Of a DNA stretch of 44,628 nucleotides, positions 1 through 44,628 are shown piece by piece. A program made the position numbers and the translations under genes. Source of the DNA: Candidatus Sabulitectum sp. GTDB taxonomy: Bacteria > Fermentibacterota > Fermentibacteria > Fermentibacterales > JCC-6. Positions within the stretch are counted from its first letter, which is position 1, and the number at the start of each line of letters is the position of its first letter. The notes beneath the pieces were generated by a model. It had not been told where the DNA came from. It ran no database searches and worked only from the letters and a program-made list of their open reading frames with translations. The stretch spans positions 1 to 44,628 of the forward strand of contig JAIOSV010000074.1 in assembly GCA_021107435.1 (NCBI GenBank), given 5' to 3'.

Positions 1-1
1 C

Positions 2-505
2 TTTGCCCATACTGGACTATACGGGCCTTATCACTGTCTCGATGCAACCGATGAAAGCATTCTCTGGACTGCTCCATACAGCCAGCATGGATCATCCGGT
101 ATTGCTGATGGGCTGTTGTTCTTCGGTGAACTCAACCCAGTTGCTGGCAGCGCAAGTGTTATTGCTCTTGATTGTGAAACAGGAAATTTGGTTTGGTCAT
201 ATCAAACAGGTATCAACCTCGAGGCCTCTCATCTTTTCAGACTCTACTCCAGCCCAAACCCTTTCGTATCCGAAGCATCAATCTCATTCAATCTTACGGA
301 ACCTGGTTTTACCTCAATAGATATGTTTAATCTTGCAGGAAGAGCTGTTTCCACACTGATGAACAGCGAGTTGCCTGCTGGAGAGCATTCAGTTCAGTGG
401 GATGGGACAAACCTGAATGGGAAACCTGTTTCAGCAGGTTTGTATTTATGCAGAATCCAATCCGGAGGAGTTACCGAAACAACAGGCCTGTGTCTGTTGA
501 GATAA
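2..505 (+). CDS. PQQ-like beta-propeller secreted protein with FlgD-like C-terminal sorting domain (5' end missing)
   Basis: The frame is open from base 2, so the start lies left of the window. The first ~70 visible residues read as a PQQ-type propeller blade: repeats of LDATDESILWTAP, then a glycine-rich IADGLLFFGE strand, then ALDCETGNLVWSYQTG. The last ~90 residues form a compact FlgD/type IX-like sorting domain: SPNPF, an amphipathic strand, MFNLAGR, an LPAGEHSVQWDG turn, GKPVSAGLYLCRI, and a short tail ending in LLR. Such domains target proteins to the cell surface in FCB-group bacteria. The protein is therefore probably an exported surface propeller whose substrate cannot be told. It converges with the next gene. 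Confidence in the class is high; function is unknown. Confidence 0.85.
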   Translation, partial: FAHTGLYGPYHCLDATDESILWTAPYSQHGSSGIADGLLFFGELNPVAGSASVIALDCETGNLVWSYQTGINLEASHLFRLYSSPNPFVSEASISFNLTEPGFTSIDMFNLAGRAVSTLMNSELPAGEHSVQWDGTNLNGKPVSAGLYLCRIQSGGVTETTGLCLLR

Positions 506-679
506 GAGCCATAACCGAACACTCCCCCGATAGCATGGGTCATGCGCATAATAGAGTTATGTAACTGGATCAGTAACACGCAGACTCCGGGTTTGACCTC
601 CTGTCTCTGATCACACTTCTTAAACCTGAAGTTGGTGACGAGACATAAAAAAAATATCAGTGAAGAGTGTGAAAACCCT

Positions 680-2065
680 TCAGAAAGATACAACTCTGCA
701 TGATACATCTCCTGAAGAATGCTGCAGTCTTACAAAGTATATCCCGGACACGGGTAATTCGCCCAGAGAATGAATTCCCTCACCAACGATATCTCTCTCA
801 AGAACTGTTCTACCGCAAAGATCTGTTACTGTTGCTCTGCCGGAAGAAACACCTGAGATTTCAACCGAAAGATTCCCGCAAGTCGGGTTGGTTACCGGAT
901 TGATCCGGGGAACGGGTTCAACAGGCTGATACTCACTTTCCTCAACTCCGGTAACATCGCTGAAGCTTACAAAAACAACCTCAGGCTCTGAAGCAGTCAT
1001 CGGCAGCCATGCTATCCAGTAACCATCAGTATCAGCGCAGACCGCTATTTCCTCAAGATCGGGAGCGTACGGTGAATTCGCGACAAAGTAGTCGTAGTTG
1101 TTCCACGCACCGTTCCAGTGACGACATCTTATCTCGCCGTCTCTGTACCAGACCATCAGCATACCGGGTAGTTCGAAAGTAGATGTAAAAGCCATTGGAT
1201 CATCTAATGCGGGGAAATCCCAGGGCAGTATATCTGTGGATTCCGGAACAGGTGAAAAAACACCAAATGTAGACCAGTTCACGTCACCGGCATTATCGGA
1301 ATACAGAAGAATCATATCGGTGTCAGAAGAACTGCCAAGCCCCATTACGCCGGACAATTCGGGATTCCAGCCCTCTCCTAAAGTGTGACAAAGCATATCG
1401 GTTGAAGCCGGGTCGAACACGAGGGTGTGATTAACGCTACTGGAAGTCATGTAAACGCAAGAGGTGCCAGTAAGAACATTGCTGCCTGCACAGGCAACCG
1501 GTCCAACCATCATTATATATTCAGAAGAGAGATCATATTCGCTCATGAAATAATAATACTTGTCCCAGAATCCTGCTGCGGTCTCAGTCAGTGTACCATC
1601 AGTGCTGATCGAGTACGAATACTGAAACATATTCAGTATAGTAGCAGAACTGCAAAGGGTGATACCACTGTGAGCAAGAAAAGCATCCCATCTTTCATCC
1701 TGTGCTTTTACAAAACCTATTCTTTCATGCTCTTGTTCCTGCAAATAATATGTACTTTCATACGCGAAATCATTATACGAATAGGAAAGAATCTTATTGC
1801 TTTCCCAACCGTACTCTGTGTACGGAACGAACAGGATGTGTTTCTCATCAGAATTATCTGTTGCAATAGTCACTGCTACCGCATCCATACCTGTTTCTGC
1901 TACAACTTGGGTAAACTCAGTACCTGTGTATTTACCTGCAAAAGAACTGTTATTGTATGACCACGATATGATCAACTCGTCTTGAGTGGCATCACCCATT
2001 ACCATATCCACGTTAGCCTGAGCAAGAAATGGTATCAGAGTAACTACAGCAAATAATACTTTCAT
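680..2065 (-). CDS. Secreted protein of unknown function with T9SS type A-like C-terminal sorting domain
   Basis: The protein has 461 residues. A signal peptide is visible at residues 1-17 (MKVLFAVVTLIPFLAQA). The body, about residues 20-375, is rich in Tyr, Ser, Trp and Asp with repeated beta-strand patterns (ILLYSDNAGDVNWS, WYRDGEIRCRHWNGAWNNY), suggesting a beta-propeller or sugar-binding fold, but I recognise no family. The last ~75 residues form a sorting domain: NPTCGNLSVEI, ATVTDLCGR, GIHSLGELPVSGIYFVRL, tail CRVVSF. The start is supported by AAAGGCGGTG about 5 nt upstream of ATG. The gene is probably monocistronic, transcribed away from the three-gene cluster to its right. Exported surface location is inferred from the two termini. 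Confidence 0.8.
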   Translation of the reverse strand: MKVLFAVVTLIPFLAQANVDMVMGDATQDELIISWSYNNSSFAGKYTGTEFTQVVAETGMDAVAVTIATDNSDEKHILFVPYTEYGWESNKILSYSYNDFAYESTYYLQEQEHERIGFVKAQDERWDAFLAHSGITLCSSATILNMFQYSYSISTDGTLTETAAGFWDKYYYFMSEYDLSSEYIMMVGPVACAGSNVLTGTSCVYMTSSSVNHTLVFDPASTDMLCHTLGEGWNPELSGVMGLGSSSDTDMILLYSDNAGDVNWSTFGVFSPVPESTDILPWDFPALDDPMAFTSTFELPGMLMVWYRDGEIRCRHWNGAWNNYDYFVANSPYAPDLEEIAVCADTDGYWIAWLPMTASEPEVVFVSFSDVTGVEESEYQPVEPVPRINPVTNPTCGNLSVEISGVSSGRATVTDLCGRTVLERDIVGEGIHSLGELPVSGIYFVRLQHSSGDVSCRVVSF

Positions 2066-2244
2066 GTCACACCGCCTTTCGTTATTACGATAATATCAGA
2101 TATCAGTTCTCAAACACAGTCTCAATACCACCCCTTGATCCAGACAACGGTACTGTCATCGTATACCAGCAAATCGGGATTCTTTCCTTAGCCTCTTCAT
2201 TCTTATCCTTCCTTGCCAGCTTAGGAAGCAGCAGTAACAGGCAG

Positions 2245-2277
2245 TTCCTGCTCTCTGCATTAAACAGAGAGCAGGAA
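2245..2277. terminator. Perfect 13-bp hairpin downstream of the three-gene secreted-protein cluster
   Basis: TTCCTGCTCTCTG (2245-2257) pairs without mismatch with CAGAGAGCAGGAA (2265-2277) around a 7-nt loop. It lies 35 bases beyond the stop of the minus-strand gene ending at 2313. The only T-run (TTTT at 2278-2281) is on the plus-strand side, so on the minus strand this is not a canonical intrinsic terminator. It may act as a Rho-assisted terminator or a 3' stabilising structure. The rest of 2066-2312 shows nothing else I can name. Confidence 0.5.
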
Positions 2278-2312
2278 TTTTCATGTCATGTCCCATTACA
2301 TAAAGTCTAATC

Positions 2313-2852
2313 CTAGAACACAGCCTTTACTCCACCCCATGATATTCCCTGAAGAGATAAAGGATCCGGTCCGCCTGTGGTGATGAGGTAATCTCCTGTA
2401 GTCCACCCCTCCCAGACCAGGAAATCGTCACTGTAATAACTGTGCTCTCCAGGAGTCCCGTCACTCAACATTTTAACCGTGCCGCTGGAGCCCTCCGTGT
2501 TCACAATACAGCAGAAGTCCGGACCTGTTACAACTGGAGGATCGAAAACAAACCGTGTGGCATCCCGAGATTGCGAACTATTGATATTCACACTGGCGAG
2601 AAACTCCTCCGGATTGATAGCTCCATTCCATATTTCAACTGAAACCTGATCCGGAATCTCCCAGAACCACACATCCACCCAGCCAACTGCAAATTCGGTG
2701 GCTTCCGGAATGAAATCCTCCACATGGAACCAGGTCTCCCTGTAAGTTCCTCCCCATGTCATCCACTGCGGGGTGCCGTCATGGTAAGACAGCACAGTCT
2801 CCCCCCAGCATACAAACGCCATCAGTGCCAGTAATACAAGTGCAGCTTTCAT
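2313..2852 (-). CDS. Small secreted DGTPQW-family protein, copy A
   Basis: The protein has 179 residues if translation starts at 2852, where AAAAGGAG precedes the ATG by 6 nt. An earlier in-frame ATG at 2894 has no such site and overlaps the upstream gene. A signal peptide covers about residues 1-17 (LVLLALMAFVCWG). The family pattern then follows: YHDGTPQWMTWGG, TWFHVEDFIP, a WVDVWFW strand, GPDFCCIVNTE, DGTPGEHSYYSDDF, and a C-terminal SWGGVKAVF. It lies 14 bp downstream of copy B, and their first ~60 codons are close to identical in DNA, which points to recent tandem duplication. This copy lacks the HPSFPWDT segment of copy B. I recognise no named domain; a single secreted beta-sandwich is my guess. 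Confidence 0.75.
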   Translation of the reverse strand: MKAALVLLALMAFVCWGETVLSYHDGTPQWMTWGGTYRETWFHVEDFIPEATEFAVGWVDVWFWEIPDQVSVEIWNGAINPEEFLASVNINSSQSRDATRFVFDPPVVTGPDFCCIVNTEGSSGTVKMLSDGTPGEHSYYSDDFLVWEGWTTGDYLITTGGPDPLSLQGISWGGVKAVF

Positions 2853-2866
2853 TTCAGTCTCCTTTT

Positions 2867-3427
2867 CTAAAAGGTTGTTTTCAACGCGCCCCACGATGTG
2901 CGCTGAAGCGATTCAGTGTCATTTCCCACTGAGATGAAGTAATCTCCCAGAGAATGCGGTTCCCAGACAATAAAGTCATCACTGTAGAAACTATGCTCAC
3001 TGGGTGTACCATCGAGAAGAACAGACGGCCATCCTCCAGCGCTGAACTCAGTGTTCAACAGGCACCAGAAATCAGGACCTGTTTCAACGGGAGGATCGAA
3101 ATAGACTCTGGTGACAGCGGGTTGTAAAAGAGCAGTAACTTGTTCTCCTGCCAGAAATTCTACAGGGCCCGTACCGTCTCCACTCCAGAGTTCAACAAAG
3201 ATCTGATTTGTATCCCAGGGAAAACTTGGGTGCTGGTAAAACCACAGGTCCACCCACTCAACGAGAAAATCAGTGGCACCGGGAATAAAATCCTCAACAT
3301 GAAACCAGGTTCCCCTGTACATGCCGCCCCAAGTCAGCCACTGCGGGGTACTGTCGTGGTAAGACAGCACAGTATCCCCCCAGCATACAAACACCATCAT
3401 CACCAGTAGTCCAAGCGCAGCTTTCAT
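2867..3427 (-). CDS. Small secreted DGTPQW-family protein, copy B
   Basis: The protein has 186 residues with signal peptide MKAALGLLVMMVFVCWG. Motifs in order are YHDSTPQWLTWGG, TWFHVEDFIPGATD, WVDLWFYQHPSFPWDT, VELWSGDGTG, GPDFWCLLNTEFSAGGWP, DGTPSEHSFYSDDF, and C-terminal SWGALKTTF. AAAGGAGG precedes the ATG. It sits between copies A and C with 14- and 13-bp gaps, so the three form one operon. The shared Trp/Tyr/Phe-rich face and the DGTP and SAGGWPS loops suggest a ligand-binding beta-sandwich, but that is inference. There is no sorting domain, so it may be periplasmic or released rather than anchored. Confidence 0.78.
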   Translation of the reverse strand: MKAALGLLVMMVFVCWGDTVLSYHDSTPQWLTWGGMYRGTWFHVEDFIPGATDFLVEWVDLWFYQHPSFPWDTNQIFVELWSGDGTGPVEFLAGEQVTALLQPAVTRVYFDPPVETGPDFWCLLNTEFSAGGWPSVLLDGTPSEHSFYSDDFIVWEPHSLGDYFISVGNDTESLQRTSWGALKTTF

Positions 3428-3440
3428 TTTAACCTCCTTT

Positions 3441-3989
3441 CTAAAAGGTTATTTTCAACGCACCCCATGAAATTGATTCAATGCTCAACTCATCAGCGAA
3501 GCATCTGAACAGCAGATCCCCCTCAGTTATCCAGCCCTCATCCCCGTAGCTGTGAGGAACAACCGGAGGTGATCCGTCGAGAATAGCAGAGGGCCATCCA
3601 CCAGCGCTAAGTTCATTGTTCTCCAATATCCAGAAATCGGAGCCAACCGTGATGTTCTCCTGCGAAACATCAATCAGAATGGGAAAGTAGTGAACAGCAG
3701 TCTCAAGGGATTGGTATAGTTGCTCCTCCAGAAAAGACTCATCGTCTCCAGACCAGATTTCAAGATAAAATTCCGATGTATCCCACGGATAGGATGAGTG
3801 GTGATAAAACCACATCTCGACTTCTGTAATCTGAACACTGGATGTGGACGGGAAGAAATCTTCCGTATAAAACCAGACTGCGGCATTGGCATTGCCATAA
3901 CTTAGCCACTGAGGAGTGCCATCATCATAGAACAACTCTACTGCATTGGTCATGGAGAACAGACAGAGCGCAACAAATAAATACTTCAT
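3441..3989 (-). CDS. Small secreted DGTPQW-family protein, copy C
   Basis: The protein has 182 residues with signal peptide MKYLFVALCLFSMTNA. It carries the same ordered motifs as its neighbours but is more diverged: YDDGTPQWLSYGN, VWFYTEDFFPSTS, EMWFYHHSSYPWDTSEF, LEIWSGDD, GSDFWILENNELSAGGWPS, LDGSPPVVPHSYGDEGW, and C-terminal SWGALKITF. It is first in the three-gene minus-strand operon, so the promoter should lie in 3990-4238, a gap shared with the divergent sigma-54 activator. AAAGGAAG lies 7 nt before the ATG. The copy order suggests C is the older member and A/B a later duplication. Confidence 0.75.
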   Translation of the reverse strand: MKYLFVALCLFSMTNAVELFYDDGTPQWLSYGNANAAVWFYTEDFFPSTSSVQITEVEMWFYHHSSYPWDTSEFYLEIWSGDDESFLEEQLYQSLETAVHYFPILIDVSQENITVGSDFWILENNELSAGGWPSAILDGSPPVVPHSYGDEGWITEGDLLFRCFADELSIESISWGALKITF

Positions 3990-4129
3990 GAGTGGTCTTC
4001 CTTTCTTAATTTAGCACACAAACAATTTCATGCGCCACATTCAAAAGCAATTGATGTGCCAGAGAGCTATCCTGTTATCAATAAACAATATGATGAAATT
4101 CATGGAAATACGGAATTGATCTTTTGGGG

Positions 4130-4159
4130 AATTTTTCCCTCTCTGTAGTAATTTTTCCC
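4130..4159. repeat. Pair of AATTTTTCCC direct repeats 20 bp apart in the divergent intergenic region
   Basis: AATTTTTCCC occurs at 4130-4139 and again at 4150-4159, exactly 20 bases (about two helical turns) apart. The first copy also forms GGGAA-TTT-TTCCC (4127-4139). They sit 80-110 bp upstream of the activator ATG and 140-170 bp upstream of the divergent secreted-protein operon. The spacing is what a dimeric or oligomeric DNA-binding protein would use, so they may be activator or repressor sites. No protein can be assigned. Confidence 0.35.
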
Positions 4160-4238
4160 ACATGAACTGGAAGTAGAGCTTTGTACCATTGCTAACTCTC
4201 GCTTCAATGCCTATGATACAAGAAGATGGAGGATTGTA

Positions 4239-7200
4239 ATGAAAACAGTAGAGATACAGAATATTTCCCTGAGAACCCACAGCTCCAGTGGAAGAACTCA
4301 CATAGAATTCACAGACCATCTTGGGAACAGGAGACTTGGCAGGATTCTTCCTGCGGGTACTCCTGTAAAGTATCTCAAAGGTTTGTATTCCCGCGTTGGA
4401 ACTTCAGCGGAAGTTATCATCCCCGATGGTATTTCGGAACTGACTGATGGAAGCAGATGCCTTTCAATCAGAACTGACAACCTGTCCCCTCTGGAAAGAG
4501 GTCAGAAGTTGGCCGAACTGGTAAAGCCGCTGCGAGTTCTTCACGAATCAGGAATGAATCACCTTTCCATAGATGAATACAGCTTCCGTCAGAGAGACGG
4601 AAACATCTCTCTGATCTTCTGGGGAGACGGTCTTCTGGCGGTTCATCCCGATGCTCCCTGTGAAGTTAGATCAGGCGGGATTCCGGGTGCTGCATCTGAT
4701 CTGTATATGCTTGCGGCGGCAGCCTTGCGATTAAACTGGTTTGTGGCACCCGGTGAAGTTGATAAAGCAAATGAGTTGTGCAGTGATAATGTACTGAAAA
4801 GGTGGAAAAATATTGGGAACTACGGATACGAGTCCGGAGTCCGGTTTAACCTTCAGCCGGTCCCGCCCAGACTGGGGTTTAACATCGTTCAGGGCGGAAG
4901 CTGGGAGGCTCGCGATCTGTATGTCAATCATCTCAGCAGCATTGCCTCAAAGAAAGGATGGACCAGCAGAATCATCCGTTTCGCCTCGGGGGAAAGGGGG
5001 CGCCCTTTACCGGATATGCCGGAGGGAACTCCCACTCACAGTCCGGGAGAACTGCTGAAGAATGCCTTCCCCGGTCAGGGAGGTATTGAGAAGCTACTGA
5101 TAATTCATGACTTCTCTGAGGATCAGGAGGATTTTACGGCTCTTCTCAGAGAGCTTTCGCGAATCATTCCATCCGGTCTTCGTCTGGTTCTGTGCGGAGC
5201 ATCCGTCCCCCCGGATTTTCAGGGACAGAGGATCTCACTGAGCGGTCCAATCAGTACCGCTGTTGACCTTCCTCTGGAAGATACTCCTGATAGCGCTGAA
5301 ATCCGTTCTGTCGGCTCCTCATGGTACGGCCCCAGGTGTCGGGTTTCCACAGAAGTTGCAAACGGAATTGACAAGCCTTTCCTCTCGGAAGAAATCCTGT
5401 TTAAAGAGGGAGCATGGAGATACACCACCGACCGACCTTGCCGGGGAAGTAACGACAGAATAGCTGAAAGTCTTTTCAAACTCGACAGATACACTGAAGC
5501 CCTCCAGTTTGTTTCAAAAAAGAACATGCCGCTGCGAGGCAGAATTCTTATGGCTCTGGGGAAATTCAATACAGCCGCGGAACTGCTTACGGGCAGCACA
5601 GAGATCGTACTCCTCGCGGAAGCGTATATGGGCCTTGGGGACATTCATAAAGCTCTTGATGTAATCAGGAGCTCTTCTGATCCGCTGTCACTTCCCCTCC
5701 GGGCAAGGCTGCACGACCTTTCAGGAACTCCGGCTTCCGCCCTTCAGCCTTTGAAAGAAGGGCTTAGAAAAGCCGGGGGCACTGATAAGATTGATATCTA
5801 CTGCGCACTCAGAAGTCTTGAAATGCGCCTGGGAGCCCATGAGGATGCTTTGAAACATGCAGAATCAGCCGTTGCTATGGCTCGCGGGCTGGCAAGCGTT
5901 CCTCATCTGGTCAAGAGCCTTCAGGAGCGGGGGCGGACGCTGCAGGTTACCGGCAAATGGAAAAGAGCACTGGAAGACTACAGAACCGCTGTGCAATTCC
6001 ATGACGAAAGTGCCCTTTCGTTCACAAGGCCCCCCCACGTAGACATGTTCGTTCTGGAGTTGAAGATGGGCAACGTCTCCGCAGCCGGAGAAACAATGTG
6101 CAAACTGAAAAACTACTCAGCATCAGGGGGAATACTGCAGAAACAGATGCTGAACATGCTGGAGGCTTACAAAGGCGTACTGCTTGGAAACGGAGAAAGG
6201 GCTCTTCCCTTTGCTCTCAGGGCAGCCGAGCTGGCTGGCAGACACGATCTGGTACTCTACTTCGGGATAAGCACACTTTACGCCGGTCAGCTTTACATAC
6301 AGGCTGGAGACCACTCCAGGGGTATAGACCTTATCAAACAGGCACGATCCAGAGGTCATGTACTTGGAGACAGGCATCTCGTCTGTCTCACAGAGATAGA
6401 ACTGCTGCTGGATCAGGAAATGAGAAACCTTACAGAAAACGACATTGGCGATCTTGCGGGAGATTTGCCTGAAGAATCGGCTGCTCTGCAGATAATATCG
6501 GGAGCGAATAAAGAAGAGGGTTTCCGGCAGCTTCTCGCCCTCCCTTCGCCTCTGCTTGCCTGCAGGCTTGCTGAAAGCTGCGGTCTGCCTGACGACCCTC
6601 ATGAGAGAAAGCGCATTATTTGCTGGAGAAAAGACATACTGAATCAACTGAGTGAAAGAGAACGGAAAAACTATAATGGCCTGTTCGAAACAGAGTGGGA
6701 CGCTGTTTCTTCGAATCGATTTACCGAGCTTATGATTAACAACACGCTGGGAGTCGTTTCCAGCTGGATACAGAGCTACCTTGAAGGTGAATCATCTCTC
6801 TCTGATCTCGCGGAATCACTCAGTCTGAAAAAAATATCCATCACGGAAGATCAGGGAATGATTTCCGTCCCCGGAAGCAATCCTTTGTATTGCAGTGGCA
6901 CTGCTGCTCCGGAAGTAACTCCGTTTCTGGAGCCTGTAGCGGCAGTACTGGCGGCTGGACCTGCGGATAAGCAACTTCCCGGTAAAAAAGACAAACTGTC
7001 TGAGATGATAATCGGTAACTCCGGGGGAATGAGGAAGATAAGATTCGAACTGGAAAGGGTGGCATCTGAAAACGTTCCAGTTCTCATATCAGGAGAAACT
7101 GGAACCGGCAAGGAACTTTGTGCCAGAGCAATCCACATTGGAAGCAAAAGACAAGAAGGCAGCTTTGTGCCGGTAGATTGCGGAGCAATTCCCGAAGCTC

Positions 7201-7880
7201 TTATGGAATCAGAATTTTTCGGCGCAGCTCAGGGAGCCTATACCGGAGTAAACTATCCACGAAGAGGGCTTCTTGAGGAGGCTGACGGGGGCACCCTGTT
7301 TCTGGATGAAATAGGAAACCTTCCTCTGCATATGCAGGCAAAACTCTTGCGGGTACTGGATACTGGAATCTTCAGAAGACTGGGAGAAACTAGGCAGAGA
7401 AACACTGACTTAAGACTTGTGGCGGCCACAAACGCAGATGTGGAAACGCAGATAGCTCAAGGGTCTTTCAGGACTGATCTTTATTACCGGATATCTGTCG
7501 TCCGTATAAATCTGCCTCCTCTTCGGGACAGACTGGAGGATATTCCTCAACTGGTCTCGCACTTCACTTCAAAGAACCTCAGCAGAGGAGCTCTTGAGCT
7601 GCTTTCTTCTCACCAATGGCCCGGCAACATTCGTGAACTTTCCAACGCTCTAAAGAGAGCTTCAATAGCTTCCACCGGAAACACCATACAGAAGAGTCAC
7701 ATTTCATTCAACACAGTTGGGGGCGCAAGCGCAGAAACTTGTACCCTTCATGAAACAATCAGGATACATATAGTTAAAACTGTTGAATCCTTCGGCGGCA
7801 GCAGAACGAAAGCGGCAAAAGCACTAAAGTGTGACCCCAAGACGCTGAGGAAGTACCTTGCTGAAGATGAAATGCAGTAG
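4239..7880 (+). CDS. Sigma-54-dependent activator with pseudokinase-like N-terminus and TPR sensor region
   Basis: The protein has 1213 residues. Residues ~50-180 resemble a protein-kinase C-lobe with the catalytic residues gone: LHESGMNHLSIDEYSF where HRD would be, FWGDG for DFG, then an SDLYMLA helix. Residues ~210-320 look like a degenerate STAND-type ATPase. Residues ~385-800 are helical TPR-type repeats (ALGKFNTAAELL, AYMGLGDIHKAL, GKWKRALEDY). A sigma-54 AAA+ domain follows: Walker A GETGTGK from 952, sigma-contact loop GAYTGV at 999-1004 (consensus GAFTGA), Walker B D1023-E1024, and arginine finger R1078. A Fis-type HTH ends the protein. Hence it should be an active enhancer-binding protein controlled by a large sensor. 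The ATG follows GGAGG by 6 nt. It lies directly upstream of nfnAB and may regulate the redox cluster. Confidence 0.85.
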   Translation: MKTVEIQNISLRTHSSSGRTHIEFTDHLGNRRLGRILPAGTPVKYLKGLYSRVGTSAEVIIPDGISELTDGSRCLSIRTDNLSPLERGQKLAELVKPLRVLHESGMNHLSIDEYSFRQRDGNISLIFWGDGLLAVHPDAPCEVRSGGIPGAASDLYMLAAAALRLNWFVAPGEVDKANELCSDNVLKRWKNIGNYGYESGVRFNLQPVPPRLGFNIVQGGSWEARDLYVNHLSSIASKKGWTSRIIRFASGERGRPLPDMPEGTPTHSPGELLKNAFPGQGGIEKLLIIHDFSEDQEDFTALLRELSRIIPSGLRLVLCGASVPPDFQGQRISLSGPISTAVDLPLEDTPDSAEIRSVGSSWYGPRCRVSTEVANGIDKPFLSEEILFKEGAWRYTTDRPCRGSNDRIAESLFKLDRYTEALQFVSKKNMPLRGRILMALGKFNTAAELLTGSTEIVLLAEAYMGLGDIHKALDVIRSSSDPLSLPLRARLHDLSGTPASALQPLKEGLRKAGGTDKIDIYCALRSLEMRLGAHEDALKHAESAVAMARGLASVPHLVKSLQERGRTLQVTGKWKRALEDYRTAVQFHDESALSFTRPPHVDMFVLELKMGNVSAAGETMCKLKNYSASGGILQKQMLNMLEAYKGVLLGNGERALPFALRAAELAGRHDLVLYFGISTLYAGQLYIQAGDHSRGIDLIKQARSRGHVLGDRHLVCLTEIELLLDQEMRNLTENDIGDLAGDLPEESAALQIISGANKEEGFRQLLALPSPLLACRLAESCGLPDDPHERKRIICWRKDILNQLSERERKNYNGLFETEWDAVSSNRFTELMINNTLGVVSSWIQSYLEGESSLSDLAESLSLKKISITEDQGMISVPGSNPLYCSGTAAPEVTPFLEPVAAVLAAGPADKQLPGKKDKLSEMIIGNSGGMRKIRFELERVASENVPVLISGETGTGKELCARAIHIGSKRQEGSFVPVDCGAIPEALMESEFFGAAQGAYTGVNYPRRGLLEEADGGTLFLDEIGNLPLHMQAKLLRVLDTGIFRRLGETRQRNTDLRLVAATNADVETQIAQGSFRTDLYYRISVVRINLPPLRDRLEDIPQLVSHFTSKNLSRGALELLSSHQWPGNIRELSNALKRASIASTGNTIQKSHISFNTVGGASAETCTLHETIRIHIVKTVESFGGSRTKAAKALKCDPKTLRKYLAEDEMQ

Positions 7881-7901
7881 AAAATGTTCGCTTTCCGCCA
7901 C

Positions 7902-7930
7902 TTGACCGGAGCAGCGGTGAAGAATATGCT
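7902..7930 (+). promoter_or_regulatory. Sigma-70-like promoter for nfnAB
   Basis: TTGACC (7902-7907) is separated by exactly 17 bases from TATGCT (7925-7930). It lies 120 bp upstream of the nfnA start, just after the stop of the sigma-54 activator gene. The match is good at both boxes. I saw no GG-N10-GC sigma-54 element here, so nfnAB does not obviously need the activator next door for this promoter. Confidence 0.5.
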
Positions 7931-8053
7931 GATGCGTACTATTTCCCCGGCAAACATTGCTTCTGTGACGCTTTGGTGTTCCAGAGTAATGCTGACCGGA
8001 TGACGGACTTTGTTTCAGATACAGTCCACAATCTATCAATCGGAGGGCAATCC

Positions 8054-8920
8054 ATGCACAGAATCCTGTACAAAGAAACACTTGGCCCTGATGTCACTCT
8101 CTACAGACTGTACGCACCTGATGTGGCGGCGTACCGCAAACCCGGACAATTCGTCCTGATACGGATCTGCGATGAAGGAGAGAGGATACCAATAACGCTC
8201 GCGGATGTGGACCGTGATGAGGGAAGCATTACCCTCATTATACAATCTGTCGGAAAAACAACTCTGAAACTCGCTCAAATGGAAGTGGGTGACTCTATTC
8301 CCGATATCGCCGGACCACTGGGAAAAGCCACGCACATAGAAAAGGTGGGACATGTGCTGTGCGTTGGTGGAGGAATAGGTACTGCCCCCCTCTACCCGGT
8401 CGCTAAAGGCATGAAGGACATTGGTAACAAAGTAACAAGTATTCTCGGCGCAAGATCTGAAAATCTACTGATCCTTGAAGATAGAATGCGAGCGGTAAGT
8501 GACAAGGTAGTTATTACCACTGATGATGGTTCCAAAGGAAAAAAAGGGCTTGTCACAGACGCAATCAGCGAGCTTGTAGAGCAGGGCGAGAAGTTTGATC
8601 AGTGCATCTGCATGGGACCTCCCATTATGATGAAATTCGTCTGCCTGCTTACAAAGAAGCTGGGCATTCCAACCGTAGTAAGCCTGAACCCCATAATGGT
8701 AGACGGAACAGGCATGTGCGGTGGATGCCGGGTAACTGTGGGCGGCAAAACAAAATTCGCCTGCGTGGACGGACCGGAATTTGATGGTCACGAGGTTGAT
8801 TTTGATGAGATGATGGCTCGTCTCAACACCTACAAAATAGATGAGAGAATCTCCCTGGACCGTTACTCGGATGAAACCGGCTGCCGACTGGAAGCGTCGC
8901 TGAAAGGGGGAGCGAAATGA
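8054..8920 (+). CDS. nfnA: NADH-dependent ferredoxin:NADP+ oxidoreductase, small subunit (NfnA/SudB-like)
   Basis: The protein has 288 residues. It is the FNR-like subunit of the cytoplasmic NfnAB complex, which couples NADPH oxidation to reduction of NAD+ and ferredoxin, or the reverse. An FAD-binding barrel covers about residues 1-95 (GQFVLIRI, ERIPITLAD). The NAD(H) domain begins with VLCVGGGIGTAPLYP. Near residue 220 the Asp/Cys pattern DGTGMCGGCR, then FACVDGPEF, matches the unusual Asp-Cys3-ligated [2Fe-2S] site of NfnA. I chose the ATG at 8054 because GGAGGG lies 7 nt upstream; an in-frame ATG at 7973 has no such site. It overlaps nfnB by ATGA. Family assignment is firm; direction in vivo is inferred. 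Confidence 0.93.
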   Translation: MHRILYKETLGPDVTLYRLYAPDVAAYRKPGQFVLIRICDEGERIPITLADVDRDEGSITLIIQSVGKTTLKLAQMEVGDSIPDIAGPLGKATHIEKVGHVLCVGGGIGTAPLYPVAKGMKDIGNKVTSILGARSENLLILEDRMRAVSDKVVITTDDGSKGKKGLVTDAISELVEQGEKFDQCICMGPPIMMKFVCLLTKKLGIPTVVSLNPIMVDGTGMCGGCRVTVGGKTKFACVDGPEFDGHEVDFDEMMARLNTYKIDERISLDRYSDETGCRLEASLKGGAK

Positions 8921-10380
8921 AACCGGCGGAAAGACTGAAAATTCCCCCGACCTCCATGCCGGAACAGGATCCGAAGGAAAGAATACACAATGTGCGGGAA
9001 GTACCCCTCGGCTATACACCCGAAATGGCAATGGTGGAAGCACAAAGATGTCTTCAATGCAAGACTCCTTTCTGCATTGAGGGCTGCCCGGTGGGTATTG
9101 ATATTCCCGGGTTTATTCGTGCAATTGAACAGGGAGACTTCAGCGAGGGTGTACGGGTACTGAAACAGAAAAACCTCCTGCCGGCAGTATGCGGAAGAGT
9201 ATGCCCCCAGGAGGAACAGTGCCAGGCGGTCTGCGTTATTGGAAAGGCAAAGAAAGACCCCACAAAAGCAGTAATGATAGGCAAACTTGAGATGTTCCTG
9301 GCAGACTGGGAAAGAGAGCAGGGAGAACTCGCAATACCTCCGGAGGTCAAAAAAACCGGCAAAAAAGTGGCAGTCGTCGGAGGAGGCCCGGCCGGGCTTA
9401 CAGTTGCAGGAGATCTGATAAAATACGGGCACGATGTAACCGTCTATGAAGCTTTTCACAAAGCCGGTGGTGTGCTGGTATACGGCATCCCCGAATTCAG
9501 GCTGCCGAAAGCCATTGTGCAGTCGGAAGTGGATTACCTGGAAAAGCTCGGGGTAAAGTTCCGCTACAATTTTATTGTTGGAAAAACAGCCCCTGTCGCG
9601 AAAATTGTGGATGAAAACGACGCCGTTTTCATCGGAACCGGAGCAGGATTGCCCAGATTTATGAGAGTAGAGGGAGAGAACCTGCTGGGTGTTCTTTCGG
9701 CAAACGAGTATCTCACCAGGGCAAATCTCATGAAAGCTTACAGTTTCCCTCAATCCGACACACCCATTGCAAAGGGAAGAACAGTTATTACCGTTGGCGG
9801 TGGAAATGTGGCAATGGACTGCGCGAGAACCGCGCTGAGAATGGGGGCAGAGCGGTCTCTCATAGTATACAGAAGGGCGGAAAAGCAGATGCCCGCAAGG
9901 CTTGAAGAGGTTCACCACGCAAAAGAAGAAGGGGTTGAATTTCATCTGCTGAACAATCCTGTACGACTGATCGGTAACGATAAGGGGTGGATAACCGGTG
10001 CCGAGCTTATCAGAATGGAACTTGGAAAACCGGATGCTTCCGGCAGAAGACGCCCCATTGCCATAGAGGGTTCAGAATATGTTATGGAGACTGACATACT
10101 GATAGTGGCCATAGGCAACAGCCCCAATCCTCTCGTTCCCAGCTCCTACCCGGAACTCGATGTGACAAGCTGGGGCGGAGTTATTGTAAACGAGGTAACA
10201 GGTCAGACTTCCGTTCCAGGAGTATTCGCGGGCGGTGATATAGTCCTTGGAGCAGCCACTGTTATTCTTGCGATGGGTCACGGCAGACGAGCGGCCAGAG
10301 CAATGAATCTGTACCTGTCCTCGGGACGCTGGACAGATCTTGAGGACGGTCTTGAGCTGTGCAGGGCGGAAGTACGTTAA
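8917..10380 (+). CDS. nfnB: NADH-dependent ferredoxin:NADP+ oxidoreductase, large subunit (NfnB/GltD-like)
   Basis: The protein has 487 residues. It is the bifurcating FAD subunit of NfnAB. The N-terminal region holds two [4Fe-4S] motifs: CLQCKTPFCIEGCPVGIDIP, and LPAVCGRVCPQEEQCQAVC. Next come the FAD-binding GGGPAGLTVAGDL and the NADP-binding GGGNVAMDCARTALRMG, with a C-terminal GVFAGGDI flavin loop. Length and motif order match NfnB and stand-alone GltD-like proteins. The preceding nfnA, overlapping by 4 bases, settles the NfnB assignment over glutamate synthase small subunit; no gltB-like gene is present. A related GltD module is built into the large fusion subunit 3.5 kb downstream. Confidence 0.93.
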   Translation: MKPAERLKIPPTSMPEQDPKERIHNVREVPLGYTPEMAMVEAQRCLQCKTPFCIEGCPVGIDIPGFIRAIEQGDFSEGVRVLKQKNLLPAVCGRVCPQEEQCQAVCVIGKAKKDPTKAVMIGKLEMFLADWEREQGELAIPPEVKKTGKKVAVVGGGPAGLTVAGDLIKYGHDVTVYEAFHKAGGVLVYGIPEFRLPKAIVQSEVDYLEKLGVKFRYNFIVGKTAPVAKIVDENDAVFIGTGAGLPRFMRVEGENLLGVLSANEYLTRANLMKAYSFPQSDTPIAKGRTVITVGGGNVAMDCARTALRMGAERSLIVYRRAEKQMPARLEEVHHAKEEGVEFHLLNNPVRLIGNDKGWITGAELIRMELGKPDASGRRRPIAIEGSEYVMETDILIVAIGNSPNPLVPSSYPELDVTSWGGVIVNEVTGQTSVPGVFAGGDIVLGAATVILAMGHGRRAARAMNLYLSSGRWTDLEDGLELCRAEVR

Positions 10381-10394
10381 TGGCAAACATGTTC

Positions 10395-10423
10395 TTGACT
10401 TCAGGGGGAGCGGGTTTTAGCGT
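10395..10423 (+). promoter_or_regulatory. Possible promoter for the response regulator and downstream complex genes
   Basis: TTGACT (10395-10400) is followed after 17 bases by TAGCGT (10418-10423). The -35 box is good and the -10 box is weak. It lies in the 85-bp gap between nfnB and the response-regulator gene, 42 bases before its TTG start. Confidence 0.3.
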
Positions 10424-10465
10424 TCACCCACCCGTATCTTTTATTAACAACAGAGGAGGAAAGCA

Positions 10466-11452
10466 TTGAAGGGCCGAGTACTCATAATAGACGATGAGGC
10501 TGAAATCCGCAGAAATCTCACCTTCGGTCTCACCCAGGAAGACTATTCCGTAGTGGCATGCCCCGATGGGATATCAGCAATACATGAACTCAACCAGTCC
10601 AGAAACAAAGGACTCGCATACGATTACCTGATAACGGATATCTTCATGCCTGATATTGACGGGCTGAAAATACTGAAGGTGATAAAAAACCAGTATCCTG
10701 ATCTTCCAGTACTTGTGATTACCGGCTTCGGAGACGAAAGGTTGATGATGACCGCCCTTGCTGAACACAACACAGGCTTTCTGAATAAACCCTTCGAGAT
10801 TCCGGAACTTGTCAGTGCTCTCGAGGAACTTACCCCTGGAAAAACAGCAACAGATCATGTCGGAGAACAGATTGATGATGGCATGCGGGAATCCATAAGC
10901 GCGTATCTCACAATAAAAATTACGGATTCAGAGAACAGCATGGAAATCTTCGACAAACTCTACGCAATGCCCGGCATCCAGTCATGCGATGCAGTTCGGG
11001 GAGATTTCGATGTTGTCCTTCTGGCTCAGGCGGAATCAGCCGCTGGAATAGAAGAAGTGTTTGACACGATAAAAGCCATTGAGGGTATTCAGGTTCTTTC
11101 CCTGTCACAGGTGGAGCGTCCCAAACTGGATCGGGATGTGGATCAGTTCATAGACACCTATCAGAAAGCGGTCAAACAGGAAGCCCAGGCCGGGGCAAGA
11201 AGACAACCCGGATCAATGAGCTACATCATTGTGGATATTGATCCTGATTCAATTCAGCAGATATTCACTACAGTGTTCTTCATTGACGAAGTTCTCGTCT
11301 GCGATGTTATCGAAGATGGAACCAAACTTGTGGGAATGATTACCGGCCATGGCGCAGTAGGCAGAACTCCCAGAATAATCGAAAAACTCAGCCAGATCGA
11401 CGGAGTGCTTCGAGTCAGAGAGGCCAGAGTAATAAAGCTTATAGACGACTGA
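10466..11452 (+). CDS. Response regulator receiver fused to two AsnC/RAM-like ligand-binding domains
   Basis: The protein has 328 residues. A CheY-type receiver occupies ~1-125: acidic pair in IIDDEAE, phospho-acceptor Asp in LITDIFMPDIDG, Thr in VITGFGD, and Lys in LNKPFEIPE. A region of ~75 residues resembling Lrp/AsnC RAM domains follows (AYLTIKITDSENSMEIFDKLYAMPGI, then GDFDVVLLAQ and IEGIQVLSLS). A second ~80-residue alpha/beta domain with similar rhythm closes the protein (MSYIIVDIDPDS, KLVGMITG, IDGVLRVREARVIKLI). No DNA-binding domain is visible. Translation starts at TTG 10466, fixed by GAGGAGG 6 nt upstream. Its place between nfnAB and the NuoEF-like genes suggests a non-transcriptional or protein-partner control role, by inference. 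Confidence 0.75.
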   Translation: MKGRVLIIDDEAEIRRNLTFGLTQEDYSVVACPDGISAIHELNQSRNKGLAYDYLITDIFMPDIDGLKILKVIKNQYPDLPVLVITGFGDERLMMTALAEHNTGFLNKPFEIPELVSALEELTPGKTATDHVGEQIDDGMRESISAYLTIKITDSENSMEIFDKLYAMPGIQSCDAVRGDFDVVLLAQAESAAGIEEVFDTIKAIEGIQVLSLSQVERPKLDRDVDQFIDTYQKAVKQEAQAGARRQPGSMSYIIVDIDPDSIQQIFTTVFFIDEVLVCDVIEDGTKLVGMITGHGAVGRTPRIIEKLSQIDGVLRVREARVIKLIDD

Positions 11453-11482
11453 AAAAACAATAAAGAACTAGTTCTGATCAAC

Positions 11483-11521
11483 GCCGGCCCCGGATGGAAA
11501 ACTCTTCTCCGGGATTCCGGC
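11483..11521 (+). other. Intercistronic two-part hairpin before the NuoE-like gene
   Basis: GCCGG (11483-11487) pairs with CCGGC (11517-11521), and inside it CCCGGA (11489-11494) pairs with TCCGGG (11508-11513). There is no following T-run, so it is not an intrinsic terminator. It could be a processing or stability element separating the response regulator from the enzyme genes, or a translational control structure just before the NuoE-like start. Confidence 0.4.
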
Positions 11522-11540
11522 TGTGGTTGTGAAGGGAGTG

Positions 11541-12047
11541 ATGAAAACGGCTGCCAAGAAGGAAAGTTTCAACTACAGACTCTGGAGGTATGATGGCGCA
11601 CCGGGGGAATTGATACCTCTTCTGCAATCTGCCCAGGAGCATTTCGGATACATCCCCAGACGAGCCATTACCTACATCTCAGGAGTTACAGCGATTCCCG
11701 AATCCGATATATACGGTGTTATTACTTTTTACAGCCAGTTCAGGCTTCAACCCATGGGCAAGTTTGTTGTCAGAGCCTGCGCGGGAACCGCCTGCCATGT
11801 CTCGGGGGCTAAAGCGATTATAGATACCATTGAGGACGAACTGGGAATTGAAGTGGGAGACACATCGGAAGACGGTCTTTTCACATTCCTCACAGTTGCC
11901 TGCATCGGTTGCTGTTCTCTTGCCCCTGTAATGATGATCAATGATGACACTCACGGCCGTCTTACTCCGGCATCCCTGCGAAAAATACTTAAAAAATACC
12001 GCAGGGAAGGGAAAGACAGTGCTGAAGGCGCAGTTGGTGTATCCTGA
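11541..12047 (+). CDS. NuoE/HydC-like [2Fe-2S] subunit of an electron-bifurcating NADH complex
   Basis: The protein has 168 residues from the ATG at 11541. A GTG at 11523 in the same frame is an alternative start, since AAGGGAG lies only 2 nt before the ATG. It is a thioredoxin-fold ferredoxin of the NuoE/HydC (BfuC) family. The helical N-terminus reads LIPLLQSAQEHFGYIP, typical of the family. The four [2Fe-2S] cysteines are in RACAGTACHVSGA and VACIGCCSLAP. The subunit passes electrons between the NuoF-like flavoprotein and other clusters. It is followed after 35 bp by the NuoF-like gene, matching the usual order in HydABC-type operons. Confidence 0.9.
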   Translation: MKTAAKKESFNYRLWRYDGAPGELIPLLQSAQEHFGYIPRRAITYISGVTAIPESDIYGVITFYSQFRLQPMGKFVVRACAGTACHVSGAKAIIDTIEDELGIEVGDTSEDGLFTFLTVACIGCCSLAPVMMINDDTHGRLTPASLRKILKKYRREGKDSAEGAVGVS

Positions 12048-12082
12048 TGATGATCACACAGAAATTTCCAGGGAGCAGATAG

Positions 12083-13864
12083 ATGAAGAAGATAATTGTT
12101 GGAATGGGAACCTGTGGTCTTTCCGCCGGAGCTCAGCCTGTATACGACAGGCTGAAAGTCCTGGTGAAAGCACATCCGGAAGCCTGCGAACTTGATATTA
12201 CCGGGTGCATAGGCATGTGTTTCCGTGAACCGCTGGTGGAAATTCAGGATGATACGGGAAGAACCATATACGGAGATGTATCTGCTGAGTTCGTTGATGA
12301 AATATTTAAAGACCATGTTTTAAATGACAGAAGAATTGACGACGAAAGAATTATCTACGGAGTCAATCATGATGGAACGACTTTCGGCTCCGAGGCGGCA
12401 TTTCTTGATCTTCAGGAAAGAATAGTACTCAGAAACTGTGGTATCATCAACCCCGAATCCATTGATGACTATGAAGGAATCGGTGGCTATCAGGGATTGA
12501 AAACAGCTCTCACTGAAATCACTCCTGAAGAAATCATTCAGACTATGAAGGACTCCGGACTCCGCGGAAGAGGCGGCGCGGGATTCCCGACCGGTCTTAA
12601 ATGGTCATTCGCCGCGTCAAACAAAGGTGACACCAAGTATGTTGTCTGCAATGCCGATGAAGGTGATCCCGGCGCATTTATGGATCGCTCAGTTCTTGAA
12701 GGCGACCCCCATGCAATTCTTGAAGGTATGATTATCTGCGGAAAAGCCATAGGTGCCGGATTCGGATATATTTACTGTCGTGCGGAATATCCCCTGGCCA
12801 TCGCCAGACTTGAAAAAGCAATAGCTGCTGCCAGAACAAAGGGATACCTGGGTAAAAACATCTTCAATTCAGGTTTTGATTTTGATCTCAAGATCAAGCA
12901 GGGTGCCGGTGCTTTTGTCTGCGGTGAGGAAACAGCCCTTTTCGCCTCCATTGAGGGCGAGAGAGGCATGCCTCGCATCCGCCCCCCGTTCCCTGCGGAA
13001 AAAGGGCTCTGGCAGAAACCCACCAACAATAATAATGTGGAAACCTTTGCCAATGTGCCATGGATAATCACCAACGGAGCAAGCGCATACTCATCCATCG
13101 GCACAACAAAAAGCCCCGGCACAAAAGTGTTTGCCCTTGCGGGCAAAGTAGCCAAGGGTGGTCTTGCTGAAGTCCCCATGGGCACCTCGATTGAACAGCT
13201 TGTTTTCAGTATTGGTGGCGGTATCAAGGACGGAGGAGTATTCAAGGCTGTCCAGATGGGCGGTCCGTCCGGCGGATGTATTCCCGCCAGTCTTAAACAT
13301 ACACCTGTGGACTTCGAGTCTATTCCCGCCACCGGAGCTATCATGGGCTCAGGCGGTATGGTGGTTATGGATCAGGGAACCTGCATGGTTGGAATTGCGA
13401 AATTTTTCCTTGATTTCACCCAGAGCGAGTCCTGCGGCAAGTGTACTTTCTGCCGGATTGGAACTCTGAGAATGCTTGAGATCCTTGAGCGAATCACCAG
13501 GGGCGAGGGTGTTCCCGAGGATATTTCAAAACTGGAAAAACTGTCAATACAGATCAAGGAAGCGAGTCTGTGCGGACTGGGCCAGACTGCGCCAAACCCC
13601 GTACAGACAACAATCCGCTACTACCTTGATGAGTACAGGGCGCACATAGAAGACAAAAAATGCCCCGCCGGGGAATGTGAAGCTCTGGTAGACTTCATAA
13701 TCATCCCCGAAAAGTGCGTGGGATGCACCCTTTGTGCCAGAAACTGTCCCGTGGATGCCATCACCGGGAAAGTTAAGGAAGTTCACATCATTGACCAGGA
13801 AAAATGTGTCAAGTGTGGCAAGTGCATAACAAGCTGCAACTTCAATGCAGTAGTGAAACGTTAG
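12083..13864 (+). CDS. NuoF/HydB-like FMN, NAD(H)-binding subunit of an electron-bifurcating complex
   Basis: The protein has 593 residues, the length of HydB/BfuB-type subunits rather than the shorter respiratory NuoF. An N-terminal thioredoxin-like [2Fe-2S] domain (VGMGTCGLSAGA, DITGCIGMC) has only three obvious cysteines in the usual places. The FMN/NAD site has LRGRGGAGFPTGLKW (~158-172) and NADEGDPGAFMDRSVLEGDPH. SCGKCTFCRIGT (~450) with SLCGLGQ binds the NuoF [4Fe-4S] cluster. A 2[4Fe-4S] ferredoxin tail (CVGCTLCARNCPVDA, CVKCGKCITSC; ~544-590) is the signature of bifurcating rather than complex-I members. ATG at 12083 follows AGGGAG. Its reading frame ends 8 bases before the giant subunit, implying one complex. 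Confidence 0.92.
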   Translation: MKKIIVGMGTCGLSAGAQPVYDRLKVLVKAHPEACELDITGCIGMCFREPLVEIQDDTGRTIYGDVSAEFVDEIFKDHVLNDRRIDDERIIYGVNHDGTTFGSEAAFLDLQERIVLRNCGIINPESIDDYEGIGGYQGLKTALTEITPEEIIQTMKDSGLRGRGGAGFPTGLKWSFAASNKGDTKYVVCNADEGDPGAFMDRSVLEGDPHAILEGMIICGKAIGAGFGYIYCRAEYPLAIARLEKAIAAARTKGYLGKNIFNSGFDFDLKIKQGAGAFVCGEETALFASIEGERGMPRIRPPFPAEKGLWQKPTNNNNVETFANVPWIITNGASAYSSIGTTKSPGTKVFALAGKVAKGGLAEVPMGTSIEQLVFSIGGGIKDGGVFKAVQMGGPSGGCIPASLKHTPVDFESIPATGAIMGSGGMVVMDQGTCMVGIAKFFLDFTQSESCGKCTFCRIGTLRMLEILERITRGEGVPEDISKLEKLSIQIKEASLCGLGQTAPNPVQTTIRYYLDEYRAHIEDKKCPAGECEALVDFIIIPEKCVGCTLCARNCPVDAITGKVKEVHIIDQEKCVKCGKCITSCNFNAVVKR

Positions 13865-13872
13865 GGGCATCA

Positions 13873-16800
13873 ATGGACATGATAAAACTTAAAATCAACG
13901 GACAGGAAATCGAGGCCGCTCCGGGAAAAACCATCCTGGAGGTGGTACGAGAAAACAATCTGGATGACATACCAACTCTGTGTCACTCACCCGAGTTGAA
14001 ACCATACGGCTCCTGCTTTGTCTGCGTTGTGGAGGTAAAGGGCAGAAAAAACCTTGTCCCATCCTGCGCAACCAGCATTGCTCCAAACATGGAGGTGGAG
14101 ACAAGAAACGAAAGAATCCTCGACTCCAGAAAAACTGCTCTGGAACTGCTTCTTTCCAACCACTATGCCGACTGCGTCTCACCCTGCCTGGAAGGGTGTC
14201 CTGCAAATGTGGACGCTCAGGGATACATCGCCCTTTCAGCCATGGGGGAACTCCAGCAGGCAATTGACCTGATCCGCGAGAAGAACCCTCTTCCGGCGGT
14301 TTGCGCAAGAGTCTGCGTAAGGAAATGCGAGGATGTCTGCCGAAGAATGGACGTAGACACCCCGGTGGCCATCAACAACATCAAGCGTTACCTTTCTGAT
14401 GCTGACAACGCTTATGCAACTGAACCGGAATGCCTTCCCTCTACGGGAAAAACAGTGGGAATTATAGGTGCCGGTCCGGCAGGACTGACCGCTGCCTGGT
14501 TCCTGGGGAAACAGGGTATCAAACCTGTTATCTACGAGGCGATGGAGCGAACGGGGGGAATGCTCAGGTACGGCATTCCAGAGTACAGACTTCCCGATGA
14601 TGTCATGGACAAGGAAGTTGAATACATTAAAAAAGTTGGTACAGAGATCAACTGCGGAGTCAGAATAGGTACTGACATCTCTCTGGACGAGCTGAGAGGC
14701 AGGCACGACGCGCTTTTCCTGGCCGCAGGTGCCTGGACAGGCAAAGCAATGCGGGTTGAAGGCGAGTTTGACACTGAGGGTGTCGTAACAGGTGCAGACT
14801 TCCTGCCTGAAAAGGTGGATAATCCCGAGCCCATCAAGGGAACTGTTGTGGTAGTCGGAGGCGGTAACACCGCCATGGATGCCGCAAGAACCTCATGGCG
14901 TCTTAACGCCGACAAGGTGATTGTTCTTTACAGAAGAACCAGAGCACAAATGCCTGCTGACAAAATGGAGATTGTGGATCTCCTTGAAGAGGGCATTGAG
15001 CTTATGGAACTGGCTGCGCCTGTGGGAATTGTCCGGGAGAACGGCAGACTCAAAGCTCTCAGATGTCAGCGAATGAAACTGGGAGAGCCCGATGCTTCAG
15101 GCAGACGCCGTCCGGTACCTCAGGAAGGCTCGGAATTTGAGCTTCCATGCAATCTTGTGATCTCCGCCATAGGCCAGAACACGATTCTCAATGGTCTCAC
15201 GAAGATCGAGACCGGCGAAGTTGAACTCACCAGGTGGAACACCTATGTTGTGAACACAAAAACCATGGAAACCAGTATTGAGGGTGTATTCGCGGGAGGC
15301 GATGCTGCCGATGACGGACCCACGGTTGCAATTGATGCGATCAGAGACGGTCAAAGAGCAGCAAAGTCTATGACGGCATGGCTTTCAAACGAAAAGATAA
15401 CACCTGAGCCATTTGTGGTTCGCAAGGAATTCTGGGCAAAACCCGGGAAAACCGAACTGGGAGAAATCAAGGAATCCACAAGGCACGAGCTTCACACCAT
15501 TGATGTAGAGGAAAGACGGAACAGCTTTCGGGAGGTTGCCACCGGATTTGACCCTGAAGACAACGAGCATGAGACAGACAGATGTCTCTCATGCGGATGC
15601 GTCCGTTTTGATGACTGTGACCTCCGACTCTACGCTGAAGAATACGGCGTGGACATGGAAGAATTCAAGGGACATGTGCGTAAACACAAAGTAGACGACA
15701 GGCATCCCTACATTGTATACGATCCCAACAAATGTGTTCTCTGCGCCAGATGCGTCAGAACATGCGCCAGAGTTCTTCCCATACCTGCTCTTGGTCTGGT
15801 AGGACGAGGCTTTAAGACTGAGATGCGCCCGGCCATGAACGATCCACTTGTTGAAACAAGCTGTATCAGTTGCGGTAACTGCGTTGATGCTTGCCCCACA
15901 GGCGCTCTAACCATGAAGTACCCCTTCAGCGGCAGAGCCTGCCTGGACACGGAGGATATAAAAACCCACTGCGCTTTCTGCTCCATCGGCTGTGAAATAA
16001 CCGTAAGAAGCTTTGGAGATCAGCGCTACTTCATCAAATCCAATGGTGAACCGGGAGACTACCTCTGCCGCTATGGAAGGTTCGGTAACGAGCTTTTCAT
16101 CAAGCAGAGCAGAATGAAGAATCCTGTTATCAGAAAGGGCAGCTCCAGCAAGGCAGTTGATCAGGACACTGCCAACGAAGTGATAGTAAAACTGATGAAA
16201 AGGGCAGCTGAAGAATTCGGCGCAGGCAAAGTTGCCGTGTTCATCTCTCCGGAACTCACCAACGAGGAATTCTACCTGGCATCCGAAATAGCCAGAGCTG
16301 GAATCGGCACCAACAACATCGGCTCACTTGCTATCATCAGTGGCGGCGGACGATCCGGTGTGCTGGACAAAGCCTTCGGCTTCACAGCATCCACCTCAGA
16401 CAAGAAATGCCTCACCAATGCCGATCTGATAATCTGCAACAACACAGCACTTGAAGATGACCATCTGATCCTTGCAGTTGATGTTATTCAGAGAGTCAAG
16501 GATGGAGCAAAGCTGATAGTAGCCAACTCAACCCTTGCCAACTCCGACCAGCACCTGGCAACCCTGGCGGTTGACCCCATGCGGGGCAGAGCATCCTTCT
16601 TCTGGAATGCTGTGATGCAGGAACTGATGGACAGGGGAGTAATCTCCCCGGACAGTATCACCGGACGAGACGAATTCCTGGAAAACAGAAACATCTCAAT
16701 CGACACGGCCGCTGCGAAAGCCGGTGTCGAGACTGAGGACATTCTTAAAGCAGCTGAACTCATTATGAATGCAGGCAGAATTGTCATTGTACACAGCCCT

Positions 16801-17538
16801 GACAGGCCCCAGGACGCTGCTCCCGAGGACATTGAGATCTTTGCGGACCTCACTCTTATGCTTAAAGAGGCAGAAAAACAGACTGACATTCTCCTGCCAA
16901 GGCTTATAGCCAACACTGCGGGCCTTGAGGTTATGGGTGCTGATCCTGCTTTCCTTACAGGCCGCGTACCAGTTGGGGAGAATGCTCTTCCGGGAGCAAA
17001 GACCAGCCGGGAACTCAGAAAACTTCTTGAGGAAGGCACGATCAAGGCTGCTTTCATAATAGGAGAGAATCCGCTGGACTTCAGTAGAACCGGCTCCTGG
17101 TTCCAGAACTGCCAGTTCATTGCGGCAATGGACTGGACAGACACAGAAACAACAATGGCGGCAGATGTTACTCTTCCCGGCTCAACCTACCTTGAAACAC
17201 CGGGAACCAGATGCAACTACGAAGGCAATGTGATCTGCTTCAACGGAGCAGTTCCCCCCGCCTGCGGCAGAACCGGCAGAGAGGTTCTGGAATCACTGGC
17301 AGCAGCTTTCGGCCTCAACCCGAATGAATCTCCGGATGAACTGATCCGGGAAAAGCTCGGTGACATGGTCCGCTTCTACTGGAACACCGGCGAGGAAAGA
17401 AACTGGGACGGCAGAGGAACTCTTGTGCCCATTACTCTGGGCGGAAAAGCTTCTTCGATACAACCACCGCTGACCCACAGCCAGCAGTATCGCAAGGACA
17501 TAAGAGAGGTCGGAACAGAACGGTTCCGCGTCCTCTAA
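13873..17538 (+). CDS. Fused NuoG-ferredoxin / GltD-like flavoprotein / molybdopterin-fold subunit
   Basis: The protein has 1221 residues. Order: NuoG-type [2Fe-2S] domain (~1-80; CHSPELKPYGSCFVC, LVPSC); a Cys-rich linker (DCVSPCLEGCPANVDAQGY) merging into a GltD/NfnB-like module (~110-505; GAGPAGLTAAWFLG, GGGNTAMDAARTSWRL); a DRCLSCGC motif; a 2[4Fe-4S] ferredoxin (CVLCARCVRTCARVL, CISCGNCVDACPTGAL); then a molybdopterin-oxidoreductase fold with [4Fe-4S] ligands C700, C703, C707 and C732. Aligned on GTNN, the formate-dehydrogenase Cys/Sec-His pair is Ser823-Gly824, so the last domain resembles inactive NuoG. With the NuoE/NuoF-like partners it probably forms an NAD(P)-linked bifurcating or confurcating enzyme. 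ATG 13873 follows AGGGG; ATG 13879 is possible. The true reaction is unknown. Confidence 0.85.
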   Translation: MDMIKLKINGQEIEAAPGKTILEVVRENNLDDIPTLCHSPELKPYGSCFVCVVEVKGRKNLVPSCATSIAPNMEVETRNERILDSRKTALELLLSNHYADCVSPCLEGCPANVDAQGYIALSAMGELQQAIDLIREKNPLPAVCARVCVRKCEDVCRRMDVDTPVAINNIKRYLSDADNAYATEPECLPSTGKTVGIIGAGPAGLTAAWFLGKQGIKPVIYEAMERTGGMLRYGIPEYRLPDDVMDKEVEYIKKVGTEINCGVRIGTDISLDELRGRHDALFLAAGAWTGKAMRVEGEFDTEGVVTGADFLPEKVDNPEPIKGTVVVVGGGNTAMDAARTSWRLNADKVIVLYRRTRAQMPADKMEIVDLLEEGIELMELAAPVGIVRENGRLKALRCQRMKLGEPDASGRRRPVPQEGSEFELPCNLVISAIGQNTILNGLTKIETGEVELTRWNTYVVNTKTMETSIEGVFAGGDAADDGPTVAIDAIRDGQRAAKSMTAWLSNEKITPEPFVVRKEFWAKPGKTELGEIKESTRHELHTIDVEERRNSFREVATGFDPEDNEHETDRCLSCGCVRFDDCDLRLYAEEYGVDMEEFKGHVRKHKVDDRHPYIVYDPNKCVLCARCVRTCARVLPIPALGLVGRGFKTEMRPAMNDPLVETSCISCGNCVDACPTGALTMKYPFSGRACLDTEDIKTHCAFCSIGCEITVRSFGDQRYFIKSNGEPGDYLCRYGRFGNELFIKQSRMKNPVIRKGSSSKAVDQDTANEVIVKLMKRAAEEFGAGKVAVFISPELTNEEFYLASEIARAGIGTNNIGSLAIISGGGRSGVLDKAFGFTASTSDKKCLTNADLIICNNTALEDDHLILAVDVIQRVKDGAKLIVANSTLANSDQHLATLAVDPMRGRASFFWNAVMQELMDRGVISPDSITGRDEFLENRNISIDTAAAKAGVETEDILKAAELIMNAGRIVIVHSPDRPQDAAPEDIEIFADLTLMLKEAEKQTDILLPRLIANTAGLEVMGADPAFLTGRVPVGENALPGAKTSRELRKLLEEGTIKAAFIIGENPLDFSRTGSWFQNCQFIAAMDWTDTETTMAADVTLPGSTYLETPGTRCNYEGNVICFNGAVPPACGRTGREVLESLAAAFGLNPNESPDELIREKLGDMVRFYWNTGEERNWDGRGTLVPITLGGKASSIQPPLTHSQQYRKDIREVGTERFRVL

Positions 17539-17552
17539 AAGATCAGAAGTAC

Positions 17553-17582
17553 AAGGGCGTCTGCTTTATCGCAGGCGCCCTT
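17553..17582 (+). terminator. Terminator hairpin after the bifurcating-complex operon
   Basis: AAGGGCGTCTGC (17553-17564) pairs with GCAGGCGCCCTT (17571-17582), 12 bp with one T-G wobble and a 6-nt loop, 14 bases after the stop of the giant subunit. The following CTACTATTT is only weakly T-rich. It marks the end of the redox operon and the start of the decayed region. Confidence 0.65.
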
Positions 17583-17599
17583 CTACTATTTGCTCAGCC

Positions 17600-17809
17600 T
17601 TATGCTTTTCGAGCTTCTATCATCCATTCACGCATATAACTGATTAACTCAATTACGGGCATCAATAGTATCTGATCAGGATTACCGCTTGGATCACCAT
17701 GGATGTTTAAAAGATTCTCTTTGTCCCCGGAAGCGAGGTGCTTTCCAATAGAATGTAGAGGTTTCCGGGCACTCTGCAAAAATGTGGGCAGTGCTGTTCG
17801 ATAAAGGAT
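17600..17809 (-). pseudogene. Unassigned C-terminal reading-frame remnant
   Basis: A frame on the minus strand is open for 69 codons between an in-frame TGA (17810-17812) and TAA (17600-17602). Its composition looks protein-like (LHSIGKHLASGDKENLLNIH, then QILLMPVIELISYMREWMIE). It has no start codon before LLMP, so it reads as the tail of a gene whose front is lost. I do not recognise the family. It lies immediately downstream of the DUF1016 pseudogene on the same strand and may be another piece of the same lost operon. Confidence 0.4.
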
Positions 17810-17822
17810 TCAGAAGAGTGAT

Positions 17823-18744
17823 TCAGATTGAGTGTTTTGTCACTGCTGTATCTATAGGGTTGTCATTTTCCTGCATCATGTTCTTCCTGCACCAGCTTAC
17901 ATAAGTGTTGAGCTGTCCAGTGTTTTCGTGGGAAAATTTTTCAATTTTAAGATCAATCAACACATGGCACTTCAATATTCAGTGGTAGAATACAAGATTG
18001 ATGAATCCATATGTGTCACCAATGAGGATTCATTTCTGCCTGGCTTCAAAACAAAAACCATGTCCAAGCTCCAGCAGAAAGTCCTGCAATTTGTCAAGAA
18101 GAAAATCCTCAAGATCGGATTCACTCATTACTTTCTTAGATTTATTCCCAAGGAATTCAAAGATATATGGATCGCGAACTACCAGTGCGTTTGGGATTTG
18201 CTCGGCCCCAGCATGTGTTATTTTAGCAAGTTTGCCCTTGTTCAGAGAAAGACCGGACCGTTCAAAGTACAAGCTGCCTATCTGACGTTTGAGTTCCCGG
18301 ACAGACCAATTACCACGCATGCACTCAATCTCGTAGAAAGTACGTTTGAGGGAATCCTCAATTGCAAGCAACTGCTCAATATGAGTATAAAACAAGCGGT
18401 TAAGCAGCGAATCAGGATCGATTTCAGAAAGTGCGGTCAGTGACCGCACAATCTCAGGGTATGTTTGATAGAAGTGGAGATAGTTATACAGTTGACGTTT
18501 TCCACAAGAACTGACCTTCTTTTCCTTTAATGTTGCAGCTAGCTTTACCAGCAAACCCTCTCCATAAACAGCTCTATCTTCTCCGTTCATCTCGAATTCA
18601 GCGATATATGCACCAATCAGCCAGTTACGGAGAGTCAGGTTAATATTAACTGCTCTACTTGCCCTTGCAGCAAGATGCTTATGTACCTGCCGAATGGTAG
18701 ATACAAGTGATATTGAAATCCATTCTGGTATGTTCTTCTGCCAT
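17823..18744 (-). pseudogene. DUF1016/YhcG-type PD-(D/E)XK nuclease pseudogene
   Basis: The N-terminal DUF1016 domain is clear (TLRNWLIGAYIAEFE, DRAVYGEGLL, NWSVRELKRQIGSLYFER), followed by VVRDPYIFEFLG and the start of the nuclease domain (LEDFLLDKLQDFLLELGHGF). The frame then meets TGA at 18030-18032 and TGA at 17979-17981. Both sit where relatives carry Arg (EARQ-K-stop-ILIGD; LVFYH-stop-ILKCHVLIDLK), so CGA-to-TGA transitions are likely. The nuclease Asp of the IDL motif is Asn (FINLVFYH). The frame also shifts by one base just after the ATG at 18744, and homology stops after EDNP-like residues near 17850, where a third TGA ends it. The gene is dead. The family is found in defence-type islands and restriction loci. 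Confidence 0.85.
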
Positions 18745-18908
18745 CAGCTCTCCTTGATAACGAGCCAGGTAACCAGGTCGAAATCAGAATTCTCGCTTGC
18801 CTGTTTCTGTCTGTCCGGTATTATGCGATCTCTGGCAGGAAAAAAATGACACATGACCTGTTCTGCTGAAATACAGGAAAGAACGGAACTGGAAAGGCAA
18901 CGGAACCA
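18744..18908 (-). pseudogene. C-terminal remnant of an unknown gene preceding the DUF1016 pseudogene
   Basis: The minus-strand frame is open from just after a TAG at 18909-18911 to TGA at 18744-18746. The last ~35 codons look strongly coding (CHFFPARDRIIPDRQKQ, then SDFDLVTWLVIKES). Its TGA overlaps the ATG of the DUF1016 gene as TGATG, the coupling expected of co-translated genes. The front is missing. By position it could have been a partner gene of the nuclease, but I cannot name the family. Confidence 0.45.
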
Positions 18909-19037
18909 CTATGGTGTTGTTATTTCCAGATCACCCTCAATATAGCGGTGTATTAAACTTGAAATAAGAGTCCGGTATGGAATACCCATCTCCATCGCCT
19001 TTTTCTGAATACCAATGTATCGGAGCTGTACATCTAT
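18909..19037 (-). pseudogene. CopG/RHH-type antitoxin C-terminal remnant
   Basis: A 42-codon stretch reads QLRYIGIQKKAMEMGIPYRT, then LISSLIHRYIEGDLE, ending at TAG 18909-18911. The pattern (IQKKAxExGIPYQTLIxSxxHxYxxGxL) is characteristic of CopG/BrnA-like ribbon-helix-helix antitoxins. An in-frame TGA lies just upstream and the RHH beginning is absent, so only the tail survives. The same DNA is read in another frame by the end of the membrane-protein ORF, marking a recombination joint near 19040. Confidence 0.65.
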
Positions 19038-19407
19038 TCAGCGGAAAACACATCGCGATGGCTAGCTGCTTCAAATTAATAGCTAACTGAGTTAGCGCCA
19101 GAGAAGTGTTAGATCTAAACGCCCAGAAGATCGCAAGAATACCTGCAATCAATGTGAATTGTCTGAATAGCGAAAAAGACAACTCCGAGCTTTTCCGGTG
19201 AACAAGAATCAATTCAAGTAATGGTGGAGTTAAAAACGCACAAGCTATTGCGATCGCTCCCCATTCAAGTGAAACAAGAAGCAAAGAAAACAGAGGAAGA
19301 GCAGCAATAAGAATTCGTTTCCTGGAAGTGATGAAACCTTTCGAGTGAATCCATAGTGTTCTAGTAAACAAGAAAAGAGAGAGATAAATATAGAAGTTAG
19401 CATTCAC
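18937..19407 (-). CDS. Membrane protein beside SatD, with an out-of-frame chimeric C-terminus
   Basis: The predicted protein has 156 residues from a GTG at 19407 that overlaps the end of the SatD gene by 11 bases, so the two are co-translated. Residues ~1-115 are hydrophobic with about four membrane segments (YIYLSLFLFTRTLWI, IAALPLFSLLLVSLEWGAIA, FTLIAGILAIFWAF). The last ~35 residues, from about CTAPIHWYSE on, read across a CopG-antitoxin remnant in the wrong frame. They are therefore probably not native sequence but the result of a truncating recombination. I cannot name the family. It may be a damaged partner of the SatD-like protein. Confidence 0.5.
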   Translation of the reverse strand: MNANFYIYLSLFLFTRTLWIHSKGFITSRKRILIAALPLFSLLLVSLEWGAIAIACAFLTPPLLELILVHRKSSELSFSLFRQFTLIAGILAIFWAFRSNTSLALTQLAINLKQLAIAMCFPLNRCTAPIHWYSEKGDGDGYSIPDSYFKFNTPLY

Positions 19408-20035
19408 TTTTCAGGATTTCCTCATCAATCATTTCTGCCACCCTGTCATAAATTCTGGTGGTTAGAGTTAACCTGCCCTTTCTAATACTTTGATAGACAG
19501 CGGATTTAGAAATTCCCATATCACTGGCAATAATATCAACAGAAGCTCCACGCAAGAGTCTGGCCTGTATTCCGATTTTATTTTTCTTCCAGTATTCACT
19601 TTCATCGGTAATAAGAGCCATAGAATCATTAATAAGTTCCGAGCAGCTACTAACTAGACCCGAAACAGCGAAAACCGTTGCAGATTCCTTCATGCCATTC
19701 AACGCATCTCGAGCAAAATAGAAAGCATTACCATCCATGCCAATTGCTGTCGTCTTAATCAATTCAGTAGAAATCGTCCCAACTGCTATCGAAATTCTTA
19801 GTTTACTGGGAAAAACCCTCTCTTTTATTGTCCACAGGTTCGAGAACAGATCATCTGATTTACTCAGTACGGCCTGAAATTCATCTCCAAGGGTAATTGT
19901 ATAGGGAGAGAAAATAGAATCAGAAGAACTGTTTACCTCTTCAAGAACTGTTCGCAGTCGGTTTTGAAGATTCATTCGATTCTCCACCATGCGCGAATCT
20001 ACAATATCTGCAATAACAACTATCCATTTTTTCAT
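19397..20035 (-). CDS. SatD-family protein with C-terminal helix-turn-helix
   Basis: The protein has 212 residues. The first ~150 match the SatD pattern: VIADIVDSR at the start, ITLGDEFQAVL near residue 50, and a RISIAVG strand near 80. This layout recalls the class III nucleotide-cyclase/GGDEF core (Asp-Ile-Val ... Gly-Asp-Glu-Phe), an inference from the motifs only. Residues ~160-200 form a HTH (SVDIIASDMGISKSAVYQSI). SatD proteins are widespread but without a firm function. It precedes and overlaps the truncated membrane-protein gene. Upstream lies a 74-bp gap with tandem 29-bp repeats. I see no strong Shine-Dalgarno sequence before the ATG. Confidence 0.75.
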   Translation of the reverse strand: MKKWIVVIADIVDSRMVENRMNLQNRLRTVLEEVNSSSDSIFSPYTITLGDEFQAVLSKSDDLFSNLWTIKERVFPSKLRISIAVGTISTELIKTTAIGMDGNAFYFARDALNGMKESATVFAVSGLVSSCSELINDSMALITDESEYWKKNKIGIQARLLRGASVDIIASDMGISKSAVYQSIRKGRLTLTTRIYDRVAEMIDEEILKSEC

Positions 20036-20077
20036 AGGACAATCATTTGCAATGTCATCTGCGATGTCAAGCGATAT

Positions 20078-20144
20078 GCTTCACTTTTCCCATTTTGAAG
20101 CGTTTTGCTTCACTTTTCCCATTTTGAAGCGTTTTGCTTCACTT
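20078..20144. repeat. Tandem 29-bp repeat, 2.3 copies, with internal inverted repeat
   Basis: The unit starting GCTTCACTTTTCCCATTTTG occurs at 20078-20106 and 20107-20135, identical, followed by a 9-base partial copy (20136-20144). Each unit contains GCTTCA and TGAAGC as an inverted pair 12 bases apart. The repeats span the 3' end of the propeller lipoprotein (last residues ASKWEK and stop) and extend toward the SatD start. The duplication probably arose from the lipoprotein's own 3' end by slippage. Two copies are too few to call a CRISPR array. Confidence 0.8.
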
Positions 20145-21270
20145 CGGCAAAACGAATCATGTAAACCGAATAGTAACTCTCCGGGTCCTCTGGAACAGCC
20201 AGAATCCCTCTTCTGGAAATGTTGAATTTCCAGTGATCTGTATCATCTCTGCCCGGAAGAACCGCTGTCATCAGATGTTCACCGGAAGTGTCATACAGAT
20301 CAAAGGTCGGGCACTGCTCAAAGCCCCTCTGTACCCATATCCGGTTCAGGCTGTCAACACCGAGATTTGTGATCATGGGCTTGTTTAAGAACGGTTCCCA
20401 CTCAACCTGGTGTGTATACCGGGATGTGTGATAGAAAAGCTCTTCGACAAACCGCTTCTGTTCCAGAATTTCTTCTTCTGTTCTGGTTACTTCAGGATAG
20501 GGAAGCGTCAGGGTATCCATTACAGAAGCATCTTCGTGAAAAAGAAGCAGTAACGGTTCAGTGCGAGGCTCAGGCGCAACGCAAACAAAACCATGACCTG
20601 CAGTGAACAGTATAGGGAAGAAGTCGACTCTAACTATGTCTTTTCTGAATTGGATGATATCCACAGCATCCAGGAGATACTCACTGCAGAAGTACTCAAC
20701 TTGAACTGAGTCCGGATCATCTGCATCCCATCTGCAAATCCTTTTGTTTGTTATCAGGTAATTATCCTCACGGCTCAATCCACTAAGCATCCCCAGTACA
20801 CTGGTGGAATCCAGAGCCATTATTTGCATTGGGAAGGGTCGCAAAAAAGGTCCTGAGCTGATACTGATTCCATCTGAGTCATATCTCTGCCAGCCCAGTT
20901 CATAATCAAAAACACAGATTGAACCATCATCCAGGATTGCGGGATTACCTGGCTGGAGCATCTCGCCTGGCCCACTGCCCCTCCGTCCAATTCGCTGAAT
21001 AAAATCACCGGAAGATGAGTATCTGAAAATGGTGCATTTTATCCAATCCACTGCGAAGATGTCTCCGCCTGGACCAATAGCCACATTCCTGATGGCACCG
21101 AATACATAGTTGGAATCACCAAGCTCCACCCCGATGGAGTCAACCACAGTCAGTGTACATACATTTGCGTGATTGACGCCATATACAGTTTGGCTGTTAT
21201 CAGTCTGAGTTCTCTCGCTTCCGCACGCCAGCAGGCACAGGAGAAGAAAAATCGCAGAAACAATCTTCAT
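20110..21270 (-). CDS. 6-bladed beta-propeller lipoprotein, paralogue 1
   Basis: The protein has 386 residues with a lipoprotein signal ending in the lipobox LLAC at Cys16. After a short linker the propeller starts with LTVVDSIGVELGDSNYVFGA and continues through repeated blades; GRRGSGPGEMLQPGNPAI is the conserved NHL/6-bladed signature. Also visible are NRIWVQRG and DLYDTSGEHL. The paralogue at 25680-26810 shares the same beginning (ITVVDSIGIEMGDSCYVLGA) and SRRGSGPGEF. It is translationally coupled (TAATG) to the small membrane protein upstream. The final codons lie within the tandem repeat. Likely anchored in the outer or inner membrane facing the periplasm; ligand unknown. Confidence 0.85.
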   Translation of the reverse strand: MKIVSAIFLLLCLLACGSERTQTDNSQTVYGVNHANVCTLTVVDSIGVELGDSNYVFGAIRNVAIGPGGDIFAVDWIKCTIFRYSSSGDFIQRIGRRGSGPGEMLQPGNPAILDDGSICVFDYELGWQRYDSDGISISSGPFLRPFPMQIMALDSTSVLGMLSGLSREDNYLITNKRICRWDADDPDSVQVEYFCSEYLLDAVDIIQFRKDIVRVDFFPILFTAGHGFVCVAPEPRTEPLLLLFHEDASVMDTLTLPYPEVTRTEEEILEQKRFVEELFYHTSRYTHQVEWEPFLNKPMITNLGVDSLNRIWVQRGFEQCPTFDLYDTSGEHLMTAVLPGRDDTDHWKFNISRRGILAVPEDPESYYSVYMIRFAEVKQNASKWEK

Positions 21271-21491
21271 TATTCTCGCGGTTTTCTGATCAGGTTGATC
21301 AGTGTCATCGCGATAAGAATTCCCATCTGAGCAAAAATGCTTGCCAGTACGCCCCAGGGTGAAAAGAATCCAACCACTGACAGGAGCAGGCTGATACCTG
21401 CGAAAAGAAAGCCTCTCTTGTACTCGTTATTGCCTATCCGATAGAACGCTGTCGCAAAAACAAGAAACATTATCACAACAGTTGAATTCAT
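21270..21491 (-). CDS. Small membrane protein, two to three helices
   Basis: The protein has 73 residues from the ATG at 21491, chosen because GGGAGGG sits 6 nt upstream; a longer frame to 21599 has no such site. Segments VVIMFLVFATAFYRIG, GFLFAGISLLLSVVGFF and GVLASIFAQMGILIAMTLI are hydrophobic, and the tail RKPRE is basic. Its TAA overlaps the lipoprotein ATG as TAATG, so the two are one operon. I recognise no family. A role in helping or accompanying the lipoprotein is inferred only from this coupling. Confidence 0.6.
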   Translation of the reverse strand: MNSTVVIMFLVFATAFYRIGNNEYKRGFLFAGISLLLSVVGFFSPWGVLASIFAQMGILIAMTLINLIRKPRE

Positions 21492-21686
21492 TTGTCCCTC
21501 CCGGAAATGCTGAAATCCTAACATTTCCCATGTTGTAACTATACGACTATGATCAACAGAGTAAAAGATACTTCCAGAAAAGCAGATTGGAAAATCCATG
21601 TCATTTTTAAGGCGCTCATCTGCATATCGCTTATTCCCGCACGCACCTCCTGTTCTGATCCTCTGTGTACCTTCCGGAACCTGAAT

Positions 21687-21850
21687 CCATCTTTATTCTC
21701 ATTGGCTGATGCCTGTTTGGTATATTCATTCTTCTCAGATACACTGATTTTCAATCTTAACGGCTCAGGCACTGCCTTACTTTATCGGTAAATAGCTTGA
21801 CCGGTATGACTCTCCTGACTTCAGACAAAAATGGGCGTGTGTTTTACCTT
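21687..21850 (+). pseudogene. Fragment of a third 6-bladed-propeller lipoprotein gene
   Basis: PSLFSLADACLVYSFFSDTL here matches PSLFSLADASSEYSFFSDTL inside the intact lipoprotein at 25680-26810. After a stop and a frame change, TLLTSDKNGRVFY matches TLLSSDEDGRVFY of the same protein. The DNA is clearly similar too. Nothing of the gene's beginning or end remains. It sits on the plus strand against the 3' end of the minus-strand DGTPQW-family gene and shows that this lipoprotein family has been copied and lost here. Confidence 0.75.
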
Positions 21851-22467
21851 AAGACCGTCTTGATTCCAGCCCATGTGGATGCTTCGAGACTAAGAAACGA
21901 GCCGTGAGCTCTGATCAGGAAGTCATTTGCGTTCGTACCGTCGATTATCCACGGTTCCCACAGTTCGAAGTCATAGGAGAAAAAACTGTGGTTTTCAGAC
22001 GGTTGTTGAGTTCCGTCTCCAAGTGAGGCCGGCCAGCCACCGGAAGAAAATGCTGTGTTTACAAGTACCCACAGGCTGTTGCCGCAGTCAATCGGGGGAT
22101 CGTACACTGCATAATTAGCTGAATAGTGAGTCGCAACTACGAAATCCTGTGAGAGGAGCAGAGAGGGGGCGGCTGATTCACCCGCCCAGAGTTCCGCGTA
22201 GAAACATGTTGTATCCCAGCCATAAGAGAAGTGGTGGTAGAACCAGAACTGGGTGTAGTCGCAGATCAGGCTGTTGCCAGCTCCGCTGAAATCATCCATA
22301 TCGAAGAAGACGCCGCGCCACTGACCGCTCCAGGTAAGCCAGGAAGCTGTTCCATCATCGTAGTGGAAGAGCTGTTGGTCCGATGAACCACACTGAACAG
22401 GTGTTTCAAGACGCAGATCTGAACCATTAATAACTGTCATAACACAGAGAACTGCCCAAAGACCCAT
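21844..22467 (-). CDS. Small secreted DGTPQW-family protein, copy D
   Basis: The protein has 207 residues. A short hydrophobic N-terminus (MGLWAVLCVMTVINGS) may be a signal peptide. Family motifs are all present: YDDGTASWLTWSGQW, FFDMDDFSG, FWFYHHFSYGWDTTCF, AELWAGE, NSLWVLVNTAFSSGGWPASL, DGTQQPSENHSFFSYDFELW, and C-terminal STWAGIKTVLR. It lies 19 kb from the other three copies, 10 bp after the FG-GAP gene, and is likely co-transcribed with it. GGAAGG precedes the ATG by 5 nt. Pairing with a sorting-domain protein supports a surface or secreted role. No family name is known to me. Confidence 0.72.
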   Translation of the reverse strand: MGLWAVLCVMTVINGSDLRLETPVQCGSSDQQLFHYDDGTASWLTWSGQWRGVFFDMDDFSGAGNSLICDYTQFWFYHHFSYGWDTTCFYAELWAGESAAPSLLLSQDFVVATHYSANYAVYDPPIDCGNSLWVLVNTAFSSGGWPASLGDGTQQPSENHSFFSYDFELWEPWIIDGTNANDFLIRAHGSFLSLEASTWAGIKTVLR

Positions 22468-22477
22468 AATTTCCTTC

Positions 22478-24277
22478 CTATTCCAGTACTACGAATCTTA
22501 CTGTCCGAACACCAGATTCAATCTCTGCCCGTAACAGATATACACCTGCAGGAAGCTCAGGTAACGCCAGACTGTGGGTACCCTCCTCAAATACATGGTC
22601 TGCCGGGACATGGACTACTCTGCCCGAAATGTCGAAGAAAGCTACCTGTACATTGCCGGGAGAGTCCAGAGTCAACGAGATCGAAGATTGACCGGACACA
22701 GGGTTGGGAGATGGTCCGGTAAGCCACGACTCAACCGTTCCCTGCTCACCGATACCTGAAGGACCCCAGGTTATCGTGACCTCTTCCAGCTGCGGTGTCA
22801 GGAATGGATCGGAGGTGGATAAAATGGTTTTGTACTGCAGAAACCTGTCTCCATCCGTGAGAATGTCCTGCAGACTCCCTGGAGCACTCAGTGTATCCGA
22901 CCAATCACGCATAAGCGTATAGAGAGGGCCAGATCGGACCTGAAATGCCACGCTGGTGCCCGAAGGATGTGTGGATTCCCAGCTGATGGAACCCCATGAC
23001 TGGCTACCCTCAGTATCCAGAACAACTGAAGCGGCATCACCGGAGGTTGCATATCTGCTTAAGTCAAAAGCTCTGAGAAAGGAAGGGTTGGGCCAGTAAG
23101 GGTAGGAAACCAGTAGATCGGGCATACCGTCGGGCTCATAGTCCAGAACTGCGGATCTCCGCGGATTGTCGTACTGAGTGATACGCTCCTTCTCCCATGA
23201 TCCCCCGCCCAGGTTCCAGAAGATAATTTGTGTAGTCTCCTGGGTTGCAACGATATCAATATCTCCATCAGCATCTGCATCGACTGGATTGGCAGTCCAG
23301 ATGGTTGACTCGGTCGCAATCTGATGTTTAGTCCAGTTATCCGGGCTGTCCTGGCTGTACCAGCATATCTCGTCGGCATTCACCGAATTCATGAGGATCT
23401 CAGGTCCCGGCTGCCCGTTAAACTCAAACGCGGTGATCTGTCGCGGCATGCTGATTGCGTTGTTAATAAGATGTACAGGCCAGGATGTCCATGGAGGACC
23501 GGGATTCTCGTACCACCTGGCTCGGTTGGACTGACCAGTGGCATCGGCAAGCAAAAGATCCACACGACCGTCCATGTTCACATCACTGGCTTCCACCCAG
23601 TAGGGGTATGTAACAGCAGTATCTATCAGATGCTCTTCCCAGGAATTTCCGGCTCCATCTACATTCTCCCACCAGCCGACCCAGTCGTTATTCATGACAC
23701 AGCCGAAGATATCCTGATCTCCGTCCCCGTCAATATCAGCCGAATCCAGTGACATAATGCGATAGAGAGCAAGAGAAATGAGGTGAAGCGTCCATGAAGA
23801 ATCGGGAAGAAGGTTCTCCGCCCAGAAGATGTTGTAGCCTGTGTCTGCGAAGAGGACGTCCAGATCCCCATCCCCATCCATGTCAGCCACGCCTGGAAGA
23901 ACATCACTGTTGCATTGCCCGTCAAAGATCACCTGGTGCGGCCATGGTGTTACAACGCCTGTATTCCTGATCCAGACGACAGGATGATAAAATTCACTTC
24001 CGATCACATCCTGTTTTCCATCATCATTCAAGTCCGCAAGGGTTATATCGTATGATCCAGAGAAGTCCCAGGCAAGGTCTGTCCGCTGAAGATCCAGTGT
24101 CAGCAGGCCAGGGTTGTTGGCCCAATCGACACATGAGCCGGGTCCGAATTTAGATGACCACTGAGTGACCGGCATGGGGTTTCCAGGACCTTCAGACCAG
24201 TCTGTCTGAGTAGCGGAGTCAGCATAGTTAACGGTGGTAAAATTTAAAGTCAGGAACAACAGGATTACTTTATACAA
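22478..24277 (-). CDS. FG-GAP/VCBS-repeat secreted protein with C-terminal sorting domain
   Basis: The protein has 599 residues. A signal peptide is visible at ~1-19 (VILLFLTLNFTTVNYADS). Calcium-binding-like repeats LNDDGKQD, MDGDGDLDVLFAD, IDGDGDQDIFG, VNMDGRVDLLLAD and ADADGDIDIVAT mark an FG-GAP/VCBS propeller (~70-400). A beta domain follows, then a ~85-residue type IX-like sorting domain: SPNPVSGQSSISLTLD, VAFFDISGR, LPAGVYLLRAE, tail VLE. Translation starts at TTG 24277, decided by AGGAGGTG 7 nt upstream. A TTGACA at 24323-24328 on this strand is a candidate -35. Probably a surface-attached propeller, possibly an adhesin; function unproven. Confidence 0.85.
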   Translation of the reverse strand: MYKVILLFLTLNFTTVNYADSATQTDWSEGPGNPMPVTQWSSKFGPGSCVDWANNPGLLTLDLQRTDLAWDFSGSYDITLADLNDDGKQDVIGSEFYHPVVWIRNTGVVTPWPHQVIFDGQCNSDVLPGVADMDGDGDLDVLFADTGYNIFWAENLLPDSSWTLHLISLALYRIMSLDSADIDGDGDQDIFGCVMNNDWVGWWENVDGAGNSWEEHLIDTAVTYPYWVEASDVNMDGRVDLLLADATGQSNRARWYENPGPPWTSWPVHLINNAISMPRQITAFEFNGQPGPEILMNSVNADEICWYSQDSPDNWTKHQIATESTIWTANPVDADADGDIDIVATQETTQIIFWNLGGGSWEKERITQYDNPRRSAVLDYEPDGMPDLLVSYPYWPNPSFLRAFDLSRYATSGDAASVVLDTEGSQSWGSISWESTHPSGTSVAFQVRSGPLYTLMRDWSDTLSAPGSLQDILTDGDRFLQYKTILSTSDPFLTPQLEEVTITWGPSGIGEQGTVESWLTGPSPNPVSGQSSISLTLDSPGNVQVAFFDISGRVVHVPADHVFEEGTHSLALPELPAGVYLLRAEIESGVRTVRFVVLE

Positions 24278-24701
24278 CGAGACACCTCCTGTGTATTCAA
24301 GAATTGTATTTGATTAGAAGGATGTCAAGTACCTGCTGCTCAAATAGAGCTACTCCCGGGGAGAATTCAATCCCATCATCATGTTACTGTACAGAGTATT
24401 GCGGTATTGCGCAAACCAATATTCTGGAGTTGCCAAAATCTAACAGATTTTTCGAATCCCTGCGTCAAGCGTCAGTTGTTTCTTCCTGACGGGAATAAAT
24501 ATTTTCGCTCTTTACCCGGCTAAAGAAATGGTAAAACATCTTAAACACTAATCATATATGCGTATTGCTAATGAACAGACGTTGAACTTTGCATGGGAAA
24601 ATGAAAATGATTCCTTTTCCCAATTAAACACAATCAAGAAGCATGTCGCGTATACTTGATATTCTGTCTTGTTTTATATATACCTCTTTCAAGGAGTTGA
24701 T
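24278..24701. other. Divergent intergenic region between the FG-GAP gene and the XRE gene
   Basis: There is no gene here. It holds the TTG start region of the minus-strand FG-GAP gene with a TTGACA -35-like box (24323-24328, minus), an inverted pair CGTCAG (24470-24475)/CTGACG (24486-24491) with a 10-nt gap, and the XRE gene promoter listed separately. The stretch 24500-24640 is AT-rich with no clear structure. Confidence 0.5.
24656..24684 (+). promoter_or_regulatory. Candidate promoter of the XRE gene
   Basis: TTGATA (24656-24661), 17 bases, then TATACC (24679-24684), ending 17 bases before the ATG at 24702. A TATATA at 24677-24682 gives an alternative -10. AAGGAG at 24691-24696 is the Shine-Dalgarno sequence. 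Confidence 0.35.
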
Positions 24702-24917
24702 ATGAAACTGAACAACAGACTTCGAGTTCTGCGGGCCGAGAAAGAAATTTCACAACAGGTATTAGCTGATGAAGTGGGTATCAGCAGGCAGACAGTAAAT
24801 TCCATTGAGAGGGGCAAATTCAACCCGTCTGTGGTAACTGCTTTAAAAATGGCCGAATACTTCTGTGTTGCTGTTGAAGACGCATTCCAGTTGAAGGAGG
24901 AGGAAAAGGATGATTAA
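24702..24917 (+). CDS. XRE-family helix-turn-helix regulator
   Basis: The protein has 71 residues, essentially one HTH_3 domain: LRVLRAEKEISQQVLADEVG, then ISRQTVNSIERGKFNPSV, then ALKMAEYF. This is the YozG/PlcR-like short XRE type that commonly sits before a small membrane protein. The ATG at 24702 has AAGGAG 5 nt upstream; a longer frame from 24669 is not supported. It overlaps the next gene by 8 bases, so it is co-translated with it and likely autoregulates the operon. Confidence 0.9.
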   Translation: MKLNNRLRVLRAEKEISQQVLADEVGISRQTVNSIERGKFNPSVVTALKMAEYFCVAVEDAFQLKEEEKDD

Positions 24918-25260
24918 GATAAGAGGCAATTATTTATGGTGGGCAGGGGCAAATCTTCTTACTGGCATTCTTCTAGCTATTCTTGGATGGGTGCTTGCAG
25001 ACATGAAACCAGTATTTGTAATGGCAATAGTATTGATACCATTCGGAGCTTTCAATTTCTGGTTCATAAAGGGAACCAAATCAGACGAACGAGAAGTCCA
25101 AATCATAAACAAAATTTTTGCGAAATCAGGACTTGTAATATTTACAACAGCATGGGTTTTAGCCGCTTTTAACAACCCATTTGGCGTGTACCCAATACTT
25201 GGTGTTGCCTTTGCGTCAAGAGGTGTATACGGTTTTCGGTATTTCCTGGAAGACAGATAA
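24910..25260 (+). CDS. Small membrane protein with DERE motif, copy 1
   Basis: The protein has 116 residues. It begins IKIRGNYLWWAGANLLTGIL and has four hydrophobic segments, with FWFIKGTKSDEREVQIINKIF between the second and third. The DERE loop resembles the DUF2178-type proteins encoded after XRE regulators. Copy 2 follows immediately with the same opening, the same SDERE/PDERE loop and the same SRGxxGxxYFL end. ATG 24910 overlaps the XRE stop. Role unknown; possibly a sensor or stress protein. Confidence 0.7.
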   Translation: MIKIRGNYLWWAGANLLTGILLAILGWVLADMKPVFVMAIVLIPFGAFNFWFIKGTKSDEREVQIINKIFAKSGLVIFTTAWVLAAFNNPFGVYPILGVAFASRGVYGFRYFLEDR

Positions 25261-25283
25261 TACGCGAAAGGACAGGATTCTTT

Positions 25284-25649
25284 ATGAAGAAAATAAGGGG
25301 CAATTATTTATGGTGGTCAGCAGTTCATCTTGCTGATGGAATACTGCTGGCACTGCTTGGCTATCTCACCAGCTGGGACTATGTGTTCGTACTGGGAGTC
25401 ACCATTCTCCCACTTGCTGTATTCCATACCTGGTTCAAAAAGGGATCCAGCCCTGATGAGAGAGAGATAGGACTTCTCTACAAAGTTCATGCTGCTGCTG
25501 GTTCTGTCACAGTTATATTAATGTCAAATATATTAATTACAAGCGCACATGAATCCCTAAGCAACCACATTCACATTGCTGTAGCGTTGTGGAGCATTTT
25601 CATTATTTCCAGAGGAGCATTCGGCCTGTACTACTTCCTCAAGGATTAA
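25284..25649 (+). CDS. Small membrane protein with DERE motif, copy 2
   Basis: The protein has 121 residues and is a paralogue of the preceding gene: MKKIRGNYLWWSAVHLADGI, four hydrophobic segments, WFKKGSSPDEREIGLLYKV, and the ending ISRGAFGLYYFLKD. The gap is 23 bp, with AAAGGA before the ATG. The tandem pair with one XRE regulator indicates duplication within an operon, perhaps giving a heteromeric pair. No functional clue beyond context. Confidence 0.68.
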   Translation: MKKIRGNYLWWSAVHLADGILLALLGYLTSWDYVFVLGVTILPLAVFHTWFKKGSSPDEREIGLLYKVHAAAGSVTVILMSNILITSAHESLSNHIHIAVALWSIFIISRGAFGLYYFLKD

Positions 25650-25679
25650 TTAATCAGATCAGAAAGGATACTGAACAAC

Positions 25680-26810
25680 ATGAATTCACGCAGATACATT
25701 CTCTTGATCTCAGCCTTTTGCCTGACTGCTGTTTTGTCGGGATGCTCCGATTCGAAGGGCTGGACTGAACCGTTTCCCGACAGATCAGCAATTACAGTGG
25801 TAGACAGTATCGGAATTGAAATGGGTGACTCGTGTTATGTACTCGGTGCAATTGCTGATGCAGAAATATCTCCTTCGGGAACCATACTGCTTCTTGATCA
25901 GAGTGCCTGCTGCATTCGTGAGTTTACACCTGACGGAATTCATCTGGCCAATTTTTCAAGGCGCGGGAGTGGCCCCGGAGAGTTTATTTACCCCTTCGAG
26001 ATGGCACTTATGCCCGATGGCAGAATTATGGTGGCAGACATGCATAAGCAATCAATTATTCTTCTATCGGAAACAGGTGAAAGCATAGAAGATATGTCTG
26101 ACTGGCCATTGTTTGTGCCAACATCGATTACTCCATTGGGCGAAAACCTGTTTGCGGGCTGTGAAATGAAATATGACATGACCGATACGGAAATGCTGAT
26201 AATCATCAAACCATCATTATTCTCATTAGCTGATGCCTCTTCGGAGTACTCGTTCTTCTCCGATACCCTCAGATTCAATCTTGATCTTTCAGATGTCACC
26301 ATGTCAGCAGAAGGTTTAACTGGAGTAACCCTCCTTTCATCAGACGAAGACGGGCGTGTGTTCTACAGCCGTAAATCTTCATCCGAGGGAGTTGTTTACT
26401 GCTGGAATATCGGTGCTGATTCCTTATTTACCGCATCTCCCGGATTTCCGCCTGCGGCAAAAACAGAGCAGGAAATACTTGATGAAACAGAATACACCAG
26501 AATGCAGTTTGCTGCTCTGGGACTAAATGCTCTTCCTGAAGACTTTGAGCCGGATCCATTCCATGTTATGGTAGAGAATACAGGTGTGGACAGCGATGGA
26601 AATCTCTGGGTACAGCGGGGAACCGAAGCACAACCAGTCTTCGACATCTTTGATACTGCCGGGGATCATATTGGTACCGCGGAGTTCCCCGGAACAGGGA
26701 AGCAATGGCAATTCAGCATTTCCCCCTATGGCAGCCTGGCCTGGAATAATGATCCGCAATCCGGGGTTCAGAAAGTCTACATGATTGACCTGCCGGTTAT
26801 TGATAACTAA
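25680..26810 (+). CDS. 6-bladed beta-propeller lipoprotein, paralogue 2
   Basis: The protein has 376 residues. Its signal ends in the lipobox LSGC (Cys22). Propeller features: ITVVDSIGIEMGDSCYVLGA, the signature FSRRGSGPGEF, VDSDGNLWVQRG and DIFDTAGDHIG. It is a paralogue of the lipoprotein at 20110-21270 and the parent-type sequence of the fragment at 21687-21850. AGAAAGGA lies ~12 nt before the ATG, slightly far. It follows the XRE/membrane-protein pair by 30 bp and may belong to that operon. Likely membrane-anchored and periplasmic; ligand unknown. Confidence 0.82.
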   Translation: MNSRRYILLISAFCLTAVLSGCSDSKGWTEPFPDRSAITVVDSIGIEMGDSCYVLGAIADAEISPSGTILLLDQSACCIREFTPDGIHLANFSRRGSGPGEFIYPFEMALMPDGRIMVADMHKQSIILLSETGESIEDMSDWPLFVPTSITPLGENLFAGCEMKYDMTDTEMLIIIKPSLFSLADASSEYSFFSDTLRFNLDLSDVTMSAEGLTGVTLLSSDEDGRVFYSRKSSSEGVVYCWNIGADSLFTASPGFPPAAKTEQEILDETEYTRMQFAALGLNALPEDFEPDPFHVMVENTGVDSDGNLWVQRGTEAQPVFDIFDTAGDHIGTAEFPGTGKQWQFSISPYGSLAWNNDPQSGVQKVYMIDLPVIDN

Positions 26811-26824
26811 CTCTGGAGGTTCCT

Positions 26825-27298
26825 GTGAACAAAGAACAACTCAGGAAGATGAAGGAGCAGATCGAGAAGAGAGAGAATGCTGTTGAGCTGGTACTGGGCG
26901 AATACTGCTCTCAAGATGGATGTCCCTGTGGCTTCAGGAAATTCGTCTTCTGGGCTGGTAAAGAGCAGGGCCCGGGATGGATGGACAACATCCAGAATCA
27001 GCTTGTTGATTCAGCACGAAAGCTGGAATGCTTCTCAAAATTAGAGAAGTATGAAAAGGCCTGCTGGTTGGAAGGCGCTTTCTACTGTAAGAATTGCGGC
27101 ACCCGATGGAACTACTATTCAGAAGAATGGAGAATGCTGGCTTTCCGGAAGCGCCTCCAGATAATTGACGAAGATGATCCGAACAAACTGTTCGATGAGG
27201 CAATCGGTGATGAGATATTTGCGACCGTCGGGCATGAACCGTCTGGAAAAAAAGCGTTATCTCTCGAACAGTGGGTTGAATTTATGCTGGAAGCGTAG
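26825..27298 (+). CDS. Hypothetical protein with two cysteine clusters (zinc-ribbon-like)
   Basis: The protein has 157 residues starting at GTG 26825, with GGAGG 8 nt upstream. No signal or membrane segment is visible, so it is probably cytoplasmic. Residues ~28-36 have CSQDGCPCG, and ~86-91 have FYCKNCGTRW; together these could bind one or two Zn ions. The rest is charged and helical (LRKMKEQIEKRENAV; LFDEAIGDEIF). It follows the propeller lipoprotein by 14 bp on the same strand. I recognise no family. Confidence 0.6.
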   Translation: MNKEQLRKMKEQIEKRENAVELVLGEYCSQDGCPCGFRKFVFWAGKEQGPGWMDNIQNQLVDSARKLECFSKLEKYEKACWLEGAFYCKNCGTRWNYYSEEWRMLAFRKRLQIIDEDDPNKLFDEAIGDEIFATVGHEPSGKKALSLEQWVEFMLEA

Positions 27299-27367
27299 CG
27301 ATAGTTCACAACACAGCCTTATCCGGTCTTCATTCCGGCAGGAAAAGCAGAGCAGTGGGTGAAGTTG

Positions 27368-27773
27368 TTAACGGCGGTCCCGGGATGTTGTCCAGTTCTC
27401 TATTCCCAGACCTTCTATTCTTCTGAAATGCCTGTCGTTATTTGTAACAAGAATCAGATTGTGGGTAATCGCGGTAGAGGCAATCATCAGATCTATCTTC
27501 AATGATTCTTCCTGACTGCTCCAATGAAACTTTCAAGTCACCGAAAGTTTCCATAACCGAAGGCGATATGTTGATTATTGGAAATATTTCAGCCAGCCTG
27601 TGGACTTTTGCCAGAATTGTTTCGACATTCTGAGATTTGCAGGCTCCATATACCAGCTCCCCGTATGTAATTACTGATATCGATTTTGGAGAGTTTCTGA
27701 AAAAGCTGAAATTCACATTCTGATGATTCTTCAAGCTGTAGACGATAATGTCAGTATCAATCAAATAATTCAT
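27368..27773 (-). pseudogene. PIN-domain VapC/FitB-like toxin, frameshifted
   Basis: The start reads MNYLIDTDIIVYSLK with the first PIN acidic residue, then VITYGELVYGA with the central Glu. After GRIIED (near 27491-27497) the frame shifts. The shifted frame continues LMIASTAITHNLILVTNNDR, then RIEGLGIENW, to TAA at 27368-27370. So a one-base insertion (or two-base loss) separates the third acidic Asp region from the front half. The unshifted frame stops at 27438. The ATG overlaps the end of the antitoxin gene, as in working modules. The toxin is probably inactive unless ribosomal slippage occurs. Confidence 0.85.
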
Positions 27774-28029
27774 TTGCATCCTCGAATCGAACTGAATTTC
27801 TTCGGTTCTCGCTTATTATTTCTTCAGCGCTTCTGTCATCTTCCCAGCTTCCCGCGAGTTGAAGAAATTCATCTGCGGGATTCAAATCAAAAGATCCCGG
27901 TTGTGACAAATATCTTTCCAGAATATGAACAACCTCCTGGCTGATTGATCTCCTGTCACTTTTAGCAAGCATCCGAATTGATTCATACAATCTGTCATCA
28001 ATATCTCTTACCTGTAAATTCGCCATCAT
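27757..28029 (-). CDS. FitA/Arc-type ribbon-helix-helix antitoxin
   Basis: The protein has 90 residues from ATG 28029 (28026 is equally possible; GGAGG lies 4 or 7 nt upstream). The RHH start MANLQVRDIDDRLYESIRML, followed by RRSISQEVVHILERYL, is typical of FitA/VapB antitoxins that bind operator DNA. The C-terminal ~40 residues are acidic (EDDRSAEEIISE) and would occupy the toxin's active site. The overlapping PIN toxin gene is frameshifted, so this is an antitoxin without a functional partner in cis. A candidate operator lies upstream at 28057-28085. Confidence 0.85.
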   Translation of the reverse strand: MMANLQVRDIDDRLYESIRMLAKSDRRSISQEVVHILERYLSQPGSFDLNPADEFLQLAGSWEDDRSAEEIISENRRNSVRFEDANELFD

Positions 28030-28056
28030 AACACCTCCGATGTTAATCTGATACAC

Positions 28057-28085
28057 TTCATGCATTTTGCATAGTTTTTCATGCA
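28057..28085 (-). promoter_or_regulatory. Candidate operator of the FitA-like antitoxin operon
   Basis: ATGCA-TTT-TGCAT forms a perfect inverted repeat (28060-28072). TTCATGCA occurs as a direct repeat at 28057-28064 and 28078-28085, 21 bp apart, so on the same DNA face. It lies about 30 bp upstream of the antitoxin start and next to the divergent VapB promoter. Binding by the RHH antitoxin is inferred. Confidence 0.4.
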
Positions 28086-28095
28086 GGGCAGATTA

Positions 28096-28131
28096 TTGAC
28101 TCCGTACTTACTCTTGTATATACTTTAGTAT
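28096..28131 (+). promoter_or_regulatory. vapBC promoter with overlapping inverted repeat
   Basis: TTGACT (28096-28101), 17 bases, TATACT (28119-28124): near-consensus sigma-70 boxes. ATACT-TT-AGTAT (28120-28131) is an inverted repeat covering the -10 box, suited to autorepression by VapB. Transcription should begin near 28131, which rules out the upstream ATG at 28130 and supports translation from 28145. Confidence 0.6.
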
Positions 28132-28144
28132 GAGAAAGGAATTT

Positions 28145-28375
28145 ATGCATACAACAAAAGTATTTAAGAGCGGCAACAGCCAGGCAGTGAGGATACCAAA
28201 GGAATACACCTTTGAAGAAAAGGAACTCTACATTCAAAGAGTTGGAAGTGTTTTAGTTCTTTCATCAATGCGCACCCCATGGAGTTCATTGCGAAACAGC
28301 CTTGAAAAGTTTTCTGATGATGTCTTTTCGGATGGTCGCATGCAACCGGATGATCAGGAAAGGGAAAATCTCTGA
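28145..28375 (+). CDS. vapB: VapB antitoxin, AbrB/SpoVT type
   Basis: The protein has 76 residues. Its swapped-hairpin DNA-binding domain reads TTKVFKSGNSQAVRIPKEYT. Then come ELYIQRVGSVLVL and an acidic, flexible C-terminus (FSDDVFSDGRMQPDDQE) that would neutralise the toxin. The ATG at 28145 has GAAAGGA 6 nt upstream. The stop abuts the vapC ATG, so the two are co-translated. Unlike the RHH antitoxin 100 bp away on the other strand, this one belongs to the AbrB class. Confidence 0.9.
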   Translation: MHTTKVFKSGNSQAVRIPKEYTFEEKELYIQRVGSVLVLSSMRTPWSSLRNSLEKFSDDVFSDGRMQPDDQERENL

Positions 28376-28783
28376 ATGTACTTAATCGATACAGATATCT
28401 GCATTTACTTGATCAAGAAGAAATCAGAGCATCTGCTTCAACGCTTTGAAGCTGAGAAAGCGTTCAATATAGGAGTATCTGCCATTTCCGTTGCTGAGCT
28501 TGAATATGGAATTGCAAAAAGTATGTATCCGGAAAGAAACAGAAAAGCTTTCGCGGAATTTCTGGCCTGGTTTGACATTATTCCATTCACCGATATAGAC
28601 GCTGAAGCTTTTGGTGCAATACGAGTCTATCTTTATAAAAAGGGTACTCCCATTGGTCCATACGATCTGCAAATCGCAGCGCAATGCCTTTCTAGAAATC
28701 TTGTTCTGGTAACCAATAATACCAGGGAATTCGCAAGAATCCCGGATCTGCATATTGAGAACTGGATTCAGAAATTGAGTTGA
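28376..28783 (+). CDS. vapC: VapC toxin, PIN-domain ribonuclease
   Basis: The protein has 135 residues, full length for VapC. The PIN acidic residues are visible: D5 in LIDTD, E41 in VAELEYG and D97 in GPYDLQIAA, with the LVTNNTREF strand at the end. Members cleave tRNA or rRNA in a Mg-dependent way; the target here is unknown. It directly follows vapB without a gap and is followed by a hairpin at 28806-28831. The frame is intact. Confidence 0.92.
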   Translation: MYLIDTDICIYLIKKKSEHLLQRFEAEKAFNIGVSAISVAELEYGIAKSMYPERNRKAFAEFLAWFDIIPFTDIDAEAFGAIRVYLYKKGTPIGPYDLQIAAQCLSRNLVLVTNNTREFARIPDLHIENWIQKLS

Positions 28784-28805
28784 GAGATAGACAGTGGGAG
28801 TAAAT

Positions 28806-28831
28806 GAGCGCCCATCGACTGACAGGCGCTC
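28806..28831. terminator. Hairpin between vapC and the convergent barrel-protein gene
   Basis: GAGCGCC (28806-28812) pairs with GGCGCTC (28825-28831), with a 12-nt loop, in the 54-bp gap between two convergent genes. There is no T-run on either side, so it may work with Rho or serve both strands as a 3' structure. Confidence 0.5.
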
Positions 28832-28837
28832 TGCTCG

Positions 28838-29524
28838 TTATAAGTTCAGGTAGGTTCCCACCTTGATGTAGGGACCGGAGAAATCAACGGAGAAGTCCCC
28901 GGTGTATTCCTCGTCAAGCTTTACATTGCAGTAGCGGTAACCCGCCTCTGCTCCTAACACCAGAGGAAGACCCAGGAAGCGGAAACCCGATTCCTGATCA
29001 ATCCGGATTCCGGCATTGAAACCCATTCCAGTCGCTTTAGCTGATGATTCGGTTTCAGGTGTGTCAATCGTTCTCGATACCATAACTATGGAAGGACCGC
29101 CGCCAATGGACACCGCAGGGCTCTCAGCAAGCTTGTAGTAGGCTGCTGCTTCGATGTTCAGTGATTCATCCTCAAGGGAAATAACTTCGTTGTCCGGAGA
29201 ACCGAACAGGAATGCCAGACCGCAGGTGAATATTCCGATGAGTGCGTAGCTAAGAGGGTTATAGTTCTCTTCATAGGTTCCGTGAAAATTGCTCACAGAC
29301 ACACTTCCCCTTAGCCTGAGCTTTTCGGAAACATCGCCAAGAGCTTCCAGCCCCCCCGTCCATGTCACGTCGTCCAGTTTAAAATCCAGATCACCTTCGT
29401 TGAGAAGATCTGAGTAATCCCTCTCGTCAGACATTGCAGGATAACTGCCGTCAAAGGTGAATCCGATCCTGAAGGAACTTCCCTGAAGAACCATCAGTGA
29501 TAGAATTGAAACAAGTACAGTCAT
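28838..29524 (-). CDS. Predicted outer-membrane beta-barrel protein
   Basis: The protein has 228 residues. The hydrophobic start MTVLVSILSLMVLQGSS acts as a signal peptide. The body alternates polar and hydrophobic residues as in 8-10-stranded barrels (LRLRGSVSVSNFHG, FNAGIRIDQESGF, LVLGAEAGYRYC), and the C-terminus ends in YIKVGTYLNL. One hydrophobic stretch, LIGIFTCGLAFLFGS, is unusual for a barrel and could be a plug loop or hairpin. It overlaps the upstream lipoprotein gene by ATGA, so the two are translated together. Role unknown. Confidence 0.65.
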   Translation of the reverse strand: MTVLVSILSLMVLQGSSFRIGFTFDGSYPAMSDERDYSDLLNEGDLDFKLDDVTWTGGLEALGDVSEKLRLRGSVSVSNFHGTYEENYNPLSYALIGIFTCGLAFLFGSPDNEVISLEDESLNIEAAAYYKLAESPAVSIGGGPSIVMVSRTIDTPETESSAKATGMGFNAGIRIDQESGFRFLGLPLVLGAEAGYRYCNVKLDEEYTGDFSVDFSGPYIKVGTYLNL

Positions 29525-29859
29525 TGTCTGTTCACCTCCAATATCTGAACAAATACCCTATCGCCATTGAGAAAAACCTCAACTGTGTAGAGACCGTCTC
29601 CGGGATACTCTCCTTCATCATCAAGAAGATCCCAGGTAACAGTGTGAAGACCCGCTTCCTGTTCTTCAGAAGAGATAAGAGTTCGCACCTCTGTCATGTA
29701 GCTGTTCTCCACTGTAACATCCACCGTTCCGCTGGAATCAAGCGTATAGTCGATATCCACTGTGTCAATCGCGGTCATGAACGGATAGCTTGTTGAATCG
29801 CAGGAAGTCAGGAGAAGAGAAAATACAATACCGGTTATAACGATAATCCATCGCTTCAT
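29521..29859 (-). CDS. Lipoprotein with FlgD/Ig-like domain
   Basis: The protein has 112 residues from ATG 29859, with AAGGAG 6 nt upstream; the frame opens slightly earlier at 29874. The lipobox is LTSC (Cys20). The C-terminal ~65 residues form a FlgD-type Ig domain: GTVDVTVENSYMTEV, AGLHTVTWDLLDDEG, GLYTVEVFLNGDRVF. It is coupled to the barrel-protein gene by ATGA overlap, suggesting a lipoprotein/barrel pair in the outer membrane. Confidence 0.75.
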   Translation of the reverse strand: MKRWIIVITGIVFSLLLTSCDSTSYPFMTAIDTVDIDYTLDSSGTVDVTVENSYMTEVRTLISSEEQEAGLHTVTWDLLDDEGEYPGDGLYTVEVFLNGDRVFVQILEVNRQ

Positions 29860-30064
29860 ATGCACTCCTTTCATAATAGTAGTTTACTTCATTTCCCTGC
29901 CGTTTTCAAGTGCTGATTAAAAGCGGAATAATTCCAAACTGCCGGGGCACCTGCTTACTGCTAACAATCTTTCATAACAACAATGTGTGCTTGACGATAG
30001 TCAACAATTGTAGCATTTAAGAAAGTTGAATTTATCGAATATCTCTGAATTCAGAGGGAGCACT

Positions 30065-32041
30065 ATGATTAGTCTTGATGATCTCTATTCACTCATCGAA
30101 AGCACTTTTGATTTTCTTCTGGTGGTTGATAACAATGAAAAGATTCACTATGTGAGTCCCCTGATGAAGAATATCTGTTGCGCTCACGGCTCCGATGTTA
30201 TCGATAAACACCTGAAGGAACTGCTGGATAAAAGCTCTCTTAATTCCTTCAGAAACGCCATGAAAAAGGTGAGTCACGGTGGCCGCGGAGTGCTTGCTGT
30301 TTTTTCCAGAGGTACTGTCGATTCCATCCCGATACCAATGAAGGTAGCTTATACCAAAAGTGTAACGGGCGGATTCTATCTGATCTTCGGTAAACAGGTT
30401 GATTCTCTAAGGAAGATGGATGACTGGGAAAAGGCAGAGAGGGTGAAAGAGCTTTCCTGTCTCTATGCAGTAGCAGAATGGATAGAGGCTTCTACTACTA
30501 TTAAAGACTTCTTCACCAAGCTTCCGCCGTTCCTTGCACAGGGAATGCGTTTCCCCGAGGAAGCAACAGTCTATTCTATCTATCAGGGAATTGAGTACGG
30601 CCAGAAACCTGTCGTCAAAGCGTTTATAGATGTTAAACTCTACATAAGCGGCGAAATGAAGGGTGAGATAAAGGTCGGCTACATAAATGATGAAAAGGAT
30701 CTGCTCCCTGAAGAGTGGAAAATGATGAAGCAGATCGGAAGAATGCTGAGCCTGGCCCTTGAGCGCAAGGAACTCTCGGAAAATATCGCCATGAAACAGG
30801 GAGAAGAAGAGGAGTTCAGCAGACGACTTACAGATCTGGAAGAGAAGATTGCCACCAGGGAATCCGAACTTAAATCCCAGAAGCATAAACTCAAAACTGT
30901 AGATTCCTATCTGAGCAGAGTCAATGAAACCATGGACGAAAGCAGCAGAAGGTTCGAAACCATGTTCAAAGCCATTCCAGACAAGGTTCTCATGATAGGC
31001 CTTAACCGGGATGTGGTAATGAGCAACCGGGATACTATAAAACCCGGAGAAAAGTGTTTTCGCGCATGCTTCAACCGGGAAACTCCCTGCGTGGACTGCC
31101 GACTCTCGAAGATAGTAAAAAACAAGATTCCAATAACTGTTACATTCAGAGATGAGGATAGGTATCTGGAAGTACATGCCCTTCCTGTTTTCAATAAGAA
31201 CGAGGAAGTTGAAGGCATAATGGAGTTCTACCGGGATGTTACTCTTGAAAAAACATACGAGCAGCAGATCCAGCAGGCAGACAAGCTGGCTTCACTGGGG
31301 CAGCTTGTCAGCGGCATTGGCCATGAGATCAACAATCCGAATCAGTTCATTCGGGGAAACATCAAGATAGTCAAGCAGGCTCTGGATGATATGCTGCCCA
31401 TAGTCGATGAATATCAGAAGACACACCCTGATCTTAAGATTGCCCGACTGAAATACGCTTTTTTCAGAGAACACATAATGACTCTGGTTGATGACATGGG
31501 GCACGGATCGGAAAGAATTAAAGGAATTGTAGAGGGCCTCAGAGGCTTCGCCCGCAAAGATGACGGTCTTCTTGTGGACAATGTTGATATCAATACCCTT
31601 ATTTGCGCCACTCAGAGGCTTGTTCAGAACGAAGTCCACAAACACGGAGAGATGCAGCTTGATCTCTCGGAGAATGTTAAGCTCTTCCCGGGTAACTCTC
31701 AGAAAATCGAACAGGTGCTGGTGAATCTGATAGTCAACGCCGCCCAGGCCATACCGGACGACAGGAAGGGCCTCATCACTGTAAGCTCCTCAATGGATAA
31801 AGAGACAGTTGTTGTAGAAATTGAGGATAACGGGAAAGGCATGGATGAAAAAACTCAGAGACAGATTTTCGACCCCTTCTTTACAACAAAAAGATCCAAG
31901 GGTGGAACGGGGCTTGGTCTTGCCATTACCTACAGAATAGTTGAGGAACACGGGGGAAGCATATCTGTAACCAGTAAATCAGGCACCGGTACGAAATTTA
32001 CCATCAGAATCCCCGTAACCGGGAGCAGGGAGAACAGATGA
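30065..32041 (+). CDS. PAS-containing sensor histidine kinase (cytoplasmic)
   Basis: The protein has 658 residues. ATG 30065 follows GAGGGAG by 5 nt; an upstream ATG at 30026 lacks a site. No transmembrane segment is seen. Domains: PAS (~1-110), a GAF-like region (~125-240), a coiled coil (~245-300), then a second PAS (~300-400) carrying C-x3-C-x6-C-x2-C (GEKCFRACFNRETPCVDC), which could bind a metal or cofactor. The HisKA box GIGHEINNP has phospho-acceptor H420. HATPase motifs are NLIVNAAQAI, DNGKGMD, FFTTK and GGTGLGLAI. It overlaps the response-regulator gene by 4 bases, so the two are a cognate pair. Confidence 0.9.
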   Translation: MISLDDLYSLIESTFDFLLVVDNNEKIHYVSPLMKNICCAHGSDVIDKHLKELLDKSSLNSFRNAMKKVSHGGRGVLAVFSRGTVDSIPIPMKVAYTKSVTGGFYLIFGKQVDSLRKMDDWEKAERVKELSCLYAVAEWIEASTTIKDFFTKLPPFLAQGMRFPEEATVYSIYQGIEYGQKPVVKAFIDVKLYISGEMKGEIKVGYINDEKDLLPEEWKMMKQIGRMLSLALERKELSENIAMKQGEEEEFSRRLTDLEEKIATRESELKSQKHKLKTVDSYLSRVNETMDESSRRFETMFKAIPDKVLMIGLNRDVVMSNRDTIKPGEKCFRACFNRETPCVDCRLSKIVKNKIPITVTFRDEDRYLEVHALPVFNKNEEVEGIMEFYRDVTLEKTYEQQIQQADKLASLGQLVSGIGHEINNPNQFIRGNIKIVKQALDDMLPIVDEYQKTHPDLKIARLKYAFFREHIMTLVDDMGHGSERIKGIVEGLRGFARKDDGLLVDNVDINTLICATQRLVQNEVHKHGEMQLDLSENVKLFPGNSQKIEQVLVNLIVNAAQAIPDDRKGLITVSSSMDKETVVVEIEDNGKGMDEKTQRQIFDPFFTTKRSKGGTGLGLAITYRIVEEHGGSISVTSKSGTGTKFTIRIPVTGSRENR

Positions 32042-33399
32042 TGAAAAAGGTTCTGATAGTAGATGATGATGTTGCAGTAACCAATTACTTCATGGTCTTT
32101 CTTATGCAGACTGAGAGATTTGAGTCTACTGTAATAAATGACTCCAGAAAGGTGGAGAACCTTCTGGAGAAGGAAATTTTTGATGTAGTAATGCTTGACC
32201 TGGACATGCCGAATGTCAGCGGCATCGACATACTCAACATGATGCAGGCTAAAAACATCTCAGTACCGGTTATCATTCTTACCGGGGCAAATGATGTTGA
32301 CCTGGCCGTAAAAAGCATGAAACGGGGAGCCTTCGACTACCTGACCAAACCTGTTGATGATGAGCATCTTATAGAAGTGCTCGATAGTGCCGTTGAACAC
32401 GGCGCCATGAGTAAGAGAATAATAAAACTTGCAGATACCTTCACCCAGGAAGAACTGAAAGACAGAAAAGATTTTGAACATCTTCCCACAAATAATCCGG
32501 ATATGATTCGCCTTTTTCACAACGCTGAGAAAGTGGCAAAATCTGATCTCAGCATTTTCATCTGGGGGGAACAGGGCACTGGAAAGGAGAGTCTGGCAAG
32601 AGCAATTCACCAGGCAAGCCTGAGAATTGAGGGACCATTCATCGCTGTGGACGGCGCTGCTCACAGGAAGGAGGACTTCTCATCCGAGCTCTTCGGCAGA
32701 GCAAAGGACTGGAGCGGCAAGCACGACGAGAAACTGGGATTTATTGAGGCTGCTTCAGGGGGAACTCTTTTCATAGACAACATTGACTGTCTGGGGCTGC
32801 CCGCTCAAGCCAGGCTGAAAAGAGTAATCCAGAACTCGGAATTCTACAGAGACAACTCCACTGAGATAAAGAAAAGCGATGTGCGGATAATTGTATCATC
32901 AACCAGAGATCTCACAAGCTCTCAGTATCGTGACACATTTTCCCGTGACCTTCTTTATCATCTGATGGTAAACTCAATAAAAATACCGCCGCTCCGGGCA
33001 AGAGCTGAAGACATTCCCCTGATTGTTGATTACTTCCTGAAGATGGAACTGGCCAGGGTGGACAGGGGAAACGCGAATTTGTCAGTCTCAAGCGAATTAA
33101 TGGATATGCTTGTGCAATACAGCTATCCGGACAATGTTCAGGAACTGCAGACCATCATCGCCTGCGCAGTAGTTGGAACAGAAAATGGTGCTATAACATC
33201 CGACTCTCTCTCTCCCTACATCAGAGAACGGATAACACCCGGAGAGGCAGCAGGAGACTTTACCCCGGCATTGCTCCGCGATGTCATGACAAATCATATT
33301 GAAAGAACCGTCAAGTACTGCGGAGGGAACATGAACCAGGCCGCAACACTTCTCGGTATTTCAGTTGATGAAGTAAATGATCACATAGAGAATAACTGA
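32038..33399 (+). CDS. NtrC-like response regulator with degenerate AAA+ domain
   Basis: The protein has 453 residues. The receiver (~1-120) is complete: IVDDD, phospho-Asp in VVMLDLDMPN, Thr in ILTGAND, Lys in YLTKPVDD. In the AAA+ domain Walker A is intact (GEQGTGK from 177). The GAFTGA sigma-54 loop is missing: ELFGRAKDWSGKHDEK occupies it. Walker B reads FIDNID, with Asn248 replacing the catalytic Glu. A Fis-like HTH is recognisable at the end (GGNMNQAATLLGISVDEVND). It should therefore be unable to activate sigma-54 polymerase and may act as a repressor or a sigma-70-type regulator. It is encoded with the kinase just upstream (ATGA overlap). Confidence 0.88.
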   Translation: MMKKVLIVDDDVAVTNYFMVFLMQTERFESTVINDSRKVENLLEKEIFDVVMLDLDMPNVSGIDILNMMQAKNISVPVIILTGANDVDLAVKSMKRGAFDYLTKPVDDEHLIEVLDSAVEHGAMSKRIIKLADTFTQEELKDRKDFEHLPTNNPDMIRLFHNAEKVAKSDLSIFIWGEQGTGKESLARAIHQASLRIEGPFIAVDGAAHRKEDFSSELFGRAKDWSGKHDEKLGFIEAASGGTLFIDNIDCLGLPAQARLKRVIQNSEFYRDNSTEIKKSDVRIIVSSTRDLTSSQYRDTFSRDLLYHLMVNSIKIPPLRARAEDIPLIVDYFLKMELARVDRGNANLSVSSELMDMLVQYSYPDNVQELQTIIACAVVGTENGAITSDSLSPYIRERITPGEAAGDFTPALLRDVMTNHIERTVKYCGGNMNQAATLLGISVDEVNDHIENN

Positions 33400-33403
33400 C
33401 CCG

Positions 33404-33793
33404 TTACCAGTTGCTGACCCCATTGGCTATCGAACCGTGGGTTGGATTCGCAGGACAGTCAAGTGTCCAGCTCTGTCCGTCTACAGTATATCTGTATGCA
33501 CCGGCATCGGGGCAAATCGCAGGCACACCGACTTCAGCCAGCGTTGCAGGCAGTAACCCGTTCTGAGCCTGATACATTACAACGGATGCCGCAATCGCAT
33601 GCATGTTCGCCCGACACGCGCTCTGATTCGCCAGGTCTATCCCGGCAGTGAGGTTCGGAACATTTACATCGGAAACATCCTCTTCCGGAGTAACCTCTCC
33701 TGCTGGAATATTTATTGCAGGATCGGTTTCCGGCTGAGCTCCACCACATCCAGTCATCAGCAGGATCAAAGAAAAAGCAGCAAAGTATTTCAT
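33404..33793 (-). CDS. Lipoprotein with pilin-like C-terminal region
   Basis: The protein has 129 residues. The lipobox is LMTGC (Cys16), followed by a Pro/Asp/Glu-rich linker. Residues ~55-129 (CRANMHAIAASVVMYQAQNG, LPATLAEVG, ICPDAGAYRY, SWTLDCP, THGSI) resemble the mature half of type II secretion/type IV pseudopilins. It lacks the pilin prepilin peptidase helix, so it is a pilin-fold lipoprotein. GGAG precedes the ATG. The gene converges on the response regulator with a 4-bp gap and shares the upstream gap with the divergent antiporter. Function unknown. Confidence 0.7.
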   Translation of the reverse strand: MKYFAAFSLILLMTGCGGAQPETDPAINIPAGEVTPEEDVSDVNVPNLTAGIDLANQSACRANMHAIAASVVMYQAQNGLLPATLAEVGVPAICPDAGAYRYTVDGQSWTLDCPANPTHGSIANGVSNW

Positions 33794-33864
33794 ATCATCA
33801 CTCCATTGATTATGGTTACAGACAGTTGAATTTACGCAAATCAGGACGATATTGAAAGAGGGAC

Positions 33865-35076
33865 ATGGAAACTGAAGCCATATTCATACTCGGTACACTG
33901 CTTTTCACCGGGTTCATTGCGGGAAGGGTTGCTTCAAAGTTCGGCCTGCCAGCGGTAACAGGTTACATTCTTGCCGGTGTTCTTCTTAATCCGCAGGTAT
34001 CCGGAATTATCTCTCCGTCATTTGTTAACAGCTCTGATCTTGTTACAATAATGACCCTCTCCATAATCACCTTTTCTGTAGGCACAAGCCTTTATCTGCC
34101 CAAAATCAGAAAACTGGGAAAAACAATTGGTGTGGTTGCTCTCTTTGAAGCTCAATTCGCCAATTTCTTCATTGCCGCAGGCTTTGCTTTCCTTATCCCG
34201 ATACTTTTACCGGGAAAAGCGCAATACGCTGTTCCCATGGCCCTTCTTTTCGGCGCTCTCGGCTCTCCGACTGATCCCTCCGCCACCCTTGCAGTTGCTC
34301 ATCAGTTCAAGTGCGATGGCCCGGTTACCAGAACGGTAATGGGCGTGGCGGCAATGGATGATGGTATAGGAATGCTCAACTACAGTATCGCCGCCGCCGC
34401 TGCTGCGGTTCTTATCGCCCATACTTCCTTCACCGCAAGCTCTATTCTTTCACCTCTGCTGAGGATAGGCTCCTCACTGGCAATCGGAGCATTCATTGGT
34501 GCTCTTTTCGCACTTCTTGAAAAGAAAATGAATATTAACTCCACAGCTCAAATGCTCGCATTGCTCCTGGGTTCTCTTTACAGTTGCTACGGTATTTCAA
34601 TGCTTTTCAACGCAGATCCGCTTCTGGCAGTAATGACCATGGGCTTCGTTGTGGTCAACGCAGGCGAGTGGTGCAGACGAATTCCTGAAAAGGTTTCAGG
34701 AAGCATTGAAGAAATAGTTTTCATTCTTTTCTTCACAGTAAGTGGAATGAAACTGGACTTCAGCGTACTCAAATCCTCTGCTCTGCTTGTTCTTCTTTTT
34801 GTAATTCTACGGGTTACGGGCAAATTCGCAGGTACAATCTTTGGTGCCAGGCTGGCTTCAGCCCCGATACCTGTACGAAAATACACCGGCTTCTGCCTGG
34901 TTCCACAGGGTGGTATTGTTATTGGACTGGCTCTGATACTTCATTCAATGCCCGTGTTTCAGCCCTTCGCAGACACCCTGGTCAGCGTAATTCTGGGAAC
35001 AGTTGTTATTAACGAGCTGGTTGGCCCTCTGCTCTCCAGGTGGGCACTGAAAAAGGCAGGAGAGATCCACTCATAA
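33865..35076 (+). CDS. CPA2-type cation:proton antiporter, membrane domain only
   Basis: The protein has 403 residues with ~12 hydrophobic segments and a KefB/NhaS-like order: GRVASKFGLPAVTGYILAG near the start, GSPTDPSAT at ~142, the ion-binding AMDDGIGM at ~165, and the unwound-helix region FTVSGMKLDF. The acidic DD pair and the TDP motif suit Na+(K+)/H+ exchange across the inner membrane. No TrkA-N or C-terminal regulatory domain follows, unlike Kef. GAGGG sits close before the ATG. It converges on the DUF445 gene. Confidence 0.88.
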   Translation: METEAIFILGTLLFTGFIAGRVASKFGLPAVTGYILAGVLLNPQVSGIISPSFVNSSDLVTIMTLSIITFSVGTSLYLPKIRKLGKTIGVVALFEAQFANFFIAAGFAFLIPILLPGKAQYAVPMALLFGALGSPTDPSATLAVAHQFKCDGPVTRTVMGVAAMDDGIGMLNYSIAAAAAAVLIAHTSFTASSILSPLLRIGSSLAIGAFIGALFALLEKKMNINSTAQMLALLLGSLYSCYGISMLFNADPLLAVMTMGFVVVNAGEWCRRIPEKVSGSIEEIVFILFFTVSGMKLDFSVLKSSALLVLLFVILRVTGKFAGTIFGARLASAPIPVRKYTGFCLVPQGGIVIGLALILHSMPVFQPFADTLVSVILGTVVINELVGPLLSRWALKKAGEIHS

Positions 35077-35091
35077 AACATTGGGAGTAAA

Positions 35092-36600
35092 TCAGTCACT
35101 TTTCTTTGAAGTCTTCTTTTCTTCCTTTGGAACACGGGTGGCATCTGTCTCTTTGTCCCATGCCCGTCGCTCTTTCCCGGGATCGGGTCGATCATCCAGA
35201 TCCTCACGCCACATCTGCGGAGGATTCTTTTCCAGTGCCTTCCTTCTGGATTCATTTGCATTCTTTTTTGCCATTCTTCTACCCTTTCTCTTCTCTGTCA
35301 GCAATCTTTCTGTAAGCCAGAAAATTCCGGTTGATGCCATAAGTATAACAACAAACCACTGGTTAATAAGAATAAGACCTGCAAGCATGCCGAGTATGCC
35401 TCCAAAGAGTTCGATCCCGGCCAGGCTTTCACCACTCACATCAGTGATAAGTTCCTCAAGTTGCTGAAGCTCAAATTCGCTGACTTTTTTCCTGACCATT
35501 TCCCTGATATCAATCCTGTGGGCATACTGCAGCATGAAATTCCTTGCAGTCTTTCTGAACTCTTCTGACTGTATTTTCTTTTCAGCCATACTCTCAAGCT
35601 TCCCTACTGCTCCATCCAACTGCTTTTCGAGCCAGTTCCAGAATGATTCCGACTCAAGATAGGTAATGAGTTTCTCTCTGGCTGAAGCAACGCCTTCGGT
35701 TTTCAACCAGTGGTCAAATCTCTGTTTCTGCTCATCAAAGAACAAAGAGAATCGTTTCTTCACCGCCGGGTCATCCCCTATGGATGAAATTGAAGCTATG
35801 TTGTCTCCGATCAAATCCATAACGTTCTGGAAGAAAGATGGACTTCTTACCTTTTTCAGAAGTTCTTCTCTGATACGGCTGCTGTCTATCCTGAATACTC
35901 CCTTGCCAAGCATCATTGCTTTCTTGGCCAGAAAGCTCTTTGAGTTTATCCAGTCTTCAAGAATTCCGTTCACAGCATCGGCGATGGTTGATGCATTCTT
36001 TTCCGCCAGATCAGTTACCAGCATGGTCAGAAGATGAAGGGTTTCAGGCTTTTCTATTTCTCGCTCAATAGCACTTCTTGCGTGAGACCAGACCTTGTCT
36101 GATGACAGATTTTCCGATGCATGGTTCTTAATCAACTCAGCGACTTTGGAGAAAAACCGCTCCGCCTGTTCAACTCCTCTGTTCTGCACATACCTGCCAA
36201 CGGCATTAATAATCTTTGATCTGTTCTGCGGGTTCTCAAGCAGGCCGTGGGTAAATACCAGTAATCCTGAAGCGGCCTTCTCTATAAGATCATTGTCTTC
36301 CAGATACCGGAGAATGGAATCTGTATCAAGGAGTTGTCCTGAAACCGCTGTGGCGATACCTTCAGCGATGTCATCCCTTCTTTTCGGAATCAATCCCTGT
36401 CTCCCAAGAGGTGTTCTTTTGCGGGGACGGAAAAGCATTTTTATCGCGATGTAATTTGTTCCAATACCAACTGTACCAGACAGGGAAATTTTAAAAATCC
36501 AGTCTATCCACTGGTACTCAAACAGGTTCAGCAAAATTCCTGATATTGCGGTGATCGAAGGAAGAGCTATAATCGCTATCTTTCTTCCACTCTTTATCAT
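35092..36600 (-). CDS. DUF445 family membrane protein
   Basis: The protein has 502 residues. The N-terminus has two hydrophobic segments (IAIIALPSITAISGILL, IFKISLSGTVGIGTNYIAIK), followed by the family's MLFRPRKRTPLGRQGLIPKR signature. A long helical repeat region then occupies ~75-380 (HASENLSSDKVWSHARSA, LAKKAMMLGKG). Near the C-terminus are two more hydrophobic stretches (LFGGILGMLAGLILI, FVVILMASTGIFWL) and a basic tail rich in Lys/Arg. DUF445 proteins (YjiN, YheB type) have no settled function. Start: AGGAAAGC before ATG. It converges with the antiporter. Confidence 0.85.
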   Translation of the reverse strand: MIKSGRKIAIIALPSITAISGILLNLFEYQWIDWIFKISLSGTVGIGTNYIAIKMLFRPRKRTPLGRQGLIPKRRDDIAEGIATAVSGQLLDTDSILRYLEDNDLIEKAASGLLVFTHGLLENPQNRSKIINAVGRYVQNRGVEQAERFFSKVAELIKNHASENLSSDKVWSHARSAIEREIEKPETLHLLTMLVTDLAEKNASTIADAVNGILEDWINSKSFLAKKAMMLGKGVFRIDSSRIREELLKKVRSPSFFQNVMDLIGDNIASISSIGDDPAVKKRFSLFFDEQKQRFDHWLKTEGVASAREKLITYLESESFWNWLEKQLDGAVGKLESMAEKKIQSEEFRKTARNFMLQYAHRIDIREMVRKKVSEFELQQLEELITDVSGESLAGIELFGGILGMLAGLILINQWFVVILMASTGIFWLTERLLTEKRKGRRMAKKNANESRRKALEKNPPQMWREDLDDRPDPGKERRAWDKETDATRVPKEEKKTSKKSD

Positions 36601-36637
36601 GATAGCTTTCCTTATAAAGAAATATACAGGGAAATCC

Positions 36638-38083
36638 TTACTGCAAAACCCTGTCCCGGTAGATACTGTAGCGGGACATTATCTCCCCGTTTGCAGCAAT
36701 GGCTTCTTCCCTGTCCAGAACAATGATGTTGCCAAGGTTGGTTGTCAGTTCAAGGAACTGGACTGAGCCATCGTCAACCAGTTCGACAAACTGGGAGAAG
36801 TTTCTAACCGGCATTTCGTTTACCGTTTCGATTATCTCGTTCTGGAGGCTTTCGTATCCGGTATTAACCTCAGCGGGAAGCATAAAGGTCAGAACCACTA
36901 TTTCCTCCCTGGCTTCGGTGCGCCAGTTGTCGAACAGGAACGGATAGCTCAAGTAGTCAACTGCGTTTAGATACCAGTCCCAACCCCAGGATTCGAGATA
37001 ATTAAGGCTCAAGGGCATGAATACGGCTCCTCCAAAAATGAAATACTTCGGTGGAGTATCGTATATCTTGTTGTGAACAACTGAAAGATCGTGAAGAGTG
37101 GTATTGAGAGTCATCTCAACTGACTGCTGAACACCATCCCTGATTATCTCAAGGGGAATGGTCTCACCGATCTGCCGCCTGTTTACCATGTAATCCAGCC
37201 TGGTGCGGCTGCCGGAGCGGAGCTCAACAGTACCGTCACCTGCAACAGATTTCCCGTCTATCACCATAAGAATGTCGCCAATTACAAGTACTTCTCCGGC
37301 GGGAGAATCAAAGGCCAGTTTAGTAACCATCACACCGGTCTGCTCCTGCTCAATGCCGAACCTTGTGGAAAAAGCATCATTTCGTATAGTCTGATAACTG
37401 AATCCAGCGGAGGGAAATCCATTGTAGCTGCCATCCTCCATGTCTTCAAAAAAGTGCTCGATTACAGGCACCGGTATCACATAACCAATGTTGTCTGCCT
37501 GGGTTATGGTCTGCATGGCAACACCAATGATTTTGTTATCGATAATGGCAGGACCTCCGCTGTTCCCGGGGTTGATGGCGGCATCAATCTGCACCGTAAG
37601 CAGCGAAAGGCCGCTGTGGGCATAGCGGGAACTCTCAATTCTGGAAATAACTCCCTGAGTGGTGCTGAGAGCGTCACCGCCCATGGGATAGCCGTACACG
37701 GTAACCTCCTCTCTTGCCTGAGGAAGTTCGCCCAGTTCCAGAGGGTCTATGCCCCTGAAGAAAGATTCATCTTCAACAGTAATCAGCGCAAGGTCGGCTT
37801 CATGGGATATCGCCACTACAAATGCCTGATACTTCCTGGGATCACCCTCTTTACGCACCTGCAGATAGGTTTCATTGGTTACAACGTGGGCATTGGTCAA
37901 TATCATGTTTTCGCGGACTACACAGCCGGAGCCGGAACTTTCCATAGGCGCGTCAGTACTCCAGGGAAGGTAATAGTTGTAGGCAACACTATTTGTGTAG
38001 ATCTTTACCATTGCCTGGTCAATATTACCGCCTATGCTGAGAGTCGTAAGTAAAAGTGTCAGTAAAATCATCCAGTGTTTCAT
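36638..38083 (-). CDS. Exported trypsin-like serine protease (HtrA/DegP-like)
   Basis: The protein has 481 residues with signal peptide MKHWMILLTLLLTTLSIGG. The catalytic triad is intact: H66 (ILTNAHVV), D97 (HEADLAL) and S175 (NPGNSGGP). A PDZ-like domain spans ~215-310 (GVMVTKLAFDSPAGEVLVIG, DILMVIDGKSV). A further ~150 residues form a second, diverged PDZ-like region (LPAEVNTGYE, INEMPVRN-type ligand loop). It is likely periplasmic and involved in envelope protein quality control. AAGGA is 5 nt before the ATG. It lies 76 bp after a membrane-protein gene on the same strand. Confidence 0.88.
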   Translation of the reverse strand: MKHWMILLTLLLTTLSIGGNIDQAMVKIYTNSVAYNYYLPWSTDAPMESSGSGCVVRENMILTNAHVVTNETYLQVRKEGDPRKYQAFVVAISHEADLALITVEDESFFRGIDPLELGELPQAREEVTVYGYPMGGDALSTTQGVISRIESSRYAHSGLSLLTVQIDAAINPGNSGGPAIIDNKIIGVAMQTITQADNIGYVIPVPVIEHFFEDMEDGSYNGFPSAGFSYQTIRNDAFSTRFGIEQEQTGVMVTKLAFDSPAGEVLVIGDILMVIDGKSVAGDGTVELRSGSRTRLDYMVNRRQIGETIPLEIIRDGVQQSVEMTLNTTLHDLSVVHNKIYDTPPKYFIFGGAVFMPLSLNYLESWGWDWYLNAVDYLSYPFLFDNWRTEAREEIVVLTFMLPAEVNTGYESLQNEIIETVNEMPVRNFSQFVELVDDGSVQFLELTTNLGNIIVLDREEAIAANGEIMSRYSIYRDRVLQ

Positions 38084-38159
38084 TTCTATCCTTCTTCAAA
38101 AACCAACAGTGTGTTCATTATTGGGTGTATTCTAACGGAAGGCTGAAGTTCCTGCCATT

Positions 38160-39047
38160 TCAGACTGCTTTTTTCCGAAGATAGTTTTCTATACCGGCAT
38201 AGAAAATAAGATCTATTGCAAGACCCCATATTGCTGTGAGCTGTGATTGGTAGAAAAGGAATATCTGCGTGATGAAGATGCTTACAAGAACAGATCTTTT
38301 GAACCACTGGAATGCATGGTACACAGATCGGCGAAGCGTGAGAACGCCTGCAACAACCAGAAGACCGCTGATGACAATGCCAATTATGGACATCCCCGAA
38401 GTATCATTAACTGGCAGCCACCCCGGGCTGATTAGTCCGAAGATTATTCCCAGCTGTGTCAGATTCAGAAACACAAATACAGTCATCAGAACTGGAACTA
38501 AACCCTTAATGGCAATTGTTCTGTCAAAACTTTCCTCAAATTTATCTTTCACTGCATCATACCACTTCAGGAGTTTTGAAGAAGTGTCATGCATATCCCC
38601 CAGATTCCTGCGCAGTTGATTATTCACCAGCAGTTCCCTGGATGAAAGCTCGGACTTCTCCGCAAATCCTCTGAACAAAAGGTACATTAGAATGAAGATC
38701 ACATATATCACTGCGATTGTCGGTTTGTAAAAGTAGTCGTTGTTGTCTGTGACAAATTTTCCCAGCTCATCAATGAAAAGGCCAAAGCCCATTCCACCGA
38801 AGAACGCCGCAAGTCTGCGCACTGACGGATTCCAGTAGCGAAACACCATCACCAGAGCAATAAGCATGAGAAAACCACCCCAGAGCATATGAGCGATGTG
38901 CAAATCGCCGGGAGATATCTGAGGGTAGCCGACAGCGGCAAGAAACGCCCTGTTGACAAGAATAGTGACCACTGCAATCACCATAAGCAGTTCCAGAAGG
39001 CTGCCTGTGTCTGTATCTCTAACAAGTGGACTTTGTCTTTTTCTCAT
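38160..39047 (-). CDS. Uncharacterised integral membrane protein
   Basis: The protein has 295 residues and about eight hydrophobic segments in two groups: four in the first half (LLELLMVIAVVTILV, MLWGGFLMLIALVMVF, FFGGMGFGLFIDELGKF, VIYVIFILMYLLF) and three to four after residue ~175. The middle loop (~125-170) is charged and helical. The conserved-looking motif is GGMGFGLFIDELGKFVTDNN. I recall similar proteins in several phyla but no named family. GAGG precedes the ATG. It is divergent from alkD with a 75-bp gap. Confidence 0.7.
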   Translation of the reverse strand: MRKRQSPLVRDTDTGSLLELLMVIAVVTILVNRAFLAAVGYPQISPGDLHIAHMLWGGFLMLIALVMVFRYWNPSVRRLAAFFGGMGFGLFIDELGKFVTDNNDYFYKPTIAVIYVIFILMYLLFRGFAEKSELSSRELLVNNQLRRNLGDMHDTSSKLLKWYDAVKDKFEESFDRTIAIKGLVPVLMTVFVFLNLTQLGIIFGLISPGWLPVNDTSGMSIIGIVISGLLVVAGVLTLRRSVYHAFQWFKRSVLVSIFITQIFLFYQSQLTAIWGLAIDLIFYAGIENYLRKKAV

Positions 39048-39122
39048 GTCCTCAATATAGATGTTACCGGAAATCCAGCAAGTATTGTATGCTCAGCCCA
39101 ACAAACAAGCGGAGGCTTGAAA

Positions 39123-39830
39123 ATGAATAAAGTGGAAGAGGTGATTTCCGAGCTGAAGAAGCTTGCGGATCCAGTTCGCGCTGCACACAGTCAGAAATTC
39201 TTCAAGACAGGGCCCGGAGAATACGGTGAAGGTGATCTGTTCCTCGGCCTCAGGGTTCCTCAAACACGAAAACTTGTGAAAACATTCAGGGGCCTTGAGC
39301 TACAGGCAATGGAGAAACTGCTTCAGTCAAAATGGCATGAAGCAAGACTCTTTGCCCTTCTTTCCATGGTCGATGCCTTCAAAAGAGGTTCAGATAAGGA
39401 AAAGGAGGGTATTTTCAAACTGTACACGGGCAATTCAGACAGAGTGAATGGCTGGGATCTGGTTGATTCGTCGGCACCGCACATTGCCGGAGCTTATCTG
39501 TGGGATAAAAACAGGCAGCCCCTGTATGATTTCGCGGTATCTGACTCTCTCTGGAAGCGAAGAATTGCAATCATCTCCACCCAGCACTTCATCAGAAACA
39601 ACTCCTTTAACGATACGCTGAAAATCGCGGATATGCTGCTTGACGATAAGGAAGACCTTATTCACAAGGCAGTGGGCTGGATGCTGCGGGAAGTGGGCAA
39701 CAGAAACACAGAGAGAGAAGAAAAATTCCTGAAGCTCCGATACATGAAGATGCCCAGAACCATGCTGAGATACGCCATAGAAAAATTCGAGCCTGGCAGG
39801 CGAAAGATGTACCTGAAGGGACTGATTTAG
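39123..39830 (+). CDS. alkD: DNA alkylation repair protein, AlkD-type
   Basis: The protein has 235 residues, the usual AlkD length. It is made of HEAT-like helical repeats: FLGLRVPQTRKLVKTF, WHEARLFALLSMV, the NGWDLVDSSAPHIAG segment with conserved Trp and Asp near the DNA-binding concave face, WKRRIAIISTQHF, HKAVGWMLREVG and MPRTMLRYAIEKF. AlkD removes 3- and 7-alkylpurines from DNA. ATG 39123 follows GGAGG by 7 nt; the longer frame from 38889 runs through the divergent gene and is not used. Its 3' end overlaps the convergent phosphatase gene by 4 bases. Confidence 0.92.
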   Translation: MNKVEEVISELKKLADPVRAAHSQKFFKTGPGEYGEGDLFLGLRVPQTRKLVKTFRGLELQAMEKLLQSKWHEARLFALLSMVDAFKRGSDKEKEGIFKLYTGNSDRVNGWDLVDSSAPHIAGAYLWDKNRQPLYDFAVSDSLWKRRIAIISTQHFIRNNSFNDTLKIADMLLDDKEDLIHKAVGWMLREVGNRNTEREEKFLKLRYMKMPRTMLRYAIEKFEPGRRKMYLKGLI

Positions 39831-40258
39831 CGAGAATCTCTGAGTTTCTTCTCAAACCTTATCAGGACTATTTTCTGCTCATCGGTCTCCACCGCGAATG
39901 GATTTGTTTCCCTCAGGGTTTCTATTGCCGTGGTGGCGGAAATATCTCCACCCCTCATGAGCCAGGCAGCGCCGAATGTGCCTGTTCTTCCGTTGCCTCC
40001 TTCACAGTGTACAAGAACTGTACCTTCTGATGCTTCCACAAGTTTTACAAACCGCAAAAGTTTTTCCAGGGCAGGTGCATCATAATCTCTGACAGCTATC
40101 TCCACCCATTTCACTCCAGGAATGGCCGGGTTGTATCTCAATCTCTGCTCAGCCGGGTCAATGAGTGAAACGATGGTGGTAAGGTTGTCTATTCTTAGTT
40201 CAGACTGCTTCGGGTTATGAGAACCCATAAGTTTCGGTTTGTCTATCCACCACTGCAT
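39827..40258 (-). CDS. Dual-specificity/tyrosine phosphatase-like protein
   Basis: The protein has 143 residues from ATG 40258, which has GAAAGG 9 nt upstream; the frame opens at 40324. The PTP loop HCEGGNGRTGT gives nucleophile C85 and R91. WVEIAVRDYDAP contributes a candidate general acid (D58 or D60). The fold is a minimal cysteine phosphatase. Substrate unknown: it may be phosphotyrosine, phospholipid or RNA. It is convergent with alkD and divergent from the TauE gene. Confidence 0.85.
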   Translation of the reverse strand: MQWWIDKPKLMGSHNPKQSELRIDNLTTIVSLIDPAEQRLRYNPAIPGVKWVEIAVRDYDAPALEKLLRFVKLVEASEGTVLVHCEGGNGRTGTFGAAWLMRGGDISATTAIETLRETNPFAVETDEQKIVLIRFEKKLRDSR

Positions 40259-40375
40259 TCTGCTTACCTTTCGTATGCGATTTGAAGACGCCGGACAGAA
40301 CCTAACATACAAGACCGGCCACACGGTTACTATATTCCGGTTTCAATTCCACAGGAACTTACGGAAGGAGCTTGT

Positions 40376-41092
40376 GTGCTGCCAATCTTTGTGATTATAT
40401 GCTGCGCAGGAATTCTGCAGGGATTCTGCGGGTTTGGATATTCACTGCTTGCTCTCCCTCTTCTCTGTCTTTTTGCCCCGGCGCAATGGGCTGTTCCCGT
40501 AATAGCAGTTTCAAGTCTTGCTCTGAATACTATGGTACTCAGCACTTCCTGGCGCAGTATAAGACTGAGGGGTTTTCTTCCTCTGACTCTTGCGGGAATG
40601 GCGTTCACCCCTCTGGGAGCATGGATGCTTGGCTCTCTGTCGGATACTGCTGTAAGGGTGATTATAGGCATATCAGTTACAACTGCATCCCTGCTTTCGC
40701 TTTCCAGGTGGGCTCCCCACATGAGAAGAACCCCGGCAGGTATGGCTGCAACAGGAGCTCTATCCGGAATCTTCAACGGTCTCACCATATTCAGCGGACC
40801 GCCTGCGGTAATTTACCTTTCCGCGACAGAAGCTGAAAAGAGTTCATTCAGAGGAAATCTGTCCGCTTTCTTTCTTGTGCTGACAATAACCGCAATTCCC
40901 TCATTCGTCGGTGCAGGAGTAGCTTCCACAGCAAACCTTCTGCAGGCCGCAATCTATCTGCCTGCAGCAGCAATCGGTGGTACTGCGGGAATTCTACTTG
41001 CAAAAAAAGTTGACAGCTCAACCTTCAGGAAAACAGCCCTTGTCATTCTTTCTCTTCTGGGTGTTTCCGGAGCGGTGCAGGCTCTGGTTTAA
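40376..41092 (+). CDS. TauE/SafE-family sulfite/sulfonate exporter-like permease
   Basis: The protein has 238 residues with ~7-8 hydrophobic segments. The family's internal repeat is visible as ILQGFCGFGYSLLALP near residue 13 and ATGALSGIFNGLTIFSGPP near 125. Such permeases move sulfite, sulfoacetate or other anions. Translation starts at GTG 40376, 5 nt after AAGGAG. It overlaps the convergent MATE gene by 4 bases. Substrate cannot be deduced; no sulfonate-metabolism gene is adjacent. Confidence 0.85.
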   Translation: MLPIFVIICCAGILQGFCGFGYSLLALPLLCLFAPAQWAVPVIAVSSLALNTMVLSTSWRSIRLRGFLPLTLAGMAFTPLGAWMLGSLSDTAVRVIIGISVTTASLLSLSRWAPHMRRTPAGMAATGALSGIFNGLTIFSGPPAVIYLSATEAEKSSFRGNLSAFFLVLTITAIPSFVGAGVASTANLLQAAIYLPAAAIGGTAGILLAKKVDSSTFRKTALVILSLLGVSGAVQALV

Positions 41093-42495
41093 TCCATATC
41101 TGTTGCTGGCACGATTAATTCAGCGTCTTTAATATCATGGACAAAGTGATCAGCTCCGGTTTTCCAGGTTCCCTTCCTGAACCAAAACCAGCCGATAATG
41201 GTTACCACAGTATTTGAGATGAACATTGACCACCATATCCCCAGAGGGCCAATTCCAAAAGTGTATGCCAGAAGGTATGCCCCGGGAATTCTCAATACCC
41301 ACAGCCTTGTCATATTAAGTACCATCACCGGCATGGTGTACCCCGAGCCTTGAAAACTGCCCAGAAGTACAAGAAAAAACCCGAACACAAACACTGAGGG
41401 AGTTGTTATGCGAAACATGGTCCTGCCCAGTTGAATAACCTCGGTATCATTCACAAAGGCTCTTGCTATGTCCGCGCCAAAAAAGAACATGCCCAGAGCC
41501 ATTGGAAGAAGTATCATCCCGATAAGCAGCAAGGCGGTTCGTGAAGATTCTTCAGCTCTGTCCACATTTCCTGCACCAAGATTCTGCCCTACGGCAGTGG
41601 CATTTGCCTGACTGAGACCAAAGGCGGGAACCATAGCCATGTGGATTATCCTGTTACCCACTCCAAACGCAGCGGTCACCGCACTGCCGAATGAATTCAC
41701 AATGCCTATCATGAAAGTAAACCCAAGGCTGGTCGCAAGCTGACCCATTGATACGGGAAGCCCTATCTTCATGATCTTTTTAATCATCGGGTGATCCGGT
41801 TTCAAATCAGCAACTGCTATCCGCATGCCATTGCTGCCTTTGAACAACCGGTGCATTCCAATTCCAGAGGCAAGTGCCCGGCTGAAAACAGTGGCAACAG
41901 CAGCACCAACCACACCCATTTCCGGGAAAGGCCCCAGACCAAAAATCAGTATTGGATCCAGAATCACATTTACAATAACTGCAATAAGATTCACCTGCAT
42001 GGGTCCAATTGTGTCTCCCAGGCCTGTGCTGATTCCCTGATAGACAAAGAAAACAAAAAGCAGAGGAAAGCCTGTGAATATCCAGCGCATGTAATCGTAA
42101 GTCATCTGCCATGAATCCGCAGGGGTCTGGAGAAGATTAAGTATCCGGGGTGTAAGAAAGAAACCGGCAACTCCCAGCACCAGTCCTATACCTGTCAGAA
42201 TAAAGAGAAGCTGCCCTCCAACCAGTGTGGCTTTCTTTTCGTTGCCGGCTCCCTTGAATTGACTCACAAGGGTAGTGCCAGCGGCACTTATTCCAAGGGC
42301 AAGGGAAAACCCGACAAAGAACACATGCATTGTAATTGTAGGTGCTGTAAGAGCCTGGCGGCCAATTTTCCCCAGCCAGAACGCATCAGCGAGATTGTAA
42401 AAGGTCTGAAGCAGATGAGAAAGCATCACAGGCCAGGCCAGGAGCATGAGTTTGCCTCTCGCGGAACCGGTGGTCATGTCAATCGATCCGGACAT
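41089..42495 (-). CDS. MATE-family multidrug/organic cation efflux protein
   Basis: The protein has 468 residues from ATG 42495, with 12 hydrophobic segments in two homologous halves. The typical features are WPVMLSHLLQTFYNLADAFW in helix 1, GTTLVSQFKGAGN after helix 3, and their second-half counterparts MGQLATSLGFTFMIGIVNSFG and NATAVGQNLGAGN. It should use a Na+ or H+ gradient to export cationic compounds. The start is uncertain: no strong Shine-Dalgarno sequence is seen, 42480 is an alternative, and the frame extends to 42588. It is divergent from the aldehyde dehydrogenase gene. Confidence 0.88.
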   Translation of the reverse strand: MSGSIDMTTGSARGKLMLLAWPVMLSHLLQTFYNLADAFWLGKIGRQALTAPTITMHVFFVGFSLALGISAAGTTLVSQFKGAGNEKKATLVGGQLLFILTGIGLVLGVAGFFLTPRILNLLQTPADSWQMTYDYMRWIFTGFPLLFVFFVYQGISTGLGDTIGPMQVNLIAVIVNVILDPILIFGLGPFPEMGVVGAAVATVFSRALASGIGMHRLFKGSNGMRIAVADLKPDHPMIKKIMKIGLPVSMGQLATSLGFTFMIGIVNSFGSAVTAAFGVGNRIIHMAMVPAFGLSQANATAVGQNLGAGNVDRAEESSRTALLLIGMILLPMALGMFFFGADIARAFVNDTEVIQLGRTMFRITTPSVFVFGFFLVLLGSFQGSGYTMPVMVLNMTRLWVLRIPGAYLLAYTFGIGPLGIWWSMFISNTVVTIIGWFWFRKGTWKTGADHFVHDIKDAELIVPATDMD

Positions 42496-42656
42496 CTTTA
42501 CATTTCTCAAGTTCAGCTCGATTCCCAGTGGAGTGGTACTGAACACGGAACATAATAATTTGAGAAAACAGCATGAAAAACCCCACAAAGAAAGTGGAAT
42601 TGATTATATACGCCACTCGTTATGAACAATGAACATAACCAAAGGAACAAGGAATT

Positions 42657-44201
42657 ATGAATGTGAATGAAGTAAAAAAACAAGTAATGGATGGCTTGGG
42701 CCTGCTCGATATCAACTCCGGTGTATATCACGGAAATTGGATGGCGACAGCAGGCAAAAAGACCATTGAATCCGTCTGCCCGATTGACGGGCAGGTACTC
42801 GGCTCTGTTGCGCAGGGTGAAGAAGAAGACTATGAGCAGGTAATGAGCGCTGCACAAAGTGCCTTTAAAGTATGGTCCGCAATTCCAGCTCCCCGAAGAG
42901 GAGAAGTTGTCAGAGAGATCGGAGCGGAGTTACTGAAGAACAAGGAACTGCTCGGGCTCCTCATAACCCTTGAAGTCGGGAAAACCATCACAGAAGGAAC
43001 TGGAGAAATTCAGGAAGCCATAGATATCGCCAATTTTGCAGTAGGTCTTTCAAGACAACTCTACGGTTACACAATAGCCAGCGAAAGACCGGAACACAGG
43101 CTCATGGAGCAATGGCATCCCCTTGGAACCATTGGAGTAATCACTTCCTTTAATTTCCCTGCAGCAGTGTGGGCATGGAATGCTCTGATTGCCGCAGTTG
43201 TTGGTAATGTAACCGTATGGAAGCCCTCCAGCAGCGCACTTCTTACAGCAGTAGCAGTTTCCCGCATCGCCAATAAAGTAACTGAAAGAAACGGTCTTCC
43301 GCCAATCTTTCTCCTGGCCTGCGGCAGCGGCAGAACAGTCGGCAACCTTCTTGTAAACGACAAGAGAGTACCTCTCATTTCCTTTACCGGTTCAACTGCC
43401 ACAGGCCGCTCGATTGGAGAGCAGACAGCAACACGGTTCGGCAAATCCATTCTTGAGCTGGGCGGCAACAACTGCGCAGTTGTCACCCAAAACGCAGACA
43501 TGAATCTTGCCGTAAAGGGCGTAGCTTTCGGAGCCATGGCCACAGCAGGACAGCGGTGCACATCAACAAGAAGAGTCCTCGTGCACAGCAGTATTTATGA
43601 CAGCTTCATCTCAAAGTTGAGAGATGTCTACAGCAAGGTCAATATCGGCAGCCCTCTTGATCCCACAACAGTAGTTGGACCCCTTGTCGACAAGAATGCC
43701 ATTGACGATTTCAAATCAACAGTCCGTAAAGCAAAGGAACAGGGTGGAAGAATTCTTCACGGTGGAGCCGTACACGAGGCAGCAGGCTGCAAAAACGGCT
43801 GCTTCGTAACTCCCACCATTATCGAGATGGACAGGCAGGAGGGTATTGTTCTCGAGGAAACCTTTGCCCCTATCCTCTATGTGATGAAATATGAAAGCCT
43901 TGAAAACGCTGTAGAAATTCATAATGCAGTTCCTCAGGGTCTTTCATCCGCCATATTCTCCACAGATATCCGTGAAACAGAATACTTCATATCCAGCGCA
44001 GGTTCAGACTGTGGAATTGTGAATGTTAACACATCAACAGCAGGCGCAGAAATAGGTGGAGCCTTCGGCGGAGAAAAAGAAACCGGCGGAGGTCGCGAGA
44101 GCGGCAGCGATGCCTGGAAGTACTATGCCAGAAGACAGACAGTAACAATAAACTACGGCAAAGACATACCTCTCTCTCAGGGAGTTGTCTTCCCTGTTTA
44201 G
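42657..44201 (+). CDS. ALDH7-type aldehyde dehydrogenase (aminoadipate-semialdehyde-like)
   Basis: The protein has 514 residues. Catalytic C301 lies in TAGQRCTSTRR, the general base E267 in LELGGNNC, the oxyanion Asn in SFNFPAAVWAWN, and the NAD site in SFTGSTATG. The NNC after LGG and the TSTRR after Cys are closest to the ALDH7 (antiquitin/piperideine-6-carboxylate dehydrogenase) group, which oxidises 2-aminoadipate 6-semialdehyde in lysine breakdown. No other lysine-pathway gene is nearby, so the substrate is inferred. AAGGA precedes the ATG by 7 nt. A strong hairpin follows the stop. Confidence 0.88.
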   Translation: MNVNEVKKQVMDGLGLLDINSGVYHGNWMATAGKKTIESVCPIDGQVLGSVAQGEEEDYEQVMSAAQSAFKVWSAIPAPRRGEVVREIGAELLKNKELLGLLITLEVGKTITEGTGEIQEAIDIANFAVGLSRQLYGYTIASERPEHRLMEQWHPLGTIGVITSFNFPAAVWAWNALIAAVVGNVTVWKPSSSALLTAVAVSRIANKVTERNGLPPIFLLACGSGRTVGNLLVNDKRVPLISFTGSTATGRSIGEQTATRFGKSILELGGNNCAVVTQNADMNLAVKGVAFGAMATAGQRCTSTRRVLVHSSIYDSFISKLRDVYSKVNIGSPLDPTTVVGPLVDKNAIDDFKSTVRKAKEQGGRILHGGAVHEAAGCKNGCFVTPTIIEMDRQEGIVLEETFAPILYVMKYESLENAVEIHNAVPQGLSSAIFSTDIRETEYFISSAGSDCGIVNVNTSTAGAEIGGAFGGEKETGGGRESGSDAWKYYARRQTVTINYGKDIPLSQGVVFPV

Positions 44202-44210
44202 GATAAAATC

Positions 44211-44232
44211 GCCCCCTCAAACAAGAGGGGGC
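44211..44232 (+). terminator. Terminator hairpin after the aldehyde dehydrogenase gene
   Basis: GCCCCCTC (44211-44218) pairs perfectly with GAGGGGGC (44225-44232) around AAACAA, 9 bases after the stop. A short CTTC follows instead of a long T-run. Confidence 0.7.
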
Positions 44233-44513
44233 CTTCAATACCAGAATAATCCAGCTCTCCTTTTCTGGTCCACCCGCAAAAGCCTCATCTATTAACTCGC
44301 CTTTACAGCACTATAAGTATTGCATCGTTTGAAAACTTCCTGCTTTAGCTGACTCAGCTAAACCACGAGAATCACTATGCTATGTGTACAACCGTTTACC
44401 TTTTATTGCAACCTATCATCATTGACACACCCCAACCAATGTATCATCATCCCATTCACCCGTATTTTTCACGAGTTTACCTGAGTCAGTACAATCATTG
44501 TGTTCACTCTTAT
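44233..44513. other. Intergenic stretch with a 19-bp palindrome
   Basis: No gene is seen. TTTAGCTGA-C-TCAGCTAAA (44344-44362) is a perfect 9-bp palindrome with a single central base, the shape of a regulator-binding site. It is 150 bp upstream of the promoter of the next gene, and no gene starts near it. The rest is AT-rich without clear structure. Confidence 0.5.
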
Positions 44514-44546
44514 GAGATTGACATCTCAATCTCAAGCTTGCATAAT
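44514..44546 (+). promoter_or_regulatory. Promoter with overlapping operator for the edge antitoxin gene
   Basis: TTGACA (44518-44523), 17 bases, CATAAT (44541-44546). The inverted repeat GAGATTGA-CATC-TCAATCTC (44514-44533) covers the -35 box. This is a strong sigma-70-type promoter placed for repression by its own AbrB-type product, 41 bases before the ATG. Confidence 0.6.
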
Positions 44547-44587
44547 CTTACTGGTAAGACGCTAAGCTCAAGATGATTGGAGTGGAA

Positions 44588-44628
44588 ATGAATACAGTAG
44601 CCACAACAAAAATGTCTTCCAAGGGACA
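44588..44628 (+). CDS. AbrB/SpoVT-type antitoxin or regulator, N-terminus only
   Basis: The window ends after 13 codons and two bases: MNTVATTKMSSKG. This matches the first strand of AbrB-family swapped-hairpin proteins (xxATxKMSSKGQVVIPxxxR). AGTGGA lies 3 nt before the ATG, a weak Shine-Dalgarno sequence. A strong promoter with an inverted repeat sits upstream. In this setting it is likely the antitoxin of another VapBC-type module whose toxin would lie to the right of the window. Confidence 0.7.
   Translation, partial: MNTVATTKMSSKG

Follow-up and report, generated by a model that had tools for sequence, protein, structure and literature searches.

Why are two bifurcating transhydrogenases encoded side by side in some anaerobes, and do these organisms possess a dedicated sensor for the balance of NADPH, NADH and ferredoxin? 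Both questions are raised by a locus of Candidatus Sabulitectum sp., which lies within the 44,628-nucleotide stretch of DNA analysed here (the window). At this locus, positions 11541-17538 very probably encode the three subunits (StnA, StnB, StnC) of Stn (alias Nfn-Bfu), an electron-bifurcating transhydrogenase that keeps NADH, NADPH and ferredoxin of the cell in balance. The identity of the complex can thus be regarded as settled, and the range of Stn now includes uncultured groups that have received little study (among them Fermentibacterota, Krumholzibacteriota and Eisenbacteria).

The three open reading frames are arranged in tandem on the + strand, where the initial annotation had placed the genes of a bifurcating complex, and follow the order of Stn genes (NuoE-like, NuoF-like, GltD/NuoG fusion). 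The NuoE/HydC-like StnA (11523-12047, +; GTG start, alternative ATG at 11541) has one [2Fe-2S] cluster, whose ligands are presumably, judging from the family, the cysteines C86, C91, C127 and C131 (numbered from the ORF start at 11523); they were kept in 82 of 82 rows. The NuoF-like StnB (12083-13864, +; 593 aa) combines N-terminal thioredoxin-like cysteines (C42 and C46 in 85/85 rows, C11 in 84/85) with a C-terminal 2[4Fe-4S] domain, as expected for Stn. Each of the eight C-terminal cysteines (C545/548/551/555 and C575/578/581/585) is present in all 85 aligned rows, including that of the window, and these extra residues bear out the proposal that the NuoE/NuoF pair is of the bifurcating type. 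StnC (13873-17538, +; 1221 aa) comprises a [2Fe-2S] domain, an NfnB/GltD-like FAD-NADP(H) insert, NuoG-type clusters and an FdhF-like domain. The order of its Pfam domains (Fer2_4 2-79, Fer4_20 101-179, Pyr_redox_2 195-493, Fer4-type 612-680, Molybdopterin 747-1130) places the flavodomain between ferredoxin modules and agrees with the suspected fusion of NuoG-, NfnB- and FdhF-like parts. Just past stnC, a terminator-like stem of 12 pairs was detected (17553-17582, +), the longest in the scan, in a region where the number of such sites did not exceed that in shuffled sequences.

For StnA, StnB and StnC alike, the top three solved matches were chains of 8OH5, 9BOV and 9N5U, and the best solved homologues gave E-values far from chance (4.1e-50, 3e-249 and 3.6e-237, respectively). 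Among the best 25 of 67 NCBIfam matches of StnC none reached the cut-off and none was named Stn. 8OH5 is StnABC of Sporomusa ovata, an enzyme purified in 2020 and solved by cryo-EM in 2023 (PMC7483475, PMC10482914). This Sporomusa-type Nfn (8OH5, 8OH9) equals the window complex in subunit number, gene order, StnC domain order and clusters, in the Lys and Arg near the flavin and in an FdhF-like domain described as inactive, while its StnC is shorter (1172 versus 1221 aa). It contains about 42 Fe and FAD, couples the conversion of NADPH, NAD+ and ferredoxin, and loses the coupled activity without the StnA cluster (PMC7483475, PMC10482914). Thus, the earlier impression that no characterised enzyme is known to have an identical layout does not hold, as layout, measured activity and structure are all on record for S. 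ovata (PMC7483475, PMC10482914). The window complex is another Stn, an enzyme kind already described, and its layout is not new. From the architecture, the gene order and the conservation of key residues observed here we infer that it performs the S. ovata reaction, and the match to Stn makes the exchange of electrons between NADH, NADPH and ferredoxin, as initially suggested, its likely job. In the cell, the enzyme probably works towards NADPH formation from NADH and reduced ferredoxin.

The best match of StnC was the 9BOV/9BP5 complex (deposited as molybdopterin oxidoreductase), whose 1178-aa chain aligned over residues 2-1152; a literature search retrieved no publication describing it. 9N5U is probably Nfn-Bfu of Thermococcus sibiricus. 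This archaeal Nfn-Bfu is a shorter, characterised version of the Stn layout with the same three-subunit plan, which reduces ferredoxin with NADPH only if NAD+ is present (PMC9304861); unlike the window enzyme, it has a 963-aa chain with a shorter C-terminus and fewer cluster cysteines. The same fusion of GltD and NuoG also exists in NsoC of Thermococcus litoralis, which is 40.6% identical to S. ovata StnC. A main function like that of NsoABC, the NADPH-dependent reduction of sulfur or oxygen, with the transhydrogenase reaction only secondary, is therefore conceivable but very unlikely for the window complex. Nso may even be a transhydrogenase, as proposed by Kremp et al., and the FdhF-like domain of the window is full-length, whereas that of NsoC is predicted to be partial and without the cysteines for cluster C2.

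The FdhF-like domain also bears on the possibility that the complex oxidises formate and bifurcates its electrons, as a Mo/W enzyme of the Fdh-Bfu type with an active site built from other residues. Classical formate dehydrogenases carry Cys/Sec-His at the Mo/W site. The window StnC has Ser823-Gly824 instead, as initially reported, and in this respect appears to possess the FdhF-like domain without active site that is found in Stn, not the Fdh-Bfu signature. In a phmmer alignment inspected by eye, S823 faces a Cys of YjgC (the solved FDH-type chain 8rqz_C), which is followed by Gln and not by His and which we take to be the catalytic one. The fold and the cysteines of its [4Fe-4S] cluster (C700, C703, C707, C732) are kept, and Cys occupies the aligned catalytic column in 5/80 StnC rows (4/45 in the window's clade, 1/35 in the sister group). 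By contrast, none of these is followed by His, and in all 80 rows His is absent from position 824, in line with a putatively inactive domain. Moreover, the domain is missing from L149-L151 and reduced to a remnant in L154, and its counterpart in S. ovata is called catalytically inactive by the authors of that work (PMC7483475, PMC10482914). Formate oxidation is thus extremely improbable.

As an Stn, the window complex would react with NADP(H) at the FAD bound by the GltD/NfnB-like insert of StnC. From there, electrons would travel via the proximal cluster with its lysine ligand and via the NuoG-type clusters, all within StnC, and reach the FMN of StnB, the predicted site of NAD(H) conversion. 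Ferredoxin would be served by the [2Fe-2S] clusters in StnA and StnB together with the C-terminal pair of [4Fe-4S] clusters in StnB. Bifurcation would take place in StnAB and not at the StnC flavin, and the FdhF-like domain would have a role in assembly but none in catalysis.

The residues of StnC around the flavin match those of Stn. K171, the lysine at the FAD-proximal cluster (K170 in S. ovata), occurs in 79/80 rows and R239 in 80/80; the cluster cysteines are kept in all 45 rows of the window's clade. S. ovata C114, whose replacement by Ala halves the activity (PMC7483475, PMC10482914), corresponds to Ala115 in the window and to Cys in only 4/45 rows of its clade. Taken by itself, this alanine speaks against an Stn. 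At position 144, every row of the window's clade has Cys, most sister rows Ile or Val. A strict rule by which Cys115 and Cys144 replace each other was rejected, since both cysteines occurred in 4/80 and neither in 10/80 of these related rows.

Directly upstream, the pair at 8054-10380 matches NfnAB, which confirms the separate enzyme noticed before. The nfnA-type gene (NfnS; 8054-8920, +) belongs to an ORF open from 7973 and probably starts with the ATG at 8054 after GGAGGG. The nfnB-type gene (NfnL; 8917-10380, +) encodes, as judged by eye, Glu125 where StnC has Lys171. NfnAB (5JCA, 4YLF) catalyses the same overall reaction as Stn, and its NfnB fold is embedded in StnC; it differs in having two subunits, a bifurcating FAD of its own and Glu rather than Lys at the proximal cluster. 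With Lys171 and its partners StnA and StnB in place of NfnA, StnC is not an NfnB. The electron-bifurcating [FeFe] hydrogenase HydABC resembles the complex in HydB and HydC, which correspond to StnB and StnA; HydA has an H-cluster in place of the GltD/FdhF parts.

The adjacent NfnAB counts against the assignment to Stn, as a second enzyme for an identical reaction seems redundant. Together with the deviating surroundings of the FAD-proximal cluster (A115, C144), this complete pair might indicate that the window complex merely passes electrons from NADPH to NAD+ or ferredoxin and back, bifurcation being left to NfnAB. On the other hand, the StnAB core with its nearly invariant cysteines is kept, which renders such a non-bifurcating complex highly improbable. 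In the window's clade, NfnAB was found within the locus in 19/35 cases. This contrasts with acetogens, in which Nfn and Stn were reported to be almost mutually exclusive (PMC7483475, PMC10482914).

In the StnC tree, the window belongs to a deep clade that is separated from the Clostridia-phylum enzymes by a long branch; it is spread over nine deposited lineage names, which come from the titles of MAG records and can be incorrect for an individual contig. The alignment comprised 80 rows, 45 of the window's clade and 35 of the sister group, with only 33-46% identity between the two; this distance and the long branch count against the assignment to Stn. In the first StnC set, rows below 90% coverage or 44% identity were excluded and 43 were kept; L153, L155 and L156 were removed as duplicates of L038, L029 and L027, and L152 (489 aa) was left out of the tree. 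Relatives on contigs were sought with peptide patterns from the window's own StnC, a scan that favours close relatives. The sister group, presumably Bacillota, consists of 35 loci from 34 genomes (33 of 74 matching genomes among 398 searched, plus G036). Its row L125 matched the 9BOV chain with 2623.8 bits over 1176 residues, so a solved relative is present in the tree; with the window, this row, which is nearly identical to 9BOV, has 37% identity across the aligned columns. Biochemistry and solved structures of Stn all come from outside the window's clade.

The less ordinary part of the locus is its conserved signalling neighbours, which lie outside positions 11541-17538 and went unmentioned in the initial annotation. 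Directly 5' of stnA, a TTG-started gene (10466-11452, +) encodes a protein with a receiver and an AsnC-type (RAM) domain, in which no DNA-binding domain was recognised. This gene immediately precedes stnA at 42/42 testable loci of the window's clade versus 0/35 sister loci, and the text of the papers on S. ovata Stn makes no mention of a linked one. A literature search, with subscription papers mostly outside its reach, retrieved no printed link of Stn or Nfn with two-component genes. In the window's clade, genes for a histidine kinase and an NtrC-type regulator are frequent 3' of stnC. In the window, their orthologues are a kinase with PAS domains (30026-32041, +) and a sigma-54 response regulator (32038-33399, +). 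Of the cysteines in the PAS motif of the kinase, C344, C355 and C358 occur in 30/30 rows, whereas C348 (2/30) is not conserved. Given the observed linkage of these genes, it is possible, though doubtful, that the receiver-RAM gene, stnABC, the PAS/Cys kinase, the sigma-54 NtrC-type activator and often NfnAB constitute a dedicated redox-signalling cassette. The receiver-RAM protein, with either the enzyme or a nucleotide as its ligand, might signal or adjust the balance of NADPH, NADH and ferredoxin, which would couple enzyme and signalling.

No sigma-54 promoter was found before the nfnAB, receiver-RAM and stn genes. With up to two mismatches, the pattern occurred 28 times compared to a mean of 25.76 in shuffles, i.e. 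at chance level, and the sole exact match (4046-4061, -) was rejected as a promoter of these genes because it faces another gene. A further gene 5' of nfnAB (4239-7880, +) encodes a sigma-54 activator that contains TPR repeats but no detectable receiver; it also adjoins nfnAB in L163 and L166 of the same genus.

The three genes of the complex lie in tandem on the forward strand, where the initial annotation had placed them. stnA (11523/11541-12047) encodes a protein with a 2Fe-2S_thioredx domain, stnB (12083-13864) a protein of 593 aa with Complex1_51K and NADH_4Fe-4S domains and a C-terminal Fer4 tail, and stnC (13873-17538) a chain of 1221 aa, in which Fer2_4, Fer4_20, Pyr_redox_2, Fer4-type and Molybdopterin domains (all Pfam) follow in this order. 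For all three products, the top three solved matches came from the same three complexes, 8OH5, 9BOV and 9N5U: 9bov_A (3.6e-237), 8oh5_C (7.4e-215) and 9n5u_A (4.8e-169) for StnC, 8oh5_B (3e-249), 9bov_B (1e-248) and 9n5u_B (3.2e-237) for StnB, and 9n5u_C (4.1e-50), 9bov_C (2e-47) and 8oh5_A (8.5e-47) for StnA. Of these, 8OH5 represents the Sporomusa ovata Stn transhydrogenase (PMC10482914) and 9N5U presumably the Nfn-Bfu of Thermococcus sibiricus; a literature search revealed no paper accompanying 9BOV. For S. ovata StnC, PMC7483475 describes a GltD-like domain combined with a NuoG-like protein, with a catalytically inactive FdhF-like domain at the end. This is also the layout of the window StnC. 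Thus, the assumption that no characterised enzyme shares this layout did not hold, and the architecture can no longer be claimed as new. It is well supported that the complex is a new member of the known Stn enzyme family, from a clade that has been little sampled. PMC9304861 includes the enzyme, as Nfn-Bfu, in the Bfu family and reports for T. sibiricus Nfn-Bfu an NAD+-dependent reduction of ferredoxin by NADPH.

The loci nearest to that of the window belong to MAGs of Candidatus Sabulitectum and Fermentibacteraceae. Within the window's family, StnC was detected at E <= 1e-150 in 31 of the 36 genomes searched, its own genome included. In a maximum likelihood tree of 79 StnC rows, calculated by a quick method, a single branch with a support of 100 separated 45 window-like from 34 sister rows; for locus L154, which has a long branch, the program issued a warning of possible misplacement. 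Over aligned columns, the window StnC is 53-92% identical to members of its own clade and 33-46% to the sister rows, one of which (L125) matched the 9BOV chain with 2623.8 bits over 1176 residues. The window's genome harbors one full StnC and five Complex1_51K genes altogether. The four further genes of this NuoF type are located on contigs C17, C67, C90 and C93, and the C17 and C93 loci contain StnB-like neighbours (55-57% identical) and NuoG/HydA-like partners.

Key residues of StnC were compared in 80 rows, 45 window-like ones (window included) and 35 from the sister group. Reading the alignment with the solved chain by eye assigned K170, R239 and C114 of S. ovata to K171, R239 and A115 of the window. 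R239 is present in all 80 rows, K171 in 45/45 window-like and 34/35 sister rows (His in L148). The tested cluster cysteines (C37 to C732) are retained in all 45 window-like rows and in every sister row reaching the region, position 144 (window 14302-14304) excepted, at which all 45 window-like rows have Cys and 33/35 sister rows have Ile, Val or Leu. At position 115 (14215-14217), the equivalent of S. ovata C114 beside the proximal cluster, the window's clade has A28 V10 C4 I3, thus Ala, Val or Ile in 41/45 rows, and the sister group C23 I8 V2 A2. These counts imply that the second-shell Cys of S. ovata is mostly absent from the window's clade, which instead possesses the invariant Cys144, four residues N-terminal to a likely ligand. 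The cluster cysteines of StnB (85 rows) and StnA (82 rows) are kept, and StnB C11 occurs in 84/85 rows. By homology with S. ovata, NADP(H) would be accommodated at the FAD of StnC, from which the Lys-ligated proximal cluster and then the NuoG-type clusters of StnC would carry electrons onward. The FMN of StnB would be the site for NAD(H), and the [2Fe-2S] clusters of StnA and StnB, together with the 2[4Fe-4S] domain of StnB, would form the ferredoxin side. The same steps were shown or proposed for S. ovata Stn (PMC10482914). The window Stn probably follows this path too; the direction of its reaction in the cell is inferred.

At residues 823-824 of StnC, Ser-Gly indeed replaces Cys/Sec-His; on by-eye reading of a phmmer alignment, S823 corresponds to a Cys of the solved YjgC chain. 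None of the 80 rows has His at the column after the catalytic one, where six are gapped, and the catalytic column of the window's clade reads S22 G9 E5 C4 A2 L1 V1 with one gap. On the other hand, Cys occupies the catalytic column in four of the 45 window-like rows (L054, L064, L065, L157) and one of the 35 sister rows (L122), which counts as weak evidence against an inactive domain. Cys-His dipeptides, found in five rows, lie at positions other than this column. The sister chains L149, L150 and L151 (691-711 aa) are devoid of the FdhF-like domain, and only a short remnant of it is left in L154, whose genome belongs to the same family as the window; the open frames of these four chains comprise 691-805 aa. 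In S. ovata, the domain is needed for correct assembly of the complex (PMC10482914). A structural remnant is the best reading of the FdhF-like domain in the window StnC.

The separate NfnAB noted nearby was found just upstream of stn as a complete NfnAB-type pair (8054-10380) matching solved NfnAB (4ylf_B, 4.8e-171; 5jca_S, 7e-102). By eye, Glu125 of its NfnB-type subunit corresponds to Lys171 of StnC. Upstream DNA was sufficient in 35 window-like loci: 19 of them include NfnAB, on the opposite strand in L054, and in 16 it is not in the available DNA; NfnL occurs in 27/36 genomes of the family. In acetogens, Kremp et al. (PMC7483475) found Stn and Nfn to exclude each other almost completely; the exceptions are C. 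carboxidivorans and C. magnum, so co-occurrence as such was already known. In the texts consulted and the literature searched, no report on adjacency of the NfnAB and Stn genes was found.

The conserved signalling neighbourhood of stn is the less ordinary part and merits separate follow-up. Directly upstream of stnA, a gene (10466-11452) encodes a protein of 328 aa with a receiver and an AsnC-type RAM domain. Both domains are present in 38/38 members of this group. A conserved C-terminal part lacks a Pfam match, and no DNA-binding domain was recognised. One member (E 0.0015) matched the TM1266-like family, named iron-only hydrogenase system regulator. Due to the invariance of D58, K108, T86, D9 and D10 (n=38), the receiver looks phosphorylatable. 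The gene directly precedes stnA, with a gap of 3-152 nt, in 42/42 window-like loci with enough DNA (e.g. L047:5607-6599, L052:117-1106, L054:5670-6650), and occurs in 36/42 genomes of the phylum. A search of the 35 sister loci with a threshold of E <= 1e-8 did not find it. Four loci were examined to check apparent exceptions: L163, L164 and L165 keep the same order up to the contig end, and in L166 the contig breaks within the gene. Genome G033 possesses StnC (the divergent row L154) and the receiver-RAM gene was not found there, which counts against a universal link. By record labels, gene and Stn occur together in Fermentibacterota, Krumholzibacteriota, Eisenbacteria, Spirochaetales, Spartobacteria, Acidobacteria, Elusimicrobia, Aminicenantes and UBP1.

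Best matching the pair downstream of stnC in other lineages (e.g. L047:12687-15806, L037:11919-15256), and orthologous to it, are a histidine kinase and an NtrC-type regulator at 30026-33399. Sequence of 2300 bases or more downstream of stnC was available for 37 loci, counting the window. The kinase lies within 400 nt after stnC, on its strand, in 16 of them and anywhere in the available DNA in 29, none being seen in eight; in the window it is located 12.5 kb downstream. At E <= 1e-130 it was detected in 32/42 genomes of the phylum, and its His433 and the PAS-region cysteines C344, C355 and C358 are kept in 30/30 rows. It is conceivable that these signalling genes are functionally coupled to the Stn enzyme.

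Elsewhere in the window, a sequence matching the -24/-12 sigma-54 promoter pattern exactly is located at 4046-4061 (-), about 57-72 nt upstream of the start of the ORF 3441-3989 (-). A short ORF at 18030-18590 (-) is probably a gene remnant, as it matches the N-terminal domain of DUF1016 and no more than the beginning of the YhcG PDDEXK nuclease domain. The products of 680-2065 (-) and 22478-24277 (-) carry C-terminal sorting domains for type IX secretion, and that of 22478-24277 also has FG-GAP repeats.
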